Virus record (IMG/VR): IMGVR_UViG_3300005663_000037
Span: 1-64,000 of that record
Source: a virus
DNA length: 64,000 nt
Direction: 5' to 3' (one strand)
In this document: in pieces, positions 1 to 64,000 of the stretch
Numbering within the stretch: the stretch's first letter is position 1
Layout: each line of letters starts with the position of its first letter
Position numbers and translations under genes: made by a program
The notes under the pieces: generated by a model
Databases searched by the model: none
The model's input: the letters and a program-made list of their open reading frames with translations, nothing else
What the model was told of the DNA's origin: nothing

Positions 1-267
1 AGAACCGGTTGCTTTCACTCTAATTGCATTAACTGCATCAGGATTTTGCTCAGATACCAAGTCTCCAAATTCTCCAAAAAAATTGGCTGCTCTAAGAGCC
101 GCTAATTCCCATGATCCACCTACACGTTTTTGTAATATTTCAGTATCTCCTGCACCCAGGTAATCCGCAAAGCGTAAACTTCCATCAGTATTCTCGTCAC
201 CCTCTCCGTAGATCACTCCACGTGGATTACGTACACTAACATCTACATGCCCCGGTCGTTGTAACAT
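1..267 (-). CDS. Partial virion-associated protein of unknown function (C-terminus outside window)
   Basis: An open frame of 89 codons starts with ATG at 267 and runs off the left edge without a stop. Its ATG shares a base with the TAA of the preceding gene (TAATG), a junction type common in this phage. The visible part begins MLQRPGHVDVSVRNPRG and contains GEGDENTDGSLRFADYLG; no family is recognised. Being downstream of the endolysin and tail genes on the same strand, it is probably part of the virion or lysis operon. Confidence 0.6.
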   Translation of the reverse strand, partial: MLQRPGHVDVSVRNPRGVIYGEGDENTDGSLRFADYLGAGDTEILQKRVGGSWELAALRAANFFGEFGDLVSEQNPDAVNAIRVKATGS

Positions 268-536
268 TAACTATAACTTAGACTTAAATAGTCATCTAAT
301 ATCTCATCAAAGGCATATCGTCCTGCCCATGTTTCTGTCGTGTCTTCTAACGTCTTCTTTACTGCCCATCTAGCCTCGGATGTTAAAGCTGTATTAAGTT
401 TACTAAACCCAGTATAAGCTACATTTCCAGCTACATCCTGAGTCTGTGACATCGTCACTGTTTTGTACGGCTTCACAAACGTCTTAAGGTATCTATTAAT
501 ATCCTTAACAAAAGTAGTTAGCTGCGCTAGTGTCAT
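267..536 (-). CDS. Small protein of unknown function in the lysis/tail operon
   Basis: This 89-residue protein starts just after the M15 peptidase gene and overlaps the next gene at TAATG. It is mixed helical in appearance, with a basic N-terminal half (FVKDINRYLKTFVKPYK) and an acidic C-terminal end (FDEILDDYLSLSYS). No signal peptide, membrane segment or metal motif is seen. The tight packing supports a real gene; function is unknown. Confidence 0.6.
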   Translation of the reverse strand: MTLAQLTTFVKDINRYLKTFVKPYKTVTMSQTQDVAGNVAYTGFSKLNTALTSEARWAVKKTLEDTTETWAGRYAFDEILDDYLSLSYS

Positions 537-537
537 T

Positions 538-993
538 TTATGGCTTCACGATAAATAGTTCATCTATACCCGTCCATCTGGTATCCATATGACACCAGGT
601 CGGTGCAAAGTTTCTATGTTCAATAGTAGTCAATCCTCTTTCCTTATACATAGAAAAATGACCTTCAATATCTTCCCGGAGTTCATCAGCTCCGTTGTTA
701 GGTTTGCCCATCATCTTATAATCTAACCCCCGGCCAAATCTATGCTGTCCTAACTTAGCTCCAATCGTACAGGAAGGTGACCTGAACCCACTATATTGAT
801 ATTTTTGAAACCCACATCCTTTATACCACCAATGCCAATTACAAATCATTCCTGAGTAATTAAAACGATCTCGTATAAATTGAGCCAAGGTAATTACTCT
901 CTGATCTAAAAACCAAATACTGCTATCTCCCCATTTCCGATATACTCCCGGACTAACAAACTCACGCAAGTCAAAATTCTTAGATACTTTCAT
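538..993 (-). CDS. Endolysin candidate, peptidase M15-like (D,D/L,D-peptidase type)
   Basis: The 151-residue protein carries the zinc-peptidase layout of the M15/LAS group: H84 and D91 in QHRFGRGLDYK (H-x6-D) and H135 with D137 in TWCHMD. Glu125, just before the second motif, could serve as the general base. In this family the enzyme cuts peptide cross-links in peptidoglycan. There is no signal peptide, so release to the periplasm would need a holin or the small membrane protein encoded just upstream (1010-1354). The length fits single-domain phage M15 endolysins, and the position at the end of the virion genes supports a lysis role. Confidence 0.75.
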   Translation of the reverse strand: MKVSKNFDLREFVSPGVYRKWGDSSIWFLDQRVITLAQFIRDRFNYSGMICNWHWWYKGCGFQKYQYSGFRSPSCTIGAKLGQHRFGRGLDYKMMGKPNNGADELREDIEGHFSMYKERGLTTIEHRNFAPTWCHMDTRWTGIDELFIVKP

Positions 994-1009
994 ATTCTAT
1001 AGTGTACAA

Positions 1010-1354
1010 TCATTTTCTTACATATCTAGCATCTGCCCACTCCTCACCATCTTGTCTGCCCTCAAGCATCTTTATAACTAGTTCCGATTTAAGAGCCTTA
1101 CCATCTTCCTCTGTAAATTCAGTATCTCTAATCTCCTTATGCTCCTTCTCCTGAACCTTTATGAAGTTAATTTGATTTGTTTCTATTCGTGCAAGTGTCC
1201 CATTCATATTCCATACTCCTAATACAGCCAGAGTAGTAACAAGAGTTGTGAATCCTTTCCAGATAGTATCTCCATGCCCATTTATTCGTCTTCTCCATCT
1301 GTCTCTTTTACTCTTTCCCATTACTGTAAGCATTTCGTCAGATAGTTCGTTCAT
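1010..1354 (-). CDS. Small membrane protein, lysis-associated candidate (holin or spanin-like)
   Basis: This 114-residue protein has a basic N-terminus (KSKRDRWRRR), one hydrophobic segment around residues 32-52, and a charged C-terminal region with helical character (residues 55-114). That is an N-in single-pass layout. It lies immediately upstream of the M15 peptidase gene, so a lysis role as holin or inner-membrane spanin-like component is likely from context. No diagnostic motif was found, so this is inference. Confidence 0.5.
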   Translation of the reverse strand: MNELSDEMLTVMGKSKRDRWRRRINGHGDTIWKGFTTLVTTLAVLGVWNMNGTLARIETNQINFIKVQEKEHKEIRDTEFTEEDGKALKSELVIKMLEGRQDGEEWADARYVRK

Positions 1355-1417
1355 GTCAATGAGATCAGTTAATTAAAGATCAATTACAATATACTATATA
1401 AAATGTTAATAATCAAG

Positions 1418-1867
1418 TTACGGTAATTCGTTATATTCTTTCTTCCCTTCGGGAGTAGTCTCAGCCAATTGCTCGAATATCTTAGGTACAAGACCACTAA
1501 CAAGCTCTTCCCATTTATCCTGGTTCCCATCTTTAATCTCCAGAAAGCTGTGACTACTGACTCTTCCAAGTAACGCTCTAACACACAGATACACAAACTC
1601 TATATACTCGTGATCCTTGTATTTAGACACTATCCCAATCAGACGAATTATCTGAGAACGATATTGAACTGCATTGTTGTTGATAGATTTAGGAGGATCA
1701 GAAGTATCCAATAATGGAATCTCTTTTAATGAGTTTCGGAAATTAACCATGTAATTGTCTAAGTCTATTGAGACTAAATCTTCCAAGAACATCTCAGGAG
1801 GTTTAATCCCTCCTTCCCTCCTCTTCTTAATGCTTTCTCTGAATTCGTTTTGTTCTGAAATTTTCAT
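1418..1867 (-). CDS. Unknown protein between LamG gene and lysis genes
   Basis: The 149-residue protein is predicted soluble and mostly helical, with many charged residues at both ends (N-terminal ESIKKRREGG, C-terminal TTPEGKKEYNELP). No cysteine pairs or nucleotide-binding motif are evident. It sits between the LamG-domain gene and the lysis pair; a chaperone-like or virion role is possible, but nothing in the sequence decides. Confidence 0.6.
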   Translation of the reverse strand: MKISEQNEFRESIKKRREGGIKPPEMFLEDLVSIDLDNYMVNFRNSLKEIPLLDTSDPPKSINNNAVQYRSQIIRLIGIVSKYKDHEYIEFVYLCVRALLGRVSSHSFLEIKDGNQDKWEELVSGLVPKIFEQLAETTPEGKKEYNELP

Positions 1868-1877
1868 GTTTTTATAT

Positions 1878-2603
1878 TTAAAATGGATAAGTTAATCCTG
1901 ATCCTCCGTTATATAGTTCTGTCATTTCAGGTTGTGTTAATGGCCTATTCCATATTCCTGGTTCGTCAATATTTCCCACATAAGGTAAGCTTTCACCACC
2001 ACTGTTATAATTCAAGGAACCTAGACGTCCTGTGTCAACTCCACTCACATCAACAAACCATAATGTCTTGTCGACAGAGATAACATCTGTTAGAGGTACG
2101 GCTATAGCATTAATATAGATAATAGGGCTTATACCATCTTGAACAACAGCAACATGCGCCCACGTATTGTTAGTAAATGCTGTAGTTGTAGTCCTAATAT
2201 TAAACTTCGTGACACCAGCAACTGTCAAAGCTATGACAGCCTGAGCATTTCCATTATTAGTAAATGTTATAAATTCATTAGCGTTAGTGTCACCAAATCC
2301 AAATATCCTTCCCGCTGACGAAGCAACTACTGGTCGTACCCATGTGGCAAAAGTACCTTCCGTATCAGTTGCCACATCATTAACTGCATTGTCTATATTA
2401 ATATAATCATTACCGTCAAAAGAATAAGCGGTTCCAATTTTACCGGCTGCTCCTTGTGTGGCCCCTACTACCGTTCCATTATTAGAACCTGCTGAATCAA
2501 TAGCAGGACCAGATAAATCATCAAATTTCCAATAGCTGACTACCCCATTGTTTAAAGTGCTTTCTGTACTGATTCCTAGTAACCTTCGTCTTGATAATGT
2601 CAT
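1878..2603 (-). CDS. LamG/concanavalin-A-like domain protein, host-glycan binding candidate
   Basis: The 241-residue protein reads as a single LamG-like (laminin-G/ConA-like) jelly roll: VVSYWKFDD at the start, GTAYSFDGNDYINI, TFATWVRP, NNTWAHVAVVQDG, IYINA, then GNIDEPGIWNRPLTQPEMTELYNGG at the end, which is the standard closing signature of bacterial LamG domains. Such domains bind glycans and are common on phages of Bacteroidota. Its position after the fibre genes suggests a receptor-binding tip or capsid decoration. The N-terminal SRRRLLG resembles a Tat motif, but no hydrophobic stretch follows, so export is not inferred. Confidence 0.75.
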   Translation of the reverse strand: MTLSRRRLLGISTESTLNNGVVSYWKFDDLSGPAIDSAGSNNGTVVGATQGAAGKIGTAYSFDGNDYINIDNAVNDVATDTEGTFATWVRPVVASSAGRIFGFGDTNANEFITFTNNGNAQAVIALTVAGVTKFNIRTTTTAFTNNTWAHVAVVQDGISPIIYINAIAVPLTDVISVDKTLWFVDVSGVDTGRLGSLNYNSGGESLPYVGNIDEPGIWNRPLTQPEMTELYNGGSGLTYPF

Positions 2604-2614
2604 AAGATCATTAC

Positions 2615-4453
2615 TTATTTAGAAGTTACCCATATAACTGTATCTCCACCACCTAAAGTTCCAGGATCCCCTGAATTTATAAAGTCAAATTCAAACGGCA
2701 AGTTAACAGCTTGACTTATTACTATATCTATACTTGCAGCAGGTGCAGCCTTAGTATCTATGTCTACGAACTTATAACCTGTACCACTTATTGTTACTGT
2801 ACAGTCTCCTGCTATTGTCTTTACTACATTCACATGTCCTAACTTTCCGAAGTTAGATGTGTCTAGTATCAACGTACTACGTGCTGTAGCTAACTTTGCT
2901 ATGAATGTATCGTAGCCACCACAGTCAAAGTCCACCGTTGCAGCATCTGTTAATGTAGCTATTGCTGGTATAGGACTAGCCCACGAGCCGTCTGCTCTAA
3001 AGAAGTTAGTTGCTCCTCCACCAGAAAGACCAATCTTTTGAATGAATCCTGATGAATCATTTCTAACTAAGATTGTACCGGTAACAGGACTTCCAGCAGA
3101 TACAGGGCCTAAGTATTTTGTTCCGTCCCCCTTGATAGCAAAGTCAAGTCTTGAAGTATTCCCATAAATTTTAAGATAGTAGTTAGCTCCATTATGATAA
3201 CAGGCCATCTCTAAAACAGTACCGCTAGCAGCATTAGTATTAATAAGTTTTAATATAGGAGTACTGTCGCCTCTAGTTTCAGAGAACTCAGCAAAACCAT
3301 CACCTATTTTGAATTTGGAACTAAATATAACTAATCCTGCTGAATTTATAGTAAATCTTGTTGTTCCTTCTTGAGTTCCGTCACCAGTCCAAACAGCTAC
3401 TTGGTTGTCTACTGGTGTACCTACTTTGTAAACATCTCCAGCTCCTATTAAGTAATCATATACAAAGTCCCAATAACCTGATCCAGACTGACCAAATACT
3501 CCAGTGAACGCATAAACCTTTGCTGTACTTACTACTATCCATCTTTCTCCATTCTCTACATCAGCAGCAGCGTCTCTCTCTGTAATATCAGCATATTGTC
3601 CTACTATACCTTGTGCTGCACCAGAAATCAATCCTCTTAACTCAAGCTCAAGACTGTTAATATAACTCTTAACGTAGTATTGAGTAGCAGTCCACGACTT
3701 TAATGAAGTATCTAGGTTTGATATAAGAGTGTCTACTGCACTCTTAGAATAGGTATGTGCCATTATAGCATTGATACTAGCTATTCCATCCTGTCCTGCT
3801 ATAGTATCATATACATCAGGAATATCTATTGTATCTAGTTGATCTTGTAAGATAGTAATGTCAGACTGTTGTGCTACATTAATAGTACCATTTCCTATAT
3901 CCTGTAGTACTTGAGGAATACCCGTCATCACGTTCCAATCTACAGCACTAGTTTGATCTAGTTTCCTCCACCTAGTCCCTTCCCATATTACCCAATCTCC
4001 TAATAGGAATGTTATATTACCACTACCAAAGTCATATGTATCAGCAGTTTGACAGACAAAGAAATTTCCATTGACGGTATCAGTAGGAATCAAAGGATCA
4101 TCTTGTAGCGTATAGCCAGTACTAGTAAGTCCAGTAGTAGCACTAAAAGAACCCTTATAGATGAAGCCTCCTATTACCTGAGCACCTATCTGTACCAGTT
4201 CCCAATTATCGTTATCTTCTAAATCTGATTGATTGTTAGAAGGAGATCTAAGCCAGAATAAAGCAGGGTTACTATCACTATATGAACGTACCCCTACCAG
4301 CATGAGTGCTCTTCTCTTTTCCCAAGGAAGATTCTCAAGGTCAGTATAAGTATCAACAGGCTTATAACCTCCTCTTCCTCTCTCATCTGAATGAGTAGGG
4401 ATAAGAGGATTGTTACCTATCGCTTGTATTGGCCCACTTACTTCTGGCTTCAT
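2615..4453 (-). CDS. Tail fibre / appendage protein
   Basis: This 612-residue protein has an N-terminal section typical of phage fibre shafts, including LGDWVIWEGTRWRKLD near residue 150. A coiled-coil-like stretch follows (about 185-275), then a Ser/Thr/Gly-rich beta region with GQYADITERDAAADVENGERW, as seen in fibre proteins. The C-terminal part (about 395-612) is beta-rich and is probably the distal trimeric tip. The ATG overlaps the end of the upstream tail gene. It is probably partnered with the adjacent LamG protein in receptor recognition. Confidence 0.6.
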   Translation of the reverse strand: MKPEVSGPIQAIGNNPLIPTHSDERGRGGYKPVDTYTDLENLPWEKRRALMLVGVRSYSDSNPALFWLRSPSNNQSDLEDNDNWELVQIGAQVIGGFIYKGSFSATTGLTSTGYTLQDDPLIPTDTVNGNFFVCQTADTYDFGSGNITFLLGDWVIWEGTRWRKLDQTSAVDWNVMTGIPQVLQDIGNGTINVAQQSDITILQDQLDTIDIPDVYDTIAGQDGIASINAIMAHTYSKSAVDTLISNLDTSLKSWTATQYYVKSYINSLELELRGLISGAAQGIVGQYADITERDAAADVENGERWIVVSTAKVYAFTGVFGQSGSGYWDFVYDYLIGAGDVYKVGTPVDNQVAVWTGDGTQEGTTRFTINSAGLVIFSSKFKIGDGFAEFSETRGDSTPILKLINTNAASGTVLEMACYHNGANYYLKIYGNTSRLDFAIKGDGTKYLGPVSAGSPVTGTILVRNDSSGFIQKIGLSGGGATNFFRADGSWASPIPAIATLTDAATVDFDCGGYDTFIAKLATARSTLILDTSNFGKLGHVNVVKTIAGDCTVTISGTGYKFVDIDTKAAPAASIDIVISQAVNLPFEFDFINSGDPGTLGGGDTVIWVTSK

Positions 4454-5376
4454 ATTCCTACTTTTACGTTTGTTGTAAATTCATAGGTACTATAAAATAC
4501 CTTATATGTTAAATCTATATAACCGTTATTCTTTACTATAGTTCCTTGATACGTCATATCCATTCCTAATAACGCCTGTCCCGTAAATCTATCCATGTGT
4601 ACAAACGTAGACGGAGTTGCTATCTTATTACATATAGCAAAGAAAACTCTACCGGAACTAAAGGAATAAGTAGCACTTATATCTGTCAACGATATCTTCG
4701 TCATATTACCTAAGTCATTCGGAACAAGAGTAGTTTTACCCTGGAAAGCACCATAGTACATCGGAGCTACATAGGATAGAGAAGAATCTTTACTAGAAGT
4801 CTCTCCTCCTGTTGATTGTACTGAACAGGAAACTGATATATCTATTGGGTTCTCTGACACGTAACTGTTTCCGTTTACCTGCATTGCTAATCTAGGATCT
4901 TTAGCAACACTAGTAAATATCTCAGGATCAGAGGAAAGAACCGCAGCATTACCTGCTGCTAGGTTATCTTCATCAGTCATATTAGCCGTAACTACTAAGG
5001 CCCCATCAAATGGAGTTCCTACCTCAATAATAGATGTATCTAATGATATACTATCTAATACCGTTGGATTGTACGGGGTTAGAAGATTCTTAAGAATAGT
5101 AGTTATTTGTTGACCTTGTAACTGTTCACCTTTAACAATTCCTCCTAAGTCAATCGTAGTAGTTGTAGCTTCGTCAAAGGTCATATCCTTCACATAAGGA
5201 AGGTTCAGAAGAGCTGTCGTACCATCTCCTACTTTAAACTTAAAACGGGTAACACCATCTATAACTCCTTTACCCACAATTGGCTCACCCTGAACCAAAA
5301 TCTTAGCTGAGGTATCTAGTTCATTCAGTGAATGAAACCTAAATTGATATATGACTTCTGTTAGTGTTGCTGCCAT
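4450..5376 (-). CDS. Tail appendage protein with fibre N-terminal attachment motif
   Basis: The 308-residue protein starts with a common phage fibre head-domain pattern: AKILVQGEPIVGK followed by FKFKVGDGTTALLNLPYV, the GDGxT..LPY signature. The rest is beta-rich without enzyme motifs. It overlaps the next gene by 4 nt and the previous one by 1 nt, showing translational coupling in the tail operon. A structural role linking baseplate and fibre is likely. Confidence 0.55.
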   Translation of the reverse strand: MAATLTEVIYQFRFHSLNELDTSAKILVQGEPIVGKGVIDGVTRFKFKVGDGTTALLNLPYVKDMTFDEATTTTIDLGGIVKGEQLQGQQITTILKNLLTPYNPTVLDSISLDTSIIEVGTPFDGALVVTANMTDEDNLAAGNAAVLSSDPEIFTSVAKDPRLAMQVNGNSYVSENPIDISVSCSVQSTGGETSSKDSSLSYVAPMYYGAFQGKTTLVPNDLGNMTKISLTDISATYSFSSGRVFFAICNKIATPSTFVHMDRFTGQALLGMDMTYQGTIVKNNGYIDLTYKVFYSTYEFTTNVKVGI

Positions 5377-5846
5377 TATATTAGTTCAGTAGGTGCTTGA
5401 AAGATAGTAGGAAACTCTATCCAAACGGCCGTTCCGCTTGCATCTTGTGCTATTATCCATGAGGGCGCACCTCCATCTGGAAGAGCACCAGAGACTAGTA
5501 CTGTTTCTCCTGTAACTATAGTATAATCAATCCCACTTATCATACTATAAGGAACAATGTTCAGCCTATATAGATAGGTAACCCTATCTATGAAGATGTA
5601 TATCTTCTCCTCAGTCCAGTCAAGAAAGTTATAGACCTGAGCATCGTCTTCATCTACTATAGAATATGTAGGAGAGAATACTATTCTCAGAACAGACCAG
5701 AGTTTCTTACAGTCATATAAATTCCTACTATATGATTTATGCCCTTTCTTCCCTTCTCTCTCCATATCCAATCTAGTACCACTCAGTTCTATCAGCCTGT
5801 ATTGTATACGAGCAGCAAATGTCTTTATGTCGTCATTAAGTGCCAT
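5376..5846 (-). CDS. Unknown tail-operon protein
   Basis: The 156-residue protein has a helical N-terminal half (residues 1-100, several Tyr and basic residues) and a short beta-like C-terminus (VSGALPDGGAPSWIIAQDASG) resembling fibre-type sequence. It is coupled to the following gene by a 1-nt overlap (position 5376). It probably belongs to the tail, for instance as an adaptor or chaperone. No family recognised. Confidence 0.55.
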   Translation of the reverse strand: MALNDDIKTFAARIQYRLIELSGTRLDMEREGKKGHKSYSRNLYDCKKLWSVLRIVFSPTYSIVDEDDAQVYNFLDWTEEKIYIFIDRVTYLYRLNIVPYSMISGIDYTIVTGETVLVSGALPDGGAPSWIIAQDASGTAVWIEFPTIFQAPTELI

Positions 5847-5849
5847 TGT

Positions 5850-8800
5850 CTATGTAATTACTTCTATTTTCATTGTTATTCTCTTAACATCAATATTTAA
5901 ACCGGAAGCTGAGTAAGGAACCAATCTAAAATATCGAGCAGTTAGAGGTACTATAACTCCTGCTGATTGTTCTACGTAGGTAAAGGCTATCTCTTTCGCA
6001 ACTACCGTAGAGTGAATTGGATCGTTTATGTAATCTTGATGTATTATCTTCTTACTAGCGTCTGCCCAGTCTGCATCATTTACATTCGTTGAAGCATAGT
6101 AAAGATGAAACTCGATCAGCCCACTAAGAACAGATAAGTTAAGTCTTACAGAACCAGTTATATAGAACTTCCCAGAGATTAATCCAGTGTCCATATGTAA
6201 GCACCAGCTTTCTCCCTTACTCGCATGATTAGCTTCTATGTCAGCAGAGAAAACCTTTGCTCCAAATACGAACTTAGTAACTCCTCCTCCTGTTATTCCA
6301 TTAGGTATTTGTATTATCTTATCATTGGCTCCATTAACTCCCTCAAATGTAACTTGCTTATAGCCTGTTACAACCTCACCGCCATCTGTTACATTATCAT
6401 ATCCTGGGCCTGTTGCTCCTCGTATATCAATACCATCTGCTACATCAGTAAACATACCACCATCACCAACATATTTTCCTATATTCGTTGTTGGTGTATC
6501 ACCAGTGCCTCCTACCCAGGCAACTAATCTTAATACTCTTCTTGCTCCGTCAGATACTAATTCATACTCAGGCCCCCATCCGTTATCTCCATTACCATCT
6601 GCTCCTTTTATATTGTATCCCGTCCATTTCCATCTATAGTCAGGAGTACCCGTATCGTGTAGTGTTTTATAGAATATTGCACCATCACTGAATAAGTACA
6701 GATCATCTACTGCACCGAATGCAAGTAATCCAGGAGTACCAGCGCCATTTGAGGCTAATATGTAGTCGTCAGAAGTGTTATAACTTGTTACCCATGTTGT
6801 AGTGTCTATGTCGTAAACACCAACTACACCCTGCATAGTGTACCAGAGATTTCCATCCGTTCCTATTGATCCGTCTTGAGCCACTGGAAAAGGCCCCTCC
6901 CAGTTGTTTCCATAATCAAAGGATCTACAGTACCACAAGGCACCTGTTACTGTTATAGCCCATACACCAGCAGGGAAAGTGTCATAAGTTCCACTAGCTT
7001 GTGCAGGTTGCGACACCGCTGTACTGTATACTTCTACATAGTTGTTTCCGATTCTTCTAGCTAAACTCCAAGATCCCGTAAGTCCACCGTTGTAATTCTC
7101 TGAAACCCATATAGCATTAGTAGCTACATTAGTCCATTCTCCTGAAGGATACTGATCGAAATCCAGACCCGGAGGATTAGGACTAGGAGTCAAGGGCTCT
7201 GTAGAATATAATAGGAATAGTCTATTATCAGGAACATCGTTTATTCTAACATCTTGAGTATAGACTATTGGCCCGTTTGTAGCGGTACATCTCATTACAC
7301 AGGAACCAGTAACATCTGCTCTAGTTACAGTCTGTTCTTGTACTGAGGCAAAGCTACCAGTATATACTCCACTAGGACTACTCCACTGGAAACTAAAGCT
7401 CCCACTATCATCCTGAGGAGCACCGTCAGCATACCTATTTACTGTAGCTGTAAGAACTATGTCATTACTACCATCAGTACTATAATCAAATGTAAAAGTT
7501 CCTCGATCTGAAGTTATCTCTACTGCCCTAAACCCGTAAGGTTCAAGAACACTAGTAAGCATTATAAAACGATAATAGTCTGCGCCACTATAAGTAATCT
7601 TTAAGTATATAGCACACTTACCATTAGACTGTGTATTGTCCCAAAGTATATTTGATGAAGTAATAGTTCCTGTTGCTGGTGTAGCAGGAGAACCTGATAC
7701 TGTATATGTGTAAGTATTAGTATCTACGTATGTAATAACAAATGTACCATTGTAGTCTGATTCATTTGCTCCTGCTATTACAACCTTATTACCAGTAACT
7801 AAGCCGTGAGTCGTGTGTGTAACAGTTGCAGTAGTACTTGCTCTAGTAATAGTTACAGAAGACGGAACAACTGTATTGTCGACAGTTACTCTCTTATCAT
7901 CACTTACATTAGTAATAGCAACATTTTCTCCACTGCTTAATGCTCCTGAAATAGTTTCTACTACACAAGTATAAGTACTAGCTGCTTTGATAGTACTTCC
8001 CTCAGTAAGACGGATATTGAAGATAAAGTCAAATTCCCCACTAATAGGAACACCAGCTTCATCTACCTTTACCTGTTGGCTAGGATCATCAATATTAATA
8101 GTTATACCATTCTCTCCTGCTCCTATAGACTGAGGATCTAACAAAGTCACTATCGTCCAGTCTTCCATCATAGCCAGACTTCCACTTGCAGGAATCACAG
8201 CCTTTACATATCTCTCGTTAGTAGCAGAAAACATATCTGTTGATGCTACATCATCAAATCCTCCTGCTAACCAAAGTATACTTCCTTCAAACCATGTACT
8301 CTTTGGAGTACTGCTTCTATTGTTTGTTTCTGCTGTAATTTGTATCCAGTCATTGTCATCAGTAATATCACCACCAGCATCGAGAAGATAATATTCGAGA
8401 TCGTCATAATCTATATTGTCTCCTACTACTGTTACTCCCATACGAGTAGGAAGATATTCATAAGGTGATCCTACGCCATCCTTAATGAAACTAGCAGGGT
8501 GAGCTGAGAATGATAAGGTACGTCCATCTAGTCCATCTACCATATCTGTGATAGACATTTGCTCCACCCATTCAGGTTCACTGTCAATAATTCCGGCTGC
8601 TATAGCATCAGCTATAGCCGTAGAACCTCCTGCATCCGAGAGAGTCATCGTTACTTCATAGATAGCTCTTCCAGTTACATCTGAATAGTTTATCTTTATA
8701 TCCTGATTTGTACCTGCTGTAGGTGGAGTTGGTATCTGTGCACCACCGTCATATGTCTTCTTCCAAACATAGGCTATGGCTATAGTCGCATCATCTACAA

Positions 8801-10343
8801 GATCATTTAGTCCTAGTATAAGTTGCGCTCTAAACCAAATGTTCTCAGGATCATGTGATTCTGCTCCACCCGTAAAGCTACTTCTAAAGACATTGAACTC
8901 AACCTCGGTATCATCTATATTCCCACCATCATCAGGATGAATAGAGATATAGTCATTATATGTATCTTTAGAAGTATAGGGTCTAGGATCAGACCAGTTA
9001 CTTTTTATCGTTCTGTTCGCATATAGAATCGCTATAGATATATAGTTAACAAGGAAGTTAGTTTCCGTCTGTAAATCAACCACCCAACCCTGATCTGAAG
9101 GATCAACTCCTACAGGTCTATTATTAGATACCCAAGTAGGATCATCCCAATCAGCTACCAACGGAAGTAACTTATATCTAGTAACAACTATATCTTCTTG
9201 TTCATTTGTAAGTCTTTCAACCTTCCACTCAGTATACGTTCCACCCTCTAAGTCTACTCTAGTAGCTATATAAAAGTGTATTGTTACGTCAAAGTCCAGA
9301 GGCTGTACCCATCCGGCTGAAACTAAGTCTGTATCACCTTGACTAGAATCAGAAGCATCTGTAGTTGTATCTACTATTGTTTTTGGATGAGGTTCACCGG
9401 AAACGTGGAATCTTGTTAGGTTCTCATCATCCGAAACAACTGCTGGTTGTGACCATCCCACCTGAGTATTAATATTTCCTTCTACATCTATTAGTGCTCT
9501 AGATACCCAAAGCCAGTCTGTAACAGGTGTAGTTACGAAATTATCCTCCCAACCGGCCGGACTATTATTAGGAGCACCAAGCGTAGTAATAGGTGGAGGA
9601 GTAGCCGGCATATCCGAGACATCAAGTCCATCAGCCTTTAAGCCATTCCTTATAAAAATATTCTTTACCTTAACAAATAAACCAGGTTGCCTTCCTATTG
9701 GAATAGGAGGATGCCAATCGCTTACTTGTTGATCTCCGTCATTGTCATAATAAGCAGTTCGATATCTGTACCATCTATGTTTTTGAGTATCCTCAATATC
9801 TTCCCATAGACTCTCTCCTATAGCAGGATATTCTAATATAGAGAAGTCATAAGGAGGCATACCAGAATCAGGCCAGCCGTTTAGACTACCATCATACTCT
9901 TCGGCAAACTGATATTCTGTCTCTCCCTGTGGAGATACTCTATTTACCTCACTCCAATACTCTCTATAATTAGACTCTGTTATCTCTCCATATGTTATGA
10001 ATCTTGGATCCTTTCTTAGCGTGTATATGGTAATATCAAATCCTTCTTGTACTGTGGCACTATTATTCTTCTCTAGTACATTAGGATGTAGGTCTATAAG
10101 TCCGGGTGCAGTTCTATAAGGTGGTAGGTAGTCTGGATCAACTGGTTCTCCACCAACTAATACAGGCTCGTAGTTAGCATCATCCCACTTAGCAGGGTCA
10201 GATGCTTCAGCCTTAATATAAGGACATAGTTTAGGTGCCCCCTTTATGTGGTTAGTGAAGCCAATAAATGCTCTCTCGTTCAGATTATAAGGAACGATTG
10301 CAGCAGGAACTGAACCATGATCTGTATAGACTATATGTGCCAT
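5850..10343 (-). CDS. Very large tail protein (host-contact or tail-tip candidate)
   Basis: At 1497 residues this is the largest product in the window. It is beta-rich throughout, with fibronectin/Ig-like blocks. Around residues 830-895 it has a common virion module: HTTHGLVTGNKVVIAGA, YNGTFVITYVDTNTYTY and PATPATGTIT. N-terminal blocks repeat a W-S-x-P and DWLWVSR-type pattern, and a C-terminal block (about 1370-1497) resembles a beta-sandwich. There is no long coiled coil or transmembrane segment, so it is not a tape measure. It probably forms the tail tip or a large appendage. Confidence 0.6.
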   Translation of the reverse strand: MAHIVYTDHGSVPAAIVPYNLNERAFIGFTNHIKGAPKLCPYIKAEASDPAKWDDANYEPVLVGGEPVDPDYLPPYRTAPGLIDLHPNVLEKNNSATVQEGFDITIYTLRKDPRFITYGEITESNYREYWSEVNRVSPQGETEYQFAEEYDGSLNGWPDSGMPPYDFSILEYPAIGESLWEDIEDTQKHRWYRYRTAYYDNDGDQQVSDWHPPIPIGRQPGLFVKVKNIFIRNGLKADGLDVSDMPATPPPITTLGAPNNSPAGWEDNFVTTPVTDWLWVSRALIDVEGNINTQVGWSQPAVVSDDENLTRFHVSGEPHPKTIVDTTTDASDSSQGDTDLVSAGWVQPLDFDVTIHFYIATRVDLEGGTYTEWKVERLTNEQEDIVVTRYKLLPLVADWDDPTWVSNNRPVGVDPSDQGWVVDLQTETNFLVNYISIAILYANRTIKSNWSDPRPYTSKDTYNDYISIHPDDGGNIDDTEVEFNVFRSSFTGGAESHDPENIWFRAQLILGLNDLVDDATIAIAYVWKKTYDGGAQIPTPPTAGTNQDIKINYSDVTGRAIYEVTMTLSDAGGSTAIADAIAAGIIDSEPEWVEQMSITDMVDGLDGRTLSFSAHPASFIKDGVGSPYEYLPTRMGVTVVGDNIDYDDLEYYLLDAGGDITDDNDWIQITAETNNRSSTPKSTWFEGSILWLAGGFDDVASTDMFSATNERYVKAVIPASGSLAMMEDWTIVTLLDPQSIGAGENGITINIDDPSQQVKVDEAGVPISGEFDFIFNIRLTEGSTIKAASTYTCVVETISGALSSGENVAITNVSDDKRVTVDNTVVPSSVTITRASTTATVTHTTHGLVTGNKVVIAGANESDYNGTFVITYVDTNTYTYTVSGSPATPATGTITSSNILWDNTQSNGKCAIYLKITYSGADYYRFIMLTSVLEPYGFRAVEITSDRGTFTFDYSTDGSNDIVLTATVNRYADGAPQDDSGSFSFQWSSPSGVYTGSFASVQEQTVTRADVTGSCVMRCTATNGPIVYTQDVRINDVPDNRLFLLYSTEPLTPSPNPPGLDFDQYPSGEWTNVATNAIWVSENYNGGLTGSWSLARRIGNNYVEVYSTAVSQPAQASGTYDTFPAGVWAITVTGALWYCRSFDYGNNWEGPFPVAQDGSIGTDGNLWYTMQGVVGVYDIDTTTWVTSYNTSDDYILASNGAGTPGLLAFGAVDDLYLFSDGAIFYKTLHDTGTPDYRWKWTGYNIKGADGNGDNGWGPEYELVSDGARRVLRLVAWVGGTGDTPTTNIGKYVGDGGMFTDVADGIDIRGATGPGYDNVTDGGEVVTGYKQVTFEGVNGANDKIIQIPNGITGGGVTKFVFGAKVFSADIEANHASKGESWCLHMDTGLISGKFYITGSVRLNLSVLSGLIEFHLYYASTNVNDADWADASKKIIHQDYINDPIHSTVVAKEIAFTYVEQSAGVIVPLTARYFRLVPYSASGLNIDVKRITMKIEVIT

Positions 10344-10352
10344 GTATCTATA

Positions 10353-11192
10353 TTATGATGCACTGACTAATCTGACCTGTGCACTTCTTAATGCACCATT
10401 CTTACCTATGAATATATTGTAAGGTTCGTCACTAATGTAGCCATTAGTCATCTCTACACCAGTCATATGTGATTTCATTGGATCAATGGATATAGGAGAG
10501 TTATCATCTATGAAGACAACAGAGCTCCCCATATCCACCGGTACAGCAACGTAAGGGAAGACAGCAGGAGATAGGGATAAAGGTAACATGCTAAATCCTA
10601 CCGCCGCCGATCTTATCGTAGAATCAAAGTTAACTCCTGTTAACATTGATACCACCGTACCTTCATCTTCTGAATAAAGACCTTCTCCATAATATATGTT
10701 ATTACCAAAACCTAAATCAACTGTTTTAGTAACTGAATCTCCATCCGTACCTATCAAGATAAATCTCCTATCAGCAACCGAAGGATCACTAGAGGTTCCA
10801 TCTGTATAAATTAAGGTAAGTCCTGTATAGTTATGAGTCTTGGTAGCAGCGACAATTGAAACAGTATCGAGGTTCTGTGCAATATCTATAGACTCCTCAT
10901 CCCTTGCCCAACTCCAACCTAAATTAACCTGTATTACTTCCACACCCTTAAGAGCAAGTACTCCATTCTTATAGCTTGCCCCAGAGGGATTAGTATCTAT
11001 ATAGGTAATACTAAATGCACCGGAAAAATCAAGAATAGGAGCGTAGGTAATGGTATGCTCATCTACGTTATCATAGAGTCTCCTACTTACATATATAGGA
11101 TGTTCACCTCTAATAACTAGATCAGTACCACCCTCACCTAGTCCTTTGAGTACAATCAGTCTATTGGTTCTTATTGTACAACCTCGATTCAT
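10353..11192 (-). CDS. Virion structural protein, unknown
   Basis: The 279-residue protein is beta-rich and lacks enzyme motifs. Notable segments are EHPIYVSRRLYDNV near the N-terminus and VGFSMLPLSLSPAVFPYVAVPVDMG in the C-terminal third. It overlaps the preceding gene by 4 nt (ATGA-type junction at 11189-11192), so the two are coupled. Its place between connector genes and the giant tail protein suggests a tail-hub component. Confidence 0.55.
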   Translation of the reverse strand: MNRGCTIRTNRLIVLKGLGEGGTDLVIRGEHPIYVSRRLYDNVDEHTITYAPILDFSGAFSITYIDTNPSGASYKNGVLALKGVEVIQVNLGWSWARDEESIDIAQNLDTVSIVAATKTHNYTGLTLIYTDGTSSDPSVADRRFILIGTDGDSVTKTVDLGFGNNIYYGEGLYSEDEGTVVSMLTGVNFDSTIRSAAVGFSMLPLSLSPAVFPYVAVPVDMGSSVVFIDDNSPISIDPMKSHMTGVEMTNGYISDEPYNIFIGKNGALRSAQVRLVSAS

Positions 11193-11902
11193 CGTGATCT
11201 ATTAGTCAATGTTCTCAACATATCTCTTGCCTTTGCTTCGGAACCTGCATAAAACGCTAGTTGAGCGGTTTTCTGTCTTTCTTCTGCATCCCAAATTGAA
11301 AACCACTTTTTCTGTGCTTTTTCAGATGTGCTTCCCGCATAGTCAGTGTCTACAGCATCCCATGTACTTTCTGCATCATACAGGATAGTTCTAACATCAT
11401 AGAGTTGCTCACATAATGTGCCACCCGCATATGACTTAAGATACTGTAAGTGGGTTTCAGCTAATAGTACCCATGCACTACTATAATAAATGTATATGAA
11501 TGTATCTACTGTATTATAATACAATTGATTTGCAACTGGCCCTCCAGGATCACTGGAAGCTCTTTCTACTGGAATAAGATATACAGAGTGGTGTCCGTCC
11601 TTGGTAGATTCAACAGTAAACTTAGACATAGTATCATTACCAAGACCATCTCCATCTACTATGGAATAGGACTTATCATCTCCTATATACTGATTCGCAT
11701 TATCAAGATAGGTCTCTGTTCCATCTTCATCTGTAAAAGTGGTAAAGCATAGAAGGCATCTATCTGCTCTATCAACTGACCCTCCCTCAGTTGTTCCCCA
11801 TCCACCATCAGGATCGGTTACGTGCTGTTGGGTACTGTCATAGATATAGACCTCAGAGGCATCTGATTTAATTGTTCTGAGTTGTTTTAAAACTAGTGCC
11901 AT
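11189..11902 (-). CDS. Virion structural protein, unknown
   Basis: The 237-residue protein has a beta-rich first half, including the phrase PGGPVANQLYYNTVDTFIYI common in fibre-like proteins. The C-terminal third is helical and charged (about 165-237, ending RDMLRTLTNRSR). It lies directly after the two connector-like genes, so a tail or neck role is likely. Confidence 0.55.
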   Translation of the reverse strand: MALVLKQLRTIKSDASEVYIYDSTQQHVTDPDGGWGTTEGGSVDRADRCLLCFTTFTDEDGTETYLDNANQYIGDDKSYSIVDGDGLGNDTMSKFTVESTKDGHHSVYLIPVERASSDPGGPVANQLYYNTVDTFIYIYYSSAWVLLAETHLQYLKSYAGGTLCEQLYDVRTILYDAESTWDAVDTDYAGSTSEKAQKKWFSIWDAEERQKTAQLAFYAGSEAKARDMLRTLTNRSR

Positions 11903-11934
11903 AATAGTTATATCTTTAATTTAATGCAATAAGT

Positions 11935-12576
11935 CTAAGTAACTTGTTCATTTACCTGATCTGTAATAAGCTTACCTTGTAGTCTTTGAGGATCATATAT
12001 TTCTATCAAAGAATTAATAGCCTTTTTTACAATCTCAGGATGAACTGACTCTGGTAACTCACAAGCTTGTGAGACTGATATTTCAAGAGGTATCTTTATA
12101 TAGTCTATGTAAACAGTACTTATTACAAAGTCTGAATAATATACTCGTATCTTTGCTCCGTGTATATTGCTAACAGGACTATCAAAAGCGGTTTTGGAAT
12201 AGGTAAAAGTAAGAACTTCCCGAAGAAACTCTGATCGTATAAGACGGTTAGCATAAGTGTCTGTACTAGAACAATAAACAGTCTTAGTACTATCTGCAAT
12301 CAAGTGTCTATAGTTATCAGGAAGATCCCCTTCCCACAATTTAGCAGCCGTATCCTCAGTAAGATTTGCAACCTCATGGTCTACTACCATAAGAGTTCTT
12401 AGATCATCTAACTCCGGCTGAGCTTTCTCAAATTGCTTCTCAAAGGTTTCTTTTATAAATAAGTCTTGAGCATCATTTAGATAGGAATAGGTATACGCGC
12501 TAAGTAGCTTTTCCTGAGGTATACTTAGAGTTCCACTAACTCTCTCCACTTTTGTTTGCATCTCTACACCAGTCAT
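11935..12576 (-). CDS. Head-tail connector / ring-like subunit (paralogue of next upstream gene)
   Basis: This 213-residue protein starts MTGVEMQT and near its C-terminus has YIKIPLEISVSQACELPE then SVHPEIVKKAINSL. The upstream neighbour (12576-13274) starts MTGTEMHT and has YIEQPTAIT, then MPEHTHEEIVELTSAIL at the matching place. Shared start, shared Y-I-x-x-P strand and shared P-E-x-x-H-x-E-I-V helix indicate a duplicated family of neck proteins of the gp4/tail-tubular type that follow the capsid genes in podovirus-like genomes. Confidence 0.55.
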   Translation of the reverse strand: MTGVEMQTKVERVSGTLSIPQEKLLSAYTYSYLNDAQDLFIKETFEKQFEKAQPELDDLRTLMVVDHEVANLTEDTAAKLWEGDLPDNYRHLIADSTKTVYCSSTDTYANRLIRSEFLREVLTFTYSKTAFDSPVSNIHGAKIRVYYSDFVISTVYIDYIKIPLEISVSQACELPESVHPEIVKKAINSLIEIYDPQRLQGKLITDQVNEQVT

Positions 12577-13274
12577 TATTCTGTTTGCTTAAGTTCCTCT
12601 TGACTAATTGCATAACCTTTTCTCTCTGTTCTTCCCATTAGAATTGCAGAAGTTAATTCCACTATCTCTTCGTGGGTATGTTCTGGCATTCCGACATACT
12701 CCGAAGAGCCAGAAGTAATAGCCGTTGGTTGCTCTATGTAAAATAACTCAACATCAGTAACAGTATCATTAGGCCCTCTAATTATCATTATCTTACCACT
12801 AATAAATAGAACTAGAGGTTCTTCTATTACAGGATCATTTGCATGATTTGCTATATACTTATGTAAGTCATTATGAGCTACTAACCTATTTCCTATCCAC
12901 TTAAAAGTATCCCCACCGCCTAAATGAAAAGCAGACTGCGAATACATATACAGCATGAACTTATTAGGATTAGGTGTAGGAGTCTCATAGCCAGGAAGAG
13001 TAAATATATCAGCATTGGCTACATGAGTGGTATTGGTAACAGAAACTAAACCGTCCTTAATAGTTACTAATCCACTAAGATCAGCCGTTCGTTTCAGATC
13101 TCCTTCTACACTAACCTTCCTAGGATTATTTCCAGTATATCTTTGTTTGATATACCGGTGTAACCCTACATTTAGATGCAAGTTTCTTTCTGACTCAGTA
13201 AATCCCTTACTAGCAAAACCTCCAAGTTGTTGGAGGTTCTGCAATAAGAGAGTGTGCATCTCGGTTCCAGTCAT
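12576..13274 (-). CDS. Head-tail connector / ring-like subunit (paralogue of next downstream gene)
   Basis: The 232-residue protein has helices at both ends and a beta core. Key features are MTGTEMHTLLLQNLQQ at the start, a YIEQP strand near residue 183 and the MPEHTHEEIVELTSAIL helix near 200-216. It pairs with the downstream paralogue, and its TGA overlaps that gene's ATG. Two such neck proteins in tandem are typical where portal and tail must be bridged; the assignment rests on position and the shared motif. Confidence 0.55.
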   Translation of the reverse strand: MTGTEMHTLLLQNLQQLGGFASKGFTESERNLHLNVGLHRYIKQRYTGNNPRKVSVEGDLKRTADLSGLVTIKDGLVSVTNTTHVANADIFTLPGYETPTPNPNKFMLYMYSQSAFHLGGGDTFKWIGNRLVAHNDLHKYIANHANDPVIEEPLVLFISGKIMIIRGPNDTVTDVELFYIEQPTAITSGSSEYVGMPEHTHEEIVELTSAILMGRTERKGYAISQEELKQTE

Positions 13275-14543
13275 TTAGGTAATTACAGTGGAATCTGTAA
13301 AGAGCGTTGCAAGAATACCCATAGCGTCATTCATATTGTAACCAGTAGTTTGTGCTTCATCCACAAAAGCACAGATTATACTGTATGCATGGGGGCTACC
13401 TGGTTTATGCCCCGTCCTATCCCCATGAGTATTGACCCCTTCAATGAACATCATGTTATAGACCGCAGTAAGAACAGTAGTAGTTGTAGGAATAGTCTCC
13501 CTTCTATCAATCTGATCTAGTGCGCCACGATAAGCTAGTTCCTTGTTTTCCATCTCCAATACATCAGGAGCGTATCCAATACCAATAGCAGGAGCAGTAA
13601 TTTGTGCTACATCTGCATCTTCAAGGACACCTTCTACAGAAATACCATACTTTTCATTAAAGGCATAAACTGTAATCTCAAGTCCTAATTGTGTAGGAAC
13701 AGTTGCACCAATATCATCAAGAACAGAATTGGCAAGAGTAGCATTCGTAGGGCCTCTATATGGTGTATCAAGTACCAGAGCAGTTGTAGCCGTTCCAGTA
13801 ATTGCCAGATACAAGTCTCCATCAAGAGAAACATAGTCTCCTACACCTACTCCATGGTCCTGGGAAGTAGTAATGCTGGCAGACCCATAAACAACAGCAG
13901 CCGTGGCAGCGTTATCAAATAAGTCCTCGGCAGCATCATTATCTATTACCTTCACTCTATTAACGAACAACTTAGTTTTGCCCTTTGAGTTTATGAGAAT
14001 AGCCATCCTCTTCATGATGTTATACATAGACTCACTAGCAGCAGCATTCAAAGGAAAGTTTAAAGGAGTTCTATCATTTGTTCCTACCTCCGCTCGTGAC
14101 ATCTTTAAGTTTATCTGATCCTTCTTAGCTATAGTAGCAGGAAGAGTCAAACGATTAGTTGTTGCGCTAGTATGATAACCAACTGACAGTATCTGCCTAA
14201 CCGGTACAGCGTAGTCTACGGAAATAATTCTGCTAATCCCTGCTACTTCTATTAACCCGGTCTTAGTAAACTTACCACTGCCCAAACCTTGAGCAATATA
14301 AATATGATCTCCAAGGAACTCACTATCCTGAGTTGTTCCCGCACCGGTAGTAGCTAACGTGATCAAAGCTTCTCTATTTGTATTACCAGACGTAGAAGCA
14401 TCTACCTTGTTCAATCCAAAAATCCCGATACAGCCAAGTCCTAGTTTACTAGGATCAAAGGCTGTATTAGGCGTAGTAGGAGCAGCTATGGTTCCACCAT
14501 ATTTAGCAGAACCAAAGGCTTTTGCAATAAGTACATTTGCCAT
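13275..14543 (-). CDS. Major virion structural protein candidate (tail or capsid-associated)
   Basis: The 422-residue protein begins MANVLIAKAFGSAKYGG, then has FDPSKLGLGCIGIFGLNKVDAS, a beginning found in abundant structural proteins of some large phages. The middle region contains ASESMYNIMKRMAILINSKG and a beta module SITTSQDHGVGVGDYVSLDGDL. It sits between the major capsid and connector genes and has the Ala/Thr/Gly-rich composition of a high-copy virion protein. Whether it forms tail tube, stopper or decoration cannot be decided. Confidence 0.5.
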   Translation of the reverse strand: MANVLIAKAFGSAKYGGTIAAPTTPNTAFDPSKLGLGCIGIFGLNKVDASTSGNTNREALITLATTGAGTTQDSEFLGDHIYIAQGLGSGKFTKTGLIEVAGISRIISVDYAVPVRQILSVGYHTSATTNRLTLPATIAKKDQINLKMSRAEVGTNDRTPLNFPLNAAASESMYNIMKRMAILINSKGKTKLFVNRVKVIDNDAAEDLFDNAATAAVVYGSASITTSQDHGVGVGDYVSLDGDLYLAITGTATTALVLDTPYRGPTNATLANSVLDDIGATVPTQLGLEITVYAFNEKYGISVEGVLEDADVAQITAPAIGIGYAPDVLEMENKELAYRGALDQIDRRETIPTTTTVLTAVYNMMFIEGVNTHGDRTGHKPGSPHAYSIICAFVDEAQTTGYNMNDAMGILATLFTDSTVIT

Positions 14544-14554
14544 CTTTTATTTGT

Positions 14555-15679
14555 TTATGTTTGAAGTTGTGTTTTTTCTTTCTTAAGTCTATCTTCCAAA
14601 CGAGTCTTCAAGTCACGTACTTTCTCAGAGTTTTTAGGATCTTTCAACCAAGAAATAATTCCTGTCTCCCGGCCAAGATTTTCATCGTGGTAATAGTAAT
14701 AATCTCCCTCATATCGAATAAGAGTTCTTTCAACAAGCATTACTCTCAATGCTTTGTATTTCAAGTTAGAATCACTAACTACCTTAACAAAATTAGCAGG
14801 ATCTTTATCTTTAGATGTTCTGAGCCACATCTTCTTATCTACTAGTTCCATGTACTGTAAATTAAGGAACTCAGAAGGATCTTTTAATACCTGTATAACC
14901 CAATCAATTTTTGCTAACTCTTCAACAGACGGTGCTTCACCACCTTTGATTAATGTAACAAAAAGCATGTCTGCATCTTCTTTAATAGAATACAACTTTG
15001 CTTCTTCCTCTTTTCTTACACCCTCGTCTATTAGATAAAAGTCATATAGCCCAAGGTTTGCAAGTTCAGGAGGAGTCTTTGCTACTTTAGTACTCTGCAT
15101 ACAGAACAAATACTCCATGTATTCATACGGATTAACAGGTGCCTGATACATCGTCTCACCATCCGGTGAAGGGATTCCAACAGGAATCTTAACTTCATAA
15201 GTGGTATAGTTAAGAAGCTTTCCAGGCTTCGGTTCAGGAACAACCTTAAACTCTATCCAGAAATCTCTGGCCGTTTTAAGAAAGTTCGCATGATCATGAG
15301 GTACTCCTATGATTTCAGGAAGAAGTATCTTCTCCTGCGTAATATCTAAGCCTCTAATCACATCCCTTGTAGATGTAACACCATCTGCACTCTTCTTAAA
15401 CTCACTACCTATCTTCTTCACAGTATCATCTCTCATATTTGCAGGAAGAGTAGTAAAGTCTCCCTTGCTCGTATTAAAAACAATTCGTGCAGTCTTTCGT
15501 ACCTGAGGTTTCTTAGCAAAAGAAGGAGAAGGAGGAGGTTTAGCTACAAGTGTTTCCTTGCCGCTTTCTTCTTGCTTTTTCCCTTGCTCTTTTCCTTGCT
15601 CTTTTAGCGTACCTTGTTGTTCCACTTTGATCTCGTCTTCTTTCGTTTCAATTTTCTTAGTTGCTGTATTAATTTCCAT
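14555..15679 (-). CDS. Capsid-associated protein with charged N-terminal tail
   Basis: The 374-residue protein has a disordered Lys/Glu/Gln-rich N-terminal stretch (residues 1-65, with PPPSPSF). A folded alpha/beta body (about 65-350) follows, then a basic C-terminal helix (KNSEKVRDLKTRLEDRLKKEK). Start choice: the ATG lies just after a short AT-rich gap behind the capsid gene. A role inside the head, or in capsid maturation, is inferred from its position next to the major capsid gene. No protease or nuclease motif seen. Confidence 0.5.
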   Translation of the reverse strand: MEINTATKKIETKEDEIKVEQQGTLKEQGKEQGKKQEESGKETLVAKPPPSPSFAKKPQVRKTARIVFNTSKGDFTTLPANMRDDTVKKIGSEFKKSADGVTSTRDVIRGLDITQEKILLPEIIGVPHDHANFLKTARDFWIEFKVVPEPKPGKLLNYTTYEVKIPVGIPSPDGETMYQAPVNPYEYMEYLFCMQSTKVAKTPPELANLGLYDFYLIDEGVRKEEEAKLYSIKEDADMLFVTLIKGGEAPSVEELAKIDWVIQVLKDPSEFLNLQYMELVDKKMWLRTSKDKDPANFVKVVSDSNLKYKALRVMLVERTLIRYEGDYYYYHDENLGRETGIISWLKDPKNSEKVRDLKTRLEDRLKKEKTQLQT

Positions 15680-15711
15680 ATCTTTTATTTAAAAGTAAAG
15701 AGTATGTATGA

Positions 15712-17151
15712 TTAAACACACTCTGACTTATATAATCCAGTTGGTTTCATTATCTGAATACCCTGTGACTTCATTCCATGAACAGAAGAACTATCCCTAT
15801 CAGATGCACGACTGGTACTAGCAGCATGACCTTTAGGTATAATAGAACCAAGAACATCCCATGTGGTATACTCTCGTCCTTTCTCCATTACATAACGAAA
15901 GTTACGCTTTCCGTCATAGATAGAGTTGTCAAGGATATAAATATCGTGAGAAGACTTAGGAAGACCAGATGTAGGATGTAGGTCTGAAACGTCTCCTCTC
16001 ATACCTCTATCAAACATAGCATGTTTCCTAAATGTAATAGTATGCCCATCTACATGTCGGAAGGCTTTGAAGAAACTTCCAAAAACCATATCCCAACCAG
16101 TACCATCAGCAAACTGCTTACTGTCAATCAGTGTAAAGCCTTTAAGCTCGTCAGTAAGAACTTCATTTATATCATCCATCCCACCTGTACCCGTCCATAT
16201 TTCTATGTTCGCCTTACCTTCTGCTATGTTAAAAGTAATATCACGTATGATATTATTTAACTGCTTTTTAGTAAGATAAGAGTGAGTATCAGTATTAGGG
16301 ATTTGCTGGTCAATACCTCCACCGGAAGTAACCGGAATTTGTGTATTAGCATCAATCATTATGAACTCCCCATCTTCTTTACCATAGATCGAAGTCCATA
16401 AGTCATTTTCACAAGCCTCTGCGAATGTAAGATCAGCTAGGAACATTTCCCAATCAGTATAATACTGGAAGGTCTTTCCATCTGCCTTAATCGTATAGAG
16501 CATGATCTTACTCTGGATATTGCCTCGAAGTTTGTAAGAATGTCGGACTAAGGAAACCATATTCTGAGCCGTTCCCCCAAGGTAACTCCTACCTTCTACT
16601 CCATAAGACTCTTCAAAAGGAACCTTATGAACACCGGCACTCCAAATGGTTCCGGCCGTAACAAGGGCAATTGGGCAGAATGTTGCTTTCTTTCCCCATA
16701 GAGAAACAGTATATTCCCAGTAGTCTCCTACTTGCTTAGGTTCTGCCTGTACTCGTACCGAGATATTACTCTTACAATATAGAGTTTGCTGATTGCTAAA
16801 GTGCTTATCCTTAAAGATAATCTTAAAAGAACCACCTCCAACTCCCGGCTGATCTGTGCCAGAGTGAAGAGTCTTAGCTACCATTGATGTCTTTTTAGGA
16901 CGACCAATAACGGGATACTTATATTCAAAGTGATCTACTTTTTCTACTTCTCCCATACCTTCCGTCTGTAGTAACATCGGAAAATTCTGCTTGCCAAAGC
17001 TTTCACTTGAATAGTTCATATGAGTTACAACAGAACTCAACCATGAACCCTCCAGTTGCCTGGCCCTAGATAACTCCGTAATTGAGGAGTGATCTTTGTC
17101 TCGATAAGTGTCTGTGGTTAAGACAAGATCAGGATTAATTGTGTTTGCCAT
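15712..17151 (-). CDS. Major capsid protein
   Basis: The 479-residue protein lies directly after the portal and scaffold-like genes, the usual place for the capsid subunit. Typical segments are YTDWEMFLADLTFAEACEND with TSIYGKEDGEF (about 235-265), then IEIWTGTGGMDDINEVLTDE (about 322-341), which matches the G-T-G-G-x-x-x-I-N-x-x-L pattern in the A-domain of many phage capsid proteins. Composition is well balanced, without signal or membrane segments. Length agrees with HK97-fold capsid proteins of large podoviruses. Residues 1-60 may be the N-terminal arm. Confidence 0.75.
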   Translation of the reverse strand: MANTINPDLVLTTDTYRDKDHSSITELSRARQLEGSWLSSVVTHMNYSSESFGKQNFPMLLQTEGMGEVEKVDHFEYKYPVIGRPKKTSMVAKTLHSGTDQPGVGGGSFKIIFKDKHFSNQQTLYCKSNISVRVQAEPKQVGDYWEYTVSLWGKKATFCPIALVTAGTIWSAGVHKVPFEESYGVEGRSYLGGTAQNMVSLVRHSYKLRGNIQSKIMLYTIKADGKTFQYYTDWEMFLADLTFAEACENDLWTSIYGKEDGEFIMIDANTQIPVTSGGGIDQQIPNTDTHSYLTKKQLNNIIRDITFNIAEGKANIEIWTGTGGMDDINEVLTDELKGFTLIDSKQFADGTGWDMVFGSFFKAFRHVDGHTITFRKHAMFDRGMRGDVSDLHPTSGLPKSSHDIYILDNSIYDGKRNFRYVMEKGREYTTWDVLGSIIPKGHAASTSRASDRDSSSVHGMKSQGIQIMKPTGLYKSECV

Positions 17152-17178
17152 CTTACTTATTTAATTAAGGTTTATTAA

Positions 17179-18471
17179 TTATTCGTTTGTAAAGAGTGAT
17201 CTTATATTGCCATCTTTTACAAAGGAAGGAGTTCCATTACTATTACCAGAGCCGCTTCCTTCTCCACCAAGTTTAGGCGATTTAACTTTAGACTCCCCAA
17301 ACTTGATTATTCTCTTATTTCCTATCTTAATCTTTGTACCCCCTACTCCGGGCATCTTAAAGTCTAACTGTACAATTCGATCTAGAAATAAAAGTTGTTC
17401 TGTAGTTAACTGACTCCAATCATAGGATACTTGGGTAACGGCCCTACCATCTTTGAGCTTTACAGTCTCCTTATTTAGATAGTCACTAAATTGATTCAAC
17501 TCATTTTGAGGAATAACATGACCTAGCAACTTACCTCCTTGTATAAGAGTATCTACCTCTTTATTTACCGTCTCTTGCTGTTTGACAGCCGCTTGTAGCT
17601 GAATGTTTTCTGCTTCAAGTGCCATCTGTACCGAATTATCTTGAGCTAGCTTCATTGCTTCTAATCCCGCTTTGGATCTTTCAAGTAACTTCTCACCTGA
17701 TTTAGCCAGAGTTACTAGATCCTCAACCTCCTCTTTACCAATTCCTTTAGATACAAGAGACTCTCTATATACAGCTTCTTGTTGCTCCAAATTATCTTCT
17801 GCAATAGCAATGTCTGTATATTTATTACCTTGGTGTTTGAGTTTAAATGTATCTAAACTCTTTCCGGCCTTTTGATGTTCATAAAGTTCCTTCAAGAGAG
17901 GATTCTGATTTAATAAACCATCTGCACCTTCTAGTAATGTTGTGTCTCTGAGTTTATCTCCAGCAGCAAATAAAGCTTCTTCTGTATCTTCAGTAGTGTC
18001 AGTACTTAGTCCATACCGTTCAGAAAACTTAAAGATAAAAGTTTCCTTCCTTACAGCTTCATTATAGTCCGTTAAGAACGTTACCTCTTCTGTAGTTCGA
18101 TCAGCTTCTGGCTTTTCATTTATTCCAGTAGCCATTGTGTCATAATGCGTACTTAGAAGAGTATCTTCTTCTTCTGTTCGTTCTTCCGGCTTCTTGTCAG
18201 CTATTTCTGCAATTTGTTTCTCTTCCTCTGTAGCACCTTCATTACCTTCTGACCCACCGGCTGCTGCCGCCGCTGTTGCTGTCTCAGACGCTGCCTTTTC
18301 CGTAGCAACTCTTTCTGCTTCAACTTGCTCTGGTGTCTTACCTTCAGTACCCTCACCACCGGAGCTAGATCCCGACTCCGCACCTGTTCCTTCAACTATT
18401 AACCCCGTAGTTCCGGCTCCTGCAATACCATCCGCAAGCTTGTTACCTGTACTTCCTTTAATTTCTTCCAT
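17179..18471 (-). CDS. Scaffolding protein candidate
   Basis: The 430-residue protein is highly acidic and low-complexity at its N-terminus (residues 15-125, rich in Gly, Glu, Ala, Thr). Helical coiled-coil-like sequence follows (about 190-310, for example MALEAENIQLQAAVKQQET), and the C-terminus is basic (KIKIGNKRIIKFGESKVKS). Acidic helical proteins with a basic C-terminal capsid-binding end, encoded between portal and capsid genes, are typical scaffolds. A prohead protease domain was not seen. Confidence 0.55.
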   Translation of the reverse strand: MEEIKGSTGNKLADGIAGAGTTGLIVEGTGAESGSSSGGEGTEGKTPEQVEAERVATEKAASETATAAAAAGGSEGNEGATEEEKQIAEIADKKPEERTEEEDTLLSTHYDTMATGINEKPEADRTTEEVTFLTDYNEAVRKETFIFKFSERYGLSTDTTEDTEEALFAAGDKLRDTTLLEGADGLLNQNPLLKELYEHQKAGKSLDTFKLKHQGNKYTDIAIAEDNLEQQEAVYRESLVSKGIGKEEVEDLVTLAKSGEKLLERSKAGLEAMKLAQDNSVQMALEAENIQLQAAVKQQETVNKEVDTLIQGGKLLGHVIPQNELNQFSDYLNKETVKLKDGRAVTQVSYDWSQLTTEQLLFLDRIVQLDFKMPGVGGTKIKIGNKRIIKFGESKVKSPKLGGEGSGSGNSNGTPSFVKDGNIRSLFTNE

Positions 18472-18529
18472 TAGTTACTAATTTAATCATAAGTTACGTA
18501 CTATACAAATATTTGAATGTGTTAAGTTT

Positions 18530-20842
18530 CTACTTCTTTTGTTTACCTTCACCTGAAACAGGATTTTTTAATTTCGTTTTATTGTCCTCTTTGTTCTGTC
18601 TCTCATCTGAGGCTATCTTCATTCTCTTTGTTTCTTCTGTTAATCCTGTAGAGTCTGGTTCTGTTACTGATCCTGTAGAACTGGCTGTTTCAAAGCCACC
18701 AAACTCCGTAAAGGCTCCTGCGTCCCCACTGGAAGCAACCTCAGCTTTTCTCTTACTATCTGCTTCTTTCTGCTGTAACGTCATTAACAACAGTTTCTCC
18801 TCATGCTCTCGGTCTGCTTGTTTCTCTGCTTGCTCTGCTTGAGCAGCAGCAGCCTGACTTTCCTGTAAAGACTGTTCCATTTTCTCCATCTCCTTAATCA
18901 ACTTCTCCATATTATTCCCCTTAAGTATCTTAGCTACCTGAGAGGGAGTTGCTTGATTCTGGGCAAAAGCCATACTCTGGGACTTAAACATGTCTAAGTT
19001 CTCTTTATCTGTACCTGAACTGGACACATGAACTAAGTAGTCACCGTGTACAATCTGTTCTGGATTAACATCCAGAAATGCCCTTGAACCATCACTTCTT
19101 ACATAATGAGCTTTCTTTCCTTCTGAGAAGGCAAAGGATGATAAGTCAAGACAACCTTGTAAATCAGACTCTTGGTATTCATCATACTCTACAAAGATCT
19201 CCTCAGTCATAATAGTACCACGATAGATACTTTCTTCCATTGTACCCTTACCCTGAGAAGAATCTGACTCTCCACGTCTTTGTCTATTAACACCAACAGA
19301 ATTTTCCCACTCACTTTTATTATATTCCAGGAAGCCACTCATTTGACTTATATACTGATTTAGAGAAGCGTCTAATATCTTAATAGCATTAAGATGAGCA
19401 ATTGCATTCTTATCACTTGGATCTACCCATAGAATACCATTGGCCTGAGCGTAGTAAAGAAGACTTTTTTCATCATGCTTATCCCCTATTAAACTAGTAG
19501 GAAGAATAAGTAACTTGTCTAGGTTCTTAGCTATAACTCTCTCAAGATGATAGTGCATTACATTATGCTTCATCTGATAAGGATAACCCTTTTCAACAAT
19601 ACTCTTATTATCTACTACCATACTATTAAATGCCCTACCATTATAAGGATTCTTACACTTCTGGGGCTTACCAGCAGGTGCTCTTGTAATAGGAAGAGGT
19701 CTATAACCAACGTAATGTTCCCCATCTATTATATAGATCTCCATCTTCTGGTCTCTCCAATCCCAATCCACACTCTCATATTTAGTAGGCAAATAATCTT
19801 CATCTACTTCATGCTCTACCAAAGTTCCATCTATATCAGGAACAGTAACTATTCCTACCTTATGCTGCCCTGTCCATATAACATGCTCAACAAGAATATC
19901 TTCTGCCGAATGATAGGAAGTATCTCCGAATAGGTTCTTCCACATTGTCTCCCGTGCAATAGTTCCCATACCCGTAATGGTATTATAGTCACGTCTTGTA
20001 CCAGAAGCATTAGTTATTCTTTCCTCTAGAAGCTTACTTACAGCTTCAAAGCCCTTGACTCCGGTAAAGTTATCAAAGACCTCATTTATATTCATTCGGG
20101 TTATTCTCTTAATAGCTGGTGCATCTTCTAAAAATCTAAGACCGGTCTTATGCAAATACTTTATTTCATGTGGAGAAACCATCTTCACTTCCACGTCATC
20201 TTTCCAAACTCTCTTATAGGAACAAACCCAATTAGTTACTAGAAAGTTATAAAACCCATCTCTAAACTCAGTAGGAATCTTATTATACCACATAATATAA
20301 TCTAGACTGTCCTGACCTTGAATAGATAAGTCATCCTGAAGAGTCTCAGTTTCTTCTTGAATCTTCTCCATTGACTTTGGTTGCTGTGTGGGATTCCCTT
20401 TCTCGTCCAGAGGCTGTCCAACGTCTATTCCCTCCAACTGAGCTTCATTTCTATAATCCATCTTGAGAACGTTAAGAACCTCTTCAGCTTCATACTCCTT
20501 TTTCTTACTCTGTATGTCACTATTCTGAGCTATCACCTGTGAGTTTATATAACGTTTTCCCTTTTCACCTAACATAACCATTAGGATAGGAGAAATAATA
20601 TCCATATTCCTTACTTTAGCCGGGTAACCCTGTAGCTCCTTACGTCTGGTGTTTTGAGGATTAACTACATACATATAGTCACTAGCTTCGAGCCTACCGG
20701 ATGCAACCTTATATAAAAAGGAAGACTTATCAGTATCTATTCCTCTACTACAAACAGACGACCAATAGTCACCATTCTCTTTTTGCCAGTCCTTAGTCTT
20801 CTGCGATGCAGGGATGCGTTGTTTCGGTCGAGTAACTGTCAT
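18530..20842 (-). CDS. Portal protein
   Basis: The 770-residue protein follows the terminase large subunit gene and precedes scaffold and capsid genes. It has the portal layout: helical N-terminal clip/wing, a central region with WYNKIPTEFRDGFYNFLVTN and VKMVSPHEIKYLHKTG, and a long Gln/Ala/Glu-rich helical C-terminal tail (about 655-770). This tail runs MEKMEQSLQESQAAAAQAEQ and so on, a crown/barrel-like extension. Its ATG lies 50 nt inside the terminase gene, so the two are translationally coupled. The length is in the upper range for portals. Confidence 0.75.
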   Translation of the reverse strand: MTVTRPKQRIPASQKTKDWQKENGDYWSSVCSRGIDTDKSSFLYKVASGRLEASDYMYVVNPQNTRRKELQGYPAKVRNMDIISPILMVMLGEKGKRYINSQVIAQNSDIQSKKKEYEAEEVLNVLKMDYRNEAQLEGIDVGQPLDEKGNPTQQPKSMEKIQEETETLQDDLSIQGQDSLDYIMWYNKIPTEFRDGFYNFLVTNWVCSYKRVWKDDVEVKMVSPHEIKYLHKTGLRFLEDAPAIKRITRMNINEVFDNFTGVKGFEAVSKLLEERITNASGTRRDYNTITGMGTIARETMWKNLFGDTSYHSAEDILVEHVIWTGQHKVGIVTVPDIDGTLVEHEVDEDYLPTKYESVDWDWRDQKMEIYIIDGEHYVGYRPLPITRAPAGKPQKCKNPYNGRAFNSMVVDNKSIVEKGYPYQMKHNVMHYHLERVIAKNLDKLLILPTSLIGDKHDEKSLLYYAQANGILWVDPSDKNAIAHLNAIKILDASLNQYISQMSGFLEYNKSEWENSVGVNRQRRGESDSSQGKGTMEESIYRGTIMTEEIFVEYDEYQESDLQGCLDLSSFAFSEGKKAHYVRSDGSRAFLDVNPEQIVHGDYLVHVSSSGTDKENLDMFKSQSMAFAQNQATPSQVAKILKGNNMEKLIKEMEKMEQSLQESQAAAAQAEQAEKQADREHEEKLLLMTLQQKEADSKRKAEVASSGDAGAFTEFGGFETASSTGSVTEPDSTGLTEETKRMKIASDERQNKEDNKTKLKNPVSGEGKQKK

Positions 20843-22979
20843 TAGAAAATTGTCTTGTGTTCCATAAACTGTCTTTATCCGTGTTCTCAGTAGGTCTAGT
20901 AGGAGTTCTTTCCTCGTAGAGTAGTTCCTGTAAGAAATACATACCTACTCTCATACTCGCAACTCTATCAAAGTTACCAATTAAATTGTATTGACACAAC
21001 TCCTGTAACAAGCCCAAATCATTAATCGTATGGTAATTGAAGTACTCTTCTCCGTCTTCATTTATCCATCTTACCTTATATAACCACTTCTTAAAGAATA
21101 GATCACCTTGTCGCTTCACAGTGTCATTTCTACCAGACGAAATCTTAACTCCAAACTTTCTCTTAGATCCTGTATTGGGTTTCAGCGTCTCATCATAAGC
21201 CATCTGAAATTCATCTTGAAGCATATGAGTAAGATTCTTTCTCTTAGCATAACCTATTATATCCCCATCCTCATCATTCTCAAAAGCTATCTTGGCATTA
21301 AAAGCGACCGCTAGTTTAAAGATAGTATGGTTAAAGTCTTCCTGACCATCTGATCCAGGAGGTCTGCCCACGTAAGAAGCAGCTAGTATATCTCCCCTGT
21401 CTCTAGTAAAGTTATTCTCTACCTTAATCATATACGCAGCTCCTAGTGATACACCGGTAGACTCAGCAAACCTATAAGCATCTACGTTAAGGATATAAAG
21501 ATCAGGAGGGATAATTCCCTTTATCTTAACCGGTTCTTCATACAATAGAATTGCACCAGTATTATCTACTCTCTGACTATGTGGGTACGTCCATACTGGC
21601 TTAAGCTTATCATCCTTATAAAATTTTACTGACTTATCCCTAGGTTTTCCTATCCACTCATACCTACCAACAATAGGTAATGATCTGAATAAGCCAGTAC
21701 CTTGTACTCTATTTCTATGTGCAAGAAGACCTTTAGAGATAAATGGATTGCTTCTTGTTTCTAATAAGGCTTCACTAGGATTATAAGGGTTCTCAGACAT
21801 TTCCAGAATCAAATCCAGGGGCTCTGTAGATTTAGCAGCGACCTTTCTTTCTTTCTCTCTAAGTGCCTTAACCGGGCCAGTAAGACTATTACCGTCTTTA
21901 TCTTTATACTGAGGATTCTTAATAGAACTAGTAAAGAGCCCTATATCTGTACCCTCCATACCAGGATCATACACGTTATTAAACCTTAGCATATTATGAG
22001 TAGAGGGATTGTACATCAATGCTCTTAATCCAGCAAGGTTAGCTTCCTTATCTACCTTCACATTCTTAGAACCTTCCTTTCTAGACCCTCCTGTACCGAA
22101 CACTACAATAGTTCCAAAGTTATAATCTACCTCCTCTACCGACGGTCTACCTTTCTTTATTACTTCTAGTAGACCAGGAAACATCCCTGCCTCTTCAATA
22201 ACAATAATCTTTCCCCTCTTACCACGAGCCTTGTCAGTATTATCCTTGAGAGTAACCCCCATAACTTCTGATTTGTAACCTCTTTCTTTCCCATCTCCAT
22301 TATCATAAGATGCTCTCCAATGCATCTTAGAAGTATCCTTCTTGAAGTCACTACTTTTTGCAAATCCTAGGGCATGTTCATTAACAAACTCTCTGTAGTC
22401 AAGGAACTTATTTACTATACCATCCTTGGTTAAATACTCCGTTTCAAAAGCATAACAGAAAGACTTACTACCTCGTATACAAAAGTAGTTTCTTGCTGGT
22501 AAAGCACCCCCCTTAAAACTCGCACCAACCCCTCTAGGTTTTAACCATGTCATATGATGACCACCTGATAGGTTATCTTCTTCTTCTATAAGTTCAAGGT
22601 CTATGGGTAACTTCTTATAGTCTTCTAATGTTATCCCATACTCTGCTATGTCTAGAGAAGTGAAGTATCTATAGTCCTCATCCCAGAAGTCCGGGAAAGT
22701 GTAAACTCTCTCTCCGGCTTTCCGAGCATTAGTAGGACGGTTCTTAGTCACCACTCCATAGTCTGAAGCTCTAACTAACCAGATAGGACAAAAATTTAGA
22801 TACCAATAAAAATAGCCGGAGACTTTTACACCCCCGACTTCGTATCCATGCAGCGACCTATATTGCTGCTCATCCCACCAATCATGCCAGTACGGAGAGC
22901 CCAGTTCTCCGTCATCATACCTTTTGTGTTTTTGAAAGTATACTGCTTCCCGTCTGAACTCTTCCGTATTAACTAACAT
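20793..22979 (-). CDS. terL: Terminase large subunit (ATPase and nuclease)
   Basis: The 728-residue protein carries a Walker A-like loop WLKPRGVGASFKGG (about 145-158), Walker B and catalytic glutamate in GKIIVIEEAG (about 256-265), and coupling motif VVFGTGGSRKE. The C-terminal part has acidic residues of the RNase H-like nuclease, including LYILNVDAYRFAESTG and AFENDEDGDIIGYAKR. It powers DNA packaging at the portal. The 3' end overlaps the portal gene by 50 nt. The Walker A lacks the usual GKT order, as in several large-phage terminases. Confidence 0.85.
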   Translation of the reverse strand: MLVNTEEFRREAVYFQKHKRYDDGELGSPYWHDWWDEQQYRSLHGYEVGGVKVSGYFYWYLNFCPIWLVRASDYGVVTKNRPTNARKAGERVYTFPDFWDEDYRYFTSLDIAEYGITLEDYKKLPIDLELIEEEDNLSGGHHMTWLKPRGVGASFKGGALPARNYFCIRGSKSFCYAFETEYLTKDGIVNKFLDYREFVNEHALGFAKSSDFKKDTSKMHWRASYDNGDGKERGYKSEVMGVTLKDNTDKARGKRGKIIVIEEAGMFPGLLEVIKKGRPSVEEVDYNFGTIVVFGTGGSRKEGSKNVKVDKEANLAGLRALMYNPSTHNMLRFNNVYDPGMEGTDIGLFTSSIKNPQYKDKDGNSLTGPVKALREKERKVAAKSTEPLDLILEMSENPYNPSEALLETRSNPFISKGLLAHRNRVQGTGLFRSLPIVGRYEWIGKPRDKSVKFYKDDKLKPVWTYPHSQRVDNTGAILLYEEPVKIKGIIPPDLYILNVDAYRFAESTGVSLGAAYMIKVENNFTRDRGDILAASYVGRPPGSDGQEDFNHTIFKLAVAFNAKIAFENDEDGDIIGYAKRKNLTHMLQDEFQMAYDETLKPNTGSKRKFGVKISSGRNDTVKRQGDLFFKKWLYKVRWINEDGEEYFNYHTINDLGLLQELCQYNLIGNFDRVASMRVGMYFLQELLYEERTPTRPTENTDKDSLWNTRQFSNDSYSTETTHPCIAED

Positions 22980-22989
22980 CTTTACATAG

Positions 22990-23193
22990 CTACTTCTTGA
23001 CTTCAGTTAAAAACCCTTTCTCATACATGTCCTTAAATTGATCAGGACAATTTTCTTGGTTCCAAAGAATCTTAAGATTTAGACCTTTTAATACAACTAT
23101 TATATCATTAATAGTTTTAACTTTCTTAAAGTCTATTTCAAATTCTCTGTTAGTAATCAGAAAGGTATTAGTTTTAAATTTTAAATCTTTCAT
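22990..23193 (-). CDS. Small unknown protein next to terminase
   Basis: A 67-residue basic protein (MKDLKFKTNTFLITNREFEID) with alternating hydrophobic residues suggesting a small alpha/beta fold; it contains the phrase ENCPDQFKDMYEKGFL near the end. It lies between the candidate small terminase and the large terminase. No family recognised. Confidence 0.5.
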   Translation of the reverse strand: MKDLKFKTNTFLITNREFEIDFKKVKTINDIIVVLKGLNLKILWNQENCPDQFKDMYEKGFLTEVKK

Positions 23194-23222
23194 CCTCTAT
23201 ATTTATTAAAAGTTTTACGTTG

Positions 23223-23834
23223 TTAATCTTCTCTAAGATGTGTTACCCTTCCTCCTTTACGATGCTGCCTAGTTTCAGTCTGTTTCTTTACCCTAGTAAG
23301 GGAAGTCTCTACCTTTTCAATGGTAGCAGGTATTTTATCTGCCATATCTACCAACTTGTTTATTGAGGTCTGAACGAGATCCATCGTACCAATATCTAGT
23401 CGTTCTGGATTATCTCCAAGCATTGCTTCTAGATTTCTTTTCAACCCTTGTACAAAAACTAAGCTCAATCTAAGAGCCGATACAAGTACATCCAGAGCTT
23501 CAATATCAGGAACATACTCTATTTTCTCAAACCTCTTACAGGCAGCCTGAAACTCCTTAGACTTAACATCCTTTTCCTCCAGGTGTGCAACTTGAGCTAG
23601 TATCTTAGCCTCTTTACCTGATCTTCCGTAATAAGGGCTTTTAAAGGAACTCATAAAGAAGACTCCGGCCATAAGTGCCGTTGCTCGTCTCTTGCCTATG
23701 TCGTGTGACATCCCTCGTCTTCTAGCACTAGCTATTAAGTCCTTGAACTCTACAATAGTCCTAGCTTCCGGATTAAAAACTGGAAGATCAGTTCCCTGAT
23801 CAATTATTATTAGATTGTGTTCTACCGACTCCAC
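23223..23834 (-). CDS. Terminase small subunit candidate
   Basis: The 203-residue protein is largely helical. It has a basic N-terminal segment (ASARRRGMSHDIGKRRATALM), a central helical block and a heptad-like helix (about 145-185) that could form an oligomerisation coiled coil, ending in a basic tail KGGRVTHLRED. Position two genes upstream of the large terminase and this layout fit a small terminase. No clear helix-turn-helix was identified, so this is inference. Confidence 0.4.
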   Translation of the reverse strand: MESVEHNLIIIDQGTDLPVFNPEARTIVEFKDLIASARRRGMSHDIGKRRATALMAGVFFMSSFKSPYYGRSGKEAKILAQVAHLEEKDVKSKEFQAACKRFEKIEYVPDIEALDVLVSALRLSLVFVQGLKRNLEAMLGDNPERLDIGTMDLVQTSINKLVDMADKIPATIEKVETSLTRVKKQTETRQHRKGGRVTHLRED

Positions 23835-24030
23835 TACGTCTTATGTTTTTCTTGTTAACAAATCTTCCTAAATATGGAAGCCTTATTTCTTCCGTCCCTT
23901 CTTTTATAACTTTTTCTACTAACTCAAATTGAAACAGACAGGCATGTTTTACTACTTCATAGGAAAGATCAGATTTACGGGCGATCTCACTAATAATACT
24001 GTTTATCTTATCATTTCCACTATTTAACAT
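23800..24030 (-). CDS. HU/IHF-like DNA-binding protein
   Basis: The 76-residue protein matches the small DNA-bending fold: MLNSGNDKINSIISEIARKS resembles the first helices of HU/IHF, followed by LSYEVVKHACLFQFELVEKVIKEG. Next come IRLPYLGRFVNKKNIRRSG, which corresponds to the conserved P-x-L-G-x-F hinge of HU proteins. The DNA-binding arm is short, so it is a minimal or divergent member. Such proteins are encoded next to packaging genes in several Bacteroidota phages and could help packaging, replication or chromatin control. Overlaps the next gene by 35 nt. Confidence 0.65.
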   Translation of the reverse strand: MLNSGNDKINSIISEIARKSDLSYEVVKHACLFQFELVEKVIKEGTEEIRLPYLGRFVNKKNIRRSGVGRTQSNNN

Positions 24031-24063
24031 ACTGCAATATAGTAAATATCCTACACCTATATA

Positions 24064-24282
24064 TTATATACGGTAAATTTTTTCACATTGAGTACACTTT
24101 AGATACCTTAATTTACCCGAGCTAAAAAACCGTAGAAATTCTGTTACCGTCCGGCACTTATCACAGAACTGGACTAAACCTCTAATCATGTCGATAGCAG
24201 AGCTAACAAAAGAACTAGGGGTAACCTTATTAGAAACTACCATCTGTTCCTTACGAACTGACTTCCTATAATCAAATGCCAT
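24064..24282 (-). CDS. Small zinc-ribbon protein
   Basis: This protein has two cysteine pairs, FCDKC and KCTQC, separated by about 23 residues, as in a zinc ribbon. The ATG at 24282 (MAFDYRKSVRK) is preferred over the ATG at 24303 because it reduces overlap with the upstream gene to 11 nt. Length is then 72 residues. It could bind nucleic acid or another protein. No family named. Confidence 0.6.
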   Translation of the reverse strand: MAFDYRKSVRKEQMVVSNKVTPSSFVSSAIDMIRGLVQFCDKCRTVTEFLRFFSSGKLRYLKCTQCEKIYRI

Positions 24283-24784
24283 TGATACCAGGGAATTTAG
24301 CAATTACCTCAAAGGCTCTTATACCATACAAATCTACATCCTTCAAATCAGGAGCAAACTTTTCTAACTTATGAGGTAAACCAAAAGGAAAAGGAAAGGT
24401 ATCTACCTGTATACCGTCACCTACTTTTAAATCTAACCCTTTTACTCTTCTTCCATTTTCCAACTCCACTCCCTCTATAAGCTCACTGTTTCTATCCCAA
24501 TCTACTACGATATGATAATTCTTTCGCATCTCTGAACGTGTCCAATCAGATCCGTCCATACTCTTTATTAATATCCCACCCCTAGTAGCTTTCTGTATCA
24601 TTGGATATACCACAATAGTATTTTGAAAAGGCGTAACCTTCATAAGCTCATAAACCTCTATAACATGACTAATAAACTGCTTGGCATCCTTTATCCGTTT
24701 CAATTCCTCCTCTGCATCTTTCTTAAGCCGTTCTACTTCAGCAGCATTCACAACCATACCTACACTTTTTCCACCTATACTCAT
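24272..24784 (-). CDS. GroES-like co-chaperonin candidate
   Basis: The 170-residue protein has a helical N-terminal extension (residues 1-45). A GroES-like core then runs MKVTPFQNTIVVYP and ATRGGILIKS (about 48-75), later VKGLDLKVGDGIQV (about 112-126), then LYGIRAFEVIAKF near 152-164. This order (P-L-x-x-x-V-V-V, then GGI-L, then VGD, then the closing strand) matches GroES and phage co-chaperonins such as T4 gp31, which adapt host GroEL to fold the capsid protein. The mobile-loop region is different and longer. Its operon contains the virion genes, consistent with that role. Confidence 0.5.
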   Translation of the reverse strand: MSIGGKSVGMVVNAAEVERLKKDAEEELKRIKDAKQFISHVIEVYELMKVTPFQNTIVVYPMIQKATRGGILIKSMDGSDWTRSEMRKNYHIVVDWDRNSELIEGVELENGRRVKGLDLKVGDGIQVDTFPFPFGLPHKLEKFAPDLKDVDLYGIRAFEVIAKFPGINGI

Positions 24785-25818
24785 AGTTTCTCAATTATTT
24801 TAGTTAATACTACTTTATCCATTTTTTCTTGTTTCTTTATTTCCTCAATCAAATCTAGATCTACAACATCCGTAATAGCCTCATCTAGTATTGCAGTCAG
24901 AATATCCGGAGGAAGAGCATCTAACTCCCAACTAACTCCTCCATACTTATTCATATACCCTTTAGCTCTAGGATCTTTTATCTTTGCCGGATCGGGAGGA
25001 AGATCATATTGTTCTATCTGCCCTAGGGTAAGAGCAATAGATTCAACAGTAAGATACCTTCTCATATAAGCCTTGGTTGCGTCATAATTACCCTGATTCC
25101 TACCTATTCTTATAAGAAACCTCTTATCCTCTAGTAGTAGCTCCATGTCTTCTTCATACTCCTCAGTAGTAATGTATTTATTTAAAACCCTCTCAAAGTC
25201 TCGCATCACTCTTGCCCCCGACATCATTGTTAAAAGCCGATCCTCTATATCCCGTATCATGTCTATACCAGATGGATCGTGGTCGCCCATATAGATAATC
25301 CTAACTGGTATACCAATTCTTAGATAATAATACATTCGTTCAAACCCTTCATAGATAGCCGTTATCGAGGTATACCCTCTATTAACCATTAGATTGATAT
25401 GATACTTACTAGTCACCGGATACAGAATACCAGATAGTGCATCTTTCTCTGTCCAAACTTCTATATACTCTGACTGTCCTTCCATTCTGTCAAGCCTATA
25501 CACATCATGTTCATTTTCAATAGCTTCCTTTGGATCACTTACAGCGTAAGGAATCCTAGGTCGTCTAACTCTATCCTCAATAGCTGTCCAATCTACGAGA
25601 CCGCTCAATCTTCCTTTTGTTAATAAAGAACCAAGTCGATTGTACTCTGTTACCTTATTAGAAATCTCCTTCATTGTTACTAGTCGATAGTATAATTGTC
25701 GTAAGGTCAGGTTATACCCCTTTTCTATATAATCATTAATTATACCATTTACCATATCCAGTCTAGCTAGACTCATTTCCTTCAATGTTATTGAATGATC
25801 AAATATTTCTTTTCCCAT
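24781..25818 (-). CDS. Topoisomerase VI-A/Spo11-like (Mini-A type) protein
   Basis: The 345-residue protein shows both halves of the type IIB topoisomerase A fold. Residues 38-46 read TLRQLYYRL, matching the R-x-(I/L)-Y-Y catalytic-tyrosine motif of the winged-helix 5Y-CAP domain. The TOPRIM domain follows, with E124 in EVWTEKDAL and the D-x-D pair D179/D181 in YMGDHDPSGIDM. Later GGVSWELDALPPD is also conserved in phage members as I remember them. This family makes double-strand breaks or passages with a B-type ATPase; stand-alone A-like proteins are known from mobile elements. No adjacent B subunit exists here, but a GHKL-like protein is encoded at 53468-54865. Overlaps the next gene by 4 nt. 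Confidence 0.65.
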   Translation of the reverse strand: MGKEIFDHSITLKEMSLARLDMVNGIINDYIEKGYNLTLRQLYYRLVTMKEISNKVTEYNRLGSLLTKGRLSGLVDWTAIEDRVRRPRIPYAVSDPKEAIENEHDVYRLDRMEGQSEYIEVWTEKDALSGILYPVTSKYHINLMVNRGYTSITAIYEGFERMYYYLRIGIPVRIIYMGDHDPSGIDMIRDIEDRLLTMMSGARVMRDFERVLNKYITTEEYEEDMELLLEDKRFLIRIGRNQGNYDATKAYMRRYLTVESIALTLGQIEQYDLPPDPAKIKDPRAKGYMNKYGGVSWELDALPPDILTAILDEAITDVVDLDLIEEIKKQEKMDKVVLTKIIEKL

Positions 25819-25920
25819 AGTTATTTAATTAATTAGGTAAGGAAGAGGAAGATACTGAGTAGAGTACCCTCCTCATTCCTATTACCTATCGTCTTCCCAC
25901 AGACGTTGCAAACACTGTCT

Positions 25921-26178
25921 TTATTTCCTTGGTTCTATCTTCTCTCTCAGTTCATCATCTTCTATTAGATGGAATAATACTCTACACCCATCTTTAACTC
26001 GTTTAAATGGAATCTGTACCTTAAAGTACTTTCTAAAGAAAGGGTCTATAGGATAACTCATTTTAAGCTCACTAGAAAGTTCTCCCGCCGGAGGGCCACA
26101 AAACAGTCCTATACGAAGCAAGTATCCTAGACTCACAGTCCCATCTACCTCTTCTCTATCTGTTATCCTCTCTCCCAT
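25921..26178 (-). CDS. Small unknown protein
   Basis: An 85-residue protein starting MGERITDREEVDGTVSLGYLL with a mildly basic second half (KYFKVQIPFKRVKDGCRVLFHL). It lies 5 nt from the HExxH protein gene. The following 100 nt before the topoisomerase-like gene hold no startable gene. Function unknown. Confidence 0.5.
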   Translation of the reverse strand: MGERITDREEVDGTVSLGYLLRIGLFCGPPAGELSSELKMSYPIDPFFRKYFKVQIPFKRVKDGCRVLFHLIEDDELREKIEPRK

Positions 26179-26182
26179 GTCT

Positions 26183-26509
26183 TTATATCTTAGCAGAGCT
26201 TAATACTTGATGAAGAACCATTGCAAATCTACTAACAAAAACTTCATCCTCACTCAATTTCTTATAACGTAAATCATTAAGAATATAATGCACAACCTCA
26301 TGCCAGAAAGTAGTTTCTATCTTAACCGGATCTATATCTTTACCGTCAAATCTCTTACTTAATAGTACCTTTGATTCAGCATATAAGGCCAGTCCGTAAC
26401 TCCCGTCTGCATCACAGCGTTCCTGATCAAACACTACTTTTATTGTCTTTCCAAATAACTGAAACTCCTTAGGAATTGATGGAGACTGTTTTTTAGTTAA
26501 TAGTTTCAT
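26183..26509 (-). CDS. HExxH zinc metallopeptidase-like protein
   Basis: The 108-residue protein has FWHEVVHYIL with H70, E71 and H74 forming the HExxH zinc site, preceded by a beta-rich N-terminal part (FGKTIKVVFDQE, GSYGLALYAESKVLLS). The layout is like short ImmA/IrrE- or SprT-type phage metalloproteins: strands, then the active helix. A third zinc ligand may be the later H99 or E87. It could process a repressor or act structurally; the target is unknown. Confidence 0.7.
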   Translation of the reverse strand: MKLLTKKQSPSIPKEFQLFGKTIKVVFDQERCDADGSYGLALYAESKVLLSKRFDGKDIDPVKIETTFWHEVVHYILNDLRYKKLSEDEVFVSRFAMVLHQVLSSAKI

Positions 26510-26522
26510 ATATGTTTAAAGT

Positions 26523-26795
26523 TTATTTGTAAAATCCTTTCGGTACATACCTGTTGTGAGGATCATTGACATTTACCATTTTCTTATCCTTCTTCCCATC
26601 ATCTCCTTTCTTTTCTGATTCAAGTAAATACTTGTCCTTATATATACCAACTATTCGATACACTTCACCGTTTACATTATCCAGAACTACCCCCTTAGGA
26701 AATACACGTTCACCCACAATGCAAATGATTAAGGTAGTCATTAAAAGTTTGATTATAAAAAGGATGCCTTGAATCAACAATACGTTCCTCTTCAT
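26523..26795 (-). CDS. Small membrane-anchored protein (start uncertain)
   Basis: A 90-residue protein with a hydrophobic N-terminus (residues 5-28, LLIQGILFIIKLLMTTLIICIV). A hydrophilic region rich in Lys and Asp follows (ESEKKGDDGKKDKK). Its first 29 codons overlap the neighbouring gene in another frame. A later ATG at 26741 would leave a shorter overlap but cut the membrane segment. It could be a N-in single-pass protein. Function unknown. Confidence 0.4.
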   Translation of the reverse strand: MKRNVLLIQGILFIIKLLMTTLIICIVGERVFPKGVVLDNVNGEVYRIVGIYKDKYLLESEKKGDDGKKDKKMVNVNDPHNRYVPKGFYK

Positions 26796-27173
26796 CTAAA
26801 ATGTGTTTTGCATTTCGCCATTCACAACACGTTCCATGTACATCGTTAGGAACACCACAATGACATTCTGTAGTAGATACGTTTTCCCATAAATCAAAGC
26901 CACAAACAAAAGCATAAGCTCCATCCATAACATAATGAAGAGGACAAACTACCATCCTTAGATTCGGATTTGTCAGCAAGTCATCTATATCAAACTCAAA
27001 TCCTCCTTTTTGAACCGTTTCGTTCTTCTTCTCTGAAAACAAGCGTGATGCAATCTCCTTTTTATCGTTACGTTTTATAGCTTCCTTTATCCATTGTAAA
27101 AAAATGAGTAGTTCTTGACAGGTATTCCATCAACTAAAAGATTTCCCTCCTTAAAATTTACTAGTGTATACAT
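26710..27173 (-). pseudogene. Cysteine-rich protein, apparently frameshifted near its 5' end
   Basis: An ATG at 27173 opens a 28-codon frame (MYTLVNFKEGNLLVDGIPVKNYSFFYNG) ending at 27087. One base back in a run of seven A on the plus strand (27098-27104) the frame continues as LQWIKEAIKRNDKKEIAS into the longer frame that ends at 26710. Alone, the longer frame would need a TTG start at 27042 and lose this conserved-looking helix. A -1 slip or one missing base in the homopolymer restores a protein of about 155 residues with Cys/His pairs (VVCPLHYV, TECHCG, CCEW). It is either an assembly error or a programmed slip. Confidence 0.55.
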
Positions 27174-27225
27174 TGTTTAATTTTTAGAACATTTAACTTT
27201 CTCCCACCTACCCTATTCTCTCATA

Positions 27226-28077
27226 TTAAGCTGCTTTTAAGTAATATTCAATCATCGCATCTACTTCATCTTTTAAATAAAGCATAGGATACCTCTCTGT
27301 ATCCAATGGATTAAGCTTACCCTTTTTATCCCTCTTCACATGCTCAATCCACATGTCTCTTACTTTTAGACCATAATATTCTAACATACGACCGTATAAA
27401 GATCCTTGCAACTGATAGTGCATAAAGTTACAGTCCATTATATGAGCTATAGGAGAGTACATCATGTCTTGTTGTCTGGTAGATGGGTTTGTGTAGGATA
27501 CCTTATCCAATTTCTTATTCGTCTTATAATCTCCTATATCTACATATGGCTTTTCTACCACTACAAGATCAGCCTGTCCTGCCGTCTTCCACTCATTTAC
27601 GTAGATCAACAGCTCAGAGTATATACCGTCAGGAATCTGGGAGAAGTCGTAATCTATCATATCCTGAGGTTTCATAACGTGAATTATCCCATCAACCTTA
27701 TGATACATCTCCTTCTTCCATCCTATCTCTTTCTTAGCATGTAAGTCATGGCCCTCATCTCTCGCAGTATCTCCTATGTCTAACCACATCTTAATAATCT
27801 GAGTCTGGATCTCAGACACTTTTATCTTCTCAGCAGGTTTAGCATAACCCTCAAACCAACGGTTAATGCTCTTATACCCTACCATCCTCTTTATCGCAAG
27901 CCACTCACTCTCACCTCCCTTATAGTCTGTCATCCATTTCTGAATAGCCTTATATCGACTCCAATACTTCGTATCAAAAGGTTTATGGAATTTAGATATT
28001 AAGGTAGTTACTCCTATATAGTCTAGTCCAGTCTCATCCTTATACGTATGGCCTTCCGGCTCAAATGTTACTTTCAT
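27226..28077 (-). CDS. PD-(D/E)XK superfamily nuclease (RecB/Cas4-like)
   Basis: The 283-residue protein starts with the HTYKDETG beta hairpin typical of phage RecB-like nucleases. It carries an acidic helix EGHDLHAKKE (near 108), AGQADLVVVEK with D170, and VDIGDYKTNK with D183 and K185. These are the motif II and III residues that bind metal in this superfamily. A likely role is DNA end processing in recombination or replication. Overlaps the next gene by 17 nt. Confidence 0.65.
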   Translation of the reverse strand: MKVTFEPEGHTYKDETGLDYIGVTTLISKFHKPFDTKYWSRYKAIQKWMTDYKGGESEWLAIKRMVGYKSINRWFEGYAKPAEKIKVSEIQTQIIKMWLDIGDTARDEGHDLHAKKEIGWKKEMYHKVDGIIHVMKPQDMIDYDFSQIPDGIYSELLIYVNEWKTAGQADLVVVEKPYVDIGDYKTNKKLDKVSYTNPSTRQQDMMYSPIAHIMDCNFMHYQLQGSLYGRMLEYYGLKVRDMWIEHVKRDKKGKLNPLDTERYPMLYLKDEVDAMIEYYLKAA

Positions 28078-28288
28078 GGTTCTTTACTATTCCAGTTATC
28101 ATATCTAATGTTTTTACTCCTTCTTGAGTTTCTACTGTGATAATACGTTCTATAACTGATGTTACGAAGCCAAGCATCCTCAGATTTCTTATAACCTCTA
28201 AAGTACCTATATGCCCTACCATAACATCTGCGTTACCGGTATGTACAGTATATATAGCACCTGGAAATATTTTCTCTTCTAGTGTCAT
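28061..28288 (-). CDS. Small unknown protein
   Basis: The 75-residue protein starts MTLEEKIFPGAIYTVHTGNA and has an alternating hydrophobic pattern, suggesting a small beta-rich fold. It overlaps both neighbours (17 nt and 4 nt), so it belongs to a coupled cassette. No motif recognised. Confidence 0.5.
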   Translation of the reverse strand: MTLEEKIFPGAIYTVHTGNADVMVGHIGTLEVIRNLRMLGFVTSVIERIITVETQEGVKTLDMITGIVKNHESNI

Positions 28289-28533
28289 CCTTGTATTAGG
28301 CTAGAAAAATAGGGAGAGAGTACGCTTAAATCTATAAGACCTATCTCTTGTGCTCTCTCCATAGTCATAACAACTCGCTCTACTCTCATCCCACCCTCAC
28401 CTATTATAGTAACCCGACTAGAAGCACTGTCAATATACAATCCAGTTATATATAGAGTTGGTTCTTTCTCCGTTTTTATATCAAAAGTTGGAATTAACCA
28501 CACAACAACGTTATCTTTCTTACTACTTCTCAT
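28285..28533 (-). CDS. Small unknown protein
   Basis: An 82-residue protein with beta-rich sequence (VVWLIPTFDIKTEKEPTLYITGLYIDSAS), then a helix near ERVVMTMERAQEIG. It is coupled to the next gene through ATGA overlap. No known family. Confidence 0.5.
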   Translation of the reverse strand: MRSSKKDNVVVWLIPTFDIKTEKEPTLYITGLYIDSASSRVTIIGEGGMRVERVVMTMERAQEIGLIDLSVLSPYFSSLIQG

Positions 28534-28545
28534 TTTCTAAGTTTA

Positions 28546-28860
28546 TCATAATATCAGTTCCTTTTCCATATGTACTAACTTACGAAGTCCATACATCTTA
28601 TTAGTATATTTAATCTCCTTCATAGGATCTTTAACTCTAGCACTGTATATAACCCTTTGATCCCTTTTACTAAAAATCACAATAAAGTGTCTACCATCTC
28701 GGTACCAGTGGTATCTTACAAACCACTTATCTACAGGAGGTACCTTAACCCTTGCTGCTTTCTTCTCAATCTCAATACCCTTGATTTTATCCAATACCTC
28801 TCTACCTTCCCCCTTCTTACCTACGACAAAAGACTGAGCAAATTTTCCTGAGTTAGTCAT
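28546..28860 (-). CDS. Small basic unknown protein
   Basis: The 104-residue protein is basic and contains VDKWFVRYHWYRDGRHFIVIF, a beta-rich aromatic core, and a helical end MYGLRKLVHMEKELIL. The start ATG overlaps the end of the winged-helix gene. Function unknown; an association with the DNA-binding neighbour is possible. Confidence 0.5.
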   Translation of the reverse strand: MTNSGKFAQSFVVGKKGEGREVLDKIKGIEIEKKAARVKVPPVDKWFVRYHWYRDGRHFIVIFSKRDQRVIYSARVKDPMKEIKYTNKMYGLRKLVHMEKELIL

Positions 28861-29170
28861 TAAATTCCATTAATTTCTTATTCACTACATATACTCCACG
28901 ACCATCATCTGTAGGTATTAATATCTTTAACATCTTTAATCTCTTTATATGTCTCTCTATTGTAGACTGAGGCATCTTATTAAGTTTTACATGGATTCTA
29001 AGATGATTACCTTGATTAGATACCCACTTATTATCTTCCTTATTCATCTGTTTTAAGATCAATCTTAAAACCTTAATATGAGGTTCATTAAGAGCTTGAA
29101 ATAAGTCTGGATTTACGTCCATATAAATCTTAATATACTTTCTTCTTGGTTGTCTAAAGACATTATTCAT
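28853..29170 (-). CDS. Winged helix DNA-binding protein (RepL-like)
   Basis: The 105-residue protein has the winged-helix pattern of plasmid/phage RepL-type proteins: HIKVLRLILKQMNKED, then IHVKLNKMPQSTIERHIKRL (recognition helix), then KMLKILIPTDDGRGVYVV (wing strands). Such proteins bind DNA as initiators or transcription regulators. Its location in the early part of the left arm suits a regulator of the arm or of replication. Overlaps neighbours by a few bases, so it is coupled. Confidence 0.65.
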   Translation of the reverse strand: MNNVFRQPRRKYIKIYMDVNPDLFQALNEPHIKVLRLILKQMNKEDNKWVSNQGNHLRIHVKLNKMPQSTIERHIKRLKMLKILIPTDDGRGVYVVNKKLMEFND

Positions 29171-29430
29171 TACCTCCCCTCAGTGTCTGTTACTGCATCT
29201 TCTTCCTTATTTCCACTATATGTTATCTTCACAATTCCAACGTCTAGATTAATATCTATACGATGGATCTTCCCACCCGGAGCTAAGGTAGTTTGATCTA
29301 CCTTAGCTAAACCAGACTCATCAGGAGCGAGGTTACTCATAGACATATAACCGGGACGTACAAAGTGAATAGACTTTATGTCCCCTATATCCTGTACCTC
29401 TTCCTTTCTAATTGGCCTCTTTTCCTCCAT
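29170..29430 (-). CDS. Small unknown protein
   Basis: The 86-residue protein has a disordered basic start (MEEKRPIRKEEVQDIGDIK) and a beta-rich second half (HRIDINLDVGIVKITYSG). It overlaps both neighbours, showing coupling to the winged-helix and coiled-coil genes. No family recognised. Confidence 0.5.
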   Translation of the reverse strand: MEEKRPIRKEEVQDIGDIKSIHFVRPGYMSMSNLAPDESGLAKVDQTTLAPGGKIHRIDINLDVGIVKITYSGNKEEDAVTDTEGR

Positions 29431-29914
29431 GTATCTTTTGAGCTAGGTTCTTAATAGACTTTTCCTTTACTTTAGTAGAAGACATTAGAACTTCCTTCCT
29501 GTCTTCAGAATAGGAATCATCATGACTTAGCTGAGATACATGATTATCAAGTGTATCTTTAAGTCCCCTTATTTCTCCTTGAAGATCCGATACCTGTCCA
29601 GCTAGGTTCTGACTATCTAACGTATTGATAGTTTCATCAATCTGATTTCCAAGAGAGAGTAATTTTTCTTTCAGACCAGAGATGTCCTCAGCCGTTTTCT
29701 TAAAGAAATCATCCACCGTCTCTCCTAAGTCTACTACATCCTTAGTTAATCCAATTACAGGGTCTTGTTGACCGGTTTCCTTAGTCTCTTCCTGAATATC
29801 CTCACTTTCTATTCGTTCAATAGCCCGTTCTAAAACGTCCTCTAATCTATTACTAGTAACAGACGTGTTACCAGCAACAAATTCTTTCCTTAATTCTTCT
29901 AATAATATTTTCAT
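29408..29914 (-). CDS. Coiled-coil protein
   Basis: The 168-residue acidic protein is dominated by heptad-like helices (about 55-130: SGLKEKLLSLGNQIDETINTL, DLQGEIRGLKDTLDNHVSQL) and a basic C-terminal end KSIKNLAQKIHGGKEAN. This looks like an oligomeric adaptor. No enzymatic motif. Function unknown. Confidence 0.6.
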   Translation of the reverse strand: MKILLEELRKEFVAGNTSVTSNRLEDVLERAIERIESEDIQEETKETGQQDPVIGLTKDVVDLGETVDDFFKKTAEDISGLKEKLLSLGNQIDETINTLDSQNLAGQVSDLQGEIRGLKDTLDNHVSQLSHDDSYSEDRKEVLMSSTKVKEKSIKNLAQKIHGGKEAN

Positions 29915-29938
29915 TGTCTTTAATTGTTTATGTGAATA

Positions 29939-30205
29939 TTATAACTGTAAACCATCTGCCGTAGGTTCTATCTTAGTTCCCGTAGTAGGGTCTTTGCTAC
30001 TAGGATACGGATTAGGAGTATTGAGTCTCTTTAAATCCATTCCTAACCACATTACACCTTCCTGTAACTTGGTAATAGACAAACTACGCTCCCTGGAGGT
30101 AGGTAAGGCTTTAATTCTCTGAATTATTTCATCAGTGTCTTTTCGTAGTTGCTTATCAGCTACTACGTCATCTTCAAATGTCATCATGTTATTTTCTGTT
30201 TCCAT
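29939..30205 (-). CDS. Small helical unknown protein
   Basis: An 88-residue protein, helical and charged in the first two-thirds (DEIIQRIKALPTSRERSLSI), ending in a Pro/Thr-rich tail. It precedes the coiled-coil gene with a 24-nt gap. Function unknown. Confidence 0.5.
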   Translation of the reverse strand: METENNMMTFEDDVVADKQLRKDTDEIIQRIKALPTSRERSLSITKLQEGVMWLGMDLKRLNTPNPYPSSKDPTTGTKIEPTADGLQL

Positions 30206-30208
30206 TAT

Positions 30209-30490
30209 TTAATTGTTTATGTTAAAGTTATAAATTTCTTCCTCAAAAGGTACAGGATCACTCCATGTACCATCATCTTTAGAGTAACAGTACCAAAGCC
30301 TTACTTCATGCGGAGAGGCAGTCCACTCCTTTTTAAAAGGAAGAGTAAATGTCTTTCCTCCAAGTCCGGGAACATCTAATCTGTTATCATGTCCCGCAGT
30401 CAATCTTCTCTTCTTCCAAAGAGATGTTACTATTGTTAGCCCAGCTCCTATAAGAATCAGTACACTAACAAGGAATTTTTTTCTAGTCAT
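30209..30490 (-). CDS. Membrane-anchored small protein with twin-basic start (third of trio)
   Basis: The 93-residue protein begins MTRKKFLVSVLILIGAG, a hydrophobic segment to about residue 25, then SLWKKRRL. The soluble part (about 30-93) is beta-like with several tryptophans and ends in FNINN. The N-terminal layout and W-K-K-R border resemble the protein encoded two genes upstream (30755-31087), which suggests duplication. The start has a twin-basic pair (RK) rather than RR, so Tat export is doubtful; an uncleaved anchor is likely. Confidence 0.55.
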   Translation of the reverse strand: MTRKKFLVSVLILIGAGLTIVTSLWKKRRLTAGHDNRLDVPGLGGKTFTLPFKKEWTASPHEVRLWYCYSKDDGTWSDPVPFEEEIYNFNINN

Positions 30491-30491
30491 T

Positions 30492-30755
30492 TTAGTATCT
30501 ATATGAATCTAAATGTAGGCCATAAATGTTATACGTATCAAATATCTCTTGTTCCTTCTTTTCCATCCATTCTTCCTGTTTCTGCCAAGCTTCCCAGTCT
30601 ATCCAGTACTGTTTATTCTTAAAAGTAACATGAACCTTCCTGCTCTCAAGCTCAGAAACTTCTGGCCAGTTACGATCTGTAGCTAATACAGCAGGAGTTA
30701 CGGCAATTACTGCCACTCCTGTTACTAACTCTTTAAAAAATCCTCTCCTCTTCAT
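30492..30755 (-). CDS. Secreted small protein with twin-arginine-like signal (second of trio)
   Basis: The 87-residue protein begins MKRRGFFKELVTGVAVIAVT, then PAVLATDRNW. K-R-R-G-F-F-K matches the R-R-x-F-(L/I/F)-K Tat pattern, the hydrophobic core is moderate, and A-V-L-A before TD is a plausible signal peptidase site. The mature part is helical and charged (EAWQKQEEWMEKKEQEIF). Its start codon shares a base with the TAA of the preceding gene. Exported function unknown. Confidence 0.6.
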   Translation of the reverse strand: MKRRGFFKELVTGVAVIAVTPAVLATDRNWPEVSELESRKVHVTFKNKQYWIDWEAWQKQEEWMEKKEQEIFDTYNIYGLHLDSYRY

Positions 30756-31087
30756 TATTTAAAAGGTTTATTCATTACAAACACTCTACGGCCTTCTAAT
30801 TCTTTTACCTCCTCAGGAGTAACTACCATCCCCGGTTTCGCAGTCATATCATGATGCATAAACGTCACAGTACCTCCATTCGCTAGATGATACCTAAACA
30901 TATCTCCCTCTTTAGGTATATAGCACTCATCCGGTGTCAAAGGATACTTAGCCATGTCATTAGATATTGATACTATCTTATGTCTAGCATCACTTCTTTT
31001 CTTCCACCAACATACAGCTCCAGCTATCCCCGTTATTGCTAACAGAAAAGCGAACCATAAGTCTTTTATAAAGTTCCTTCTAGTCAT
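30755..31087 (-). CDS. Membrane-anchored small protein with twin-arginine-like start (first of trio)
   Basis: The 110-residue protein starts MTRRNFIKDLWFAFLLAITG, hydrophobic to about residue 28, followed by VCWWKKRSDARHK. T-R-R-N-F-I-K is a good Tat-type motif. The mature region includes YHLANGGTVTFMHHDMT and EVKELEGRRVFVMNKP, suggesting a small beta-rich domain outside the cytoplasm. It overlaps the 71-residue gene upstream and the next gene by single codons, so the three membrane proteins form one unit. Confidence 0.6.
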   Translation of the reverse strand: MTRRNFIKDLWFAFLLAITGIAGAVCWWKKRSDARHKIVSISNDMAKYPLTPDECYIPKEGDMFRYHLANGGTVTFMHHDMTAKPGMVVTPEEVKELEGRRVFVMNKPFK

Positions 31088-31299
31088 GGTCGTTCGTATA
31101 ATTTTTCTAGATAAGTCTTACCGTCATACATCTTTTTAACTTCCAGTATAAACAGTGCATTCTCCGAGTTATTCCAACCATGTTCTTCCATACATGCTGT
31201 CATCTCCTTCACAATATCGTCTTTGGTTATATCCCGCTTCCACTCTTGTACAGGTACATCCTGATAACTTGTATAATATATTGTATAGGTATCCGTCAT
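31084..31299 (-). CDS. Small unknown protein
   Basis: A 71-residue protein (MTDTYTIYYTSYQDVPVQEW, then KRDITKDDIVKEMTACMEEHG). The first part looks like a beta strand pair, the second is helical. Overlap with the next gene's start (31084-31087) shows coupling to the twin-arginine-like trio. Function unknown. Confidence 0.5.
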   Translation of the reverse strand: MTDTYTIYYTSYQDVPVQEWKRDITKDDIVKEMTACMEEHGWNNSENALFILEVKKMYDGKTYLEKLYERP

Positions 31300-31322
31300 A
31301 TTAATTTCTTATAAAGTTTCTT

Positions 31323-32441
31323 CTAGTCATCATTCCTAGGTCCTTTTACTTGTGTTACAACTATACCAATAGTATTAGACCCTCCACCTCGTCCTACTCC
31401 TTTTACCTTATACCAACGATCCGTATCTTTTGTGTATACAAAGTGACCTACATGAAGATTCTGTACCTCATTTACTATAGGATCAGCAACTAGAATAAGA
31501 CCAGTGCCAGTTCCACTTATCATCTTATAGTCTGTAAGAGTAAAGTTTGGGCCTTCATTCTGCTCATTGAATGTAGGTTCCTTTTTAGTAGGCAAATAAT
31601 CTTCATCAGGTACTTTAGTTACCACAAAGGCTTTCTTATTAGAATTTGACTCTTGTTCTATACCTCTAATTATATATACATTACGAAGATTGATGTCTAC
31701 TACACTATTCCCTACTTGTGCCTTCTCTAACATCTCTAGGTTATTATGAGGGATTAACACCAAACCCCTACCAGTAATTTCCTTTAAGTCGTAATCAGTT
31801 AACATCCATGTTCCTTTAAGCGGAGTAGGTATCTTACCTATGTAATACATATCAGGATCAGAGTGAGAAGGCCCCGATCCAACAAAAGAACCATCAGTAG
31901 GAGTTACTGTTACCTCCGGCCCATCACAAGTCACTTTAAACGGATTAGGGACACAAGGACATCTACTAGTATAAGGAGACAATCCAGCCCCACATACAGG
32001 ACAAGTCCAGCTTTGAGGACTAAAGAGCCCAGGCATAGGAGTAGTTGGACAAGTACATCGTTCAGGATCAACCGCACTATCTATGGCTAACCAACTATAT
32101 AACTTACCACATTTCTGACATCTTGTTTTATTGTGCATACCACCTTGCAATTCTCCTAGTGCCTCAGTTGTCTTGAACTGCATGTTCTTATCATGTTCTC
32201 GTTTCTTCAGACACTCACATAATGGCCCACCAGAATGTGTACCATCCAGAGTAAAGGGTTTTCCACATACAGAACATATATTAGGCGTGATATAGCTCGT
32301 CTTATCTTCTATTGTTACACCAGTCTCATCTCCGGTTACTTTAGTCTCAAACTTTATTCCCTTCTTATGCATCCCACCTCTTAGCTCAGTCACATTCTTA
32401 TTCTCACTAAGAGGAGGATTAGGATTTATTGTCTTTGTCAT
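31323..32441 (-). CDS. Multi-zinc-ribbon protein with C-terminal internal duplication
   Basis: The 372-residue protein has repeated Cys-x2-Cys knuckles: ICSVCGKPF, LCECLKK, RCQKCGKLY, WTCPVCGAGL, RCPCVPN. Two blocks start with LQGGMH or LRGGMH. The C-terminal half holds two copies of a domain: MLTDYDLKEITGRGLVLIP (about 217) and TLTDYKMISGTGTGLILVA (about 305), each followed by VGNSV or VGHFV and a closing VVT-V strand. Zinc knuckles joined to duplicated beta domains suggest a nucleic-acid or protein adaptor. No family named. Confidence 0.6.
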   Translation of the reverse strand: MTKTINPNPPLSENKNVTELRGGMHKKGIKFETKVTGDETGVTIEDKTSYITPNICSVCGKPFTLDGTHSGGPLCECLKKREHDKNMQFKTTEALGELQGGMHNKTRCQKCGKLYSWLAIDSAVDPERCTCPTTPMPGLFSPQSWTCPVCGAGLSPYTSRCPCVPNPFKVTCDGPEVTVTPTDGSFVGSGPSHSDPDMYYIGKIPTPLKGTWMLTDYDLKEITGRGLVLIPHNNLEMLEKAQVGNSVVDINLRNVYIIRGIEQESNSNKKAFVVTKVPDEDYLPTKKEPTFNEQNEGPNFTLTDYKMISGTGTGLILVADPIVNEVQNLHVGHFVYTKDTDRWYKVKGVGRGGGSNTIGIVVTQVKGPRNDD

Positions 32442-32443
32442 AA

Positions 32444-32686
32444 CTATCTAATTTGTGTCTTTCTTGTATTTATGCGTTGTGCTGAACTGTTAGTAGAAGT
32501 ATCAGAAGAACTAATAGCTCTAACTTTAATTGTAAAACCACTATTATACGTGTACGTAGTGTTTCCTCTCCTATTCCTATCTCTTGTTTCCAACTCCTTA
32601 CCTATCGCTTCCACAAGAAGTCTCAAATCCTTATCAGAAAGTTGATATAACTGACCTGCTATAGTACCAAAGGTTACGTCTTGCAT
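32444..32686 (-). CDS. Small unknown protein
   Basis: An 80-residue protein with a helical N-terminal half (FGTIAGQLYQLSDKDLRLLVEA) and a Ser/Thr/Asn/Arg-rich tail (DTSTNSSAQRINTRKTQIR). It lies directly upstream of the zinc-ribbon gene with a 2-nt gap. Function unknown. Confidence 0.5.
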   Translation of the reverse strand: MQDVTFGTIAGQLYQLSDKDLRLLVEAIGKELETRDRNRRGNTTYTYNSGFTIKVRAISSSDTSTNSSAQRINTRKTQIR

Positions 32687-32694
32687 ATTACTAA

Positions 32695-32754
32695 TTAAAC
32701 TGTAATCCCAGGTACGTCTGTCTTCTCTATTATAATTGGTTTAGCTACACTCAT
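32695..32754 (-). CDS. Tiny 19-codon gene candidate
   Basis: The frame reads MSVAKPIIIEKTDVPGITV. Its ATG overlaps the TGA of the preceding gene (ATGA), the junction used by true genes in this arm, and it ends shortly before the next start. The sequence is not low-complexity. It could also be a chance frame, since nothing else supports it. Confidence 0.3.
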   Translation of the reverse strand: MSVAKPIIIEKTDVPGITV

Positions 32755-33071
32755 CCTTCCATTCTTTTATCCCAATCAAAGGAAGCTGTCTTTACTACTT
32801 CTCCCCCGGTTCCGAAGAATACAGGAGGATTAGACTTAAAAGGAACACAGAAGAAACTACTAGTATCATTCCACAGCTTTAACAACTCTTTTCTCTCTTC
32901 TTCTGTCATCCTACTAGGACACTCATAAGGACTAAACGCTATAATCCCTTCTGTTCTACCTCCTCTTGATCTAACAGCTTCTTCAGGGAATGGCTCAAGT
33001 ACTTCTTTCATAGCTTCTATTGATCCAGCTAAAGGTTCCTTCGTTTTATTACTCATATCACTATCTTTCAT
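32751..33071 (-). CDS. Unknown protein near the left-arm promoter
   Basis: The 106-residue protein begins MKDSDMSNKTKEPLAGSIEA. Its middle has IIAFSPYECPSRMTEEERKELL, then an aromatic C-terminal part with FFCVPFKSNPPVFFGTGGE. No family is recognised. Being one of the first genes of the minus-strand arm, it is probably expressed early. Confidence 0.55.
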   Translation of the reverse strand: MKDSDMSNKTKEPLAGSIEAMKEVLEPFPEEAVRSRGGRTEGIIAFSPYECPSRMTEEERKELLKLWNDTSSFFCVPFKSNPPVFFGTGGEVVKTASFDWDKRMEG

Positions 33072-33111
33072 ATGTTAGTTCCAATTTACTCTTAACTCTA
33101 GGAGGAATGCC

Positions 33112-33269
33112 TCATTTTATCCACTCTATTATTCCTATTACAATTGCTAGTATTATACTATCTACGATTAGACTGGGTAATATAACTATACCCCACTCTT
33201 CCCCTCTATTTGCTTATTCCAAGGATGAAATTCATCAACTATACATATTATAAGCCAAAGTATTGTCAT
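33112..33269 (-). pseudogene. Small two-helix membrane protein with an apparent frameshift
   Basis: The ATG at 33269 opens MTILWLIICIVDEFHPWNKQ and stops at 33186. Moving one base at the run of four C on the plus strand (33201-33204) joins it to EEWGIVILPSLIVDSIILAI, which continues VIGIIEWIK and ends at 33112. The joined product would be a 52-residue protein with two membrane segments. Both parts look like real coding sequence, and no other start is available for the second part. It is either a one-base assembly error, a decayed gene or a programmed slip. It would be the first gene of the left arm. Confidence 0.45.
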
Positions 33270-33370
33270 AAGTCTACTATCTTAATAAATTGTGTATCCA
33301 AAAAATATTTTTTCACCCTTGCAAGTTAAGGGTAAACGGTGATATATCCTAATAATCCGGAAAATAAAAG

Positions 33371-33394
33371 TTATCCACATTCAATTGTGGAAAA
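33371..33394 (+). promoter_or_regulatory. DnaA-box-like inverted pair
   Basis: TTATCCACA at 33371-33379 is identical to the classical bacterial DnaA box. It is followed by TGTGGAAAA, one base from the reverse complement of the same box. The pair forms the inverted repeat TCCACA-N6-TGTGGA. Found once in the window's largest gene-free region. Confidence 0.5.
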
Positions 33395-33432
33395 ATAAAT
33401 ACGATTTTTATAGTGTTTCAAAATGATACACT

Positions 33433-33525
33433 TTTCACCCTCACATCCTGTAGCTACTACCACCAGGATGTGGTGGTGTGAGCCTCAGAAAGTGATGTTA
33501 GTACCTATAAAAAGTGAGGGTGAAA
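33433..33525. repeat. Nested perfect inverted repeats (12-base outer, 9-base inner)
   Basis: Outer arms TTTCACCCTCAC (33433-33444) and GTGAGGGTGAAA (33514-33525) are exact reverse complements. Inner arms CACATCCTG (33442-33450) and CAGGATGTG (33464-33472) are exact as well, separated by 13 bases. A related TTTCACCCTTGC occurs at 33312-33323. This could be a protein-bound operator/origin structure. Confidence 0.7.
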
Positions 33526-33570
33526 TTTTAGAACTCCTTGATAATCAGATAGTTACCAAAATTACCAATA

Positions 33571-33607
33571 CTAAAGCAAGACTGCTTTAGCAGTCCTTCC
33601 TGAAGGA
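33571..33607. repeat. Cluster of overlapping short palindromes
   Basis: CTAAAGCA-AGAC-TGCTTTAG (33571-33590) and GACTGC-TTTA-GCAGTC (33580-33595) are alternative hairpins. They are followed by TCCTTC-CT-GAAGGA (33594-33607). The two first hairpins exclude each other, suggesting a switchable or protein-bound structure rather than a simple terminator; no T-run follows. Confidence 0.6.
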
Positions 33608-33806
33608 ACAGGTCTAGTAAGAACAATTCCATCACCGGAACCAGCCTTTCCCCGATAGAAAAAGATACCGAGCGATCATCGGAGATAGAGAAACGGGTAG
33701 AGAAAAAACGATTAGTTCTTACAGTGAACTGGAAGAGAGGAAGATAGTAGAGAAGACAGTAGGTTGATTGAGGAGATAGATGTAGATGGTAGAAAAAGAT
33801 AAATTT

Positions 33807-33969
33807 TTTGTGAAATTACAGGCAAATGGGTAGGTATAGAGATAATAGAAGTAGTTAAAAAATCTCTTAAAATTTGAAGTGTAAAGAGCGTTTGGGCAGA
33901 TAGTAGACAGAAAGATGAGTTAAATTTCTTATAATTTTTGTAAGGAAAAGAGGCGTTTGGGTAGGTACT
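33807..33969 (+). repeat. Three direct repeat units spaced 65-66 bases, promoter-like
   Basis: Each unit has a T-rich start, TTTG, 20 or 21 bases, then TAGGTATA, CAGATAGT or TAGGTACT (TTTG at 33807, 33873 and 33937; second boxes at 33831, 33897 and 33962). The ends share TGGG(T/C)AG(G/A)TA. The spacing between boxes is like the Bacteroidota -33/-7 spacing, so these may be tandem promoters for the right arm. Iterons bound by a replication initiator are the other reading. Confidence 0.5.
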
Positions 33970-34048
33970 AACTCATCGACCCCTTCTCTGGAAAGGCATC
34001 AAAGTACCCCCGGCATAGTGCGAAAGGTACACTCAAACCTATAAGATT

Positions 34049-34240
34049 ATGGCAAAAGTAACAAGCGTTGACACTATTCCTACTTCAAGAGGCGTTCAGA
34101 TTATCATCAACTATGAACCAACTAAGGACAAAGAAGGCAACCGAATTGAGTATGCACCTTCATTCTATCCAGACACTAAGGTGATGCAAGAGTTCTGGGC
34201 TGATGCAGTTGGTAAGGAAGTGAAGAGGAATGCACGATAA
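34049..34240 (+). CDS. First gene of right arm, 63-residue unknown protein
   Basis: The protein starts MAKVTSVDTIPTSRGVQIII and is mixed beta/helical, ending basic (GKEVKRNAR). It is preceded by the repeat units and the recurring AAACCTATAAGATTATG leader, and is followed at once by a strong terminator. That makes it a single-gene transcription unit next to the origin. This pattern suggests high early expression, perhaps for a host-takeover or replication accessory protein. No family recognised. Confidence 0.65.
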   Translation: MAKVTSVDTIPTSRGVQIIINYEPTKDKEGNRIEYAPSFYPDTKVMQEFWADAVGKEVKRNAR

Positions 34241-34241
34241 C

Positions 34242-34264
34242 GGAAGGGCTTCGGCCCTTTCTTT
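34242..34264 (+). terminator. Rho-independent terminator with TTCG loop
   Basis: Stem GGAAGGGC / GCCCTTTC (one G-T pair) closes a TTCG tetraloop and is followed by a T-rich tract. It directly follows the stop of the first right-arm gene. Confidence 0.8.
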
Positions 34265-34314
34265 CCCTTTGTTCTTATCATCATACACTATAATACACTA
34301 CAAACACAGACACT

Positions 34315-34536
34315 ATGAAAGAATTCACTGTTACCTATACCTCTCTTCTCTCCTTACATACCAAGGGAAGACTGATTACTGATTCAGCTTGCTCCCCTCC
34401 AATAATCTTAAGTTTAAACTTAGCCAATCCAGGACTAGACAGGAAAGTACAGAGAGCTTTGGAGAAGATAGTACAGAAGGAACTTGAAAAGAGTATAAGA
34501 AGTCATGATCAAACTAGTCAATTTATCACACACTAA
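34315..34536 (+). CDS. Small unknown early protein
   Basis: A 73-residue protein (MKEFTVTYTSLLSLHTKGRL) with a helical, basic second half (RKVQRALEKIVQKELEKSIRS). The gene is preceded by an A/C-rich leader (acactacaaacacagacact) without a ribosome-binding site. Function unknown. Confidence 0.5.
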   Translation: MKEFTVTYTSLLSLHTKGRLITDSACSPPIILSLNLANPGLDRKVQRALEKIVQKELEKSIRSHDQTSQFITH

Positions 34537-34547
34537 ACCTATTTAAT

Positions 34548-34835
34548 ATGGACATAGTATACACAGTAATCAGAGAATCCAGAATCCCCAAAGATAATCT
34601 CCTAGAGCTTCTAAGAGCTACCTCGGATAGACAGCTTGCAATGCAACATATGTTTGATAATGCTTCTGGGAGTGTAGCGTTGGAAGATGGACATAAAGAA
34701 AACATAGTTGTTTATGTCTTAGAACATAGTATTTCCTTCCCAAGAGGTAATCAAATTGCCTTCATAGAGGTTGAGATTGTGAGGGGGGAAGAGAAGAAAG
34801 ATGAGGGAACAGGAGAAGGAGACTATGCTCCGTGA
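34548..34835 (+). CDS. Small unknown early protein
   Basis: A 95-residue protein, helical in residues 1-45 (DNLLELLRATSDRQLAM) and beta-like after (ENIVVYVLEHSISF, AFIEVEIV), ending in a Gly/Glu-rich tail. It lies 11 nt after the previous gene. Function unknown. Confidence 0.5.
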   Translation: MDIVYTVIRESRIPKDNLLELLRATSDRQLAMQHMFDNASGSVALEDGHKENIVVYVLEHSISFPRGNQIAFIEVEIVRGEEKKDEGTGEGDYAP

Positions 34836-34886
34836 GGGGAGATTGAGACTTAAGATGATTAAATTATCAAGGTAACACAGTACTCA

Positions 34887-34968
34887 GTGGATAGGAAGGA
34901 GTTGAGATGTACTCGGTGGGATAGAGATATTACATTTACCTCCCACTACTCTTCCTCCTTCTATCCAC
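34887..34968 (+). other. Long imperfect hairpin with inner stem in gene-free stretch
   Basis: Between the genes ending at 34835 and starting at 35114, GTGGATAGGAAGGAG (34887-34901) pairs with CTCCTTCTATCCAC (34955-34968) with one bulged G. Inside, GTGGGA (34916-34921) pairs with TCCCAC (34941-34946). No T-run follows, so it is not a typical terminator. It may be an RNA processing site or small RNA. The rest of the 278-base gap shows nothing clear. Confidence 0.55.
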
Positions 34969-35113
34969 CTACCTGACTGTCCTCCTTGCTAATAGACCGT
35001 TATCACTACATTAACCTCAATAGTAAATAACAGGAGTCATCTTACTAACATACATTATCAGTACATTGTCTTCACCTTATTAAGATTAATAATACACTCA
35101 AACCCATATATAA

Positions 35114-35275
35114 ATGAAAACTCTTAAATGTAGTTACTGCGGAAGGCTTCTGGGTAACAGTTATTCTTTCAACTCTATTTTCATTAAACCTACGCTTTAC
35201 AGATGTAAAAGATGGCGGTGCAATCTTGCTACAAAACGGGGGTATGTTAAGATTCATATTGAGATTCTACCATGA
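35114..35275 (+). CDS. Small zinc-binding protein
   Basis: A 53-codon frame reading MKTLKCSYCGRLLGNSYS, later LYRCKRWRCN. Cys pairs CSYC and CKRWRC (spacing 4 in the second) form a probable zinc ribbon. It is preceded by the recurring AAACCCATATATAAATG leader, which supports the start. Basic C-terminus (TKRGYVKIHIEILP). A nucleic-acid binding role is plausible. Confidence 0.6.
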   Translation: MKTLKCSYCGRLLGNSYSFNSIFIKPTLYRCKRWRCNLATKRGYVKIHIEILP

Positions 35276-35350
35276 AAACTGCTTTACTATACACTCTGCA
35301 TATTACTACATTCATTATTACCAAATCTTTACATTAATACAAAAGATACT

Positions 35351-35542
35351 ATGAAACACATGAAACCTTCTCTATTCCTATTAATACACATCCTTAACTG
35401 GACACCATTAGGAGTTATAATCTTTCCTATATTCTTCATAAGGTCGTTATCATGGAGTCCATTAGCTACAATAATACATGGAGCAGTAATGGGAGCTTGG
35501 ATAGGTGGTATAGTATATCTATTCCTACATTACTCCCAATAG
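35351..35542 (+). CDS. Small membrane protein
   Basis: A 63-residue protein with two hydrophobic segments (about residues 7-30, LFLLIHILNWTPLGVIIFPI, and 38-60, TIIHGAVMGAWIGGIVYLFL). A few basic residues lie between them. A topology with both ends on one side is likely. Function unknown; small phage membrane proteins often modify host envelope functions. Confidence 0.6.
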   Translation: MKHMKPSLFLLIHILNWTPLGVIIFPIFFIRSLSWSPLATIIHGAVMGAWIGGIVYLFLHYSQ

Positions 35543-35563
35543 TAAACTACATCAGACAACTAC

Positions 35564-35595
35564 TTGACATATATTATTAATACACTCTATTTTAC
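35564..35595 (+). promoter_or_regulatory. Candidate promoter, TTG-N21-TATTTTAC
   Basis: TACTTGACAT is the same word as at the promoter near 45254 and close to that near 58984. The TTG at 35564-35566 is followed after 21 bases by TATTTTAC, which fits TAnnTT. It lies 38 bases upstream of the gene at 35634. Confidence 0.45.
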
Positions 35596-35633
35596 ATTGA
35601 CTAAAACTAATACTACATTTAAACTACATAAAG

Positions 35634-35963
35634 ATGATAACTCTTAATAGCAAAGAACTAAGAAAGTTTAACATTAATAGAGATATATACATCCAAATTA
35701 ATGAGAAAGGATGGACACATTTAAGGAAGACTGTAGGAGAAGAGTATATAAAGCATTGTATAACTACTGAAGCATATAGAAGAGAGATAGATGGTGAAGT
35801 ATGGTATAAATTACAATGTCATACTGTATTTGAGTTACTACCAACAGGAGTAGGACTTAGTACACTATTCAACACCAATATAATGTTTGATGATGAGTCA
35901 TTAATTAAGAAATCAATAGAAACTAGTCCAGAAGTTCTTGACGAAGAATCATTTAGCTGGTAG
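35634..35963 (+). CDS. Unknown early protein
   Basis: A 109-residue protein with alternating hydrophobic residues and aromatic residues (DIYIQINEKGWTHLRKTVG). It has the phrase VWYKLQCHTVFELLP. Its stop is TAG, showing that TAG is a genuine stop codon in this phage. Function unknown. Confidence 0.55.
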   Translation: MITLNSKELRKFNINRDIYIQINEKGWTHLRKTVGEEYIKHCITTEAYRREIDGEVWYKLQCHTVFELLPTGVGLSTLFNTNIMFDDESLIKKSIETSPEVLDEESFSW

Positions 35964-36035
35964 ACTACATCAGTAGTCCTACTGGTACACGTTACTAATA
36001 CATTACACTATTACAACTACTAAAACAATAGACAA

Positions 36036-36176
36036 ATGGAGGCAACAAATAAGTATAAATGTCCATATTGTAAGACGATTCTAATAAGAAGGAGTACAAA
36101 ACGATGGATAAAAGGTTGGTGTAGTGTAGCCGACAAATTTGTAAGAATGCAACTAATACCATCATATAATCACTAA
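36036..36176 (+). CDS. Very small zinc-knuckle-like protein
   Basis: A 46-codon frame starting MEATNKYKCPYCKTILIRRS and later GWCSVADKF; one Cys-x2-Cys pair and a single later Cys. Ends 4 nt before the PrimPol-like gene. The typical leader (TACTAAAACAATAGACAAATG) supports the start. It resembles the first half of the zinc proteins in this arm, but is not a full ribbon. Confidence 0.5.
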   Translation: MEATNKYKCPYCKTILIRRSTKRWIKGWCSVADKFVRMQLIPSYNH

Positions 36177-36180
36177 TACA

Positions 36181-36864
36181 ATGAACTATGAAATCATAAA
36201 AGATCCGGCAATACTCAGGGAGTTTATAGACTGGCTTCCTGAGCTTGAACCTCATGAGACTTACTACCTTGCACTATTTGCACGTAATAAGTATGCCCGA
36301 GATATTAAACATATCCAGACTGATAAGGCTCAACTCAAACGAGTAGTCACTAAGAAAGACCGTATAGAATCTAAAATCAAGCAGATGGAATGTGCAGTAG
36401 GTAGTTACACTCACAAAGGCGACACGATACCTCAAGAAGCATTGGCTTTATATATCACTCCAAATCCTCGTTGTCAAATCAAAGCAGCTAAATATGCAGC
36501 TCGTAGACTTGTAGAACTAGTAACTGAACCTTATAGTAATTACAATACTCATCAAATAGCAATGAGTGAAGTACATAAGGCTTGTAGCCGTAAAGTATAC
36601 TTCGACATGGACTTTGATGGTGTTGACCTTGATCCAATACTACATGAGATGATACACTATATCAATATGGATGCTATTACTGTACTACAAACAAGAGGAG
36701 GCTTTCATATACTTGTTGAGTTAAAGAAGATACGTGACGGATATGTTAAAACATGGTACAAGGGAATGACTACTATTACAGGTTGTGACATCAAAGGAGA
36801 TAACATGATACCAGTACCTGGTTGTACACAAGGTAACTTTATTCCTTCTTTCCTTTATACTTAA
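36181..36864 (+). CDS. PrimPol/AEP-like primase-polymerase
   Basis: The 227-residue protein has an alpha N-terminal region (residues 1-130) and the archaeo-eukaryotic primase signature: VYFDMDFDGVD with D142 and D144 (metal ligands), and LQTRGGFHILVEL around residues 169-181, where His176 fits the GGxHI motif. In this superfamily these bind the nucleotide and start primers or bypass damage. It lacks obvious zinc or helicase domains. Together with the DnaG-like protein at 61479-62468 this phage would have two primase types. Confidence 0.6.
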   Translation: MNYEIIKDPAILREFIDWLPELEPHETYYLALFARNKYARDIKHIQTDKAQLKRVVTKKDRIESKIKQMECAVGSYTHKGDTIPQEALALYITPNPRCQIKAAKYAARRLVELVTEPYSNYNTHQIAMSEVHKACSRKVYFDMDFDGVDLDPILHEMIHYINMDAITVLQTRGGFHILVELKKIRDGYVKTWYKGMTTITGCDIKGDNMIPVPGCTQGNFIPSFLYT

Positions 36865-36889
36865 CATTTAACTACTAAACAATACAATA

Positions 36890-37054
36890 ATGAATAAACT
36901 TAGACGATATATAATAGGTAGTATGATAGGTATGTGTTTTGAATATACTTATCGAGTAGATTCTAATGTATGGTACATACCTTTAATCATAGGTATATTG
37001 TTGAGTACAGTTGTAGTTCTTGATGTAATAAAAACACCTAGAGATAATAGTTGA
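36890..37054 (+). CDS. Small two-segment membrane protein
   Basis: A 54-codon frame: MNKLRRYIIGSMIGMCFEYT, then hydrophobic WYIPLIIGILLSTVVVLDVI. The N-terminus is basic. It is preceded by the leader AAACAATACAATAATG shared with the next two genes. Likely N-in, small membrane protein of unknown role. Confidence 0.55.
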   Translation: MNKLRRYIIGSMIGMCFEYTYRVDSNVWYIPLIIGILLSTVVVLDVIKTPRDNS

Positions 37055-37076
37055 CGTATTAATAAACAATACAATA

Positions 37077-37205
37077 ATGAAAGACAGACAACAATCCCAG
37101 ACATTACCACCAGCACCACCTGATGATGGTAGTTGCCTTTGGCTAGTTCTTGCTATAATAATGGTGGTCATAATATGTAGCATTCTAATTAAGGTAATAG
37201 TATAG
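37077..37205 (+). CDS. Small single-pass membrane protein
   Basis: A 42-codon frame with a polar proline-rich start (QSQTLPPAPPDDGS) and a hydrophobic C-terminal segment (LWLVLAIIMVVIICSILIKV). Same leader as the neighbour. Possibly tail-anchored. Stop TAG. Confidence 0.5.
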   Translation: MKDRQQSQTLPPAPPDDGSCLWLVLAIIMVVIICSILIKVIV

Positions 37206-37223
37206 TAACTAAACAATACAATA

Positions 37224-37688
37224 ATGGAAACAATTGATATTACACCAAAGAGGATATTAACAAGAGAGGAACTTACACTAGAGGTGAGTAGGCTTAATGC
37301 TATGTTAGACAGTGATATAATTACGGGGGAACCATTTTTGTTTCCTCATTCAAATCAGATACGAGTAGATCCTTTGATACCAAGAGTAGCTGCATTATCA
37401 ATTAAAGTGAACGAATTAGATCGAAGAAATACAGAAGCAAGTAGAATACCTTCTTCTCCTAAGAAACTATCAAAGAAGAGTAAAGAAATCTTAGCTGAAA
37501 TAAATGGAAAAAAGAAACTATGGGAAAATGGTGATAAGACTTGTCATTTTACCTATACTTTAAGCATTAAGGAGTTTAAACCTCTAGTTAGTATTCTTTC
37601 TGATTACTTTTATGTTTATACAGCAGTAGTAAGACACCGTTCCGGTAGAGGAAAGGGAGAGAAAATAGTAACTATTACCTTTAAATAA
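37224..37688 (+). CDS. Unknown protein
   Basis: A 154-residue protein with helical N-terminal (TREELTLEVSRLNAMLDSD), a Lys/Ser-rich middle (SPKKLSKKSKEILAEINGKK) and an aromatic, basic C-terminal end (VYTAVVRHRSGRGKGEKIV). The basic end suggests nucleic-acid contact. No family recognised. Confidence 0.5.
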   Translation: METIDITPKRILTREELTLEVSRLNAMLDSDIITGEPFLFPHSNQIRVDPLIPRVAALSIKVNELDRRNTEASRIPSSPKKLSKKSKEILAEINGKKKLWENGDKTCHFTYTLSIKEFKPLVSILSDYFYVYTAVVRHRSGRGKGEKIVTITFK

Positions 37689-37783
37689 TATTGATCAACA
37701 GTGTACTGACGCACCTACAGGAGCTCTACGTTACTCAGTATAGTAACTCCTGGATCATTTTTAAACCATTAACTACTAAACAA

Positions 37784-38221
37784 ATGAAAAAAGGAACTTA
37801 TAAATCACAAGTTATTAAAGCTCTTAAGAAACTCATAGAGCAGTATAGAAACCATGCATATGTACCTGGACGAGAGGTATGTCCTTTATGTAATATCTTC
37901 TCTAAGATCAGAAGGGCCAACCTCTACGCCTCTGAGTGTAATGGATGTCCAATGGCCCCATTATATGCTGGAATCATACAACAGAAAGGAGGTTGTAGTT
38001 CTTTTCACTCCTATCAAAATGTAACACATATGCATCGTTTCGATGACACTCCGTCTAGTCGAAGGACTTTGATTAAAGCACAAGATAAAAGAGCTGACTT
38101 CCATGAAGAGCTATTAAAACTAGTAAGAACATTACCTACTAGTCAATTTAATCCAAAGACATGGAAGTATTTAGATTTACGATACATAGAAGATAAGATT
38201 CAAGCTTTAAATAAAGACTGA
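37784..38221 (+). CDS. Cysteine-motif protein, paralogue A
   Basis: The ATG at 37784 (MKKGTYKSQVIKALKKLIEQ) is chosen over an upstream TTG because the leader TAACTACTAAACAAATG is typical and the protein aligns with its paralogues from this point. Key residues: CPLCNIF, then ECNGCPM, GGCSSFHSY, later RADFHEELLKLVRTLP and TWKYLDL. The same order recurs at 38221-38556 and 41416-41760. Cys pairs probably bind zinc. Length 145. Stop TGA overlaps the next ATG. Confidence 0.6.
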   Translation: MKKGTYKSQVIKALKKLIEQYRNHAYVPGREVCPLCNIFSKIRRANLYASECNGCPMAPLYAGIIQQKGGCSSFHSYQNVTHMHRFDDTPSSRRTLIKAQDKRADFHEELLKLVRTLPTSQFNPKTWKYLDLRYIEDKIQALNKD

Positions 38222-38556
38222 TGACAAAGAAAGAAAAAACGATAAAGGCACTAATAGAGTTAATTGACTTGTACAGGAATCATAACTATGTACCTCATGC
38301 AAAATCCAAATGTCCTCTCTGTACGATACATTGGGACTCTGAACATGGCTGTAAAGGATGTCCTTTAGCTAACTCTTATGGGAGCATGGGATGTACGCAT
38401 TTTACTTCTTATGTTGACTTTTCTCGGACATCTCAGAAGACTCGTGAAAGAAGAGCTAAGTTTCATGAAGATTTAATTAAGTTTATAAAGCCATTACCTA
38501 CTAAACAGTTCACTAAGGGTGGATGGAAGTTCCTAGACATTGGTTATGAGAAATAA
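38221..38556 (+). CDS. Cysteine-motif protein, paralogue B
   Basis: A 111-residue protein with CPLCTIH, GCKGCPL, MGCTHFTSY, RRAKFHEDLIKFIKPLPTKQF and GWKFLDI. The same framework as paralogues A and C. The ATG uses the last base of the upstream TGA. Zinc binding by four or five Cys is likely, with an adjacent helix-rich C-terminus. Confidence 0.6.
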   Translation: MTKKEKTIKALIELIDLYRNHNYVPHAKSKCPLCTIHWDSEHGCKGCPLANSYGSMGCTHFTSYVDFSRTSQKTRERRAKFHEDLIKFIKPLPTKQFTKGGWKFLDIGYEK

Positions 38557-38568
38557 ACAATTAAACTA

Positions 38569-39081
38569 ATGAAAAAGATATTAAGATATTACATGAATCT
38601 CAATGAGCGGGACAGTAACAAGTATTTAATTCATTACCTTGTAACAGCTAGTTTGACAATAGTGCTTTCTATTCTCCTCCTCAAGGATATACTTGTGGCA
38701 AGAGAAATAAGTATAGTTATAGTAGGTATAGTATTATCTACTTATACTTTAACAGTAATGGTCTTCTCTACATGGCCTACATTTAGATTCATAGAGCCTA
38801 AGTATTTCTGGCCTGTTTACGCCAGATTCTATAAAAGATTTATTGATTCAGAAGTAACGCATTATTTCTTTTATAGTAAGAAACAAGAACGAAAAGATTA
38901 TTCATTAGGATATAATTGGTCAACTCCCTGGCTTCCTGCTAGAAATAGTTTAATCTATTTCAAGGGTATGTCCTATACAGAGATGAAAGAAATAGGACAT
39001 GGTTGGTCTAATTATTGTGATGTTAGACTAGTAGGACTTGGGAGCCTCAAAGATATTAATGTATTAAAGTTAACGAAATAA
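38569..39081 (+). CDS. Membrane protein of unknown function
   Basis: A 170-residue protein with two hydrophobic segments (about residues 22-40, YLVTASLTIVLSILLLKDI, and 47-70, ISIVIVGIVLSTYTLTVMVF). A basic aromatic domain follows (HYFFYSKKQERKDYSLGYNW). Both ends are probably cytoplasmic. No family recognised. Confidence 0.55.
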   Translation: MKKILRYYMNLNERDSNKYLIHYLVTASLTIVLSILLLKDILVAREISIVIVGIVLSTYTLTVMVFSTWPTFRFIEPKYFWPVYARFYKRFIDSEVTHYFFYSKKQERKDYSLGYNWSTPWLPARNSLIYFKGMSYTEMKEIGHGWSNYCDVRLVGLGSLKDINVLKLTK

Positions 39082-39097
39082 TTAAACCACTAATACA

Positions 39098-39502
39098 ATG
39101 TGTGAGATATTAGAAGACTTTACAGAGTCTAAGAACTTTACTGGCTACAAAGTAGCTAGAAAAGAAAAAGGAAAATACTACTCTCTTACAACAGGGATAG
39201 AGTATCGAGAAGGACGTACGATGCCTAAGTTAAGACAGAAACTAGTAAGAGCGGATGTAGAAAGATGGCCTTGGAATCTACTAGAATCGGGTTCTACGTT
39301 TTATTCACCTGGAATGCAGGGCAGAACAGGAGTATTTGTACACAAACCAACTGTTCATCTTATTCAAAGTCCAGATACAGCAGTGTTATTAAAAATGACT
39401 ATAACTGGGGGACTAAAAAGAGGTAGGTATATCGGTTCAGTTCTTCTTATAGCAGGAAGAAAGATAGTCAAGTTTAAAGAAGTAAAGTTTGCTACTATCT
39501 AG
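39098..39502 (+). CDS. GYKxA-family protein, paralogue 1
   Basis: A 134-residue protein sharing a framework with 39613-40056 and 43698-44237: TGYKVARKEKGKYYS, ATG leader similar, mid-region GRTGVFVHK, and C-terminal end GRKIVKFKEVKFATI. The paralogues have FGYKIAVK and VGYKIAYT at the same place. It has beta-rich pattern and basic residues. Function unknown. Confidence 0.55.
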   Translation: MCEILEDFTESKNFTGYKVARKEKGKYYSLTTGIEYREGRTMPKLRQKLVRADVERWPWNLLESGSTFYSPGMQGRTGVFVHKPTVHLIQSPDTAVLLKMTITGGLKRGRYIGSVLLIAGRKIVKFKEVKFATI

Positions 39503-39612
39503 TACTAAGAGTAAACTTACTGTGTAGTAGAAAGACATCCCATCTTTTTCTAGAGGGATAAAACTTAATGCAAAGACAATACAGTTTATTCAAACTATTA
39601 AACTACAAACAA

Positions 39613-40056
39613 ATGTGTGATTTAACCGAAAACATTTCTAAATCTATAGTCTTTGGCTATAAGATAGCCGTAAAGATTATAAAAGACAATGGTGAGATAG
39701 AATATAGATCATTAGCTACCCGTATAGCTTATAAGAAAGGTAATGTTGAAGTTCCTGACCAGTCCAAGAATATTACTGCTTATCTTTGTTTTGCTCCTGA
39801 CTTACATAGACCTACTTCTCCTGCTTATGTTCCTAGTTTAGTAGGAAGAACTTCCGTCTTTGTTATTCTTAGTGATGCTATATGTCTTGGTTCTAATCTA
39901 CCAAGTTATTTGGGAAAAAATCAAGATAGATTGTCACTTGTAGTAATAAAATTGGGATTAAAAGATGATCTCATGCAAGGATGCTATGCTAGTTCTCCTG
40001 TCTATGCTGGTAGAAGAATAACAAGTGTAAAGGAGATTGAAGAAATAAGGTACTAA
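39613..40056 (+). CDS. GYKxA-family protein, paralogue 2
   Basis: Start at 39613 (MCDLTENISKSIVFGYKIAV) is preferred over an upstream ATG at 39568 because the AAACTACAAACAAATG leader precedes it and the paralogues start near this point. Length 147. Conserved parts: GYKIA near 16, SLATRIAYKKG, GRTSVFVIL and the end GRRITSVKEIEEIR. Unknown function. Confidence 0.55.
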   Translation: MCDLTENISKSIVFGYKIAVKIIKDNGEIEYRSLATRIAYKKGNVEVPDQSKNITAYLCFAPDLHRPTSPAYVPSLVGRTSVFVILSDAICLGSNLPSYLGKNQDRLSLVVIKLGLKDDLMQGCYASSPVYAGRRITSVKEIEEIRY

Positions 40057-40092
40057 ATTAAAGATAAGTTAAACTACTAAACCCATAAGACA

Positions 40093-40464
40093 ATGAAAAT
40101 ATACTATACTATTAAACGAAACAATACCAAAGGTCAATGGCGACCACTACAACATAGAAAGCGACAGCAAAGAAAGCCTCGAACAAGAGATTTAAGAAGT
40201 ACAGTTAAACATTTCTTTTATCTTGGTACTGTTGAAGGTACAAATAATGGAATAGGAAATACTGAAAAGGAGTTTGAGAAGGCTTTTAAATTAAGTTATC
40301 ATAATATAGGAACAGAAGTATATAAATATAAATATTCCTTATGGAGTATACTATGTGATGCCTTTGTTGCCGGTGTCTTTGTGGGATTTAGTAAATCCTA
40401 TTTATGGATTGAAGGTGATCCTTTTAATCATTACTTAGATACTCATAATATATGTTTTATTTAA
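40093..40464 (+). CDS. Basic unknown protein with hydrophobic C-terminal part
   Basis: A 123-residue protein with a very basic first third (HRKRQQRKPRTRDLRS) and a hydrophobic stretch around residues 85-105 (WSILCDAFVAGVFVGFSKSY). Start has the leader AAACCCATAAGACAATG. Perhaps a peripheral or single-pass membrane protein. Function unknown. Confidence 0.5.
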   Translation: MKIYYTIKRNNTKGQWRPLQHRKRQQRKPRTRDLRSTVKHFFYLGTVEGTNNGIGNTEKEFEKAFKLSYHNIGTEVYKYKYSLWSILCDAFVAGVFVGFSKSYLWIEGDPFNHYLDTHNICFI

Positions 40465-40476
40465 ACTCATAAGATA

Positions 40477-40695
40477 ATGAAACACTTAATAATAATACTA
40501 CTACTCATTTGTTGTAGTTGTAAAGCTTCAATATTACCAGTTAAGTATTGCACCACACCTGATAGTTGCCCAAGACCAGAAACTACAGCGAGTATGTTGA
40601 CAGAAACAACTAAGTGGGAAGGGATCATGGTAACAGGAGTTGGAGGACTTTTGGTTGTGGTCTTTATTGAAGCACTAATTGAAGCTAATAAATAA
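40477..40695 (+). CDS. Lipoprotein candidate with C-terminal membrane segment
   Basis: A 72-residue protein starting MKHLIIILLLICCSCKAS: basic start, hydrophobic core and cysteines at the border typical for lipoprotein signals of Bacteroidota, although the -1 to -3 residues are unusual. A second hydrophobic stretch (VTGVGGLLVVVFIEALIEA) follows near the end. Leader AAACTCATAAGATAATG. Small lipoproteins of phages may be spanins or surface-exclusion factors; nothing decides here. Confidence 0.55.
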   Translation: MKHLIIILLLICCSCKASILPVKYCTTPDSCPRPETTASMLTETTKWEGIMVTGVGGLLVVVFIEALIEANK

Positions 40696-40738
40696 AGAAT
40701 AAAGATAAAACTATATTATAAACTAACTACAAACTACA

Positions 40739-41323
40739 ATGGAAGAGATTAAATTAAGCAACTACGAAAGTACAAAAGTAAATGAGATCTTTGGTATACC
40801 TCAGGAAAGAATAGACAGGATAGAGTTCTCACTCTATAAGAACCTATTGGCTTGTCTATTCAGTACAGGTGATGAGTCATTGCAAGTCCTAGAGTGTATT
40901 ATAAACTCCTATGCTAATTCTGCTAAAGAATCTGTAGCTATTACTCTACTATACGCTGAAAAGATGACGGACATTGCGAAAATGAATGTTACTCATAGAG
41001 CAGTACATTGGTTAAAGCTACAAGTTAGTAAAGATGTTACTACTTTGGAAGAGTTTGAATCAGTAGCACCTATTCCTTCTACTCTTAATCAGAACCTGGT
41101 AGAAGACGCAATACGGTCTATGGCAAGAGTACATGTAGAATCTGGAAGCTGTGGACAGCTTGGTACAGGTAACTGTATGTTGGAGGAAATCTATTTAGGT
41201 AAAGAGAGTCCGGGTTTGATTATAAGACAGGACATGGCAAAGGAACATCCACATTCTTCATCTGAGCTTCCCCATATGCCTAGTCTCGCTGGTCTTAAAA
41301 GATTACTAGGAATACGGATATAG
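40739..41323 (+). CDS. Unknown protein
   Basis: A 194-residue protein with helical sequence (residues 22-100), including LYKNLLACLFSTGDESLQV and KESVAITLLYAEKMTDIA. A less regular end has EHPHSSSELPHMPSLAG. No metal or nucleotide motif. The two adjacent Cys (SGSCGQLGTGNCML) could be structural. Function unknown. Confidence 0.5.
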   Translation: MEEIKLSNYESTKVNEIFGIPQERIDRIEFSLYKNLLACLFSTGDESLQVLECIINSYANSAKESVAITLLYAEKMTDIAKMNVTHRAVHWLKLQVSKDVTTLEEFESVAPIPSTLNQNLVEDAIRSMARVHVESGSCGQLGTGNCMLEEIYLGKESPGLIIRQDMAKEHPHSSSELPHMPSLAGLKRLLGIRI

Positions 41324-41415
41324 TAAAGAAAAAAGAAGATAGCAGAGAAGTTAGCTCAAGCTAGAAAGAAAGAAGCAAATACTAAACTAGGTAAAAACTA
41401 CTAAATATAGACATT

Positions 41416-41760
41416 ATGAACAAGAAAGATAGAACAATCAAAGCAATCGAGTATCTTATAGTTGAGTATAAGGCACATAACTATATTCCTTATATTACTA
41501 ACTGTCCTCTCTGTATCCTTCATCGAAGGCATCCGTTCCCAAAGTCTTGTAAGGGTTGTCCCCAAGCTTGTATAGAAGGCGGCATAGGCTGTATACTTTT
41601 TGACTCCTATCCAAAAAGTCCTTCTTCCCCTACTTATCAAGTAGCTCAAGATATTAGAGCGGCCTTTCACGAAAGACTACTTAAGAAGATTAAGAGACTA
41701 CCTCCCAGTCGATTTACAATAAGAGGCTGGAAATACCTTAAAATGAAATATGACCAATGA
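41416..41760 (+). CDS. Cysteine-motif protein, paralogue C
   Basis: A 114-residue protein with CPLCILH, SCKGCPQ, IGCILFDSY, RAAFHERLLKKIKRLPPSRF and GWKYLKM. It shares this framework with paralogues A and B but lies 3 kb away, so the family was duplicated and dispersed. A terminator follows. Probably zinc-binding. Confidence 0.6.
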   Translation: MNKKDRTIKAIEYLIVEYKAHNYIPYITNCPLCILHRRHPFPKSCKGCPQACIEGGIGCILFDSYPKSPSSPTYQVAQDIRAAFHERLLKKIKRLPPSRFTIRGWKYLKMKYDQ

Positions 41761-41807
41761 GACATTGTTGATGCCTATTGCTAGTAGGTAGTTTAGTAGT
41801 AGTGGTT

Positions 41808-41841
41808 GAGCAGGAGTCTATTCAGGCTCCTGTTCTTTTTA
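41808..41841 (+). terminator. Rho-independent terminator
   Basis: CAGGAG (41811-41816) pairs with CTCCTG (41827-41832), then TTCTTTTT. It ends the transcription unit after paralogue C. Confidence 0.6.
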
Positions 41842-41858
41842 CTTTAAACCCATAAAAA

Positions 41859-42320
41859 ATGAAGATATATTATGCTCACAGCAATAAAGAGATTAATTCT
41901 CCTGTTCATAGAAGACGGGAGATTTTCCTAAAAGAAACCTTTGGTAAGGTAGCCGAGGTTATAGACCCCTCCCACGATTTACCATTAGGTATGTTATCTA
42001 ACCAGTATATTGATTACGCTCTTAACGAGTGTGGCCTTGTAATAGCTACTGAATATCTAGACTTTATAGGAAGAGGAGTTTATACTATTCTTTCTAAGTG
42101 TATTCAGCAGGATCATAAACCTAGAGCTATCTTAATGAGAGAAGATGAAGATAAATTAGGTGTATCCTTTTATCTTGTAAGAGAGGTAGCATTAGTAGAA
42201 CCTTCCGATTGGGTTGTACGATATGGTAAGGTTACTGTAACAAGAGAGGTTAAGTTACTTGACTTGATAGAATTATTAACTAGTAAAAATATACCAGATG
42301 CCGAAGATAAGAAAGTTTAA
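41859..42320 (+). CDS. Nucleotide-metabolism-like protein (deoxyribosyltransferase-like fold, tentative)
   Basis: The 153-residue protein starts MKIYYAHSNKEINSPVHRRR, continuing with EVIDPSHDLP and NECGLVIATEYLDFIGRGVYT. The K-I-Y-x-A-H-S start, D-P-S in a second strand and an acidic helix later resemble nucleoside 2-deoxyribosyltransferase-like proteins. Active-site residues were not confirmed. Leader AAACCCATAAAAAATG precedes it. Overlaps the next gene by 23 nt. Confidence 0.45.
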   Translation: MKIYYAHSNKEINSPVHRRREIFLKETFGKVAEVIDPSHDLPLGMLSNQYIDYALNECGLVIATEYLDFIGRGVYTILSKCIQQDHKPRAILMREDEDKLGVSFYLVREVALVEPSDWVVRYGKVTVTREVKLLDLIELLTSKNIPDAEDKKV

Positions 42321-42495
42321 AGTACTAAAGACTAATAGTGATGAAGAGTTCCAGACTCAGTTAAATCACTACGAGGATGATGGTGGAGATGTAACAGTAC
42401 ATAGTCATCGGTCTAAGTCTGTACCACCTAAACAGATACCTGGTTACACAAAGCATTCTGCGCTTATCAGTTATTGGACAGATGGTAGTAAGTAG
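42298..42495 (+). CDS. Small unknown protein
   Basis: A 65-residue protein, basic start MPKIRKFKVLKTNSDEEFQT and acidic DDGGD in the middle, ending in a Trp-containing tail. It begins within the previous gene and ends at 42495, directly before the structured RNA candidate. Function unknown. Confidence 0.45.
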   Translation: MPKIRKFKVLKTNSDEEFQTQLNHYEDDGGDVTVHSHRSKSVPPKQIPGYTKHSALISYWTDGSK

Positions 42496-42509
42496 AAAAA
42501 ATACAACAG

Positions 42510-42830
42510 AGCAACTTCAAGCAAATGAATTTATCTTCATGGGTTTGAAGAACTAGGCCCTGCCTAGACTAAATACCGGAACTTTAGAAACTACGATGTT
42601 ACTGCAAGGTGAAGTAAGACTAGGGTTGGTGTTAAACCGGGTATGGGAATATTACCTAACTCCCCAAGTATTTAAGATTAAGGAGAGTAAGTTGATGAGG
42701 GACTCCCACCAGAATAGCTAGATACAACTTCAAGAGTAGGCATGCTACGTTTGGAGGAGAAAACGAGGTGAAAAGGGAGCGAAGTCAAGAGACATAGAGA
42801 ACTGGCTCTCTGTCTCAACTCTCCTTTTAA
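42510..42830 (+). ncRNA. Structured RNA candidate of unknown family, ending in terminator-like stem
   Basis: About 320 gene-free bases with dense pairing. A 15-base hairpin with two adjacent A-G mismatches spans 42515-42550. CTAGGC-CCT-GCCTAG (42553-42567) is next. A long-range stem follows, ATACCGG (42573-42579) with CCGGGTAT (42637-42644, one bulge), enclosing TTACT/AGTAA (42599-42617). AAGTTG (42689-42694) pairs with CAACTT (42725-42730), and GTAG/CTAC lies at 42736-42748. The end is a two-layer stem: AAAAGGGAG with CTCTCCTTTT outside (one bulge), and GAGACATAGAGA with TCTCTGTCTC inside (bulge of two), followed by AT-rich sequence. The word CAACTTCAAG occurs at both 42512 and 42725. No RNA family was recognised. 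Confidence 0.5.
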
Positions 42831-42873
42831 TTACTTATATTCAAACTATTATTAACCTTAAACTCATATTATT

Positions 42874-43194
42874 ATGTCAAACAAAGATAAGAAACTAGTT
42901 GTTATCCTTATGGATATTACCTGTGGATGTAGTACGGAAGTACACAACATTCTAAGAGAAGTTTCAAAGACTTCCAAGATAACTCACCAAGAAAATATGG
43001 GTGAGGGTATATCCAACTTAAAAATTAGAGATATTGATCTTAAGGATTGGGACCGCTGGAAGGAAGATGAAAGTTTCTTTGGTGAGGCCTGGGAAGAAAT
43101 AGAAGAAGAAGAAAAAGAAAAGATCATTCTAAAAATGGGGAAGCAGGGAATTGATAAAGATGGGGATCTTATAATTCATGAGAGTCCAGGATGA
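42874..43194 (+). CDS. Acidic unknown protein
   Basis: A 106-residue acidic protein: MSNKDKKLVVILMDITCGCS at the start, helical Glu/Lys-rich (EEIEEEEKEKIILKMGKQG) later. Overlaps the next gene by 4 nt. Leader TAAACTCATATTATTATG precedes it. Function unknown. Confidence 0.5.
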   Translation: MSNKDKKLVVILMDITCGCSTEVHNILREVSKTSKITHQENMGEGISNLKIRDIDLKDWDRWKEDESFFGEAWEEIEEEEKEKIILKMGKQGIDKDGDLIIHESPG

Positions 43195-43694
43195 TGGAAC
43201 TTCTAACTTATTACATAGTAGGAGCCTTCGCAGTAGGTGCTATTACTTTTACTACTAGTCAAAGTGGTATATTTAAGGAAGTAAGAGATTGGATGGGTAG
43301 ATTACACCCTAAGATAGATGATCTAATACATTGTCCTTGGTGTTCTAGCTTCTGGGGATCAGTTATATTTATGTTTATAGCTATGTTCTTAGCTGATTTA
43401 CCTTTGTTTATCATCAGTAGTTATACCTGGTTTAATATACTAGTTATACTATTTGCTTTTCATGCAGTTACTGGATTTGTACATTATATACTTATCCTAG
43501 CGTACGCACCTATAGCAAAGAATGAGATGGCAAGGAAGCAGAGAAGACAACAGGAACTCGCTGCAAGAATAGGAAGCTCCGTTCATCATGAAGATTCTGA
43601 GATTCAGATAGCAAAAGGAAAGAGAAATTTGAAGTTCCCTGAGGTTAAAACAGGAGTAGAGAAGAAAAGATTATATAATAGTCTAAATAGATGA
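43191..43694 (+). CDS. DUF1360-like membrane protein
   Basis: The 167-residue protein has hydrophobic segments (residues 4-22, about 52-75, 80-108) and the motif DDLIHCPWCSSFWGSVIFM, in which Cys-Pro-Trp-Cys followed by F-W-G matches the DUF1360 family of small membrane proteins also found in phages. A cytoplasmic basic tail follows (residues 115-167, many Arg/Lys/Gln). Function of this family is not known to me. Confidence 0.55.
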   Translation: MMELLTYYIVGAFAVGAITFTTSQSGIFKEVRDWMGRLHPKIDDLIHCPWCSSFWGSVIFMFIAMFLADLPLFIISSYTWFNILVILFAFHAVTGFVHYILILAYAPIAKNEMARKQRRQQELAARIGSSVHHEDSEIQIAKGKRNLKFPEVKTGVEKKRLYNSLNR

Positions 43695-43697
43695 ACA

Positions 43698-44237
43698 ATG
43701 TACCGTATAACAGAAAAGTTACAAGGACAGTTAGTAGTAGGCTACAAGATAGCATATACTACAAAGGAAGATGGTTACTACAATTCAGTATATACAAGTA
43801 TGGTATATGATACTGGTAAGATACCGGATCTTTCTATGTTGATGACTAATAAGGGTATGGTTCCTCTAAATAGTCTTCCTGTTCATCCTCAACTTACTTA
43901 TCTCAGAAGCGAACAGTTCCTTTTAGATGATACTGATATATTTAATGAAGTCTTACGTGACCATTTTAGTAAATATCATCACAAAAAGACGGCTCTTTAT
44001 GCTAACCTTCTGGATGCCCAACGACACTTAGGTAAGCTGAAATATTGGCTTGATGACCATCCAACAGATTATAGTTTAGATTATCAACCCCCCAATATTA
44101 TTCTAGTAGTATTACAGATGGAAGGAAGAGCTTGGTGGAGGATACAAAATACAGAAGATCCTTCTAACTATCTAGCCGGAGCAAAAGGGTTCCTAATAGG
44201 AAACATCAAGTCAATAGAGGAACTAAATAGAATTTAA
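43698..44237 (+). CDS. GYKxA-family protein, paralogue 3 (longest member)
   Basis: A 179-residue protein, GYKIAYTTKEDGYYNSVYTS in the first part and GFLIGNIKSIEELNRI at the end, matching the framework of 39098-39502 and 39613-40056. It has an extra helical insert (about 78-125, containing HHKKTALYANLLDAQRHLGK). The gene starts three bases after the preceding one. Function unknown. Confidence 0.55.
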   Translation: MYRITEKLQGQLVVGYKIAYTTKEDGYYNSVYTSMVYDTGKIPDLSMLMTNKGMVPLNSLPVHPQLTYLRSEQFLLDDTDIFNEVLRDHFSKYHHKKTALYANLLDAQRHLGKLKYWLDDHPTDYSLDYQPPNIILVVLQMEGRAWWRIQNTEDPSNYLAGAKGFLIGNIKSIEELNRI

Positions 44238-44284
44238 AAGAATCCTAGTTAAATAAAGTTAAAAACAGTTAAAACAAAAGAAAC

Positions 44285-44806
44285 ATGTCAAAGACAGTTA
44301 AAATTATTACGAAAGAAGTTCTTAAGGACAAAACAAAAGTAGATTATGCCAAGTTAGGTATACTTGAAGAAAGAGGTGAGAAGGTTACAGACCCTGTAAC
44401 AGGGGAACAGTACTTTGCTCACTCAGATCCGAAGAAAACAAGTTTTAATGCCTGGAGTAAAAAACCCTGGGATAAAGAAGGTGAGGCTAGTCCCGACCTT
44501 GGATATAACCTAGAAGTAGGTCAACGTATCCTTGGTTCTGTAGTTACTAGAAGAGTAACTCCATACGATATGCCTGTTGACCCAGATTCAGGGGAGATAC
44601 GAAGCGTTGATACCTATAGCTGTTTAGTTAAAGGTGATACAGATAATGCTGAGGAATTTGAGATTGCTATTGAGCGTCAGTTCAGAGCAAATAATCATCC
44701 TCTTCCAAGTATAGAGGAAGAAGCAAAGATGGAAGAAGAGAAGCTTGCCACTGGAACGGCACTACTCTCTGAAAAAAGCAAAGTTCCAGTAGCCGAGTTA
44801 GGCTAA
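44285..44806 (+). CDS. Unknown protein, single transcription-unit end
   Basis: A 173-residue protein, polar throughout, with RRVTPYDMPVDPDSGEIRSVD near the middle and an acidic C-terminus (EEEAKMEEEKLATG). A strong terminator follows. The acidic end is seen in DNA-binding replisome proteins, but there is no clear OB-fold pattern. Function unknown. Confidence 0.5.
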   Translation: MSKTVKIITKEVLKDKTKVDYAKLGILEERGEKVTDPVTGEQYFAHSDPKKTSFNAWSKKPWDKEGEASPDLGYNLEVGQRILGSVVTRRVTPYDMPVDPDSGEIRSVDTYSCLVKGDTDNAEEFEIAIERQFRANNHPLPSIEEEAKMEEEKLATGTALLSEKSKVPVAELG

Positions 44807-44814
44807 ACAATTAG

Positions 44815-44852
44815 AGAAGGGAGGTAATTAGGATTCACCTCCCTCTTCTTTT
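44815..44852 (+). terminator. Rho-independent terminator
   Basis: AGAAGGGAGGT (44815-44825) pairs with ACCTCCC-TC-TTCT (44837-44849, two-base bulge), followed by TTTTA. It closes the transcription unit of the gene ending at 44806. Confidence 0.75.
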
Positions 44853-44882
44853 ACACTAATTTTTAATACTAAACCCAAAGTT

Positions 44883-45230
44883 ATGCGCAATGAAACTACA
44901 AGTTTAATTCTTAATTGGAGAACGAAGACTGGTGAAATACCAATAACGGAGATGGATTATGATCATTTAACCAAAGCTATATCAACAGTCAGGAGTCGGT
45001 TGAGAGCATACAAGAAACAAATAAATGTTCTTAATGCTCTTAAAGAAGAAAAGGATAGAAGAGAAGAGCAAGCTAAAACAATAGCTCTTCAGGAGATAGA
45101 GGGGTTAACTTCCGAAAATATCCTTCTTATAGGTAGTGAAAACGAAGTCTTATTAGATTTAGAGGATAGAAAAGAGTACTACCAGAGGGTAGCTCATTCG
45201 GGGAAGATAGTTAAACTCAATTTTGTATAG
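44883..45230 (+). CDS. Helical unknown protein
   Basis: A 115-residue charged protein, helical, with MDYDHLTKAISTVRSRLRAY and KKQINVLNALKEEKDRREEQ suggesting coiled coil, and a short beta-like end. Start uses the leader TACTAAACCCAAAGTTATG. Ends shortly before a promoter. Function unknown. Confidence 0.5.
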   Translation: MRNETTSLILNWRTKTGEIPITEMDYDHLTKAISTVRSRLRAYKKQINVLNALKEEKDRREEQAKTIALQEIEGLTSENILLIGSENEVLLDLEDRKEYYQRVAHSGKIVKLNFV

Positions 45231-45253
45231 TAATTAACTTTTTATTCATTTAC

Positions 45254-45284
45254 TTGACATTTAGTAGGAAAAGTGGTAATTTGC
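45254..45284 (+). promoter_or_regulatory. Promoter candidate TTG-N20-TAATTTGC
   Basis: TTG (45254-45256) is followed after exactly 20 bases by TAATTTGC (45277-45284), with AAAAGTGG just before the second box. The same architecture and word recur near 58996. This resembles the Bacteroidota vegetative promoter (TTTG, about 19-21 bases, TAnnTTTG). Confidence 0.6.
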
Positions 45285-45320
45285 CCTTTCCTACCTTGTC
45301 AAGTTAAACTCATCAACACT

Positions 45321-45557
45321 ATGACAAATCATATATTAATCCAAGGACTACTTTACCTACTTGGATTCTACCTACTAGGAATACTAATCACTCACATTGC
45401 TATTAGAATAACTTGGACTATCGTAGGTATGAAGATGCGAGAAAGCGAGAAGATATGGCTCCTGAGTACAGCTCATTGGAGTTGGTGGGGTCTTTATACC
45501 TATATCAAAGGACATAGACAAGCAATTAGGGAAGCGAACAAGAAAAAAGGAGAGTAG
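45321..45557 (+). CDS. Small membrane protein
   Basis: Start at the ATG 45321 (MTNHILIQGLLYLLGFYLLG), 37 bases downstream of the promoter candidate, rather than an upstream ATG at 45273 that would lie in the promoter. The 78-residue protein has one long hydrophobic segment (about 5-32) and a charged C-terminal half (HWSWWGLYTYIKGHRQAIRE). Function unknown. It ends inside a terminator stem shared with the reverse gene. Confidence 0.55.
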   Translation: MTNHILIQGLLYLLGFYLLGILITHIAIRITWTIVGMKMRESEKIWLLSTAHWSWWGLYTYIKGHRQAIREANKKKGE

Positions 45558-45569
45558 AATTACTCTCCT
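45548..45569 (-). terminator. Terminator stem serving the reverse-strand gene
   Basis: AGGAGAGTA (45548-45556) and TACTCTCCT (45561-45569) are perfect arms around GAAT. On the minus strand the stem is followed by a T-run (plus strand A-run 45543-45548). No T-run follows on the plus strand. This supports the existence of the minus-strand gene ending at 45614. Confidence 0.7.
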
Positions 45570-45613
45570 GTATATAGAACATGAAGTATAGTTGGAAATG
45601 TCATTAATCCTTT

Positions 45614-45793
45614 TTATCCTATAATTTGTAAATCAGTATTGATTGTAGCCTTGATACAGCCTATAACCATACGTACTCTATCCCTAGTGATAGTCTCGAT
45701 ACCTCTTTCTTGGGGGGTAGCTTCCAATTTCCTTGCCTTCTGCCTTGCAACGGCCTCGATTGAAATTACAAATCTGTCTTGTGCAGTAAACAT
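45614..45793 (-). CDS. Reverse-strand 59-residue gene in right arm, unknown
   Basis: The minus frame reads MFTAQDRFVISIEAVARQKA, then RKLEATPQERGIETITRDRV and ends VMIGC-like hydrophobic then INTDLQIIG (59 codons, stop at 45614). It is helical, amphipathic and basic, like a small DNA-binding or regulatory protein. The terminator at 45548-45569 points the same way. The gene faces against all others here and lies just upstream of the polymerase gene, so it may control it or make an antisense transcript. No promoter found with confidence. Confidence 0.55.
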   Translation of the reverse strand: MFTAQDRFVISIEAVARQKARKLEATPQERGIETITRDRVRMVIGCIKATINTDLQIIG

Positions 45794-45853
45794 GATGATT
45801 ATTAAATTTAGTTCCTTGTATTATTTAAGCAAGTTATACAAAGTACAGTTAAG

Positions 45854-48800
45854 ATGCAAGTAAAACATAACATTTATTTCCTGACATTAAGAACGCATAG
45901 TGAGATAAAGCGATTTCCTATTATTCGATCAATAGAACCAGTAATCGAAGCATTAAGAAAAACAGACTCCATCGGATTTGACCGGGAGTTTACTAATCTC
46001 GATCCAATATTGGCAGAACCCTTACTCAGTCAGATCGCTACACCTGAGGTAGCTTTTATAATTGATGATGTCTCAATAGACCTGGGAGAGATTCTGAAAG
46101 ACTTTACACACCTACAGTTCATAGGTCACAATATAAAGATAGACTACCAGATGACCAAGCTAAATAATAATATAGTCTTTAGAAACGTTTGGGATACAAT
46201 GATAGTAGACCAAAGACTATCTCTAGGTTCTGGTAGGTCGAATGCACTTGAAGCAACTGTTGAAAGAAGATTGGGTATACGTCTGGATAAGAGTAGAGTT
46301 AAACTGTTCATAGGTATGACACCTGACAGTACGATCACAGATGAACACTTAGAATATGCTATAGAAGATGTTCTCTATCTACATAATGTACGAGAAAGTC
46401 AACGTAAATCTATTGAGAAACATAAACATGAACTGTTGCTTTACGATATTGAGTTTCCTTTAGTGTCTTTGATAGGAGATACAGAATTAGAAGGAATGAT
46501 ACTTCTAGAAAAGTGGAAGGAACAAATTACATATAATGAGAAGATACGACAGGAGATAGAAATAGGATTAGATAAAATACTCTTAGAAATATATGAAAAT
46601 CAGAGTGGCTTTGAGGAGCATGAGGGGTTAAAGCCATTAGTTCCTGTCCTTAGAAGGAAAAGAAGATATGAAAAGACATATAAACTTGATCTCTTTGAAG
46701 ACTCTGCAATAAGTAAAAATGCTAACGCTCGATTTATAAACTATAACTCATCGAAGCAAGTTCTGGACATATTCAGACTACTCGGTTTATGGATTCCTAC
46801 AGCAAAGAAGAAGGATGCTAAGACCGGAGTAAAAAAAGTAATAAATTCTGTAAGTGAAGAGGCTCTACAGCAATATATCATAGACTATGATACAGTTCTT
46901 ACTCCTTTTATAAAAGAGTTACTAAAACTTAAAGGAGTAATAAAGGGATTAGATTCATTTGGAGAAAGATTTTTAGTTAGTAAGTATAAGGTATATAAAG
47001 GAGGAAGGAAAGACCAGTCTAAGATAGGATTTAAGAATCCAGTAACGGGAAAGGTTCATACTCTATACAAGCAAGCTATGACTGAGACCGGTAGATTAGC
47101 TAGTGGTAATGAGAAGATAGGGAAGTTCAATTCACAGAATGTACCAAAAGATAATAGATACCGCACCTGTTTCGGAGTAGAAGAAGGTTTTGAGGTAGTA
47201 ACAGCAGATCTATCAGGAGCTGAATTAGTAATAGGAGCTTCACTATCTGGTGACAAGAGACTATTAGAGTTGGTAGCTGGAGATGATCCTGATGTACATA
47301 GTCCTTTAGCAGAGATATGTTATGATGAAATTACAAGTTATATTCTTAATAATATAAAAGGAGAAAGACAAAGAAAGGAATTAGAGGAGTTATATGAAGC
47401 TGCAGAGTATATTTATGGGGATGAGAGACACGAGATTACCCAAAAACGAGTAAAGGAAGTACTAGAAACCGGTCACTTTGTTCTTAATAAAGAGACAGCT
47501 AAAGACATAAGAGATAAGTTTAAGAACGTTAGCTATGCCTTACCTTATGGAGGAGGCGTAGAAAGAATCATGGATATTCTCAATATGGCTAATGCCTATG
47601 CAACAATTGTAGAAAGTACATTAAAGAACGAACTTCCCGACTTCTTCAAGTATCTTGAAGGTAGTGCTAAACAAGGAGTTGAGAATGGAGTAGTTTACTT
47701 CAATTCAAGAACTAATAGTAGAAGATGGTTTCCTAAGGCAATGGAAGCTAATAGCAGACGACAACGACTCTCATTTGCTGATCAAGGTGCAATTGAAAGA
47801 GAGAGTAAGAATGCCGGTATTCAAGGATGCCTACAAGGTCATAGTAAAGTATTAACAGAATTAGGATATATAGAAATAAGTAAAATACATAGGAAGATGG
47901 AAAAGCCAATGAAAGTATGGAACGGTAACAAGTGGTGTGAATTCAATGTTTTAGACAGAGGATCATGCCAACTAGCTCAGGTGCATCTTTCTAATGGCCT
48001 GATGCTAGACTGTGATACTCGCCATGAATTGTTAGTAGTTACAGAGGAGAGAAGCAGCTTCAAAAAAGTTACCGAACTTACGTCAGAAGATAAAGTAGCT
48101 ATGAGTATGCCGGAACCTATGGATGTAGGAATACCTCCTCAATCCTTTAGTTATAAGGCAGGAGTACATAACTCTATTTCTTTTGACTATCAACCTGACT
48201 CAGAGTTATTCTATTGGATAGGTAGATATTTGGGTGACGGTAATATGTACGACTATCGGCTGGTTATTGTATTTTCTACTAAGCCTAGTGATTTAGAAGC
48301 ATTGGCTCGTGCAGAGACATACTTTGCAGGGTTTAATCCAAAGGTAAGGAAAGTAAAAGAGAATCTGTATGAGTTCACAGTAAACTCAAAGGGATTAGTA
48401 AAATTGATAGAGGCACAAGGGTTTAAGCAAAATAAAACTGCTAAAACTAAGAGAATACCAAACAGTATCTTTTCCCTTCCCTTAGAGTATAGGAAAGAGC
48501 TAGTAAGAGGTTTTATGGGAGCAGACGGATGGTTAGGTAGTAGAATAACCTTACATCTTGCTCAACGTGAAATATTAGTAGAAATGATGAGACTTCTACG
48601 TACCTGTGGTGTTGCTTCTCGTTTGCACGGCCCTTATAAATATAAAGAATTTACTAGCTATAGATTGGATATTAGTAAGCGTTTGTATCTAGAGCATATG
48701 GAAGGAATTAAAACTCCTAATACCTATCCTCAAACTTATGCTACAAGAGCAATGAAAGAAAGATTTGCAGAGCACTACAAGTACAAACGAAACTTATTTA

Positions 48801-49276
48801 AGACTGGGAGTAGTGAAAGATCTTTGTTTAATCGTATGTTGGTTCATGACCCAAGAGACATTTCCGTATATAAACTTAAAGAAATGGATATAGAGGGAGC
48901 AATAGAGATCTACGACTATGATACTTTCGAAAAGCTCGTAGTATTGGAAGAAGAGGCTGTTACTTATACCTTAGAAGTAAAGGACTTATCTCATAGATTT
49001 GATAGTGAGGGAATTATCTCAAAAAATACTCAAGCTGATATGCTTAAAGAAGCTACAGTAGACTATTTCTATCAATACATTCAACCTAACAACCTAGAGG
49101 AACGTGTTAAGTTTCTTCTATTTGTTCATGACGAGATAGCTATAAAGATACCAAAGGGAGAACATCATCACGCAGATAAATTAAAGTTTCATATGAGTCA
49201 AGCTGCTAATAGATACTTGATACCAAGTATTAAGATGGGAGCTGAATATAAAATAAGAAAGACATGGATAAAGTAG
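45854..49276 (+). CDS. polA: DNA polymerase family A with 3'-5' exonuclease, interrupted by an intein
   Basis: 1140 residues as read, 740 after splicing. The exonuclease domain has D43 and E45 in GFDREFT, D97 in NIKIDYQM, and D172 in YAIEDVLYL. Polymerase motif A is VVTADLSGAEL with D452, motif B is RDKFKNVSYALPYGGG (553-568), and motif C FVHDEIAIKIP has D1093 and E1094. A 400-residue intein (659-1058) interrupts the NAGIQG/TQADMLKEA segment of the fingers-palm region. The enzyme would copy the phage genome with the helicases and primases in this arm. Its end overlaps the next gene by 13 nt. Confidence 0.85.
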   Translation: MQVKHNIYFLTLRTHSEIKRFPIIRSIEPVIEALRKTDSIGFDREFTNLDPILAEPLLSQIATPEVAFIIDDVSIDLGEILKDFTHLQFIGHNIKIDYQMTKLNNNIVFRNVWDTMIVDQRLSLGSGRSNALEATVERRLGIRLDKSRVKLFIGMTPDSTITDEHLEYAIEDVLYLHNVRESQRKSIEKHKHELLLYDIEFPLVSLIGDTELEGMILLEKWKEQITYNEKIRQEIEIGLDKILLEIYENQSGFEEHEGLKPLVPVLRRKRRYEKTYKLDLFEDSAISKNANARFINYNSSKQVLDIFRLLGLWIPTAKKKDAKTGVKKVINSVSEEALQQYIIDYDTVLTPFIKELLKLKGVIKGLDSFGERFLVSKYKVYKGGRKDQSKIGFKNPVTGKVHTLYKQAMTETGRLASGNEKIGKFNSQNVPKDNRYRTCFGVEEGFEVVTADLSGAELVIGASLSGDKRLLELVAGDDPDVHSPLAEICYDEITSYILNNIKGERQRKELEELYEAAEYIYGDERHEITQKRVKEVLETGHFVLNKETAKDIRDKFKNVSYALPYGGGVERIMDILNMANAYATIVESTLKNELPDFFKYLEGSAKQGVENGVVYFNSRTNSRRWFPKAMEANSRRQRLSFADQGAIERESKNAGIQGCLQGHSKVLTELGYIEISKIHRKMEKPMKVWNGNKWCEFNVLDRGSCQLAQVHLSNGLMLDCDTRHELLVVTEERSSFKKVTELTSEDKVAMSMPEPMDVGIPPQSFSYKAGVHNSISFDYQPDSELFYWIGRYLGDGNMYDYRLVIVFSTKPSDLEALARAETYFAGFNPKVRKVKENLYEFTVNSKGLVKLIEAQGFKQNKTAKTKRIPNSIFSLPLEYRKELVRGFMGADGWLGSRITLHLAQREILVEMMRLLRTCGVASRLHGPYKYKEFTSYRLDISKRLYLEHMEGIKTPNTYPQTYATRAMKERFAEHYKYKRNLFKTGSSERSLFNRMLVHDPRDISVYKLKEMDIEGAIEIYDYDTFEKLVVLEEEAVTYTLEVKDLSHRFDSEGIISKNTQADMLKEATVDYFYQYIQPNNLEERVKFLLFVHDEIAIKIPKGEHHHADKLKFHMSQAANRYLIPSIKMGAEYKIRKTWIK
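47828..49027 (+). mobile_element. Intein with LAGLIDADG-type homing endonuclease domain in polA
   Basis: The insert begins with Cys659 (CLQGHSKVLTELG), has block B in CDTRHEL (T722, H724), and LAGLIDADG motifs in WIGRYLGDGN (D795) and RGFMGADGW (D891). It ends TYTLEVKDLSHRF, then GIISKN with Asn1058, followed by Thr1059 as the +1 residue. That is class 1 splicing chemistry. The penultimate residue is Lys rather than the usual His, which is odd but tolerated in some inteins. Both aspartates of the endonuclease are present, so homing may be active. The insertion site lies in a highly conserved polymerase motif. Confidence 0.85.
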
Positions 49277-49530
49277 AAAAATGGAGAAACAACAAGACCG
49301 GTGACATTTACTGGGAACTTTGTTCTCTAGTTGATGCTACCAATGAACCTAAATATGGAGATATAGTTTTTTATACCAAAGTGATAACATGGAAGGATCT
49401 TCTTTCTAGAATTACTTATTGGATAAAGGGATATAAGCATCCAGCTAAAACATTCTTCTTTCGAGAGTCAGGGGAGTTCATAGATAAGTTTACTCCTCTA
49501 GATATATGGAAGATGAACAATTACTTGTAG
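49264..49530 (+). CDS. Unknown small protein overlapping polymerase end
   Basis: An 88-residue protein with Trp-rich beta pattern (NNKTGDIYWELCSLVDATNE, LSRITYWIKGYKHPAKTFFF). It starts 13 nt inside polA. The aromatic spacing suggests a small SH3-like or membrane-peripheral fold. Function unknown. Confidence 0.5.
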   Translation: MDKVEKWRNNKTGDIYWELCSLVDATNEPKYGDIVFYTKVITWKDLLSRITYWIKGYKHPAKTFFFRESGEFIDKFTPLDIWKMNNYL

Positions 49531-49557
49531 AATAAGTTTTTACCAACTAAGTTATAT

Positions 49558-49917
49558 ATGGAAACTATAAATGATCATTACTTTATTATGACCCTGGGTA
49601 GTTTAATACTCCTAGTAGTCTTTATTTTTCTTTATAGTATGCGTAAACCTACTAAGAAAGTAGAAATTGAGCTAAAGATAGCTCCAGCAGCAATGCAAGA
49701 GCAGGAACTTATAGACCTGCTTCAACTAGGAGAAAATGGAGAGAAGGAAGAAGCAAAAAAATTCTTAAAACAAAACTTTAACTATGCAACTGCAAAACTA
49801 CAAGAATTATCCAACCCTGTACAAGAAAGACAGTCTGGGAAAGATACGAACATTCACGATACGAATAAACCAGATGGACAGTGGGACGGTATTGTCACAG
49901 ACCACAGGACTATTTGA
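49558..49917 (+). CDS. Membrane protein whose 3' end overlaps the ligase gene
   Basis: A 119-residue protein with one N-terminal hydrophobic segment (about residues 9-27, FIMTLGSLILLVVFIFLYS), then charged helical sequence (AAMQEQELIDLLQLGENGEKEEAK). The last 44 codons overlap the ligase gene in another frame (134 nt), and this part looks less constrained. Ends TAKLQELSNPVQERQSGK... Function unknown. Confidence 0.5.
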   Translation: METINDHYFIMTLGSLILLVVFIFLYSMRKPTKKVEIELKIAPAAMQEQELIDLLQLGENGEKEEAKKFLKQNFNYATAKLQELSNPVQERQSGKDTNIHDTNKPDGQWDGIVTDHRTI

Positions 49918-50962
49918 TGGTAAGAAGATAACTACAGAAAGATGGTTTCTTCATGGTACTAATATAGGTAAAGCCAATGAAAAGACTCCTTATGATGTAG
50001 CCATTACAGAAGCAGAACATAGGATTTCTAAGAAGAAGGATGGAGGGTATAAGAAAATAAATGTTCTTGGGCCGGAAAGAAAAACAGAGAGTCTTCGATT
50101 ATTTCTCCTGGACTCTCTTCCAGACACGGCCACAGATGCTCAAGGAGTATCTAAGCCAATGAAGGCAAAGGTTGTTGATTATAGTAAGGTAGACTTTCCT
50201 ATATATGTACAACCTAAACTCAATGGTGTTAGACTCACAATACGAGAGATAAACGGAGTAGTAAGAGCACTCAGTATTAGCGGCAAGCCATATGATGTAG
50301 CGGCTGCTCATATAGTTAGTGAGCTTACCCCTCATCTTCTTGGAAGTGGTCTAGTACTCGATGGAGAGTTCTATAAACATGGTTGGACACTAGGTAAGAT
50401 AGGTGGTCTTGCTAGAACACAACAATTTTCAATTGAACACCAAGAGTTACAGTTTTGGGTCTTTGATATGGCAATGGAGGGTATCTCTCAAGGAGAGAGA
50501 CTTCAACTATTCAATGCTATTCCATTTGAAGAACTAAAGACGTGCCATAGAGTAGCAACTCATATGATATCCGCTAAAGAAGCTATAAAGAAACTACATG
50601 ACATCTTTGTAAATGATGGCTTTGAAGGGGCCATACTCAGAAACATAGATGCGGAGTATGGCTTTGGAAAAAGAGATTGGAGAATGCAGAAAGTTAAAGC
50701 TTTTATGGATGAGGAGTTTAAGATTACTGGTGGTAAGACTACTCCTGGTGTTTCAATCGAAGATTCCTTCGTGTTCAAGTTTGAGACGAAAGAAGGCAAG
50801 ACCTTCTATGCTAAACCAAAAGGTACTGCTGCTGTGAGAAAGAACTATGCCTCACAGGTAGATAGCTTGGTGGGAAAGATGTCAACTGTTAGATTTTTCG
50901 AATGGACAGAGGATGGTCTTCCTCATCAAGGACGTATGGTAGTAATTAGAGATTATGAGTAA
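49784..50962 (+). CDS. ATP-dependent DNA ligase
   Basis: The 392-residue protein has an N-terminal WGR-like region (residues 10-90: TLYKKDSLGKIRTFTIRI and GKKITTERWFLHGTNIGKAN) and a ligase adenylation domain. K145 in QPKLNGVR is the adenylated lysine, with LVLDGEFY (motif III, E195), NDGFEGAILR (motif IV, E281) and MQKVKAF (motif V, K303/K305). An OB-like C-terminal region follows. It seals nicks in phage replication or repair. The start at 49784 is needed for the WGR-like region, so a 134-nt overlap with the upstream gene is real or the upstream protein is shorter. Confidence 0.8.
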   Translation: MQLQNYKNYPTLYKKDSLGKIRTFTIRINQMDSGTVLSQTTGLFDGKKITTERWFLHGTNIGKANEKTPYDVAITEAEHRISKKKDGGYKKINVLGPERKTESLRLFLLDSLPDTATDAQGVSKPMKAKVVDYSKVDFPIYVQPKLNGVRLTIREINGVVRALSISGKPYDVAAAHIVSELTPHLLGSGLVLDGEFYKHGWTLGKIGGLARTQQFSIEHQELQFWVFDMAMEGISQGERLQLFNAIPFEELKTCHRVATHMISAKEAIKKLHDIFVNDGFEGAILRNIDAEYGFGKRDWRMQKVKAFMDEEFKITGGKTTPGVSIEDSFVFKFETKEGKTFYAKPKGTAAVRKNYASQVDSLVGKMSTVRFFEWTEDGLPHQGRMVVIRDYE

Positions 50963-51158
50963 ACTAGTATTAACAAGAGATGTTTCTATAGGGGAATGTC
51001 CTTGGCTTGATAAGGATATGAAAAAAGGTGATATGGTCTATGAGTACAAAGAGTATACTTATGGTTGTATAACTAACAACGGAGTAGCCTGTTCTAAAGA
51101 AGAAGAGGAGACTCCTTTCTTTGAATTACCAATAGATTCAGTTAAAGTAATAATATGA
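50955..51158 (+). CDS. Small unknown protein
   Basis: A 67-residue protein: MSKLVLTRDVSIGECPWLDK, then DMVYEYKEYTYGCITNNG. The spacing and three Cys suggest a small compact fold. Overlaps both neighbours by 4-8 nt. Function unknown. Confidence 0.45.
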   Translation: MSKLVLTRDVSIGECPWLDKDMKKGDMVYEYKEYTYGCITNNGVACSKEEEETPFFELPIDSVKVII

Positions 51159-51340
51159 GCGATATATTAGTAAAGGATGGTACGACCATTCTAATTAAGG
51201 AAGACAAGCTACTTGTAGAAGTAACTATAGATCTGGAAGGAATTAAGACGGCTACATATGCTCTTAAGTCTAGAGAACATAATAGAGAAGATACAGAACC
51301 TATTCAATCTACGTATGTACAGTTTCATGAAGGAGAATAA
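51155..51340 (+). CDS. Small unknown protein
   Basis: A 61-residue protein with alternating hydrophobic pattern (TILIKEDKLLVEVTIDLEGI). Coupled to the upstream gene by ATGA overlap. Function unknown. Confidence 0.45.
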   Translation: MSDILVKDGTTILIKEDKLLVEVTIDLEGIKTATYALKSREHNREDTEPIQSTYVQFHEGE

Positions 51341-51345
51341 AGACT

Positions 51346-51573
51346 ATGAGTAAGGACAAGCTTCCTTCTAAAATAGTAGTAGCACCAAAAAGTACAGCCC
51401 CTCTTACTATTACTTTTGAAAGTCAAAAAGATGATAAGACATTAGTCACTATTATTAGAAATGACGGAAAAAAGGTACAGAGTCATCTCTGTTCCCCCTT
51501 GGAACGGGATAACTGGTTAATTACTATTCACAATGAGACATTACAAGTAGAAACTAAATATTACTATGAATAG
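51346..51573 (+). CDS. Small unknown protein
   Basis: A 75-residue beta-rich protein (SKIVVAPKSTAPLTITFESQ, KTLVTIIRNDGKKVQSH), ending in an aromatic ETKYYYE. It overlaps the next gene by 8 nt. Function unknown. Confidence 0.45.
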   Translation: MSKDKLPSKIVVAPKSTAPLTITFESQKDDKTLVTIIRNDGKKVQSHLCSPLERDNWLITIHNETLQVETKYYYE

Positions 51574-51889
51574 TATAGGAAAACCAAGGAAGGATGTATT
51601 TTGGAAGGATGTACCCGAGAAGGAGAAGTACCAATTCCTTCCTAATACATATGCAGATCAATTTAGTCATATATTTGGAACGAGTCCGAAAAAGTATGAA
51701 GATAGATCAATATCAATGATTGAGTTGCAGTATAGACTCGACCTACTTAAATTTGATGCCGAGTTCTTAGAAGTAAAGTTTCCAAATTACATTAAAGACG
51801 AAACTTCTATGAAGGCACTTATTCTTAGAGAGTACGGAGAGGATGCAGGGAAGTTAGTTGAAATACTAGCTAATATTAAAGGAAATTGA
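51566..51889 (+). CDS. Unknown helical protein
   Basis: A 107-residue protein with charged, Pro/Lys-rich N-terminal half and a helical C-terminal half (LRKLDAE-like, ALILREYGEDAGKLVEILAN). No motif. It lies in the ligase-polymerase cassette. Function unknown. Confidence 0.45.
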   Translation: MNSIGKPRKDVFWKDVPEKEKYQFLPNTYADQFSHIFGTSPKKYEDRSISMIELQYRLDLLKFDAEFLEVKFPNYIKDETSMKALILREYGEDAGKLVEILANIKGN

Positions 51890-51890
51890 T

Positions 51891-52347
51891 ATGAGTAAAT
51901 ACACATTTCAGAACATACTAAGGAAGCAAGAGGACGGGAGTATAACAGGGCCAATGAGCCCTGTTTCCTTTGTTAAAGCCGTAGCTCCTCAGATAGACAT
52001 GATTCCTCATGGTATAGCTAGATGGAACAGAGACAGAAACTCTAGTCACACATTTGACCATCTGATAGTAAAGCAAGCGTTTACGAACTGTAAAAGGAAT
52101 AGAGGGTATTCCTGCTGCATTTTGGTTCGATAATGATAAAGACGTCACGATAACTCCTATTTATAAAAGTCAAACAACAGAAGAAATGCAGGGGGTACAT
52201 AGGCTAGATGTGGAACTTCGTAAGAATGATCCAGAACATCCTATAGCTGTACTAACAGAGAAGGAATTCATTAGTTTATTTAAAGCAGCAGAAGCAAGTG
52301 GAAAATTAGAACTAAATCAAGATGAAGGCAAGCTGGAAACTCTATAA
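51891..52347 (+). pseudogene. Unknown protein with apparent +1 frameshift
   Basis: The first frame (MSKYTFQNILRKQEDGSI, ending HTFDHLIVKQAFTN... at 52133) loses sense near 52070. Dropping one A in GTAAAGC (52070-52072) joins HLIV to SKRLRTVKGIEGIPAAFWFD, and the frame then stays open to 52347, ending GKLETL. Joined length about 151 residues. Later parts (TEKEFISLFKAAEASGKLEL) look coding. It is an assembly error, a broken gene or a programmed shift. Overlaps the zinc protein gene by 26 nt. Confidence 0.55.
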
Positions 52348-52516
52348 GTGTAAGAAATGCGGCCACGAGAAACGCATACAGACCGACCATTATGGAGAAT
52401 GTTATGGGTATATGGACAGTAACATGTGTCATATATGTGGGTCAGAAGAACAGCAGAATTGTACCTGGCTTTGTCAGGAGAAACCACCAGAAGGTGAAAA
52501 GATTCCTGCTTCCTAG
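52322..52516 (+). CDS. Small zinc-ribbon protein
   Basis: A 64-residue protein with KCKKCGHEKR and NMCHICGSEE, two Cys-x2-Cys pairs separated by about 25 residues, plus a further ECYG and LCQ. Probably one zinc site with a nucleic-acid binding role. Starts inside the previous (frameshifted) gene. Confidence 0.6.
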   Translation: MKASWKLYKCKKCGHEKRIQTDHYGECYGYMDSNMCHICGSEEQQNCTWLCQEKPPEGEKIPAS

Positions 52517-52570
52517 AAGATAGTAACAATAGATAAGATAATTAACTAAAGTAATTTAAATCATAAGATA

Positions 52571-53347
52571 ATGAAAAACCCATTTACAGCAGTAAAACAA
52601 TTAATTGTACCTCCAACTGTAGAAGAGATTCACGAAGACTTTCGTACAGAAGTAGAAAGACTAATAGAGGATGCTAATATCCTTCACTCAGAGGAAACTA
52701 CTAAGGGGGAACTATTGACTAAGGCAGATGCACTTAATACATATGGCTTCTTCAATACTCCAGAAGCTAAGGAAGCAAGTAAGGAGGTAAAACGACTCTC
52801 TGTTCTACAAGAGGAAAATAGGAACAAAGAGCTTCTTAGAGAGGCAATCTACCACTTTAGTTCTAACTATCCTAACTATAAGTTCATTACTGAGTCTTCA
52901 GTAAAAGAACTTTGTAAAAAGTATGGTCTTATCTATGGTACTGTGAATTACTTTATTGGAGATGTACCAGATGTTAACTTGAAACACCTACAGGAGTTCA
53001 TAGTAGCGGAAGGGGATGAATGTCATATGTCCTATTCTAAGTATAATGACGGAACCCCATTTAATCTTAAGTATCTTACAAAGAAAGAAGTAGAAAGAGA
53101 AAAAGATATGCGGAGAGTATTTTCAGATATAAAATTTATCCAATGTCCTCTAGAAATAGTTGCTCCTTCCTCAGACTTCAACCTTAAAGGAATGGATATT
53201 ACTGACTTCGAGATACGTCCTACTCCTATAGAAGATCCTATTGTTCTTCATCCTGTATATTGGAAAGGTACAAAGCATTACCTTATAGGAACTGCATGGG
53301 GGCCAGAAGCTAGTGATCCATTAGCAATCAATGAAAAGATGAATTAA
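52571..53347 (+). CDS. Unknown protein
   Basis: A 258-residue protein, helical first half (residues 15-100: EEIHEDFRTEVERLIEDANI, EASKEVKRLSVLQEENRNK). The second half is alpha/beta, including HMSYSKYNDGTPFNLKYLTK and KGTKHYLIGTAWGPEASDP. The leader AAATCATAAGATAATG precedes it. Its TAA shares a base with the next ATG. No family recognised with confidence. Confidence 0.5.
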   Translation: MKNPFTAVKQLIVPPTVEEIHEDFRTEVERLIEDANILHSEETTKGELLTKADALNTYGFFNTPEAKEASKEVKRLSVLQEENRNKELLREAIYHFSSNYPNYKFITESSVKELCKKYGLIYGTVNYFIGDVPDVNLKHLQEFIVAEGDECHMSYSKYNDGTPFNLKYLTKKEVEREKDMRRVFSDIKFIQCPLEIVAPSSDFNLKGMDITDFEIRPTPIEDPIVLHPVYWKGTKHYLIGTAWGPEASDPLAINEKMN

Positions 53348-53517
53348 TGACTTATGATGAATAGAAATTCTTAACCCTAGAAGAGGAACGAAGTTTTAAT
53401 GAGGAAGAAGAACTAGACCGTGAGGAAGTTCTTCTTCTACTTAACGAAGATAAAAGAGAACAACAGTATGGAAATGGAAGAAATAACGATGACAGAAATA
53501 CAAGTAACGAAGAGTGA
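53347..53517 (+). pseudogene. Short acidic gene with in-frame amber codon
   Basis: An ATG overlapping the previous stop reads MTYDE, then TAG at 53362-53364, and continues in frame as KFLTLEEERSFNEEEELDRE to a TGA at 53515. The first five codons and the long acidic rest look like one gene interrupted by amber. TAG is a true stop elsewhere in this phage, so this is a broken gene, an error or site-specific readthrough. It overlaps the next gene by 50 nt. Confidence 0.4.
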
Positions 53518-54865
53518 GTCAGAGGAAAATTTAAACAAAGAGACTCTAGAGGTACCAGAACCTAAGTACTTAAAGATACAAAATAGCTCAGTACTTCCAC
53601 TAGCCTTACTCTTTATGCTTGGTGCATCTACTAAGAAAGAAGATGCATCAAAGTTTGGAGAGTTTGGTACAGGATTAAAATATTCAATAGCTTACTTTGC
53701 CAGAACCGGAATCAAACTAAGAATGTTTCTTGGTAAAAAAGAGATTACCTATGCTGTTCATCCAAAGACAGTTAGGAAGCGTGTATTTAATCTTATCTAT
53801 ATTAACAATAGGAGTACAGGATATACTACTGAATATGGATCAGGATGGAAAGCATGGGAAGTAGTAAGAGAGATTTGGTGTAATGCTATTGATGAAACTA
53901 ACATTACCAAAGAAGTTGTAACAAAAGATCAAATAGAAGGTACTGCTAGACATACTACATTTTTTCTAGAATTACAAAAACCTCTCCAGGACGTAGTAGA
54001 TAATTGGGAAGATCATTTTCTAGAAACGGCTACTCCCCTTTATACTAGCTTCTCGCTAGACATTTATCAAAGTACCGGATCTCTTAGATTGTATAAAAAC
54101 AAAGTGCTAATTCATAGTGCTGGAAAAGATGCACCTAGATCCTTATTCTATTATGACATAAAGGATGCTCCTCTCAATGAGTTAAGAGAATACAGAGGGT
54201 GGACAGAGTACGATATAGTTAAAGCGGTTACTCAGTCTAGTGAGAAAATAGCAGGAATGTTAGTACAAGCATTCCATAGTTACTATGAAGGTACGGAAAG
54301 TAATTCAGAACAGCAAAGTAAATATGACTTTCATGAGCGTAGTTTAGATTATGCGTTCTATTCTTCCTACATCTCAAAGGAAAAGATATACGAAAACTTT
54401 AAAGGTAAGCTATATGTGTCTAGAGACTCTAGTAGGGGAATAAAACATGGAGCTAAGGTATCTAAGGGACTTCTCAAATTATTAGGAAAATGTGGACTGA
54501 AGACTAGTGATCTCTTGAGCTATGGAGGTTATGGTGGAGGAGGATACGCTTCACGTATCGAGTATGAAGTTCTTCCTAATCCTAGACTAGAAGAGAAGAT
54601 AAACCAGATCTTAAAGAAATACAGTTTATCTCTTAATTTTAATGTAATGATTCCTATTGATGGAAAAGATGTAGACGTGGCTTTGGCCTCTGAATCTACT
54701 GTCTCCTTTAACACAAGACTAGAAACAGTAGATACTAGAGAGTTAGCCTCCATAGTCTTGACAGGACTTGTATTAGCCAGAGAAAAAAGCTATATTGTTC
54801 TTAAAAGACTAATAAAAACAACTTTATCAAACAATAAGAAACTAAAGGCAGTCTTAGAATTATGA
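53468..54865 (+). CDS. GHKL-ATPase-like protein with rearranged motif order
   Basis: Start at 53468 (MEMEEITMTEIQVTKSESEE) is chosen over an upstream GTG. In this 465-residue protein LGASTK (51-56) and SKFGEFGTGLKYSIAYFA (61-78) resemble the lid and G2 box of GHKL ATPases. WEVVREIWCNAIDE (130-143) resembles the N-box (E-x3-N-A-x-D). In ordinary GHKL proteins the N-box comes first; here it comes second, suggesting circular rearrangement. The rest (about 230-465) has no recognised domain. It could be an ATPase partner of the topoisomerase VI-A-like protein at 24781-25818, or another DNA-motor protein. The DxGxG box appears lost or altered. Confidence 0.5.
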   Translation: MEMEEITMTEIQVTKSESEENLNKETLEVPEPKYLKIQNSSVLPLALLFMLGASTKKEDASKFGEFGTGLKYSIAYFARTGIKLRMFLGKKEITYAVHPKTVRKRVFNLIYINNRSTGYTTEYGSGWKAWEVVREIWCNAIDETNITKEVVTKDQIEGTARHTTFFLELQKPLQDVVDNWEDHFLETATPLYTSFSLDIYQSTGSLRLYKNKVLIHSAGKDAPRSLFYYDIKDAPLNELREYRGWTEYDIVKAVTQSSEKIAGMLVQAFHSYYEGTESNSEQQSKYDFHERSLDYAFYSSYISKEKIYENFKGKLYVSRDSSRGIKHGAKVSKGLLKLLGKCGLKTSDLLSYGGYGGGGYASRIEYEVLPNPRLEEKINQILKKYSLSLNFNVMIPIDGKDVDVALASESTVSFNTRLETVDTRELASIVLTGLVLAREKSYIVLKRLIKTTLSNNKKLKAVLEL

Positions 54866-55299
54866 AAAAATTAATATTTCTAATGCTATTGATACTAGGA
54901 GCAGTATTTATAGCACATAGTCAACTAAAGACGGTTGACATTACCCGTACGGCAATCGGGTATCAGATTGATATTTTAGACTGGGACAGCTATGAAATAA
55001 GTAGCTATACTTACACTGGTAATTCTACTAGTGGTATTCTATATAACAACTATTCCTACTCACCTGTTCAAATCACAGTAGAGTCAGAATGTTACAACAA
55101 TACAGATAAACTTTTAGACTTAACATATGACACCGAGCGAATTAAAAACACAATGGCAGATTGGAGTAGTAGCAAAATTCAAAACACCTCAGGTAAATGG
55201 ACATGGGACAGTAGTAGCGGGAACAGGAACAGGCAAGACCCGTATAGCTATTATCTTGATCCAAGGCTTAAACCAAAAGTCTCCTGGAAAATCGACTGA
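54862..55299 (+). CDS. Secreted protein candidate overlapping helicase gene
   Basis: A 145-residue protein with a signal peptide: MKKLIFLMLLILGAVFIAHSQ, cut probably after HS or SQ. The mature part is beta-rich with many Tyr, Ser, Thr (DWDSYEISSYTYTGNSTSGI). The final 57 codons overlap the start of the SF2 helicase gene in another frame. It may be a surface or periplasmic protein. Function unknown. Confidence 0.5.
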   Translation: MKKLIFLMLLILGAVFIAHSQLKTVDITRTAIGYQIDILDWDSYEISSYTYTGNSTSGILYNNYSYSPVQITVESECYNNTDKLLDLTYDTERIKNTMADWSSSKIQNTSGKWTWDSSSGNRNRQDPYSYYLDPRLKPKVSWKID

Positions 55300-56671
55300 T
55301 GTAGTAGTTCCGAGTAGAAATTTGAAGAGGGATTGGGAGAAGACGGGAGGTCACATAGAGCAATGGGGATTAAAGGATGTTCATGTATTTGTAATAAACA
55401 CATACAAGAACTTACGAAGATCCCCAACGCTTCTAGTTTTAGACGAAATACATAACTACTCAGCTCCTACATATAAGTTATTATTTACTAACTCAAGCTA
55501 TAGCTTCTTATTAGGTCTTACTGCAACAATAGAAAGACTTGACCATGAACATTACTTCCTATTAGATAAAGCTCCTGTTTTTGAGAAACTATCTTTAGAA
55601 AAAGCTAGGAAGATGCAATTCGTGTCAAATTACGTTGCCATTAACTATGGAATAGAGCTTAGTGTTGAAGATCAGGATAAATCATCGGAGTGGGATGCTA
55701 TGGTAAGTAGTACGTTTTCTAAGTTTTCTCACAATTGGGCACTTGCTAGAGCCTGCGCAGGAGGTTACCTCGTACCTGCTGTTGTATTCTTTCACAAATT
55801 TGAAGATATAAACAATCTTACGGAGGTATCAGACGGAGCTAAAATAGCTATAACAAAGACTAGTAGAGATTGGAGATTATGGTATGCAACTCAGATGGGA
55901 TGGGATGGGTTTACAAAGGAGGCCTACTTTAGTCCTCATACTTTACAACGAGAAGCTAATATTTTTACTCAGGCTACTAAGGCTAGAGAAAATTTCCTTC
56001 ACAATCATCCATTAAAGCTAGAAACCATTCAAGAGATTAGGAACTTATTTCCTGGAAAGAAGATGGTTGTGTTCTCACAACGGACAGACTTTGCTGATGA
56101 AGTAGCTTTAAAAATTCCAAACTCTTTCTCCTACCATAGTAAGACGTGTGGAGAGATAAGAGTACCAAGGAGTTTACCTCATAGTGATATTGTAGTAGGT
56201 CGGGGAATCCGAGTAGAGATTGCTGGAAAGAAGACACCTGTAATTAGGTATCGAGATCTAAATGATGGTACAGTAGAACAGTGGCCTTGGTTTAAGCAAG
56301 AATACCCTGGATGTAAGAGAATAGGTGCTGCAAGTTATAAGGAAGAGATGATGGATAAGTTTAGGGCCAATGAGATTACTACCTTATCAACTGTTGTAAC
56401 TCTAGACGAAGGCTTTGATGTGGAAGGAATAGAGATTGCAATTATAGCAAGTGGAACTGGCGTAGGAAGACAAAACATTCAGAGAATGGGACGTGCTGTT
56501 AGATTTGTAGATGGAAAAACTGCTTTTATATTTAATCTCTACTTTAAAGACACCCAAGATGAGAAATGGTTAAACCGTAGACAGTTTGGAAATACTAATC
56601 CTGTATGGATGAGCTCTTTAAACTATGACAAACTTTTAGATCTAATTACCGATGAAAGAAAAAATATCTAA
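55127..56671 (+). CDS. SF2 superfamily helicase
   Basis: The 514-residue protein has Walker A in VVAGTGTGKTRIA (residues 29-41), motif II VLDEIH (D106, E107, H109), motif III-like GLTATIER (130-137) and motif VI RQNIQRMGRAVRF (about 451-463). These mark an SF2 DEAD/DEAH-like helicase. Within a replication module it probably unwinds DNA or remodels proteins for recombination or replication start. The start lies inside the upstream gene (172-nt overlap), since the Walker motif needs it. Confidence 0.8.
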   Translation: MTPSELKTQWQIGVVAKFKTPQVNGHGTVVAGTGTGKTRIAIILIQGLNQKSPGKSTDVVVPSRNLKRDWEKTGGHIEQWGLKDVHVFVINTYKNLRRSPTLLVLDEIHNYSAPTYKLLFTNSSYSFLLGLTATIERLDHEHYFLLDKAPVFEKLSLEKARKMQFVSNYVAINYGIELSVEDQDKSSEWDAMVSSTFSKFSHNWALARACAGGYLVPAVVFFHKFEDINNLTEVSDGAKIAITKTSRDWRLWYATQMGWDGFTKEAYFSPHTLQREANIFTQATKARENFLHNHPLKLETIQEIRNLFPGKKMVVFSQRTDFADEVALKIPNSFSYHSKTCGEIRVPRSLPHSDIVVGRGIRVEIAGKKTPVIRYRDLNDGTVEQWPWFKQEYPGCKRIGAASYKEEMMDKFRANEITTLSTVVTLDEGFDVEGIEIAIIASGTGVGRQNIQRMGRAVRFVDGKTAFIFNLYFKDTQDEKWLNRRQFGNTNPVWMSSLNYDKLLDLITDERKNI

Positions 56672-57230
56672 TATTCATATACCTAGCTTTGTAGATCTTC
56701 TTGCTGAGTATCAAATAAATGAACACCAGTTCATGATATGCTGGTTTGTTCATACTAAGGATATGAAAACCTATTATAAGTATACTCAGGAAGTATCTCA
56801 TGTACGGCGAGCAGATCTAGAAGAACTTGTGGAGAAAGGAGTTCTAATAACTCCGTCCTCCAACCTAAATACCTATGAGTTAGACTCAATGTCCTTAACG
56901 GGTTCGTTTGCTGAAGGTTTATTTGTTCTAGATGCTAGAGAGGCCGCAATGGAGTTATGGAATAAGTATCCTGTAAGATTTACAAAAGATGATGGTACTA
57001 ACTATCCGGCAAAGACCGTAACTGATAGGGATAAGCTTCTAGAATATTATATTAGACAGGGAATAGGATACAACCTTAATGTACATAAGAACGTTCTAAA
57101 ACTAACAGATGTTTATCTTGAGCTAGTGGGAAGAGGAGAGATGACAGGATTAGGAATAGAAAAGTATATAAGAGGGCATTATTGGGAACAGGTTGAGGTT
57201 TTAGCAAAAGAATTAGGGTATGGAATCTAA
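56652..57230 (+). CDS. Unknown protein between helicase genes (loader candidate)
   Basis: A 192-residue protein, mostly helical, with ADLEELVEKGVLITPSS, resembling a winged-helix end, and VDLLAEYQINEHQFMICWFV in the first part. It overlaps both SF2 and DnaB-like helicase genes. In many phages a small helical loader lies beside the DnaB-like helicase, so that role is possible, but no diagnostic motif is seen. Confidence 0.5.
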   Translation: MKEKISNIHIPSFVDLLAEYQINEHQFMICWFVHTKDMKTYYKYTQEVSHVRRADLEELVEKGVLITPSSNLNTYELDSMSLTGSFAEGLFVLDAREAAMELWNKYPVRFTKDDGTNYPAKTVTDRDKLLEYYIRQGIGYNLNVHKNVLKLTDVYLELVGRGEMTGLGIEKYIRGHYWEQVEVLAKELGYGI

Positions 57231-58218
57231 ACTATTAACGAGAACATTACCTATAGTTACTGCAAAACAGGCAGCAGAATTAGCACTTAAGGAGATAGAA
57301 GAAGGAAGATCTGGTATACAACGATCCCTTCTTACTAGATGGAAGCATGTAAATAATTTACTCGTAGGTGGATTCAGATTTGGCAATACCTATGTATTAG
57401 GAGGAATGTCTGGTGGAGGAAAGTCTTATAAGCTAAACATGCTAAGAGAAGATTTCTTAAACAAGGAACTCAATAGTATGTTTACTAAACCATTTAGGCT
57501 TATACACTTTGCAATGGAGATGAGTGCTTCTGATGAAGTACTAAGAACAGTAGGAGGTAATATTAAGACCTCCTATCAGTCCTTAATATCTGCCTTTAGA
57601 AAACTTCCGGATCAAAAATTTACAGAAGCTATGGCTTATCTGGAATCCATGAAACATTTGGACATGGACTTTGTCGAAGTAACTGGAAACGTTCTTCAAC
57701 TAAAACAGACAATACTAGAGTATCAAGCTAAGTATCCTGGAATAAATCTTATAGTCTCTCTTGATCATACATTACTTACAGATTATCTTAATGAAAAAGA
57801 TGAAATACAATTAGTAACAAACGTGTCAAAGATGTTTCTCAGCGCAAGGAAAGAAATAGGTTGCATGGGAATTATAGTTGCTCAGTTAAATGATAAGATT
57901 GAGGATATAAGTAGAATTGGTAAAGCAAATTTTCATTATCCTACTAAGAAGGATATACATGGAGCAAAGGCAATATACAGAGATGCAGATTGTGTAATGG
58001 TTCTCCATGATCCTAGTCAACTAGGGATAAGAAGATACGGCCCAGAAAGTAATCCAGATGGACAAGGTGGACTTGGGTATACAACAGAGGATAGAGTCTT
58101 CCTTCATGTACTAAAGATGCGGAAGGGAGTTCCTGGAATGATTGTATTTACTCAAGACTTTAAGAATGGTAATTTACATGAGGAAATAATAAATGCACCA
58201 AGATTAGTAATAGAATGA
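57220..58218 (+). CDS. Replicative DNA helicase, DnaB-like
   Basis: The 332-residue protein is a RecA-fold motor: Walker A in LGGMSGGGKSY (60-70), then HFAMEMSASDEV typical of DnaB H1a, a Walker B in VSLDHTLL (about 179-186), and IIVAQLNDKIED (Q arm). It lacks an N-terminal DnaB domain, so it is a short DnaB/gp4-like ring helicase that would need a loader. It overlaps both neighbours, indicating one operon. Confidence 0.75.
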   Translation: MESKLLTRTLPIVTAKQAAELALKEIEEGRSGIQRSLLTRWKHVNNLLVGGFRFGNTYVLGGMSGGGKSYKLNMLREDFLNKELNSMFTKPFRLIHFAMEMSASDEVLRTVGGNIKTSYQSLISAFRKLPDQKFTEAMAYLESMKHLDMDFVEVTGNVLQLKQTILEYQAKYPGINLIVSLDHTLLTDYLNEKDEIQLVTNVSKMFLSARKEIGCMGIIVAQLNDKIEDISRIGKANFHYPTKKDIHGAKAIYRDADCVMVLHDPSQLGIRRYGPESNPDGQGGLGYTTEDRVFLHVLKMRKGVPGMIVFTQDFKNGNLHEEIINAPRLVIE

Positions 58219-58952
58219 CAGAAATAGCAACACAGCCGAAACCAACGGCAAAACCTGCAAGATTTAGATCATTACTTATAGATACAATTAGTCAACTACA
58301 AGACGATCAGTATCTAGCAGAATTAGCTGCGGCTAAATCAAAGAAATTGGAGTATGATGAATGGAGGAATCATGGAGTGAGTATCTTAACTCTGTATAAA
58401 ACAATAAAATCTCTTTCGGATACTACAGTAATTCAAGTCTTAGGATACGAAGGTACGGGGAAGAGTATGGGTGGGTACTATTTAGATCCAACTGAAACCT
58501 TTTGGTTAAATATTGATAAGAAACCACTACCCTGGGCCGGATGGAAGAAGACTTATGGGGATAAGCACAAAAACTACGCAGTGTCTTCAAGTTATTCAGA
58601 AGTAGAAGAGTTCATTACAGAGGCGCATTCTAGAGCTAAGAAACCGTTTGTAGTCTTTATACTAGGTCATTTGGAAGACTTCACCAGTGTAAGAGGAGAA
58701 AAAAGACAACAGCTTAGAGTGATAGGTAAGATGGCACATAAGCACAATATAGAAGGAGCACTTGTTCATAACTACTATACTCGTATAGATGAGACTAAGG
58801 ATGCGCTTGATCCCGAAAGGTATCTACTATCTACTCAAAACTCGGGACTTAATACAGCAAGATCACCCTTTTTATTGTGGGATAAGATGCATATACCTAC
58901 CAATTTCCAGAATATCGTTGATGCAGTCGTCAAAGATTGGAATGAAATTTAG
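58215..58952 (+). CDS. Sak4-like RecA-fold ATPase
   Basis: The 245-residue protein has a Walker A loop VLGYEGTGKS (75-84), a later strand with FVVFILGHLEDF (about 146-155) and a C-terminal helical part. Sequence order resembles phage Sak4/AAA_24 single-strand annealing or recombination proteins. A disordered proline-rich start (TQPKPTAKPAR) precedes it. It would act in recombination with the nearby SSB-like proteins. Confidence 0.6.
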   Translation: MTEIATQPKPTAKPARFRSLLIDTISQLQDDQYLAELAAAKSKKLEYDEWRNHGVSILTLYKTIKSLSDTTVIQVLGYEGTGKSMGGYYLDPTETFWLNIDKKPLPWAGWKKTYGDKHKNYAVSSSYSEVEEFITEAHSRAKKPFVVFILGHLEDFTSVRGEKRQQLRVIGKMAHKHNIEGALVHNYYTRIDETKDALDPERYLLSTQNSGLNTARSPFLLWDKMHIPTNFQNIVDAVVKDWNEI

Positions 58953-58995
58953 GAGGATAAATCTTCAGGAATAGGCAAATTACTTGACCTTTTCC

Positions 58996-59026
58996 TTGCA
59001 TCTTAATAGTAAAAGTGGTAACTTCA
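58996..59026 (+). promoter_or_regulatory. Promoter candidate TTG-N20-TAACTTCA
   Basis: TTG (58996-58998), 20 bases, TAACTTCA (59019-59026), with AAAAGTGG before the second box as at 45254. A second TTGAC lies 12 bases upstream (58984). It lies before the gene at 59069. Confidence 0.6.
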
Positions 59027-59068
59027 TATTTCTAATTAATTATTTTTAACTCTAAACAAGTACAGATT

Positions 59069-59644
59069 ATGTCTTTTGATTTTAGACAAACAAGAGTGGT
59101 AAAGAAGACTTACACCAAAGAAGGTGGAGCTTCTACACAAAACTGGGACTTTAGGTATAAGGCCAGTGGTAGTAAACTAGGTAAAGCAGAGTTCTACATT
59201 TCTAACAACTTGTACGACTTGCTTGATCTTGAAAATACAGCGTTACTAGAAAGGGACGCTTTTGACGATGATGGTAACATTACTGCGGTTGCCCTTGCAG
59301 TAGTACCAGACATTCCTAAGGAGGATGGAGGCATTGGAACAATCAAATGTCGAAGATTTATGAAAGGTGCCAAAATGGATAAGACTAAGAAATTCAGTGC
59401 TGATGTACTGGAATCTGCACTCGACTCTATAGGTGTCATTGATAAGACTAAGGAAGGAAATCAATACATGACCCTTAATCTTATTGGCAAATTTGAAGAT
59501 GCCGGAGCAGACGAGTTAGTACCGGTAGATGAAGATGAAGAAGGTCACGACATTCGTGAGATCGTTGCCGTTGAAGCACCAGTTGATGGGGCTACTGGAA
59601 CCGATGATGCTAATGATCCTAAAGAAGGACCAGCAGAAGAATAA
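59069..59644 (+). CDS. Single-stranded DNA-binding protein candidate
   Basis: A 191-residue protein with a beta-rich body (residues 1-140), including FYISNNLYDLLDLENTALLE and YMTLNLIGKFEDAG, and an acidic tail DEDEEGHDIREIV... ending DDANDPKEGPAEE. Acidic C-terminal tails are typical for SSBs that recruit replication partners. It has its own promoter and terminator, as expected for an abundant SSB. No definitive OB-fold residues, so the assignment is inference. Confidence 0.45.
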   Translation: MSFDFRQTRVVKKTYTKEGGASTQNWDFRYKASGSKLGKAEFYISNNLYDLLDLENTALLERDAFDDDGNITAVALAVVPDIPKEDGGIGTIKCRRFMKGAKMDKTKKFSADVLESALDSIGVIDKTKEGNQYMTLNLIGKFEDAGADELVPVDEDEEGHDIREIVAVEAPVDGATGTDDANDPKEGPAEE

Positions 59645-59670
59645 AAAAATCTCTCGGTACAGTAAAGTAA

Positions 59671-59698
59671 AAGGGGTAGACTGCTATCCCTTCTTTTT
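59671..59698 (+). terminator. Rho-independent terminator
   Basis: AAGGGGTAG-ACTG-CTATCCCTT (one G-T pair) followed by CTTTTTCT, just after the SSB candidate gene. Confidence 0.75.
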
Positions 59699-59725
59699 CT
59701 AATTTAAACTCTAATTATATTTTTA

Positions 59726-60553
59726 ATGAAAACACACGACAGTAAGGAAAAGGTTGTAGCGGAAAGAAGACTATTCACAGGACTAGCTCTTGTGAAGGTC
59801 ATTGCAATTAATCCTACTATGGAAGAAATGGATGTCTTAGGAATTAGACAACCTAAGAAAGCCCCAGTTTATACTGAGGAAATGGATGATGGAGCCGGAG
59901 GAAAGTATATGAGAACAAGACTAGACTTCTACTTGAAGAATGAAGCAGTCTCTACAAGAATGGCTCTATTCGTAGATGAACAGCAAGTACGAAGTAAGGA
60001 TAAGACAAAACACCAATACATTAACAATCATGCTCAAGTAACATGGGCAGAAGATCCAAAGGCGTTTATGTCATGGTACGTAGCTGAAACTGCAAGAATT
60101 GCTATCACAGGAGAAGAACGACTTCACAATTTCTTATGGGCTTGGGGGAATATAAAGACCTTCGTAAGTAAAGAAGAAGAAATGGACGGAAAGACTCAAG
60201 CCTCTATCGATGCTTCTCTAAATAGCCCGGCTAAGATAGCTGCTGGTGAGATCAAGGAACTTCGAGGTTACTTAAAGAACATCGCTAATAACGAGGTACG
60301 AGTACTCTTAGGAGTTAAGGATTACCAGTTTCAAGATGTTTATACAGGTTACTTTGGTAGGGCTTCTACGGAATCTCATGCACAGTGGCTGAAGGCACTA
60401 CAGAGTTCCTATTCACAGTACAGGAATGACTATCAAGGTAATCTTGCCTTTAAGGTATATGTACCCCCTAATGAAGTAGACATTGCTCAGGATACCGGTG
60501 GAGCTACAGCAACGTCAGAGGAGAAGGCAAATGTATCAGATTCTTTTGATTAA
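59726..60553 (+). CDS. Replication-associated protein, possible ssDNA-binding
   Basis: A 275-residue protein with LFTGLALVKVIAINPTMEEM near the start, an Asp/Tyr-rich middle (DFYLKNEAVSTRMALFVDEQ) and AITGEERLHNFLWAWGNI. The C-terminus is acidic/Ser-rich (EEKANVSDSFD). I recall related proteins in Bacteroidota phages next to replication genes, though function was not established. Own terminator follows, suggesting high expression. Confidence 0.45.
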   Translation: MKTHDSKEKVVAERRLFTGLALVKVIAINPTMEEMDVLGIRQPKKAPVYTEEMDDGAGGKYMRTRLDFYLKNEAVSTRMALFVDEQQVRSKDKTKHQYINNHAQVTWAEDPKAFMSWYVAETARIAITGEERLHNFLWAWGNIKTFVSKEEEMDGKTQASIDASLNSPAKIAAGEIKELRGYLKNIANNEVRVLLGVKDYQFQDVYTGYFGRASTESHAQWLKALQSSYSQYRNDYQGNLAFKVYVPPNEVDIAQDTGGATATSEEKANVSDSFD

Positions 60554-60590
60554 GCAACTTGAAGTTGCCAACTGTTGTAGATGCAGAAAG

Positions 60591-60620
60591 AAGGAGGACG
60601 AAAGTCCTCCTTTTGTATTT
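60591..60620 (+). terminator. Rho-independent terminator, with nearby palindrome
   Basis: AAGGAGGAC-GAAA-GTCCTCCTT followed by TTGTATTT is a perfect 9-base stem. A separate palindrome GCAACTT-G-AAGTTGC lies upstream at 60554-60568. Confidence 0.85.
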
Positions 60621-60634
60621 AATTAAACTACAAG

Positions 60635-60712
60635 ATGAGAATCAAAATAGAATTATCCGATTTTACATTCTTGCCAGCAGGCTACGGCCGCTATAAAGAA
60701 CTTAACCAATAG
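60635..60712 (+). CDS. Very short 25-codon gene, possibly truncated
   Basis: Reads MRIKIELSDFTFLPAGYGRY then KELNQ and TAG. The first part resembles the start of longer proteins I have seen in Bacteroidota phages (SDFKFLPSGYGHYKV-type); if so this copy is truncated after the first motif. Directly follows a terminator and precedes another gene. Confidence 0.35.
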   Translation: MRIKIELSDFTFLPAGYGRYKELNQ

Positions 60713-60726
60713 CAACATAGAGAAAT

Positions 60727-61023
60727 ATGGAAAATTTTAAAAAATTTACAACTGAAGAAAGTGGAAGTACAGAAATAACAGATAATACAGATATAGCACA
60801 AGAGAAACAAGATGTATTTACAGAATTGCAGGAATGGATTAACGAATTAGAAAAAGACTGGCCTTTAACAAGCGGAACAGGGAAAAAATTAATCAATGCC
60901 TTTGCATTACAGGTTGGTAAGGAGGCAATTCAAGCAACACGTACAGCGTTTATTAATTATCCGAGTAATATAAGAAGGTTGATAATTGATGAATACAAAC
61001 CACAGATAAAACAACTGAAATGA
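60727..61023 (+). CDS. Small acidic helical protein
   Basis: A 98-residue protein: acidic first half (EESGSTEITDNTDIAQEKQD) and helical second half (TGKKLINAFALQVGKEAIQA). Coupled to the next gene by ATGA overlap. Function unknown. Confidence 0.5.
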   Translation: MENFKKFTTEESGSTEITDNTDIAQEKQDVFTELQEWINELEKDWPLTSGTGKKLINAFALQVGKEAIQATRTAFINYPSNIRRLIIDEYKPQIKQLK

Positions 61024-61331
61024 AGAATAGTACAAAGTATAAGATAGTTCAGTGGGTGGAAAGACTAATTGGCTATAAGCCAGATCCTATCATAATCCAG
61101 GATAAAGAAAGACGGGAAATACAAGTAATTAAGTATTCGTTCAGTCTACACGAGTACAATCTTCTTGGTTTTAATTTAACTAAGAAAATGACAGTAGGTA
61201 TAGTAGAGGAATTAATTAAGAACAATGAGCTTTTAGTAATTACAACAAGGAAACATTCAGAAGACACAGTCGTTGCTACTGCTCTATTATTTTGCATTAA
61301 ACCTATAAAACAATGGAAAGAGTCAGACTAG
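61020..61331 (+). CDS. Unknown protein
   Basis: A 103-residue basic protein (MKNSTKYKIVQWVERLIGYK) with a beta-rich second half (LHEYNLLGFNLTKKMTVGIV). Overlaps the next gene by 19 nt. Function unknown. Confidence 0.45.
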   Translation: MKNSTKYKIVQWVERLIGYKPDPIIIQDKERREIQVIKYSFSLHEYNLLGFNLTKKMTVGIVEELIKNNELLVITTRKHSEDTVVATALLFCIKPIKQWKESD

Positions 61332-61504
61332 AACAATTTATTAGAATGTGGTTAAAGGATAACGGGGTAGAGTCTGTACACTACCAGGATCTTGTTCAAC
61401 AAGGATTTGACAGTAGTATAGATCTACAGATAAATGCACGACAACTACTTCTTTTAACGGAAGCAGTACTAGAAGAGAATGAAAGCAATACTAATACTGG
61501 ATAG
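61313..61504 (+). CDS. Small unknown protein
   Basis: A 63-residue helical protein, MERVRLEQFIRMWLKDNGVE..., overlapping both neighbours. It may be a small adaptor for the primase encoded next. Confidence 0.45.
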   Translation: MERVRLEQFIRMWLKDNGVESVHYQDLVQQGFDSSIDLQINARQLLLLTEAVLEENESNTNTG

Positions 61505-62468
61505 AAAAACGGTCTTAGAGCACGTCTCGCAGGAAGAAATATTTGAGAAGTATCTAGGACTACGCCCGCAATACGGAGTATCCTTTACTAACCCGCTTAG
61601 ACAAGACAAGTATGCTGGATGCAGATTCTATGACAAATATGGTAGGATAAGATTCAAGGACTTTAGTAGAGGTTGGAATTGGGATTGTTTTGATGTAATT
61701 ATGTTTGACTTCGGGTGTAACTACAATGAAGCTCTAAAGATTGTGGCTACTGACTTTAATATCCAGACCTATGAGATTGGAGGATTCAGACGGAAGCCTT
61801 CAAGTGTTAGACTAAGCCGAAGGGAGTCCTTTTCTAGCGGGAATTCTTCTATAATCATAAAACAAAAAAAGTTCAGCCGGAAGGAACTTACTTTTTGGGG
61901 ACAATATGGCATAGATGAACCTACACTAGAAAGATTTCGAGTTATGTCAGTAGAGAAAGCTTGGTTACAGTATCCTGATAAGTATAAGGTAGAAGTATAC
62001 TCTTATAGCTACAGCGATATCTGTTTCTGTTATGACTTAGGATGGGAAATTAGGAAACTATACTTTCCTGAAAGAAAAGAGGATAGGTTTATGCAAGTTA
62101 CTGCTAAAGTAGCTGAGGGTTACGTAATGCTTCCAGACTTTGGGAGTCACTTAATAATAACTAAGTCATATAAAGACGTAATAGCACTATGGCTATACGA
62201 TTTACTCTCCATTGCTCCGGCCTCTGAGACAGTAATTTTCCCTGAGAAGTTTATGGCTATCGTATTAAAGAGCTTTGATCAGCTCTTCACACTTTTTGAT
62301 AACGATAAGGCAGGTAAGATAGCCAGTATAAAATACAGGGATCAATATAACACAACACCTCTGCTTTTTCCTTCTGACATGGAAAAGGATTTCACAGATA
62401 ATCTAGTCTCCTATGGAAATAATTTTATGATTGACTATGCGGAAGATTTTAAACAAAGATTTCTCTGA
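61479..62468 (+). CDS. DnaG-like primase with altered TOPRIM motif
   Basis: The 329-residue protein has a CHC2-like N-terminal zinc-site relic without all Cys (about 25-95: GVSFTNPLRQDKYAGCRFYD, RIRFKDFSRGWNWDCFDVI). A TOPRIM-like domain follows, with LIITKSYKDVIAL (T228-K229-S230) and LFDNDKAG (D274, D276). In standard DnaG the first TOPRIM motif has Glu; here Lys-Ser is found, as in several Bacteroidota phage primases I recall. Priming activity may therefore be altered. A palindromic promoter follows at its end. Confidence 0.65.
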   Translation: MKAILILDRKTVLEHVSQEEIFEKYLGLRPQYGVSFTNPLRQDKYAGCRFYDKYGRIRFKDFSRGWNWDCFDVIMFDFGCNYNEALKIVATDFNIQTYEIGGFRRKPSSVRLSRRESFSSGNSSIIIKQKKFSRKELTFWGQYGIDEPTLERFRVMSVEKAWLQYPDKYKVEVYSYSYSDICFCYDLGWEIRKLYFPERKEDRFMQVTAKVAEGYVMLPDFGSHLIITKSYKDVIALWLYDLLSIAPASETVIFPEKFMAIVLKSFDQLFTLFDNDKAGKIASIKYRDQYNTTPLLFPSDMEKDFTDNLVSYGNNFMIDYAEDFKQRFL

Positions 62469-62504
62469 GAAATTTGGTTTTTTCTCAGAAAATTTGTAAC
62501 TTAC
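62465..62504 (+). promoter_or_regulatory. Promoter candidate TTG-N20-TAACTTAC within a palindrome
   Basis: TTG (62474-62476) and TAACTTAC (62497-62504) are 20 bases apart. A perfect inverted repeat CTGAGAAA (62465-62472) and TTTCTCAG (62481-62488) covers the spacer region, so a protein could repress it. It sits just after the primase gene and before 62590. Confidence 0.55.
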
Positions 62505-62589
62505 CTAATAGTCTGGAAATCAAGCAGTTAGAATCAAGGGAAGTTAGAACGTCTAGCTTTAAGTTATTACTTACTAAACAAAGACAACA

Positions 62590-62826
62590 ATGAATCGTAA
62601 CTATTATCTTACATTTGGACAGACCCATTACTATCCGGACACTGATATTAAGCTAAACGACTATTGGATCTTGATTAAGGCTCCTACCTATGCAATAGCT
62701 AGAGCTGCGGCATGGGATAAGTTTGGAGATAAGTTCTTTACCCTATATGAAGAAAGTGAGTTCTTAGACGATAAGAAGGAATACTTTCCTGGAGGAGAAT
62801 ATGAAGTAATTGAAGTAGACGAATAA
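62590..62826 (+). CDS. Small conserved-looking protein
   Basis: A 78-residue protein with YYLTFGQTHYYPDTDIKLND, AIARAAAWDKFGDKFFTLYE and a YFPGGEYEV end. The pattern Y-L-T-F-G-x-x-H and A-R-x-A-x-x-x-F-G-x-x-F is familiar from other phages, but no function is known to me. Driven by the promoter just upstream. Confidence 0.5.
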   Translation: MNRNYYLTFGQTHYYPDTDIKLNDYWILIKAPTYAIARAAAWDKFGDKFFTLYEESEFLDDKKEYFPGGEYEVIEVDE

Positions 62827-62833
62827 TGAAACT

Positions 62834-63202
62834 ATGATGAAAAATTCAAAAGAAATAGAAGCTAATCGAGATTATGCTAAGAAGCATTACAATAATGCGA
62901 CTAAGATAATAAGAACAAGTAATCCCTTTACATATAATGCTATTGAAGACTATGAACCCTGGCGGGAGACAGAGTATGATTTACCTCCCAAAGGAAGAGA
63001 GATAATAGGCTTCCGGACAGAATGGATACTGGAAGACTACAACCCTAACGGAACTAGACTTTGCTTCTACGGTGATTTTGGTTGGACAACTGCTAGATGG
63101 TGTAACGACCAAGACTCCTGGTATACAGATAACAGTGAAGATGACAAAGATGGTAAAGAGACTATACCTACACACTGGAAACCAAAGCCTAAACATCCGT
63201 AA
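62834..63202 (+). CDS. Unknown protein
   Basis: A 122-residue protein starting MMKNSKEIEANRDYAKKHYN with an aromatic, acidic second half (YNPNGTRLCFYGDFGWTTAR, WCNDQDSWYTDNSEDDK). The mixed aromatic/acidic pattern suggests a small ligand- or protein-binding fold. Function unknown. Confidence 0.5.
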   Translation: MMKNSKEIEANRDYAKKHYNNATKIIRTSNPFTYNAIEDYEPWRETEYDLPPKGREIIGFRTEWILEDYNPNGTRLCFYGDFGWTTARWCNDQDSWYTDNSEDDKDGKETIPTHWKPKPKHP

Positions 63203-63204
63203 CT

Positions 63205-63603
63205 ATGGGATACTCGGTAAATCTACGTACTTTAACTCGTAAGTCTGTTCTTGGATTTGGTCAATATAGTGATATACCTATACAAGGAATCTTGAATCAA
63301 GATCATGCAGGCTATCTAAGATGGATTTACTACAATTATACTAAGATTACATTCCTTCCTGAAATTCTAGAAGAGATTTCTGTTAAGGAGGAGGAATATA
63401 AGGTAGATAAACCGGGTAAAGATCCTGAATTAGGTCATAAACTAGCCAGATCAATAACTCAGAGTAGGAGTAGTGAGGAATGGATAAAGATAATGAAACA
63501 TAAAAGAAAACAAACAAAACTAACTCAGAGGAATTTAGAAAGAAATGAAGCCGTTCAACCAAAAGGAAAATTACAATGGATAAATCAAGGACGTAAGAAA
63601 TAA
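63205..63603 (+). CDS. DUF3820-like protein
   Basis: A 132-residue protein with LGFGQYSDIPIQGILNQDHA and GYLRWIYYNYTKITFLPEIL, matching the F-G-x-Y-x-D...YLxW pattern seen in DUF3820-type segments next to exonuclease domains. A basic, Gln-rich C-terminal tail follows. Could be a DNA-associated adaptor. Low certainty on function. Confidence 0.5.
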   Translation: MGYSVNLRTLTRKSVLGFGQYSDIPIQGILNQDHAGYLRWIYYNYTKITFLPEILEEISVKEEEYKVDKPGKDPELGHKLARSITQSRSSEEWIKIMKHKRKQTKLTQRNLERNEAVQPKGKLQWINQGRKK

Positions 63604-63604
63604 G

Positions 63605-63880
63605 ATGAAAAAATTAAATATAAAGATGGACAAAGCAATAATAATGGATACCGCTAACAATGGCTTAATGATAATACCCGAAGCTCTAAACAATGATCTA
63701 GAACCTACTATTACATTTAGGGCAAAGGATCAATGTTTCATAAGACACTTCAGGAACTATATTGAAGATTGTCAGAATGAAGGTTCTTCTGCCAAGAATA
63801 TAGAGGAACTTAACAGAATCCATAACGAGTTCTCACGATGGCAATTAAAGCATACAGAACAAGTTAAAGTACCACAATGA
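63605..63880 (+). CDS. Unknown protein
   Basis: A 91-residue protein: MKKLNIKMDKAIIMDTANNG then MIIPEALNNDLEPTITFRAK and a helical C-terminus. Ends by overlapping the next ATG (ATGA). Function unknown. Confidence 0.5.
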   Translation: MKKLNIKMDKAIIMDTANNGLMIIPEALNNDLEPTITFRAKDQCFIRHFRNYIEDCQNEGSSAKNIEELNRIHNEFSRWQLKHTEQVKVPQ

Positions 63881-64000
63881 TACCGAGAAATAGATTTGAC
63901 AGTGACGAAGAATGGTACTTTAGCTGGTACTTGGATGATCTGAAGGAAGCTGGTTTTATTAGTGACTATCAGTATCCAGGTAAGACGTTTGCTTTATCCG
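63877..64000 (+). CDS. Partial nuclease-like protein, runs off right edge
   Basis: The visible 41 residues read IPRNRFDSDEEWYFSWYLDD and LKEAGFISDYQYPGKTFALS. The start E-x-Y-F-x-W-Y-L-x-x-L-x-x-A-G resembles PD-(D/E)XK endonuclease-like (DUF1064-type) phage proteins. The catalytic part lies outside the window, so the call is tentative. Confidence 0.45.
   Translation, partial: MIPRNRFDSDEEWYFSWYLDDLKEAGFISDYQYPGKTFALS

Follow-up and report, generated by a model that had tools for sequence, protein, structure and literature searches.

Background

Mini-A proteins are small relatives of the topoisomerase VI A subunit (Topo VI-A) that are carried on mobile elements, and excerpts of three reviews describe their function as unknown (PMC8084294, PMC8185306, PMC11302465). 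A figure legend of a fourth review names Pseudomonas phage NP1 as a Mini-A carrier (PMC7614492). No report of Mini-A activity was found in the literature that we searched. In the founding Mini-A paper, that of Takahashi et al. in 2020, a C-terminal motif reportedly distinguishes Mini-A from both Topo VI and Topo VIII. For the A subunit of M. mazei Topo VI, excerpts of a structural study describe the tyrosine Y106, the metal residues E202, D254, and D256, and an electrostatic clasp formed by R102 and E342; the E342Q mutant cleaves more (PMC13040014).

Here, we describe a 345-aa protein encoded in the window, that is, the whole 64,000-nucleotide stretch of DNA that we analyzed (positions 1 to 64,000 of the 100,621-bp IMG/VR virus record IMGVR_UViG_3300005663_000037). 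On sequence evidence, we assign this protein to Mini-A, a virus-encoded Topo VI-A/Spo11-like family without a B subunit. The family itself is already described; what is new here is the crAss-like host and the reading of two residues as a clasp.

Family membership and predicted fold

The gene occupies positions 24781..25818 on the minus strand and begins with an ATG start codon. The motifs quoted for this open reading frame (ORF) in the earlier note are all present: TLRQLYYRL at residues 38-46, EVWTEKDAL at 120-128, and YMGDHDPSGIDM at 176-187. Its GC content (36.7%, against 37.2% for the window) does not make it an outlier. The ORF is far from a chance occurrence, because both homology and pattern searches recover viral relatives: tblastn finds them in 71 of 50,697 phage records (best E 5e-73), including NP1, and they are encoded in at least 552 of at least 599 pattern-matched viral stretches. 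In a direct comparison with NP1 Mini-A, 104 of 343 positions are identical (30%; residues 3-345; E 2e-50), and the protein also matches PHROG 6247, “DNA topoisomerase” (E 1.2e-73).

The window protein and NP1 Mini-A are thus homologous over their full length; both are virus-encoded, lone A-like subunits that have the same invariant residues and share the motif SWELDAL. They differ in that the window protein carries, within its TOPRIM region, an inserted helical segment of some 50 residues that NP1 lacks (residues ~203-253, 25060..25212, minus strand; helices at pLDDT ~70-80) and that sequence alignments show to be absent from most relatives, and in that the host of the window protein is crAss-like. 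The protein has a predicted winged helix with the active-site tyrosine followed by a TOPRIM E...DxD arrangement, it is virus-encoded, and no B subunit was found in its record, which may be incomplete. Thus, the stand-alone Topo VI-A/Spo11-like protein that the earlier note had proposed corresponds to a published family, and we consider it very probable that both family and chemistry are of the Mini-A type. Its placement within the Mini-A tree is weakly supported (0.69-0.76). A scan of viral contigs for close relatives, with the 345-aa protein as sole query, found none, and an NCBIfam search gave single, chance-like matches only.

An AlphaFold model of the full protein, built from an input of 50 window and viral-contig sequences, has a pLDDT of 90.6 and a pTM of 0.86. 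In a second-look structural alignment, the TOPRIM and C-terminal part (residues 98-318, 24865..25527, minus strand) has Topo VI-A as its first match (1d3y_A; Z 12.4, rmsd 4.9, 154 residues aligned), followed by Corynebacterium glutamicum MksG (8b7f; Z 11.4) and by Spo11 (8urq, Z 9.8; 8uru, Z 9.7). The N-terminus lay outside the full-length alignment, and residues 1-110 were therefore modeled separately (pLDDT 83.7). The best chain for this model is again 1d3y_A (Z 7.4, rmsd 2.3 Å over 70 residues), and the next scores Z 6.4. A Z below 8 is weak by itself; it gains weight here because Topo VI-A tops the comparison for both halves, in the correct order. The predicted winged helix (residues 13-85, 25564..25782, minus strand) pairs with residues 72-144 of Mj Topo VI-A and places Y44 at about Mj position 103, which we take to be the catalytic tyrosine. 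The comparison with Topo VI-A and Spo11 suggested earlier therefore led neither to an unrelated TOPRIM family nor to a structure without a winged-helix tyrosine site.

Other searches place the protein at a distance from known Topo VI. Foldseek returned nothing at E ≤ 0.001 (best 5.4e-3), PDB sequence searches gave no match, and TP6A_N (PF04406) scores 13.1 bits against a cutoff of 26. Neither HATPase_c nor Topo-VIb_trans, the GHKL ATPase and transducer of a B subunit, matches at E ≤ 1 anywhere in the 100,621-bp record (which may be incomplete), and so the absence of an adjacent B subunit remarked on earlier extends to the whole record. The likeness to Topo VI-A (1d3y, 2zbk, 9o0g) therefore lies in the winged helix plus TOPRIM, the TLRxLYY motif, the metal-site residues, and a probable R/E clasp, whereas the window protein is shorter (~300 aa minus the insertion), falls below the TP6A_N cutoff, has another C-terminal motif, and comes with no B subunit that we could find. 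It resembles the Spo11 core complex (8urq, 8uru) in its TOPRIM half, and Spo11 cleaves DNA without belonging to a complete topoisomerase, as the window protein probably does too; Spo11, however, is eukaryotic and has meiotic partners, while the window protein has no PDB sequence match.

Active-site conservation and a putative clasp

We collected 177 loci and counted the 156 ORFs that fall in the Mini-A cluster, the remaining ORFs being partial or mis-called. R40 (25699..25701), Y44 (25687..25689), E124 (25447..25449), D179 and D181 (D179-H-D181, 25276..25284), and E298 (24925..24927), all on the minus strand, are each kept in 156/156. The position of Y43 is less constant (Y in 147, F in 8, H in 1). 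The earlier note had left both Y43 and Y44 as candidates for the nucleophile; conservation settles the choice on Y44, which we predict to be the DNA-attacking tyrosine and which is now singled out as the residue to mutate.

Since the loci had been collected by patterns that contain active-site motifs, members missing each pattern were counted separately. Y44 is kept in 21/21 members without YY, D179 and D181 in 10/10 without DP, and E124 in 63/63 without EVWxEK. A divergent set, found by tblastn rather than by pattern, includes archaeal virus HCIV-1, Cellulophaga phage phi3ST:2, and Chryseobacterium phage MA9V-3. A nine-sequence alignment with these distant relatives has only 12 invariant columns: R40, Y44, R70, G73, E124, K125, G148, S151, D179, P182, G184, and E298.

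Individual relatives show departures of their own. In the HCIV-1 relative (L304:2420-3451), N replaces the second aspartate of DxD, at the D181 position. The MA9V-3 relative (L215:5851-6879) is very divergent and annotated as hypothetical; it has C at the Y43 position and keeps Y44, E124, and D179. The relative in Parabacteroides phage PDS1 (L216:3944-4830) is divided between two ORFs that overlap, one annotated as DNA topoisomerase and the other as DNA primase; this could be a split gene or a frameshift.

Archaeal Topo VI-A loci carry the same STLRELYY motif. Weak profile alignments to M. mazei Topo VI-A (hhalign probability ~4%) pair R40 with R102, Y44 with Y106, D179 with D254, D181 with D256, D282 with D319, and R284 with R321; they set E124 on G192 rather than E202 and do not set E298 on E342. 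We read the invariant R40, Y44, E124, D179, and E298 as a putative active site plus clasp like that of M. mazei Topo VI, in which E124 would be the TOPRIM metal-site glutamate, R40 the clasp arginine (equivalent to R102), and E298, within SWELDAL, the clasp glutamate. The suggested equivalence of E298 with E342 is based on position, on a shared E-x-x-A-L similarity, and on invariance. This reading, which draws on Topo VI structures of 2026, predicts that an E298Q substitution would increase cleavage.

Genomic neighborhood

The gene after Mini-A (170 aa, 24272..24784, minus strand) starts within the end of Mini-A, with a 4-nt ATGA overlap. It had been called GroES-like, a label that finds no backing in any Pfam or PHROG match. 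A 76-aa protein (23800..24030, minus strand) had been called HU-like; this is plausible from its match to PF00216 (E 0.0011), although the score of 19.6 bits is under the Pfam cutoff of 22.4. The large terminase subunit, of crAss type (20793..22979, minus strand; phrog_6681, E 4.7e-78), is encoded further along, and a 283-aa exonuclease (phrog_298, E 8.6e-21; 27226..28077, minus strand) lies 1.4 kb upstream of Mini-A in the same same-strand gene run.

ORFs within 6 kb of Mini-A were clustered across the 177 loci, and the following counts refer to labeled clusters. Many of them encode replication and recombination functions, in keeping with the role proposed below: a helicase (16 loci), a DNA polymerase (12), a primase (11), and a RecE-like exonuclease (6); a further helicase cluster, named after one annotated member, occurs in 9. 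The other neighbors are an integrase (25), a repressor (16), a second integrase family (10), a methyltransferase (7), and the large terminase subunit (7), with the integrases and repressors probably reflecting prophages among the genome contigs. One cluster present in 18 loci overlaps the coordinates of Mini-A, looks like antisense Mini-A ORFs, and was excluded. Among the 25 commonest of the 145 PHROG families matched by nearest neighbors (150 neighbors from 78 of 97 non-redundant loci), none occurs more than 3 times, and packaging families are absent.

Promoter-like sites in the region do not exceed shuffled sequence (48 versus 46.6). Terminator-like hairpins do so in 22900-36300 (15 versus 5.9), and several lie at 33312-34617, where two gene blocks diverge.

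Proposed mechanism and alternatives

By homology with Topo VI-A and Spo11, two copies of Mini-A would act as a dimer. Y44 in the winged helix of one copy would attack DNA held at the TOPRIM metal site of its partner (E124, D179, and D181); both strands would be cut, with the protein left covalently on the 5′ ends, as with Topo VI-A and Spo11. The R40/E298 pair would probably be a clasp that restrains the winged helix. The search of the phage record turned up no ATPase partner, so cleavage is probably uncoupled from ATP-driven strand passage. The most likely role of such an enzyme would be in cutting or disentangling phage DNA during replication, thereby feeding recombination-dependent replication. 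We propose this role tentatively: no partner backs it, because no neighbor recurs in over 25 of the 177 loci. Unlikely, though worth stating, is a fuller version in which Mini-A would be a pared-down prokaryotic equivalent of Spo11 that needs no ATP. Its dimer, held inactive by the R40/E298 clasp, would be self-sufficient and would make programmed double-strand breaks in phage DNA that start recombination-dependent replication. A lone DNA-cutting A subunit, if true, would help explain how Spo11-type breakage can proceed without ATP-driven strand passage.

The same conserved Topo VI-A active site could instead make Mini-A a genuine topoisomerase, acting on phage DNA by relaxation or decatenation, either independently of ATP or with a host ATPase replacing the B subunit. 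Excerpts of a review report a precedent, M. marina Topo VIII, which relaxed DNA without ATP (PMC7614492). We find this possible but doubtful, given that no B subunit was found in the phage's own record and that a GHKL ATPase (HATPase_c) occurs in 1/50 Mini-A viral records (the larger contigs, 50 of 80). The near tie of MksG with Topo VI-A on the TOPRIM half (Z 11.4 and 12.4) raises another reading: Mini-A would be a hydrolytic nuclease, akin to the SMC-based defense nucleases MksG and JetD, and would cleave the DNA of the host or of rivals with no tyrosine-DNA intermediate. Pfam DUF2399 is touched by 3/50 relatives (best E 0.0015), and a DUF2399 control search had zero matches, with its positive controls also silent. 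According to excerpts of a study of these nucleases, MksG and JetD work without a winged-helix tyrosine, and the 5Y-CAP domain of MksG has no candidate tyrosine (PMC10123090). Mini-A, by contrast, has R40 and Y44 in 156/156 ORFs, and PADLOC assigns 0 families to the window protein and to three of its neighbors, all of which makes the nuclease reading improbable.

The earlier note saw a hint that the gene might help to resolve or package the genome. In a packaging reading, Mini-A would serve the terminase by cutting or resolving concatemers. In the window, Mini-A does lie on the same strand as the terminase, portal, and major head protein genes, and in Pseudomonas phage PspYZU01 it adjoins the terminase genes, so adjacency occurs; it is not the rule. 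The large terminase subunit is within 6 kb in only the 7/177 loci counted above, and Mini-A is present in 0/50 viral records with a related crAss-type terminase (50 of 80; 8 exceed 48 kb and the others are shorter fragments; the positive control gave a signal in 3/3). In one viral record that has both genes (G002), Mini-A is ~50 kb from the terminase. We therefore regard packaging as very improbable, and cleavage of replicating DNA by a lone Mini-A dimer as the preferred, if provisional, reading.

A crAss-like host and the distribution of Mini-A

Judged by its marker proteins, the source phage is assigned to a deep branch of the crAss-like phages. The markers are the terminase, a portal that matches phrog_6547 (E 4.4e-70), and a major head protein that matches phrog_11589 (E 8.4e-56). 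Among phage records, the terminase finds its best matches in crAss-like genomes (~32% identity), and the four of these that we checked are all Crassvirales, Suoliviridae; the portal is ~26-27% identical to crAss-like records. A viral-contig scan with the terminase found no close relatives. The host range of Mini-A thus extends to a crAss-like phage.

No crAss name appears among the 60 of the 71 Mini-A phage records listed. We considered G002 as a second crAss-like carrier and rejected it: its terminase fits phrog_6681, but Mini-A is the only window protein that it matches convincingly. Mini-A looks sporadic in the crAss-like lineage and was probably acquired horizontally. Beyond phage records, relatives occur in 387/494 pattern-matched stretches of one-per-species genomes of Bacteria and Archaea. 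A TP6A_N protein is also present in 4/29 such genomes searched, which fits the presence of a host Topo VI distinct from Mini-A.

Other features of the phage and of its crAss-like relatives deserve mention. A 3,512-aa ORF (L018:9290-19828) of the same phage contains DFDMD, presumably resembling the RNA polymerase motif in the giant virion proteins of crAss-like phages. A 239-aa ORF (L018:3878-4597) matches phrog_12143, of unknown function, and contains GQDPY, which we take to be a uracil-DNA glycosylase motif. The terminases of crAss-like phages cr125_1 and cr6_1 (L220 and L221) are open only if TAG is read as an amino acid, whereas the window terminase is unrecoded.

Follow-up and report, generated by a model that had tools for sequence, protein, structure and literature searches.

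The locus examined here raises the question of whether a protein that carries the motifs of a GHKL ATPase in an unexpected order is nevertheless such an ATPase, and, if so, which part of the chain has moved. GHKL ATPases (Hsp90, gyrase, MutL, MORC, and histidine kinases) are recognized by motifs that follow a fixed order, and of these the N-box carries the catalytic glutamate and a Mg-binding asparagine. The window, the 64,000-nucleotide stretch of viral DNA that was analyzed, comes from a virus record of 100,621 bases. A plus-strand gene at positions 53468 to 54865 encodes a protein of 465 residues, numbered here from the ATG at 53468; the ORF is open from a GTG at 53420 upstream. From its N-terminus, the protein presents a D-box-like strand recognized from the alignment and the predicted structure, KYLKIQNSSVLP (residues 33 to 44; 53564 to 53599), the ATP lid motif LGASTK (residues 51 to 56; 53618 to 53635), the G2 box FGEFGTGLK (residues 63 to 71; 53654 to 53680), and predicted β-strands after the G2 helix (53717 to 53803). 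The N-box, REIWCNAIDE (residues 134 to 143; 53867 to 53896), comes after all of these, within a strand-and-helix segment spanning residues 114 to 146 (53807 to 53905). Beyond it lie a G3-like strand with T163 (53954 to 53971) and a transducer-like motif, YDI...NELR (Y229, E238, and R240; 54152 to 54187). All of these features are encoded on the plus strand. Single-sequence Pfam scans of the protein, in native and reordered form, gave no GHKL match, and a direct phmmer search against the PDB returned nothing useful.

The protein is a member of PHROG 8203 (E = 2.4e-33), a family listed as of unknown function, some members of which are annotated as HATPase or ATP-binding protein. Relatives were found in 72 phage records, in 25 loci of bacterial and metagenome-assembled genomes, and in at least 376 IMG/VR stretches. 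We take the bacterial loci to be prophage-like, because those that were read adjoin RecT, ERF, and YqaJ genes. An alignment was built from 102 members collected from phages and these prophage-like loci. The placement of the N-box after the lid and G2, as originally noted for the window protein, is real and more than a chance arrangement: every one of the 102 has the order D-box-like strand, lid, G2, and then N-box, and none carries an E...N..[DE] motif ahead of the D-box. N-box residues E135, N139, and D142, lid residue K56, and G2 glycines G64, G67, and G69 are invariant in the alignment, and T163 is conserved in 101 members. The D-box (D.G.G) of the family is a variant that keeps only one of its glycines and has asparagine in place of the usual adenine-binding aspartate (in 95 of 102 relatives). 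Most relatives begin M-K-Y-L-K-I-x-N-x-G, which puts the D-box strand at the very N-terminus; the window protein differs from most of PHROG 8203 in having about 32 extra N-terminal residues, and its clade lacks the C-terminal EExxH...D motif described below.

A search with a Yuavirus member of the family gave weak matches to Vequintavirinae proteins, confined to the first 56 residues. These proteins are members of PHROG 6077, some entries of which are annotated as histidine kinase-like ATPase, and their N-box segment is at the N-terminus, e.g., KLSITENYVSHWSWWQGARELMQNAID. PHROG 6077 (Vequintavirinae, Abidjanvirus, and Vibrio phages) shares with the permuted family the same D-box, lid, and G2 region, the W...RE...NA.D N-box segment, and the Y and R of the transducer-like motif, but its N-box strand and helix are N-terminal, i.e., in the canonical order. 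Two of the canonical-order ATPases (L205 and L225; Acinetobacter phage ABPH49 and Serratia phage Kashira) are apparently identical over the residues compared, with different stated hosts.

Comparison of the two families by hhalign located the difference. In native order, the profile of the permuted family matched the canonical family in two out-of-order pieces with scores of 115.8 and 60.1: the first runs from the D-box to the transducer region (E = 1.5e-17), and the second pairs window residues 116 to 145 with canonical residues 5 to 34 (E = 1.3e-8). When residues 114 to 146 (33 residues) were put at the front, a single collinear alignment resulted, with a score of 176.8 and an E value of 2e-27; the two native pieces total 175.9, and the segment move therefore costs nothing. 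Rotation of the whole domain scored 126.4 against the canonical family, below the segment move, and whole-domain circular permutation was rejected after giving the worse score with both the canonical family and Hsp90 profiles. The PHROG 6077 HMM, which was built by others and is independent of our family alignment, matched single permuted proteins in the order 41 to 105 and then 6 to 38, followed in one protein by a further match at 160 to 242. In a tree of the reordered sequences, which had no outgroup, permuted and canonical proteins split cleanly with support of 1.0. As judged from these alignments, the strand and N-box helix have almost certainly been relocated from the N-terminus to a position between the post-G2 strands and the G3 strand. 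The circular permutation envisaged in the original prediction gives way to a smaller change, in which only about 33 residues moved and the G3 strand and the Y..E.R motif stayed put.

Similarity to Hsp90 points the same way. The best score of the native profile against Hsp90 was 31.3; with the segment moved, it was 52.1 (E = 4.7e-7), collinear from the N-box to G3, and in profile alignments the G3-like strand becomes collinear with Hsp90 when the N-box segment is either moved or deleted. Among 60 random block orders scored against Hsp90, the seven best all have the N-box block ahead of the lid/G2 block, which argues that the score tracks motif order and not any chance reshuffle. With MutL as the target profile, the reordered family showed no clear gain. 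AlphaFold2 models were predicted with a mean pLDDT of 84 for the window protein (mostly >90 in residues 69 to 270) and 92 for a relative, L061. The best PDB matches identified by Foldseek were to Hsp90 for both models (E = 9e-6 and 3e-4, respectively), with weaker matches to MORC4, GyrB, and topoisomerase II. The Hsp90 matches have TM-scores of at most 0.27 by query length and an rmsd of ∼17 Å; such low values are expected when a sequential aligner meets a permuted chain, and the fold is not proven by them. Matches to viral structures in BFVD include canonical-order relatives from Erwinia phage pEp_SNUABM_01 and Pseudoalteromonas phage H101. The family shares the N-box, lid, G2, and G3 motifs with Hsp90/HtpG but differs in their order, and the middle and C-terminal domains of Hsp90 are not seen as such in the window protein. 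The ATPase heads of MORC, sacsin, and GyrB, to which matches are weak, share the STK lid and the GxFGxG box but have the canonical order. Together with the canonical sister family, the Hsp90 comparisons uphold the part of the original prediction that called this a GHKL protein with rearranged motifs: it is probably a Bergerat-fold GHKL ATPase of the Hsp90/MutL type, with its first secondary-structure unit relocated within the chain. In the folded protein, the moved segment most likely occupies its customary position, which would leave all elements of the ATP site present.

Since a complete D-box, lid, and G2 come before the N-box, one might suppose that the N-box opens a tandem second ATPase domain, or is a chance motif, and that the first domain has lost its own N-box. 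This is very improbable: the family alignment contains no second D-box or G2 after the N-box, the segment and its preceding strand match the canonical N-terminus (E = 1.3e-8), and the N-box is invariant in 102 of 102 members. The direction of change was presumably from canonical to permuted, because Hsp90, MutL, and MORC have the canonical order. The permuted order may have originated by a tandem duplication of the N-terminal half, if the first copy then lost its N-box unit and the second copy its D-box-to-G2 part. We found no earlier report of a GHKL segment permutation in the open-access literature.

The original prediction also paired the ATPase with a topoisomerase VI-A-like protein of the same virus, as a split, rearranged type IIB-like topoisomerase. 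This Toprim protein is encoded on the minus strand at 24781 to 25818 (PHROG 6247; E = 1.2e-73); its best phage relatives are from Flavobacterium phages, at 41% identity. Another phage relative is that of Pseudomonas phage NP1; a review labels the NP1 protein Mini-A and treats Mini-A proteins as truncated homologues of Top6A that stand alone in phages (PMC7614492). Both genes are in the same genome, and the ATPase, like topo VI-B, is a GHKL protein, but the two are rarely found together, so that the pairing fails the co-occurrence check proposed with the original prediction. Of 50 records that carry the ATPase, some of them possibly fragments, 3 also contain the VI-A-like family, and five named phage records that were checked all lack it; no accession was common to the ATPase and VI-A-like phage matches among the matches listed. 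A viral-contig search with the VI-A-like protein returned no relatives. The Foldseek match of the window model to topo VI-B was weak (2zbk_B; E = 0.66). With the partner being of a known Mini-A type that stands alone in phages, the proposed topoisomerase is highly unlikely, and we judge the Mini-A protein to lie outside the ATPase system.

The surroundings of the ATPase are replication and recombination genes. In the window, it is grouped with genes for a ligase, a DnaB-like helicase, a ResIII helicase, a Sak4-like protein, a primase, and PolA; the Sak4-like single-stranded DNA annealing protein is encoded in the same early gene block (58215 to 58952, plus strand; phrog_2872; E = 1.3e-23). Across loci, nearby genes include RecT, ERF, YqaJ, AAA_24, Sak4-like, SSB-like, and DnaB, and 36 of 102 loci have a neighbor in selected DnaB, nuclease, helicase, NinB, SSB, DnaQ, or ERF clusters; the names of these recombination and replication clusters were partly read from sequence, and some only were confirmed by Pfam. 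No partner gene is constant across the 102 loci, the commonest neighbor family being present in 15. That family (at L026, L023, L054, and L090, among others) is uncharacterized, with proteins of about 200 to 340 residues, and is a possible partner. There is likewise no fixed small downstream partner, in that the protein encoded just downstream of the ATPase gene in Yuavirus does not resemble the one in Abidjanvirus. In the window, the ATPase stop codon is also where a small plus-strand ORF with a signal-peptide-like start (54862 to 55299) begins; its last ∼170 bases run, in another frame, into the beginning of the downstream helicase ORF (55127 to 56671, plus strand). The PolA-like protein (45854 to 49276, plus strand) is 1,140 residues long and has a weak match to an intein N-terminal model (TIGR01445; E = 0.031), possibly reflecting an intein insertion.

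The C-terminal part of the ATPase is predicted to form a domain (54557 to 54826, plus strand) that resembles minimal metallopeptidases in Foldseek searches, profile comparison with Proabylysin, and motif counts. With both models, Foldseek matched abylysin, jannalysin, or selecase (best probabilities of 0.92 to 0.98, those to abylysin and jannalysin with the window model being 0.95 to 0.98; TMt of about 0.5; E = 0.1 to 0.2), and family profiles gave weak matches to Proabylysin over its HExxH helix (E = 0.028 and 0.39). These metallopeptidases carry HExxH plus a histidine, whereas the permuted family has EExxH plus an aspartate, fused to the ATPase. The motif EExxH...D.[TSC]R.[FLM]Q is present in 76 of 95 long members; in a second alignment, A6, its invariance is by construction, as that alignment was picked for the motif. 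HExxH occurs anywhere in just one of the long sequences (L022, HEGLH). The window protein has neither EExxH nor HExxH, and its clade has lost the EExxH...D motif, so the ATPase head is conserved without it.

As to function, the permuted protein quite likely binds and hydrolyzes ATP. ATP binding and hydrolysis would be accompanied by closing of the lid; by analogy, the protein probably dimerizes through the ATPase head, and the nucleotide state would be passed on via the Y..E.R transducer region, as in Hsp90, MutL, and MORC. In the phage, such a protein could serve as an ATP-operated clamp or switch in replication and recombination. The nearby recombination and replication genes speak for this role, though neighbors vary between loci; a part in DNA metabolism is a tentative assignment, somewhat short of an even chance.

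Other functions can be envisaged for the same architecture. Replacement of the D-box aspartate by asparagine in almost all members might indicate a pseudo-ATPase that binds and senses nucleotide without hydrolysis; the catalytic glutamate and Mg-binding asparagine are invariant in 102 of 102 members, however, making this quite unlikely. T4 rIIA provides another precedent. In this phage protein, too, a GHKL ATPase domain is joined to a C-terminal domain that varies; rIIA, whose GHKL domain is N-terminal, has been described as counter-defense (PMC7824862), and the permuted protein might similarly be an anti-defense or exclusion factor that blocks host or prophage defenses. The BFVD matches include one RIIA-like protein, and one canonical-order relative is annotated as an RIIA lysis inhibitor. 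Against this, the RIIA match is weak (E = 8.4e-4), rIIA has the canonical order as far as described, PADLOC matches are marginal, and the gene surroundings are those of replication and recombination; we regard such a role as rather unlikely, if the least so of the alternatives. One canonical-order protein (L206:2842-4056) has a weak PADLOC match to TmtA over the N-box-to-G2 region (E = 2.1e-4).

The C-terminal domain could instead be the effector, as an ATP-gated metallohydrolase in which E-E-x-x-H...D ligands are controlled by the ATPase head. The fold matches to abylysin, jannalysin, and selecase, the weak profile match over the HExxH helix, and the EExxH...D.[TS]R.FQ motif in 76 of 95 long members favor this, but two zinc ligands are apparently replaced (H to E and H to D), the profile E values are marginal, and the motif is lost in the window's clade. 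We consider this reading improbable. A bolder combination, in which the segment-permuted Bergerat core and the E-E-x-x-H...D metal site make up a phage ATP-gated hydrolase, with the N-box helix maybe donated in trans within a dimer, is likewise unlikely.

What stands at the center of these results is the predicted segment-permuted GHKL ATPase itself. The phage family it represents is large, departs from the GHKL motif order, is invisible to Pfam, and stays labeled as unknown. Its existence suggests that the GHKL core can accommodate its catalytic helix at another place in the chain, and, because a sister family retains the canonical order, how the rearrangement folds and how it evolved can be tested directly.
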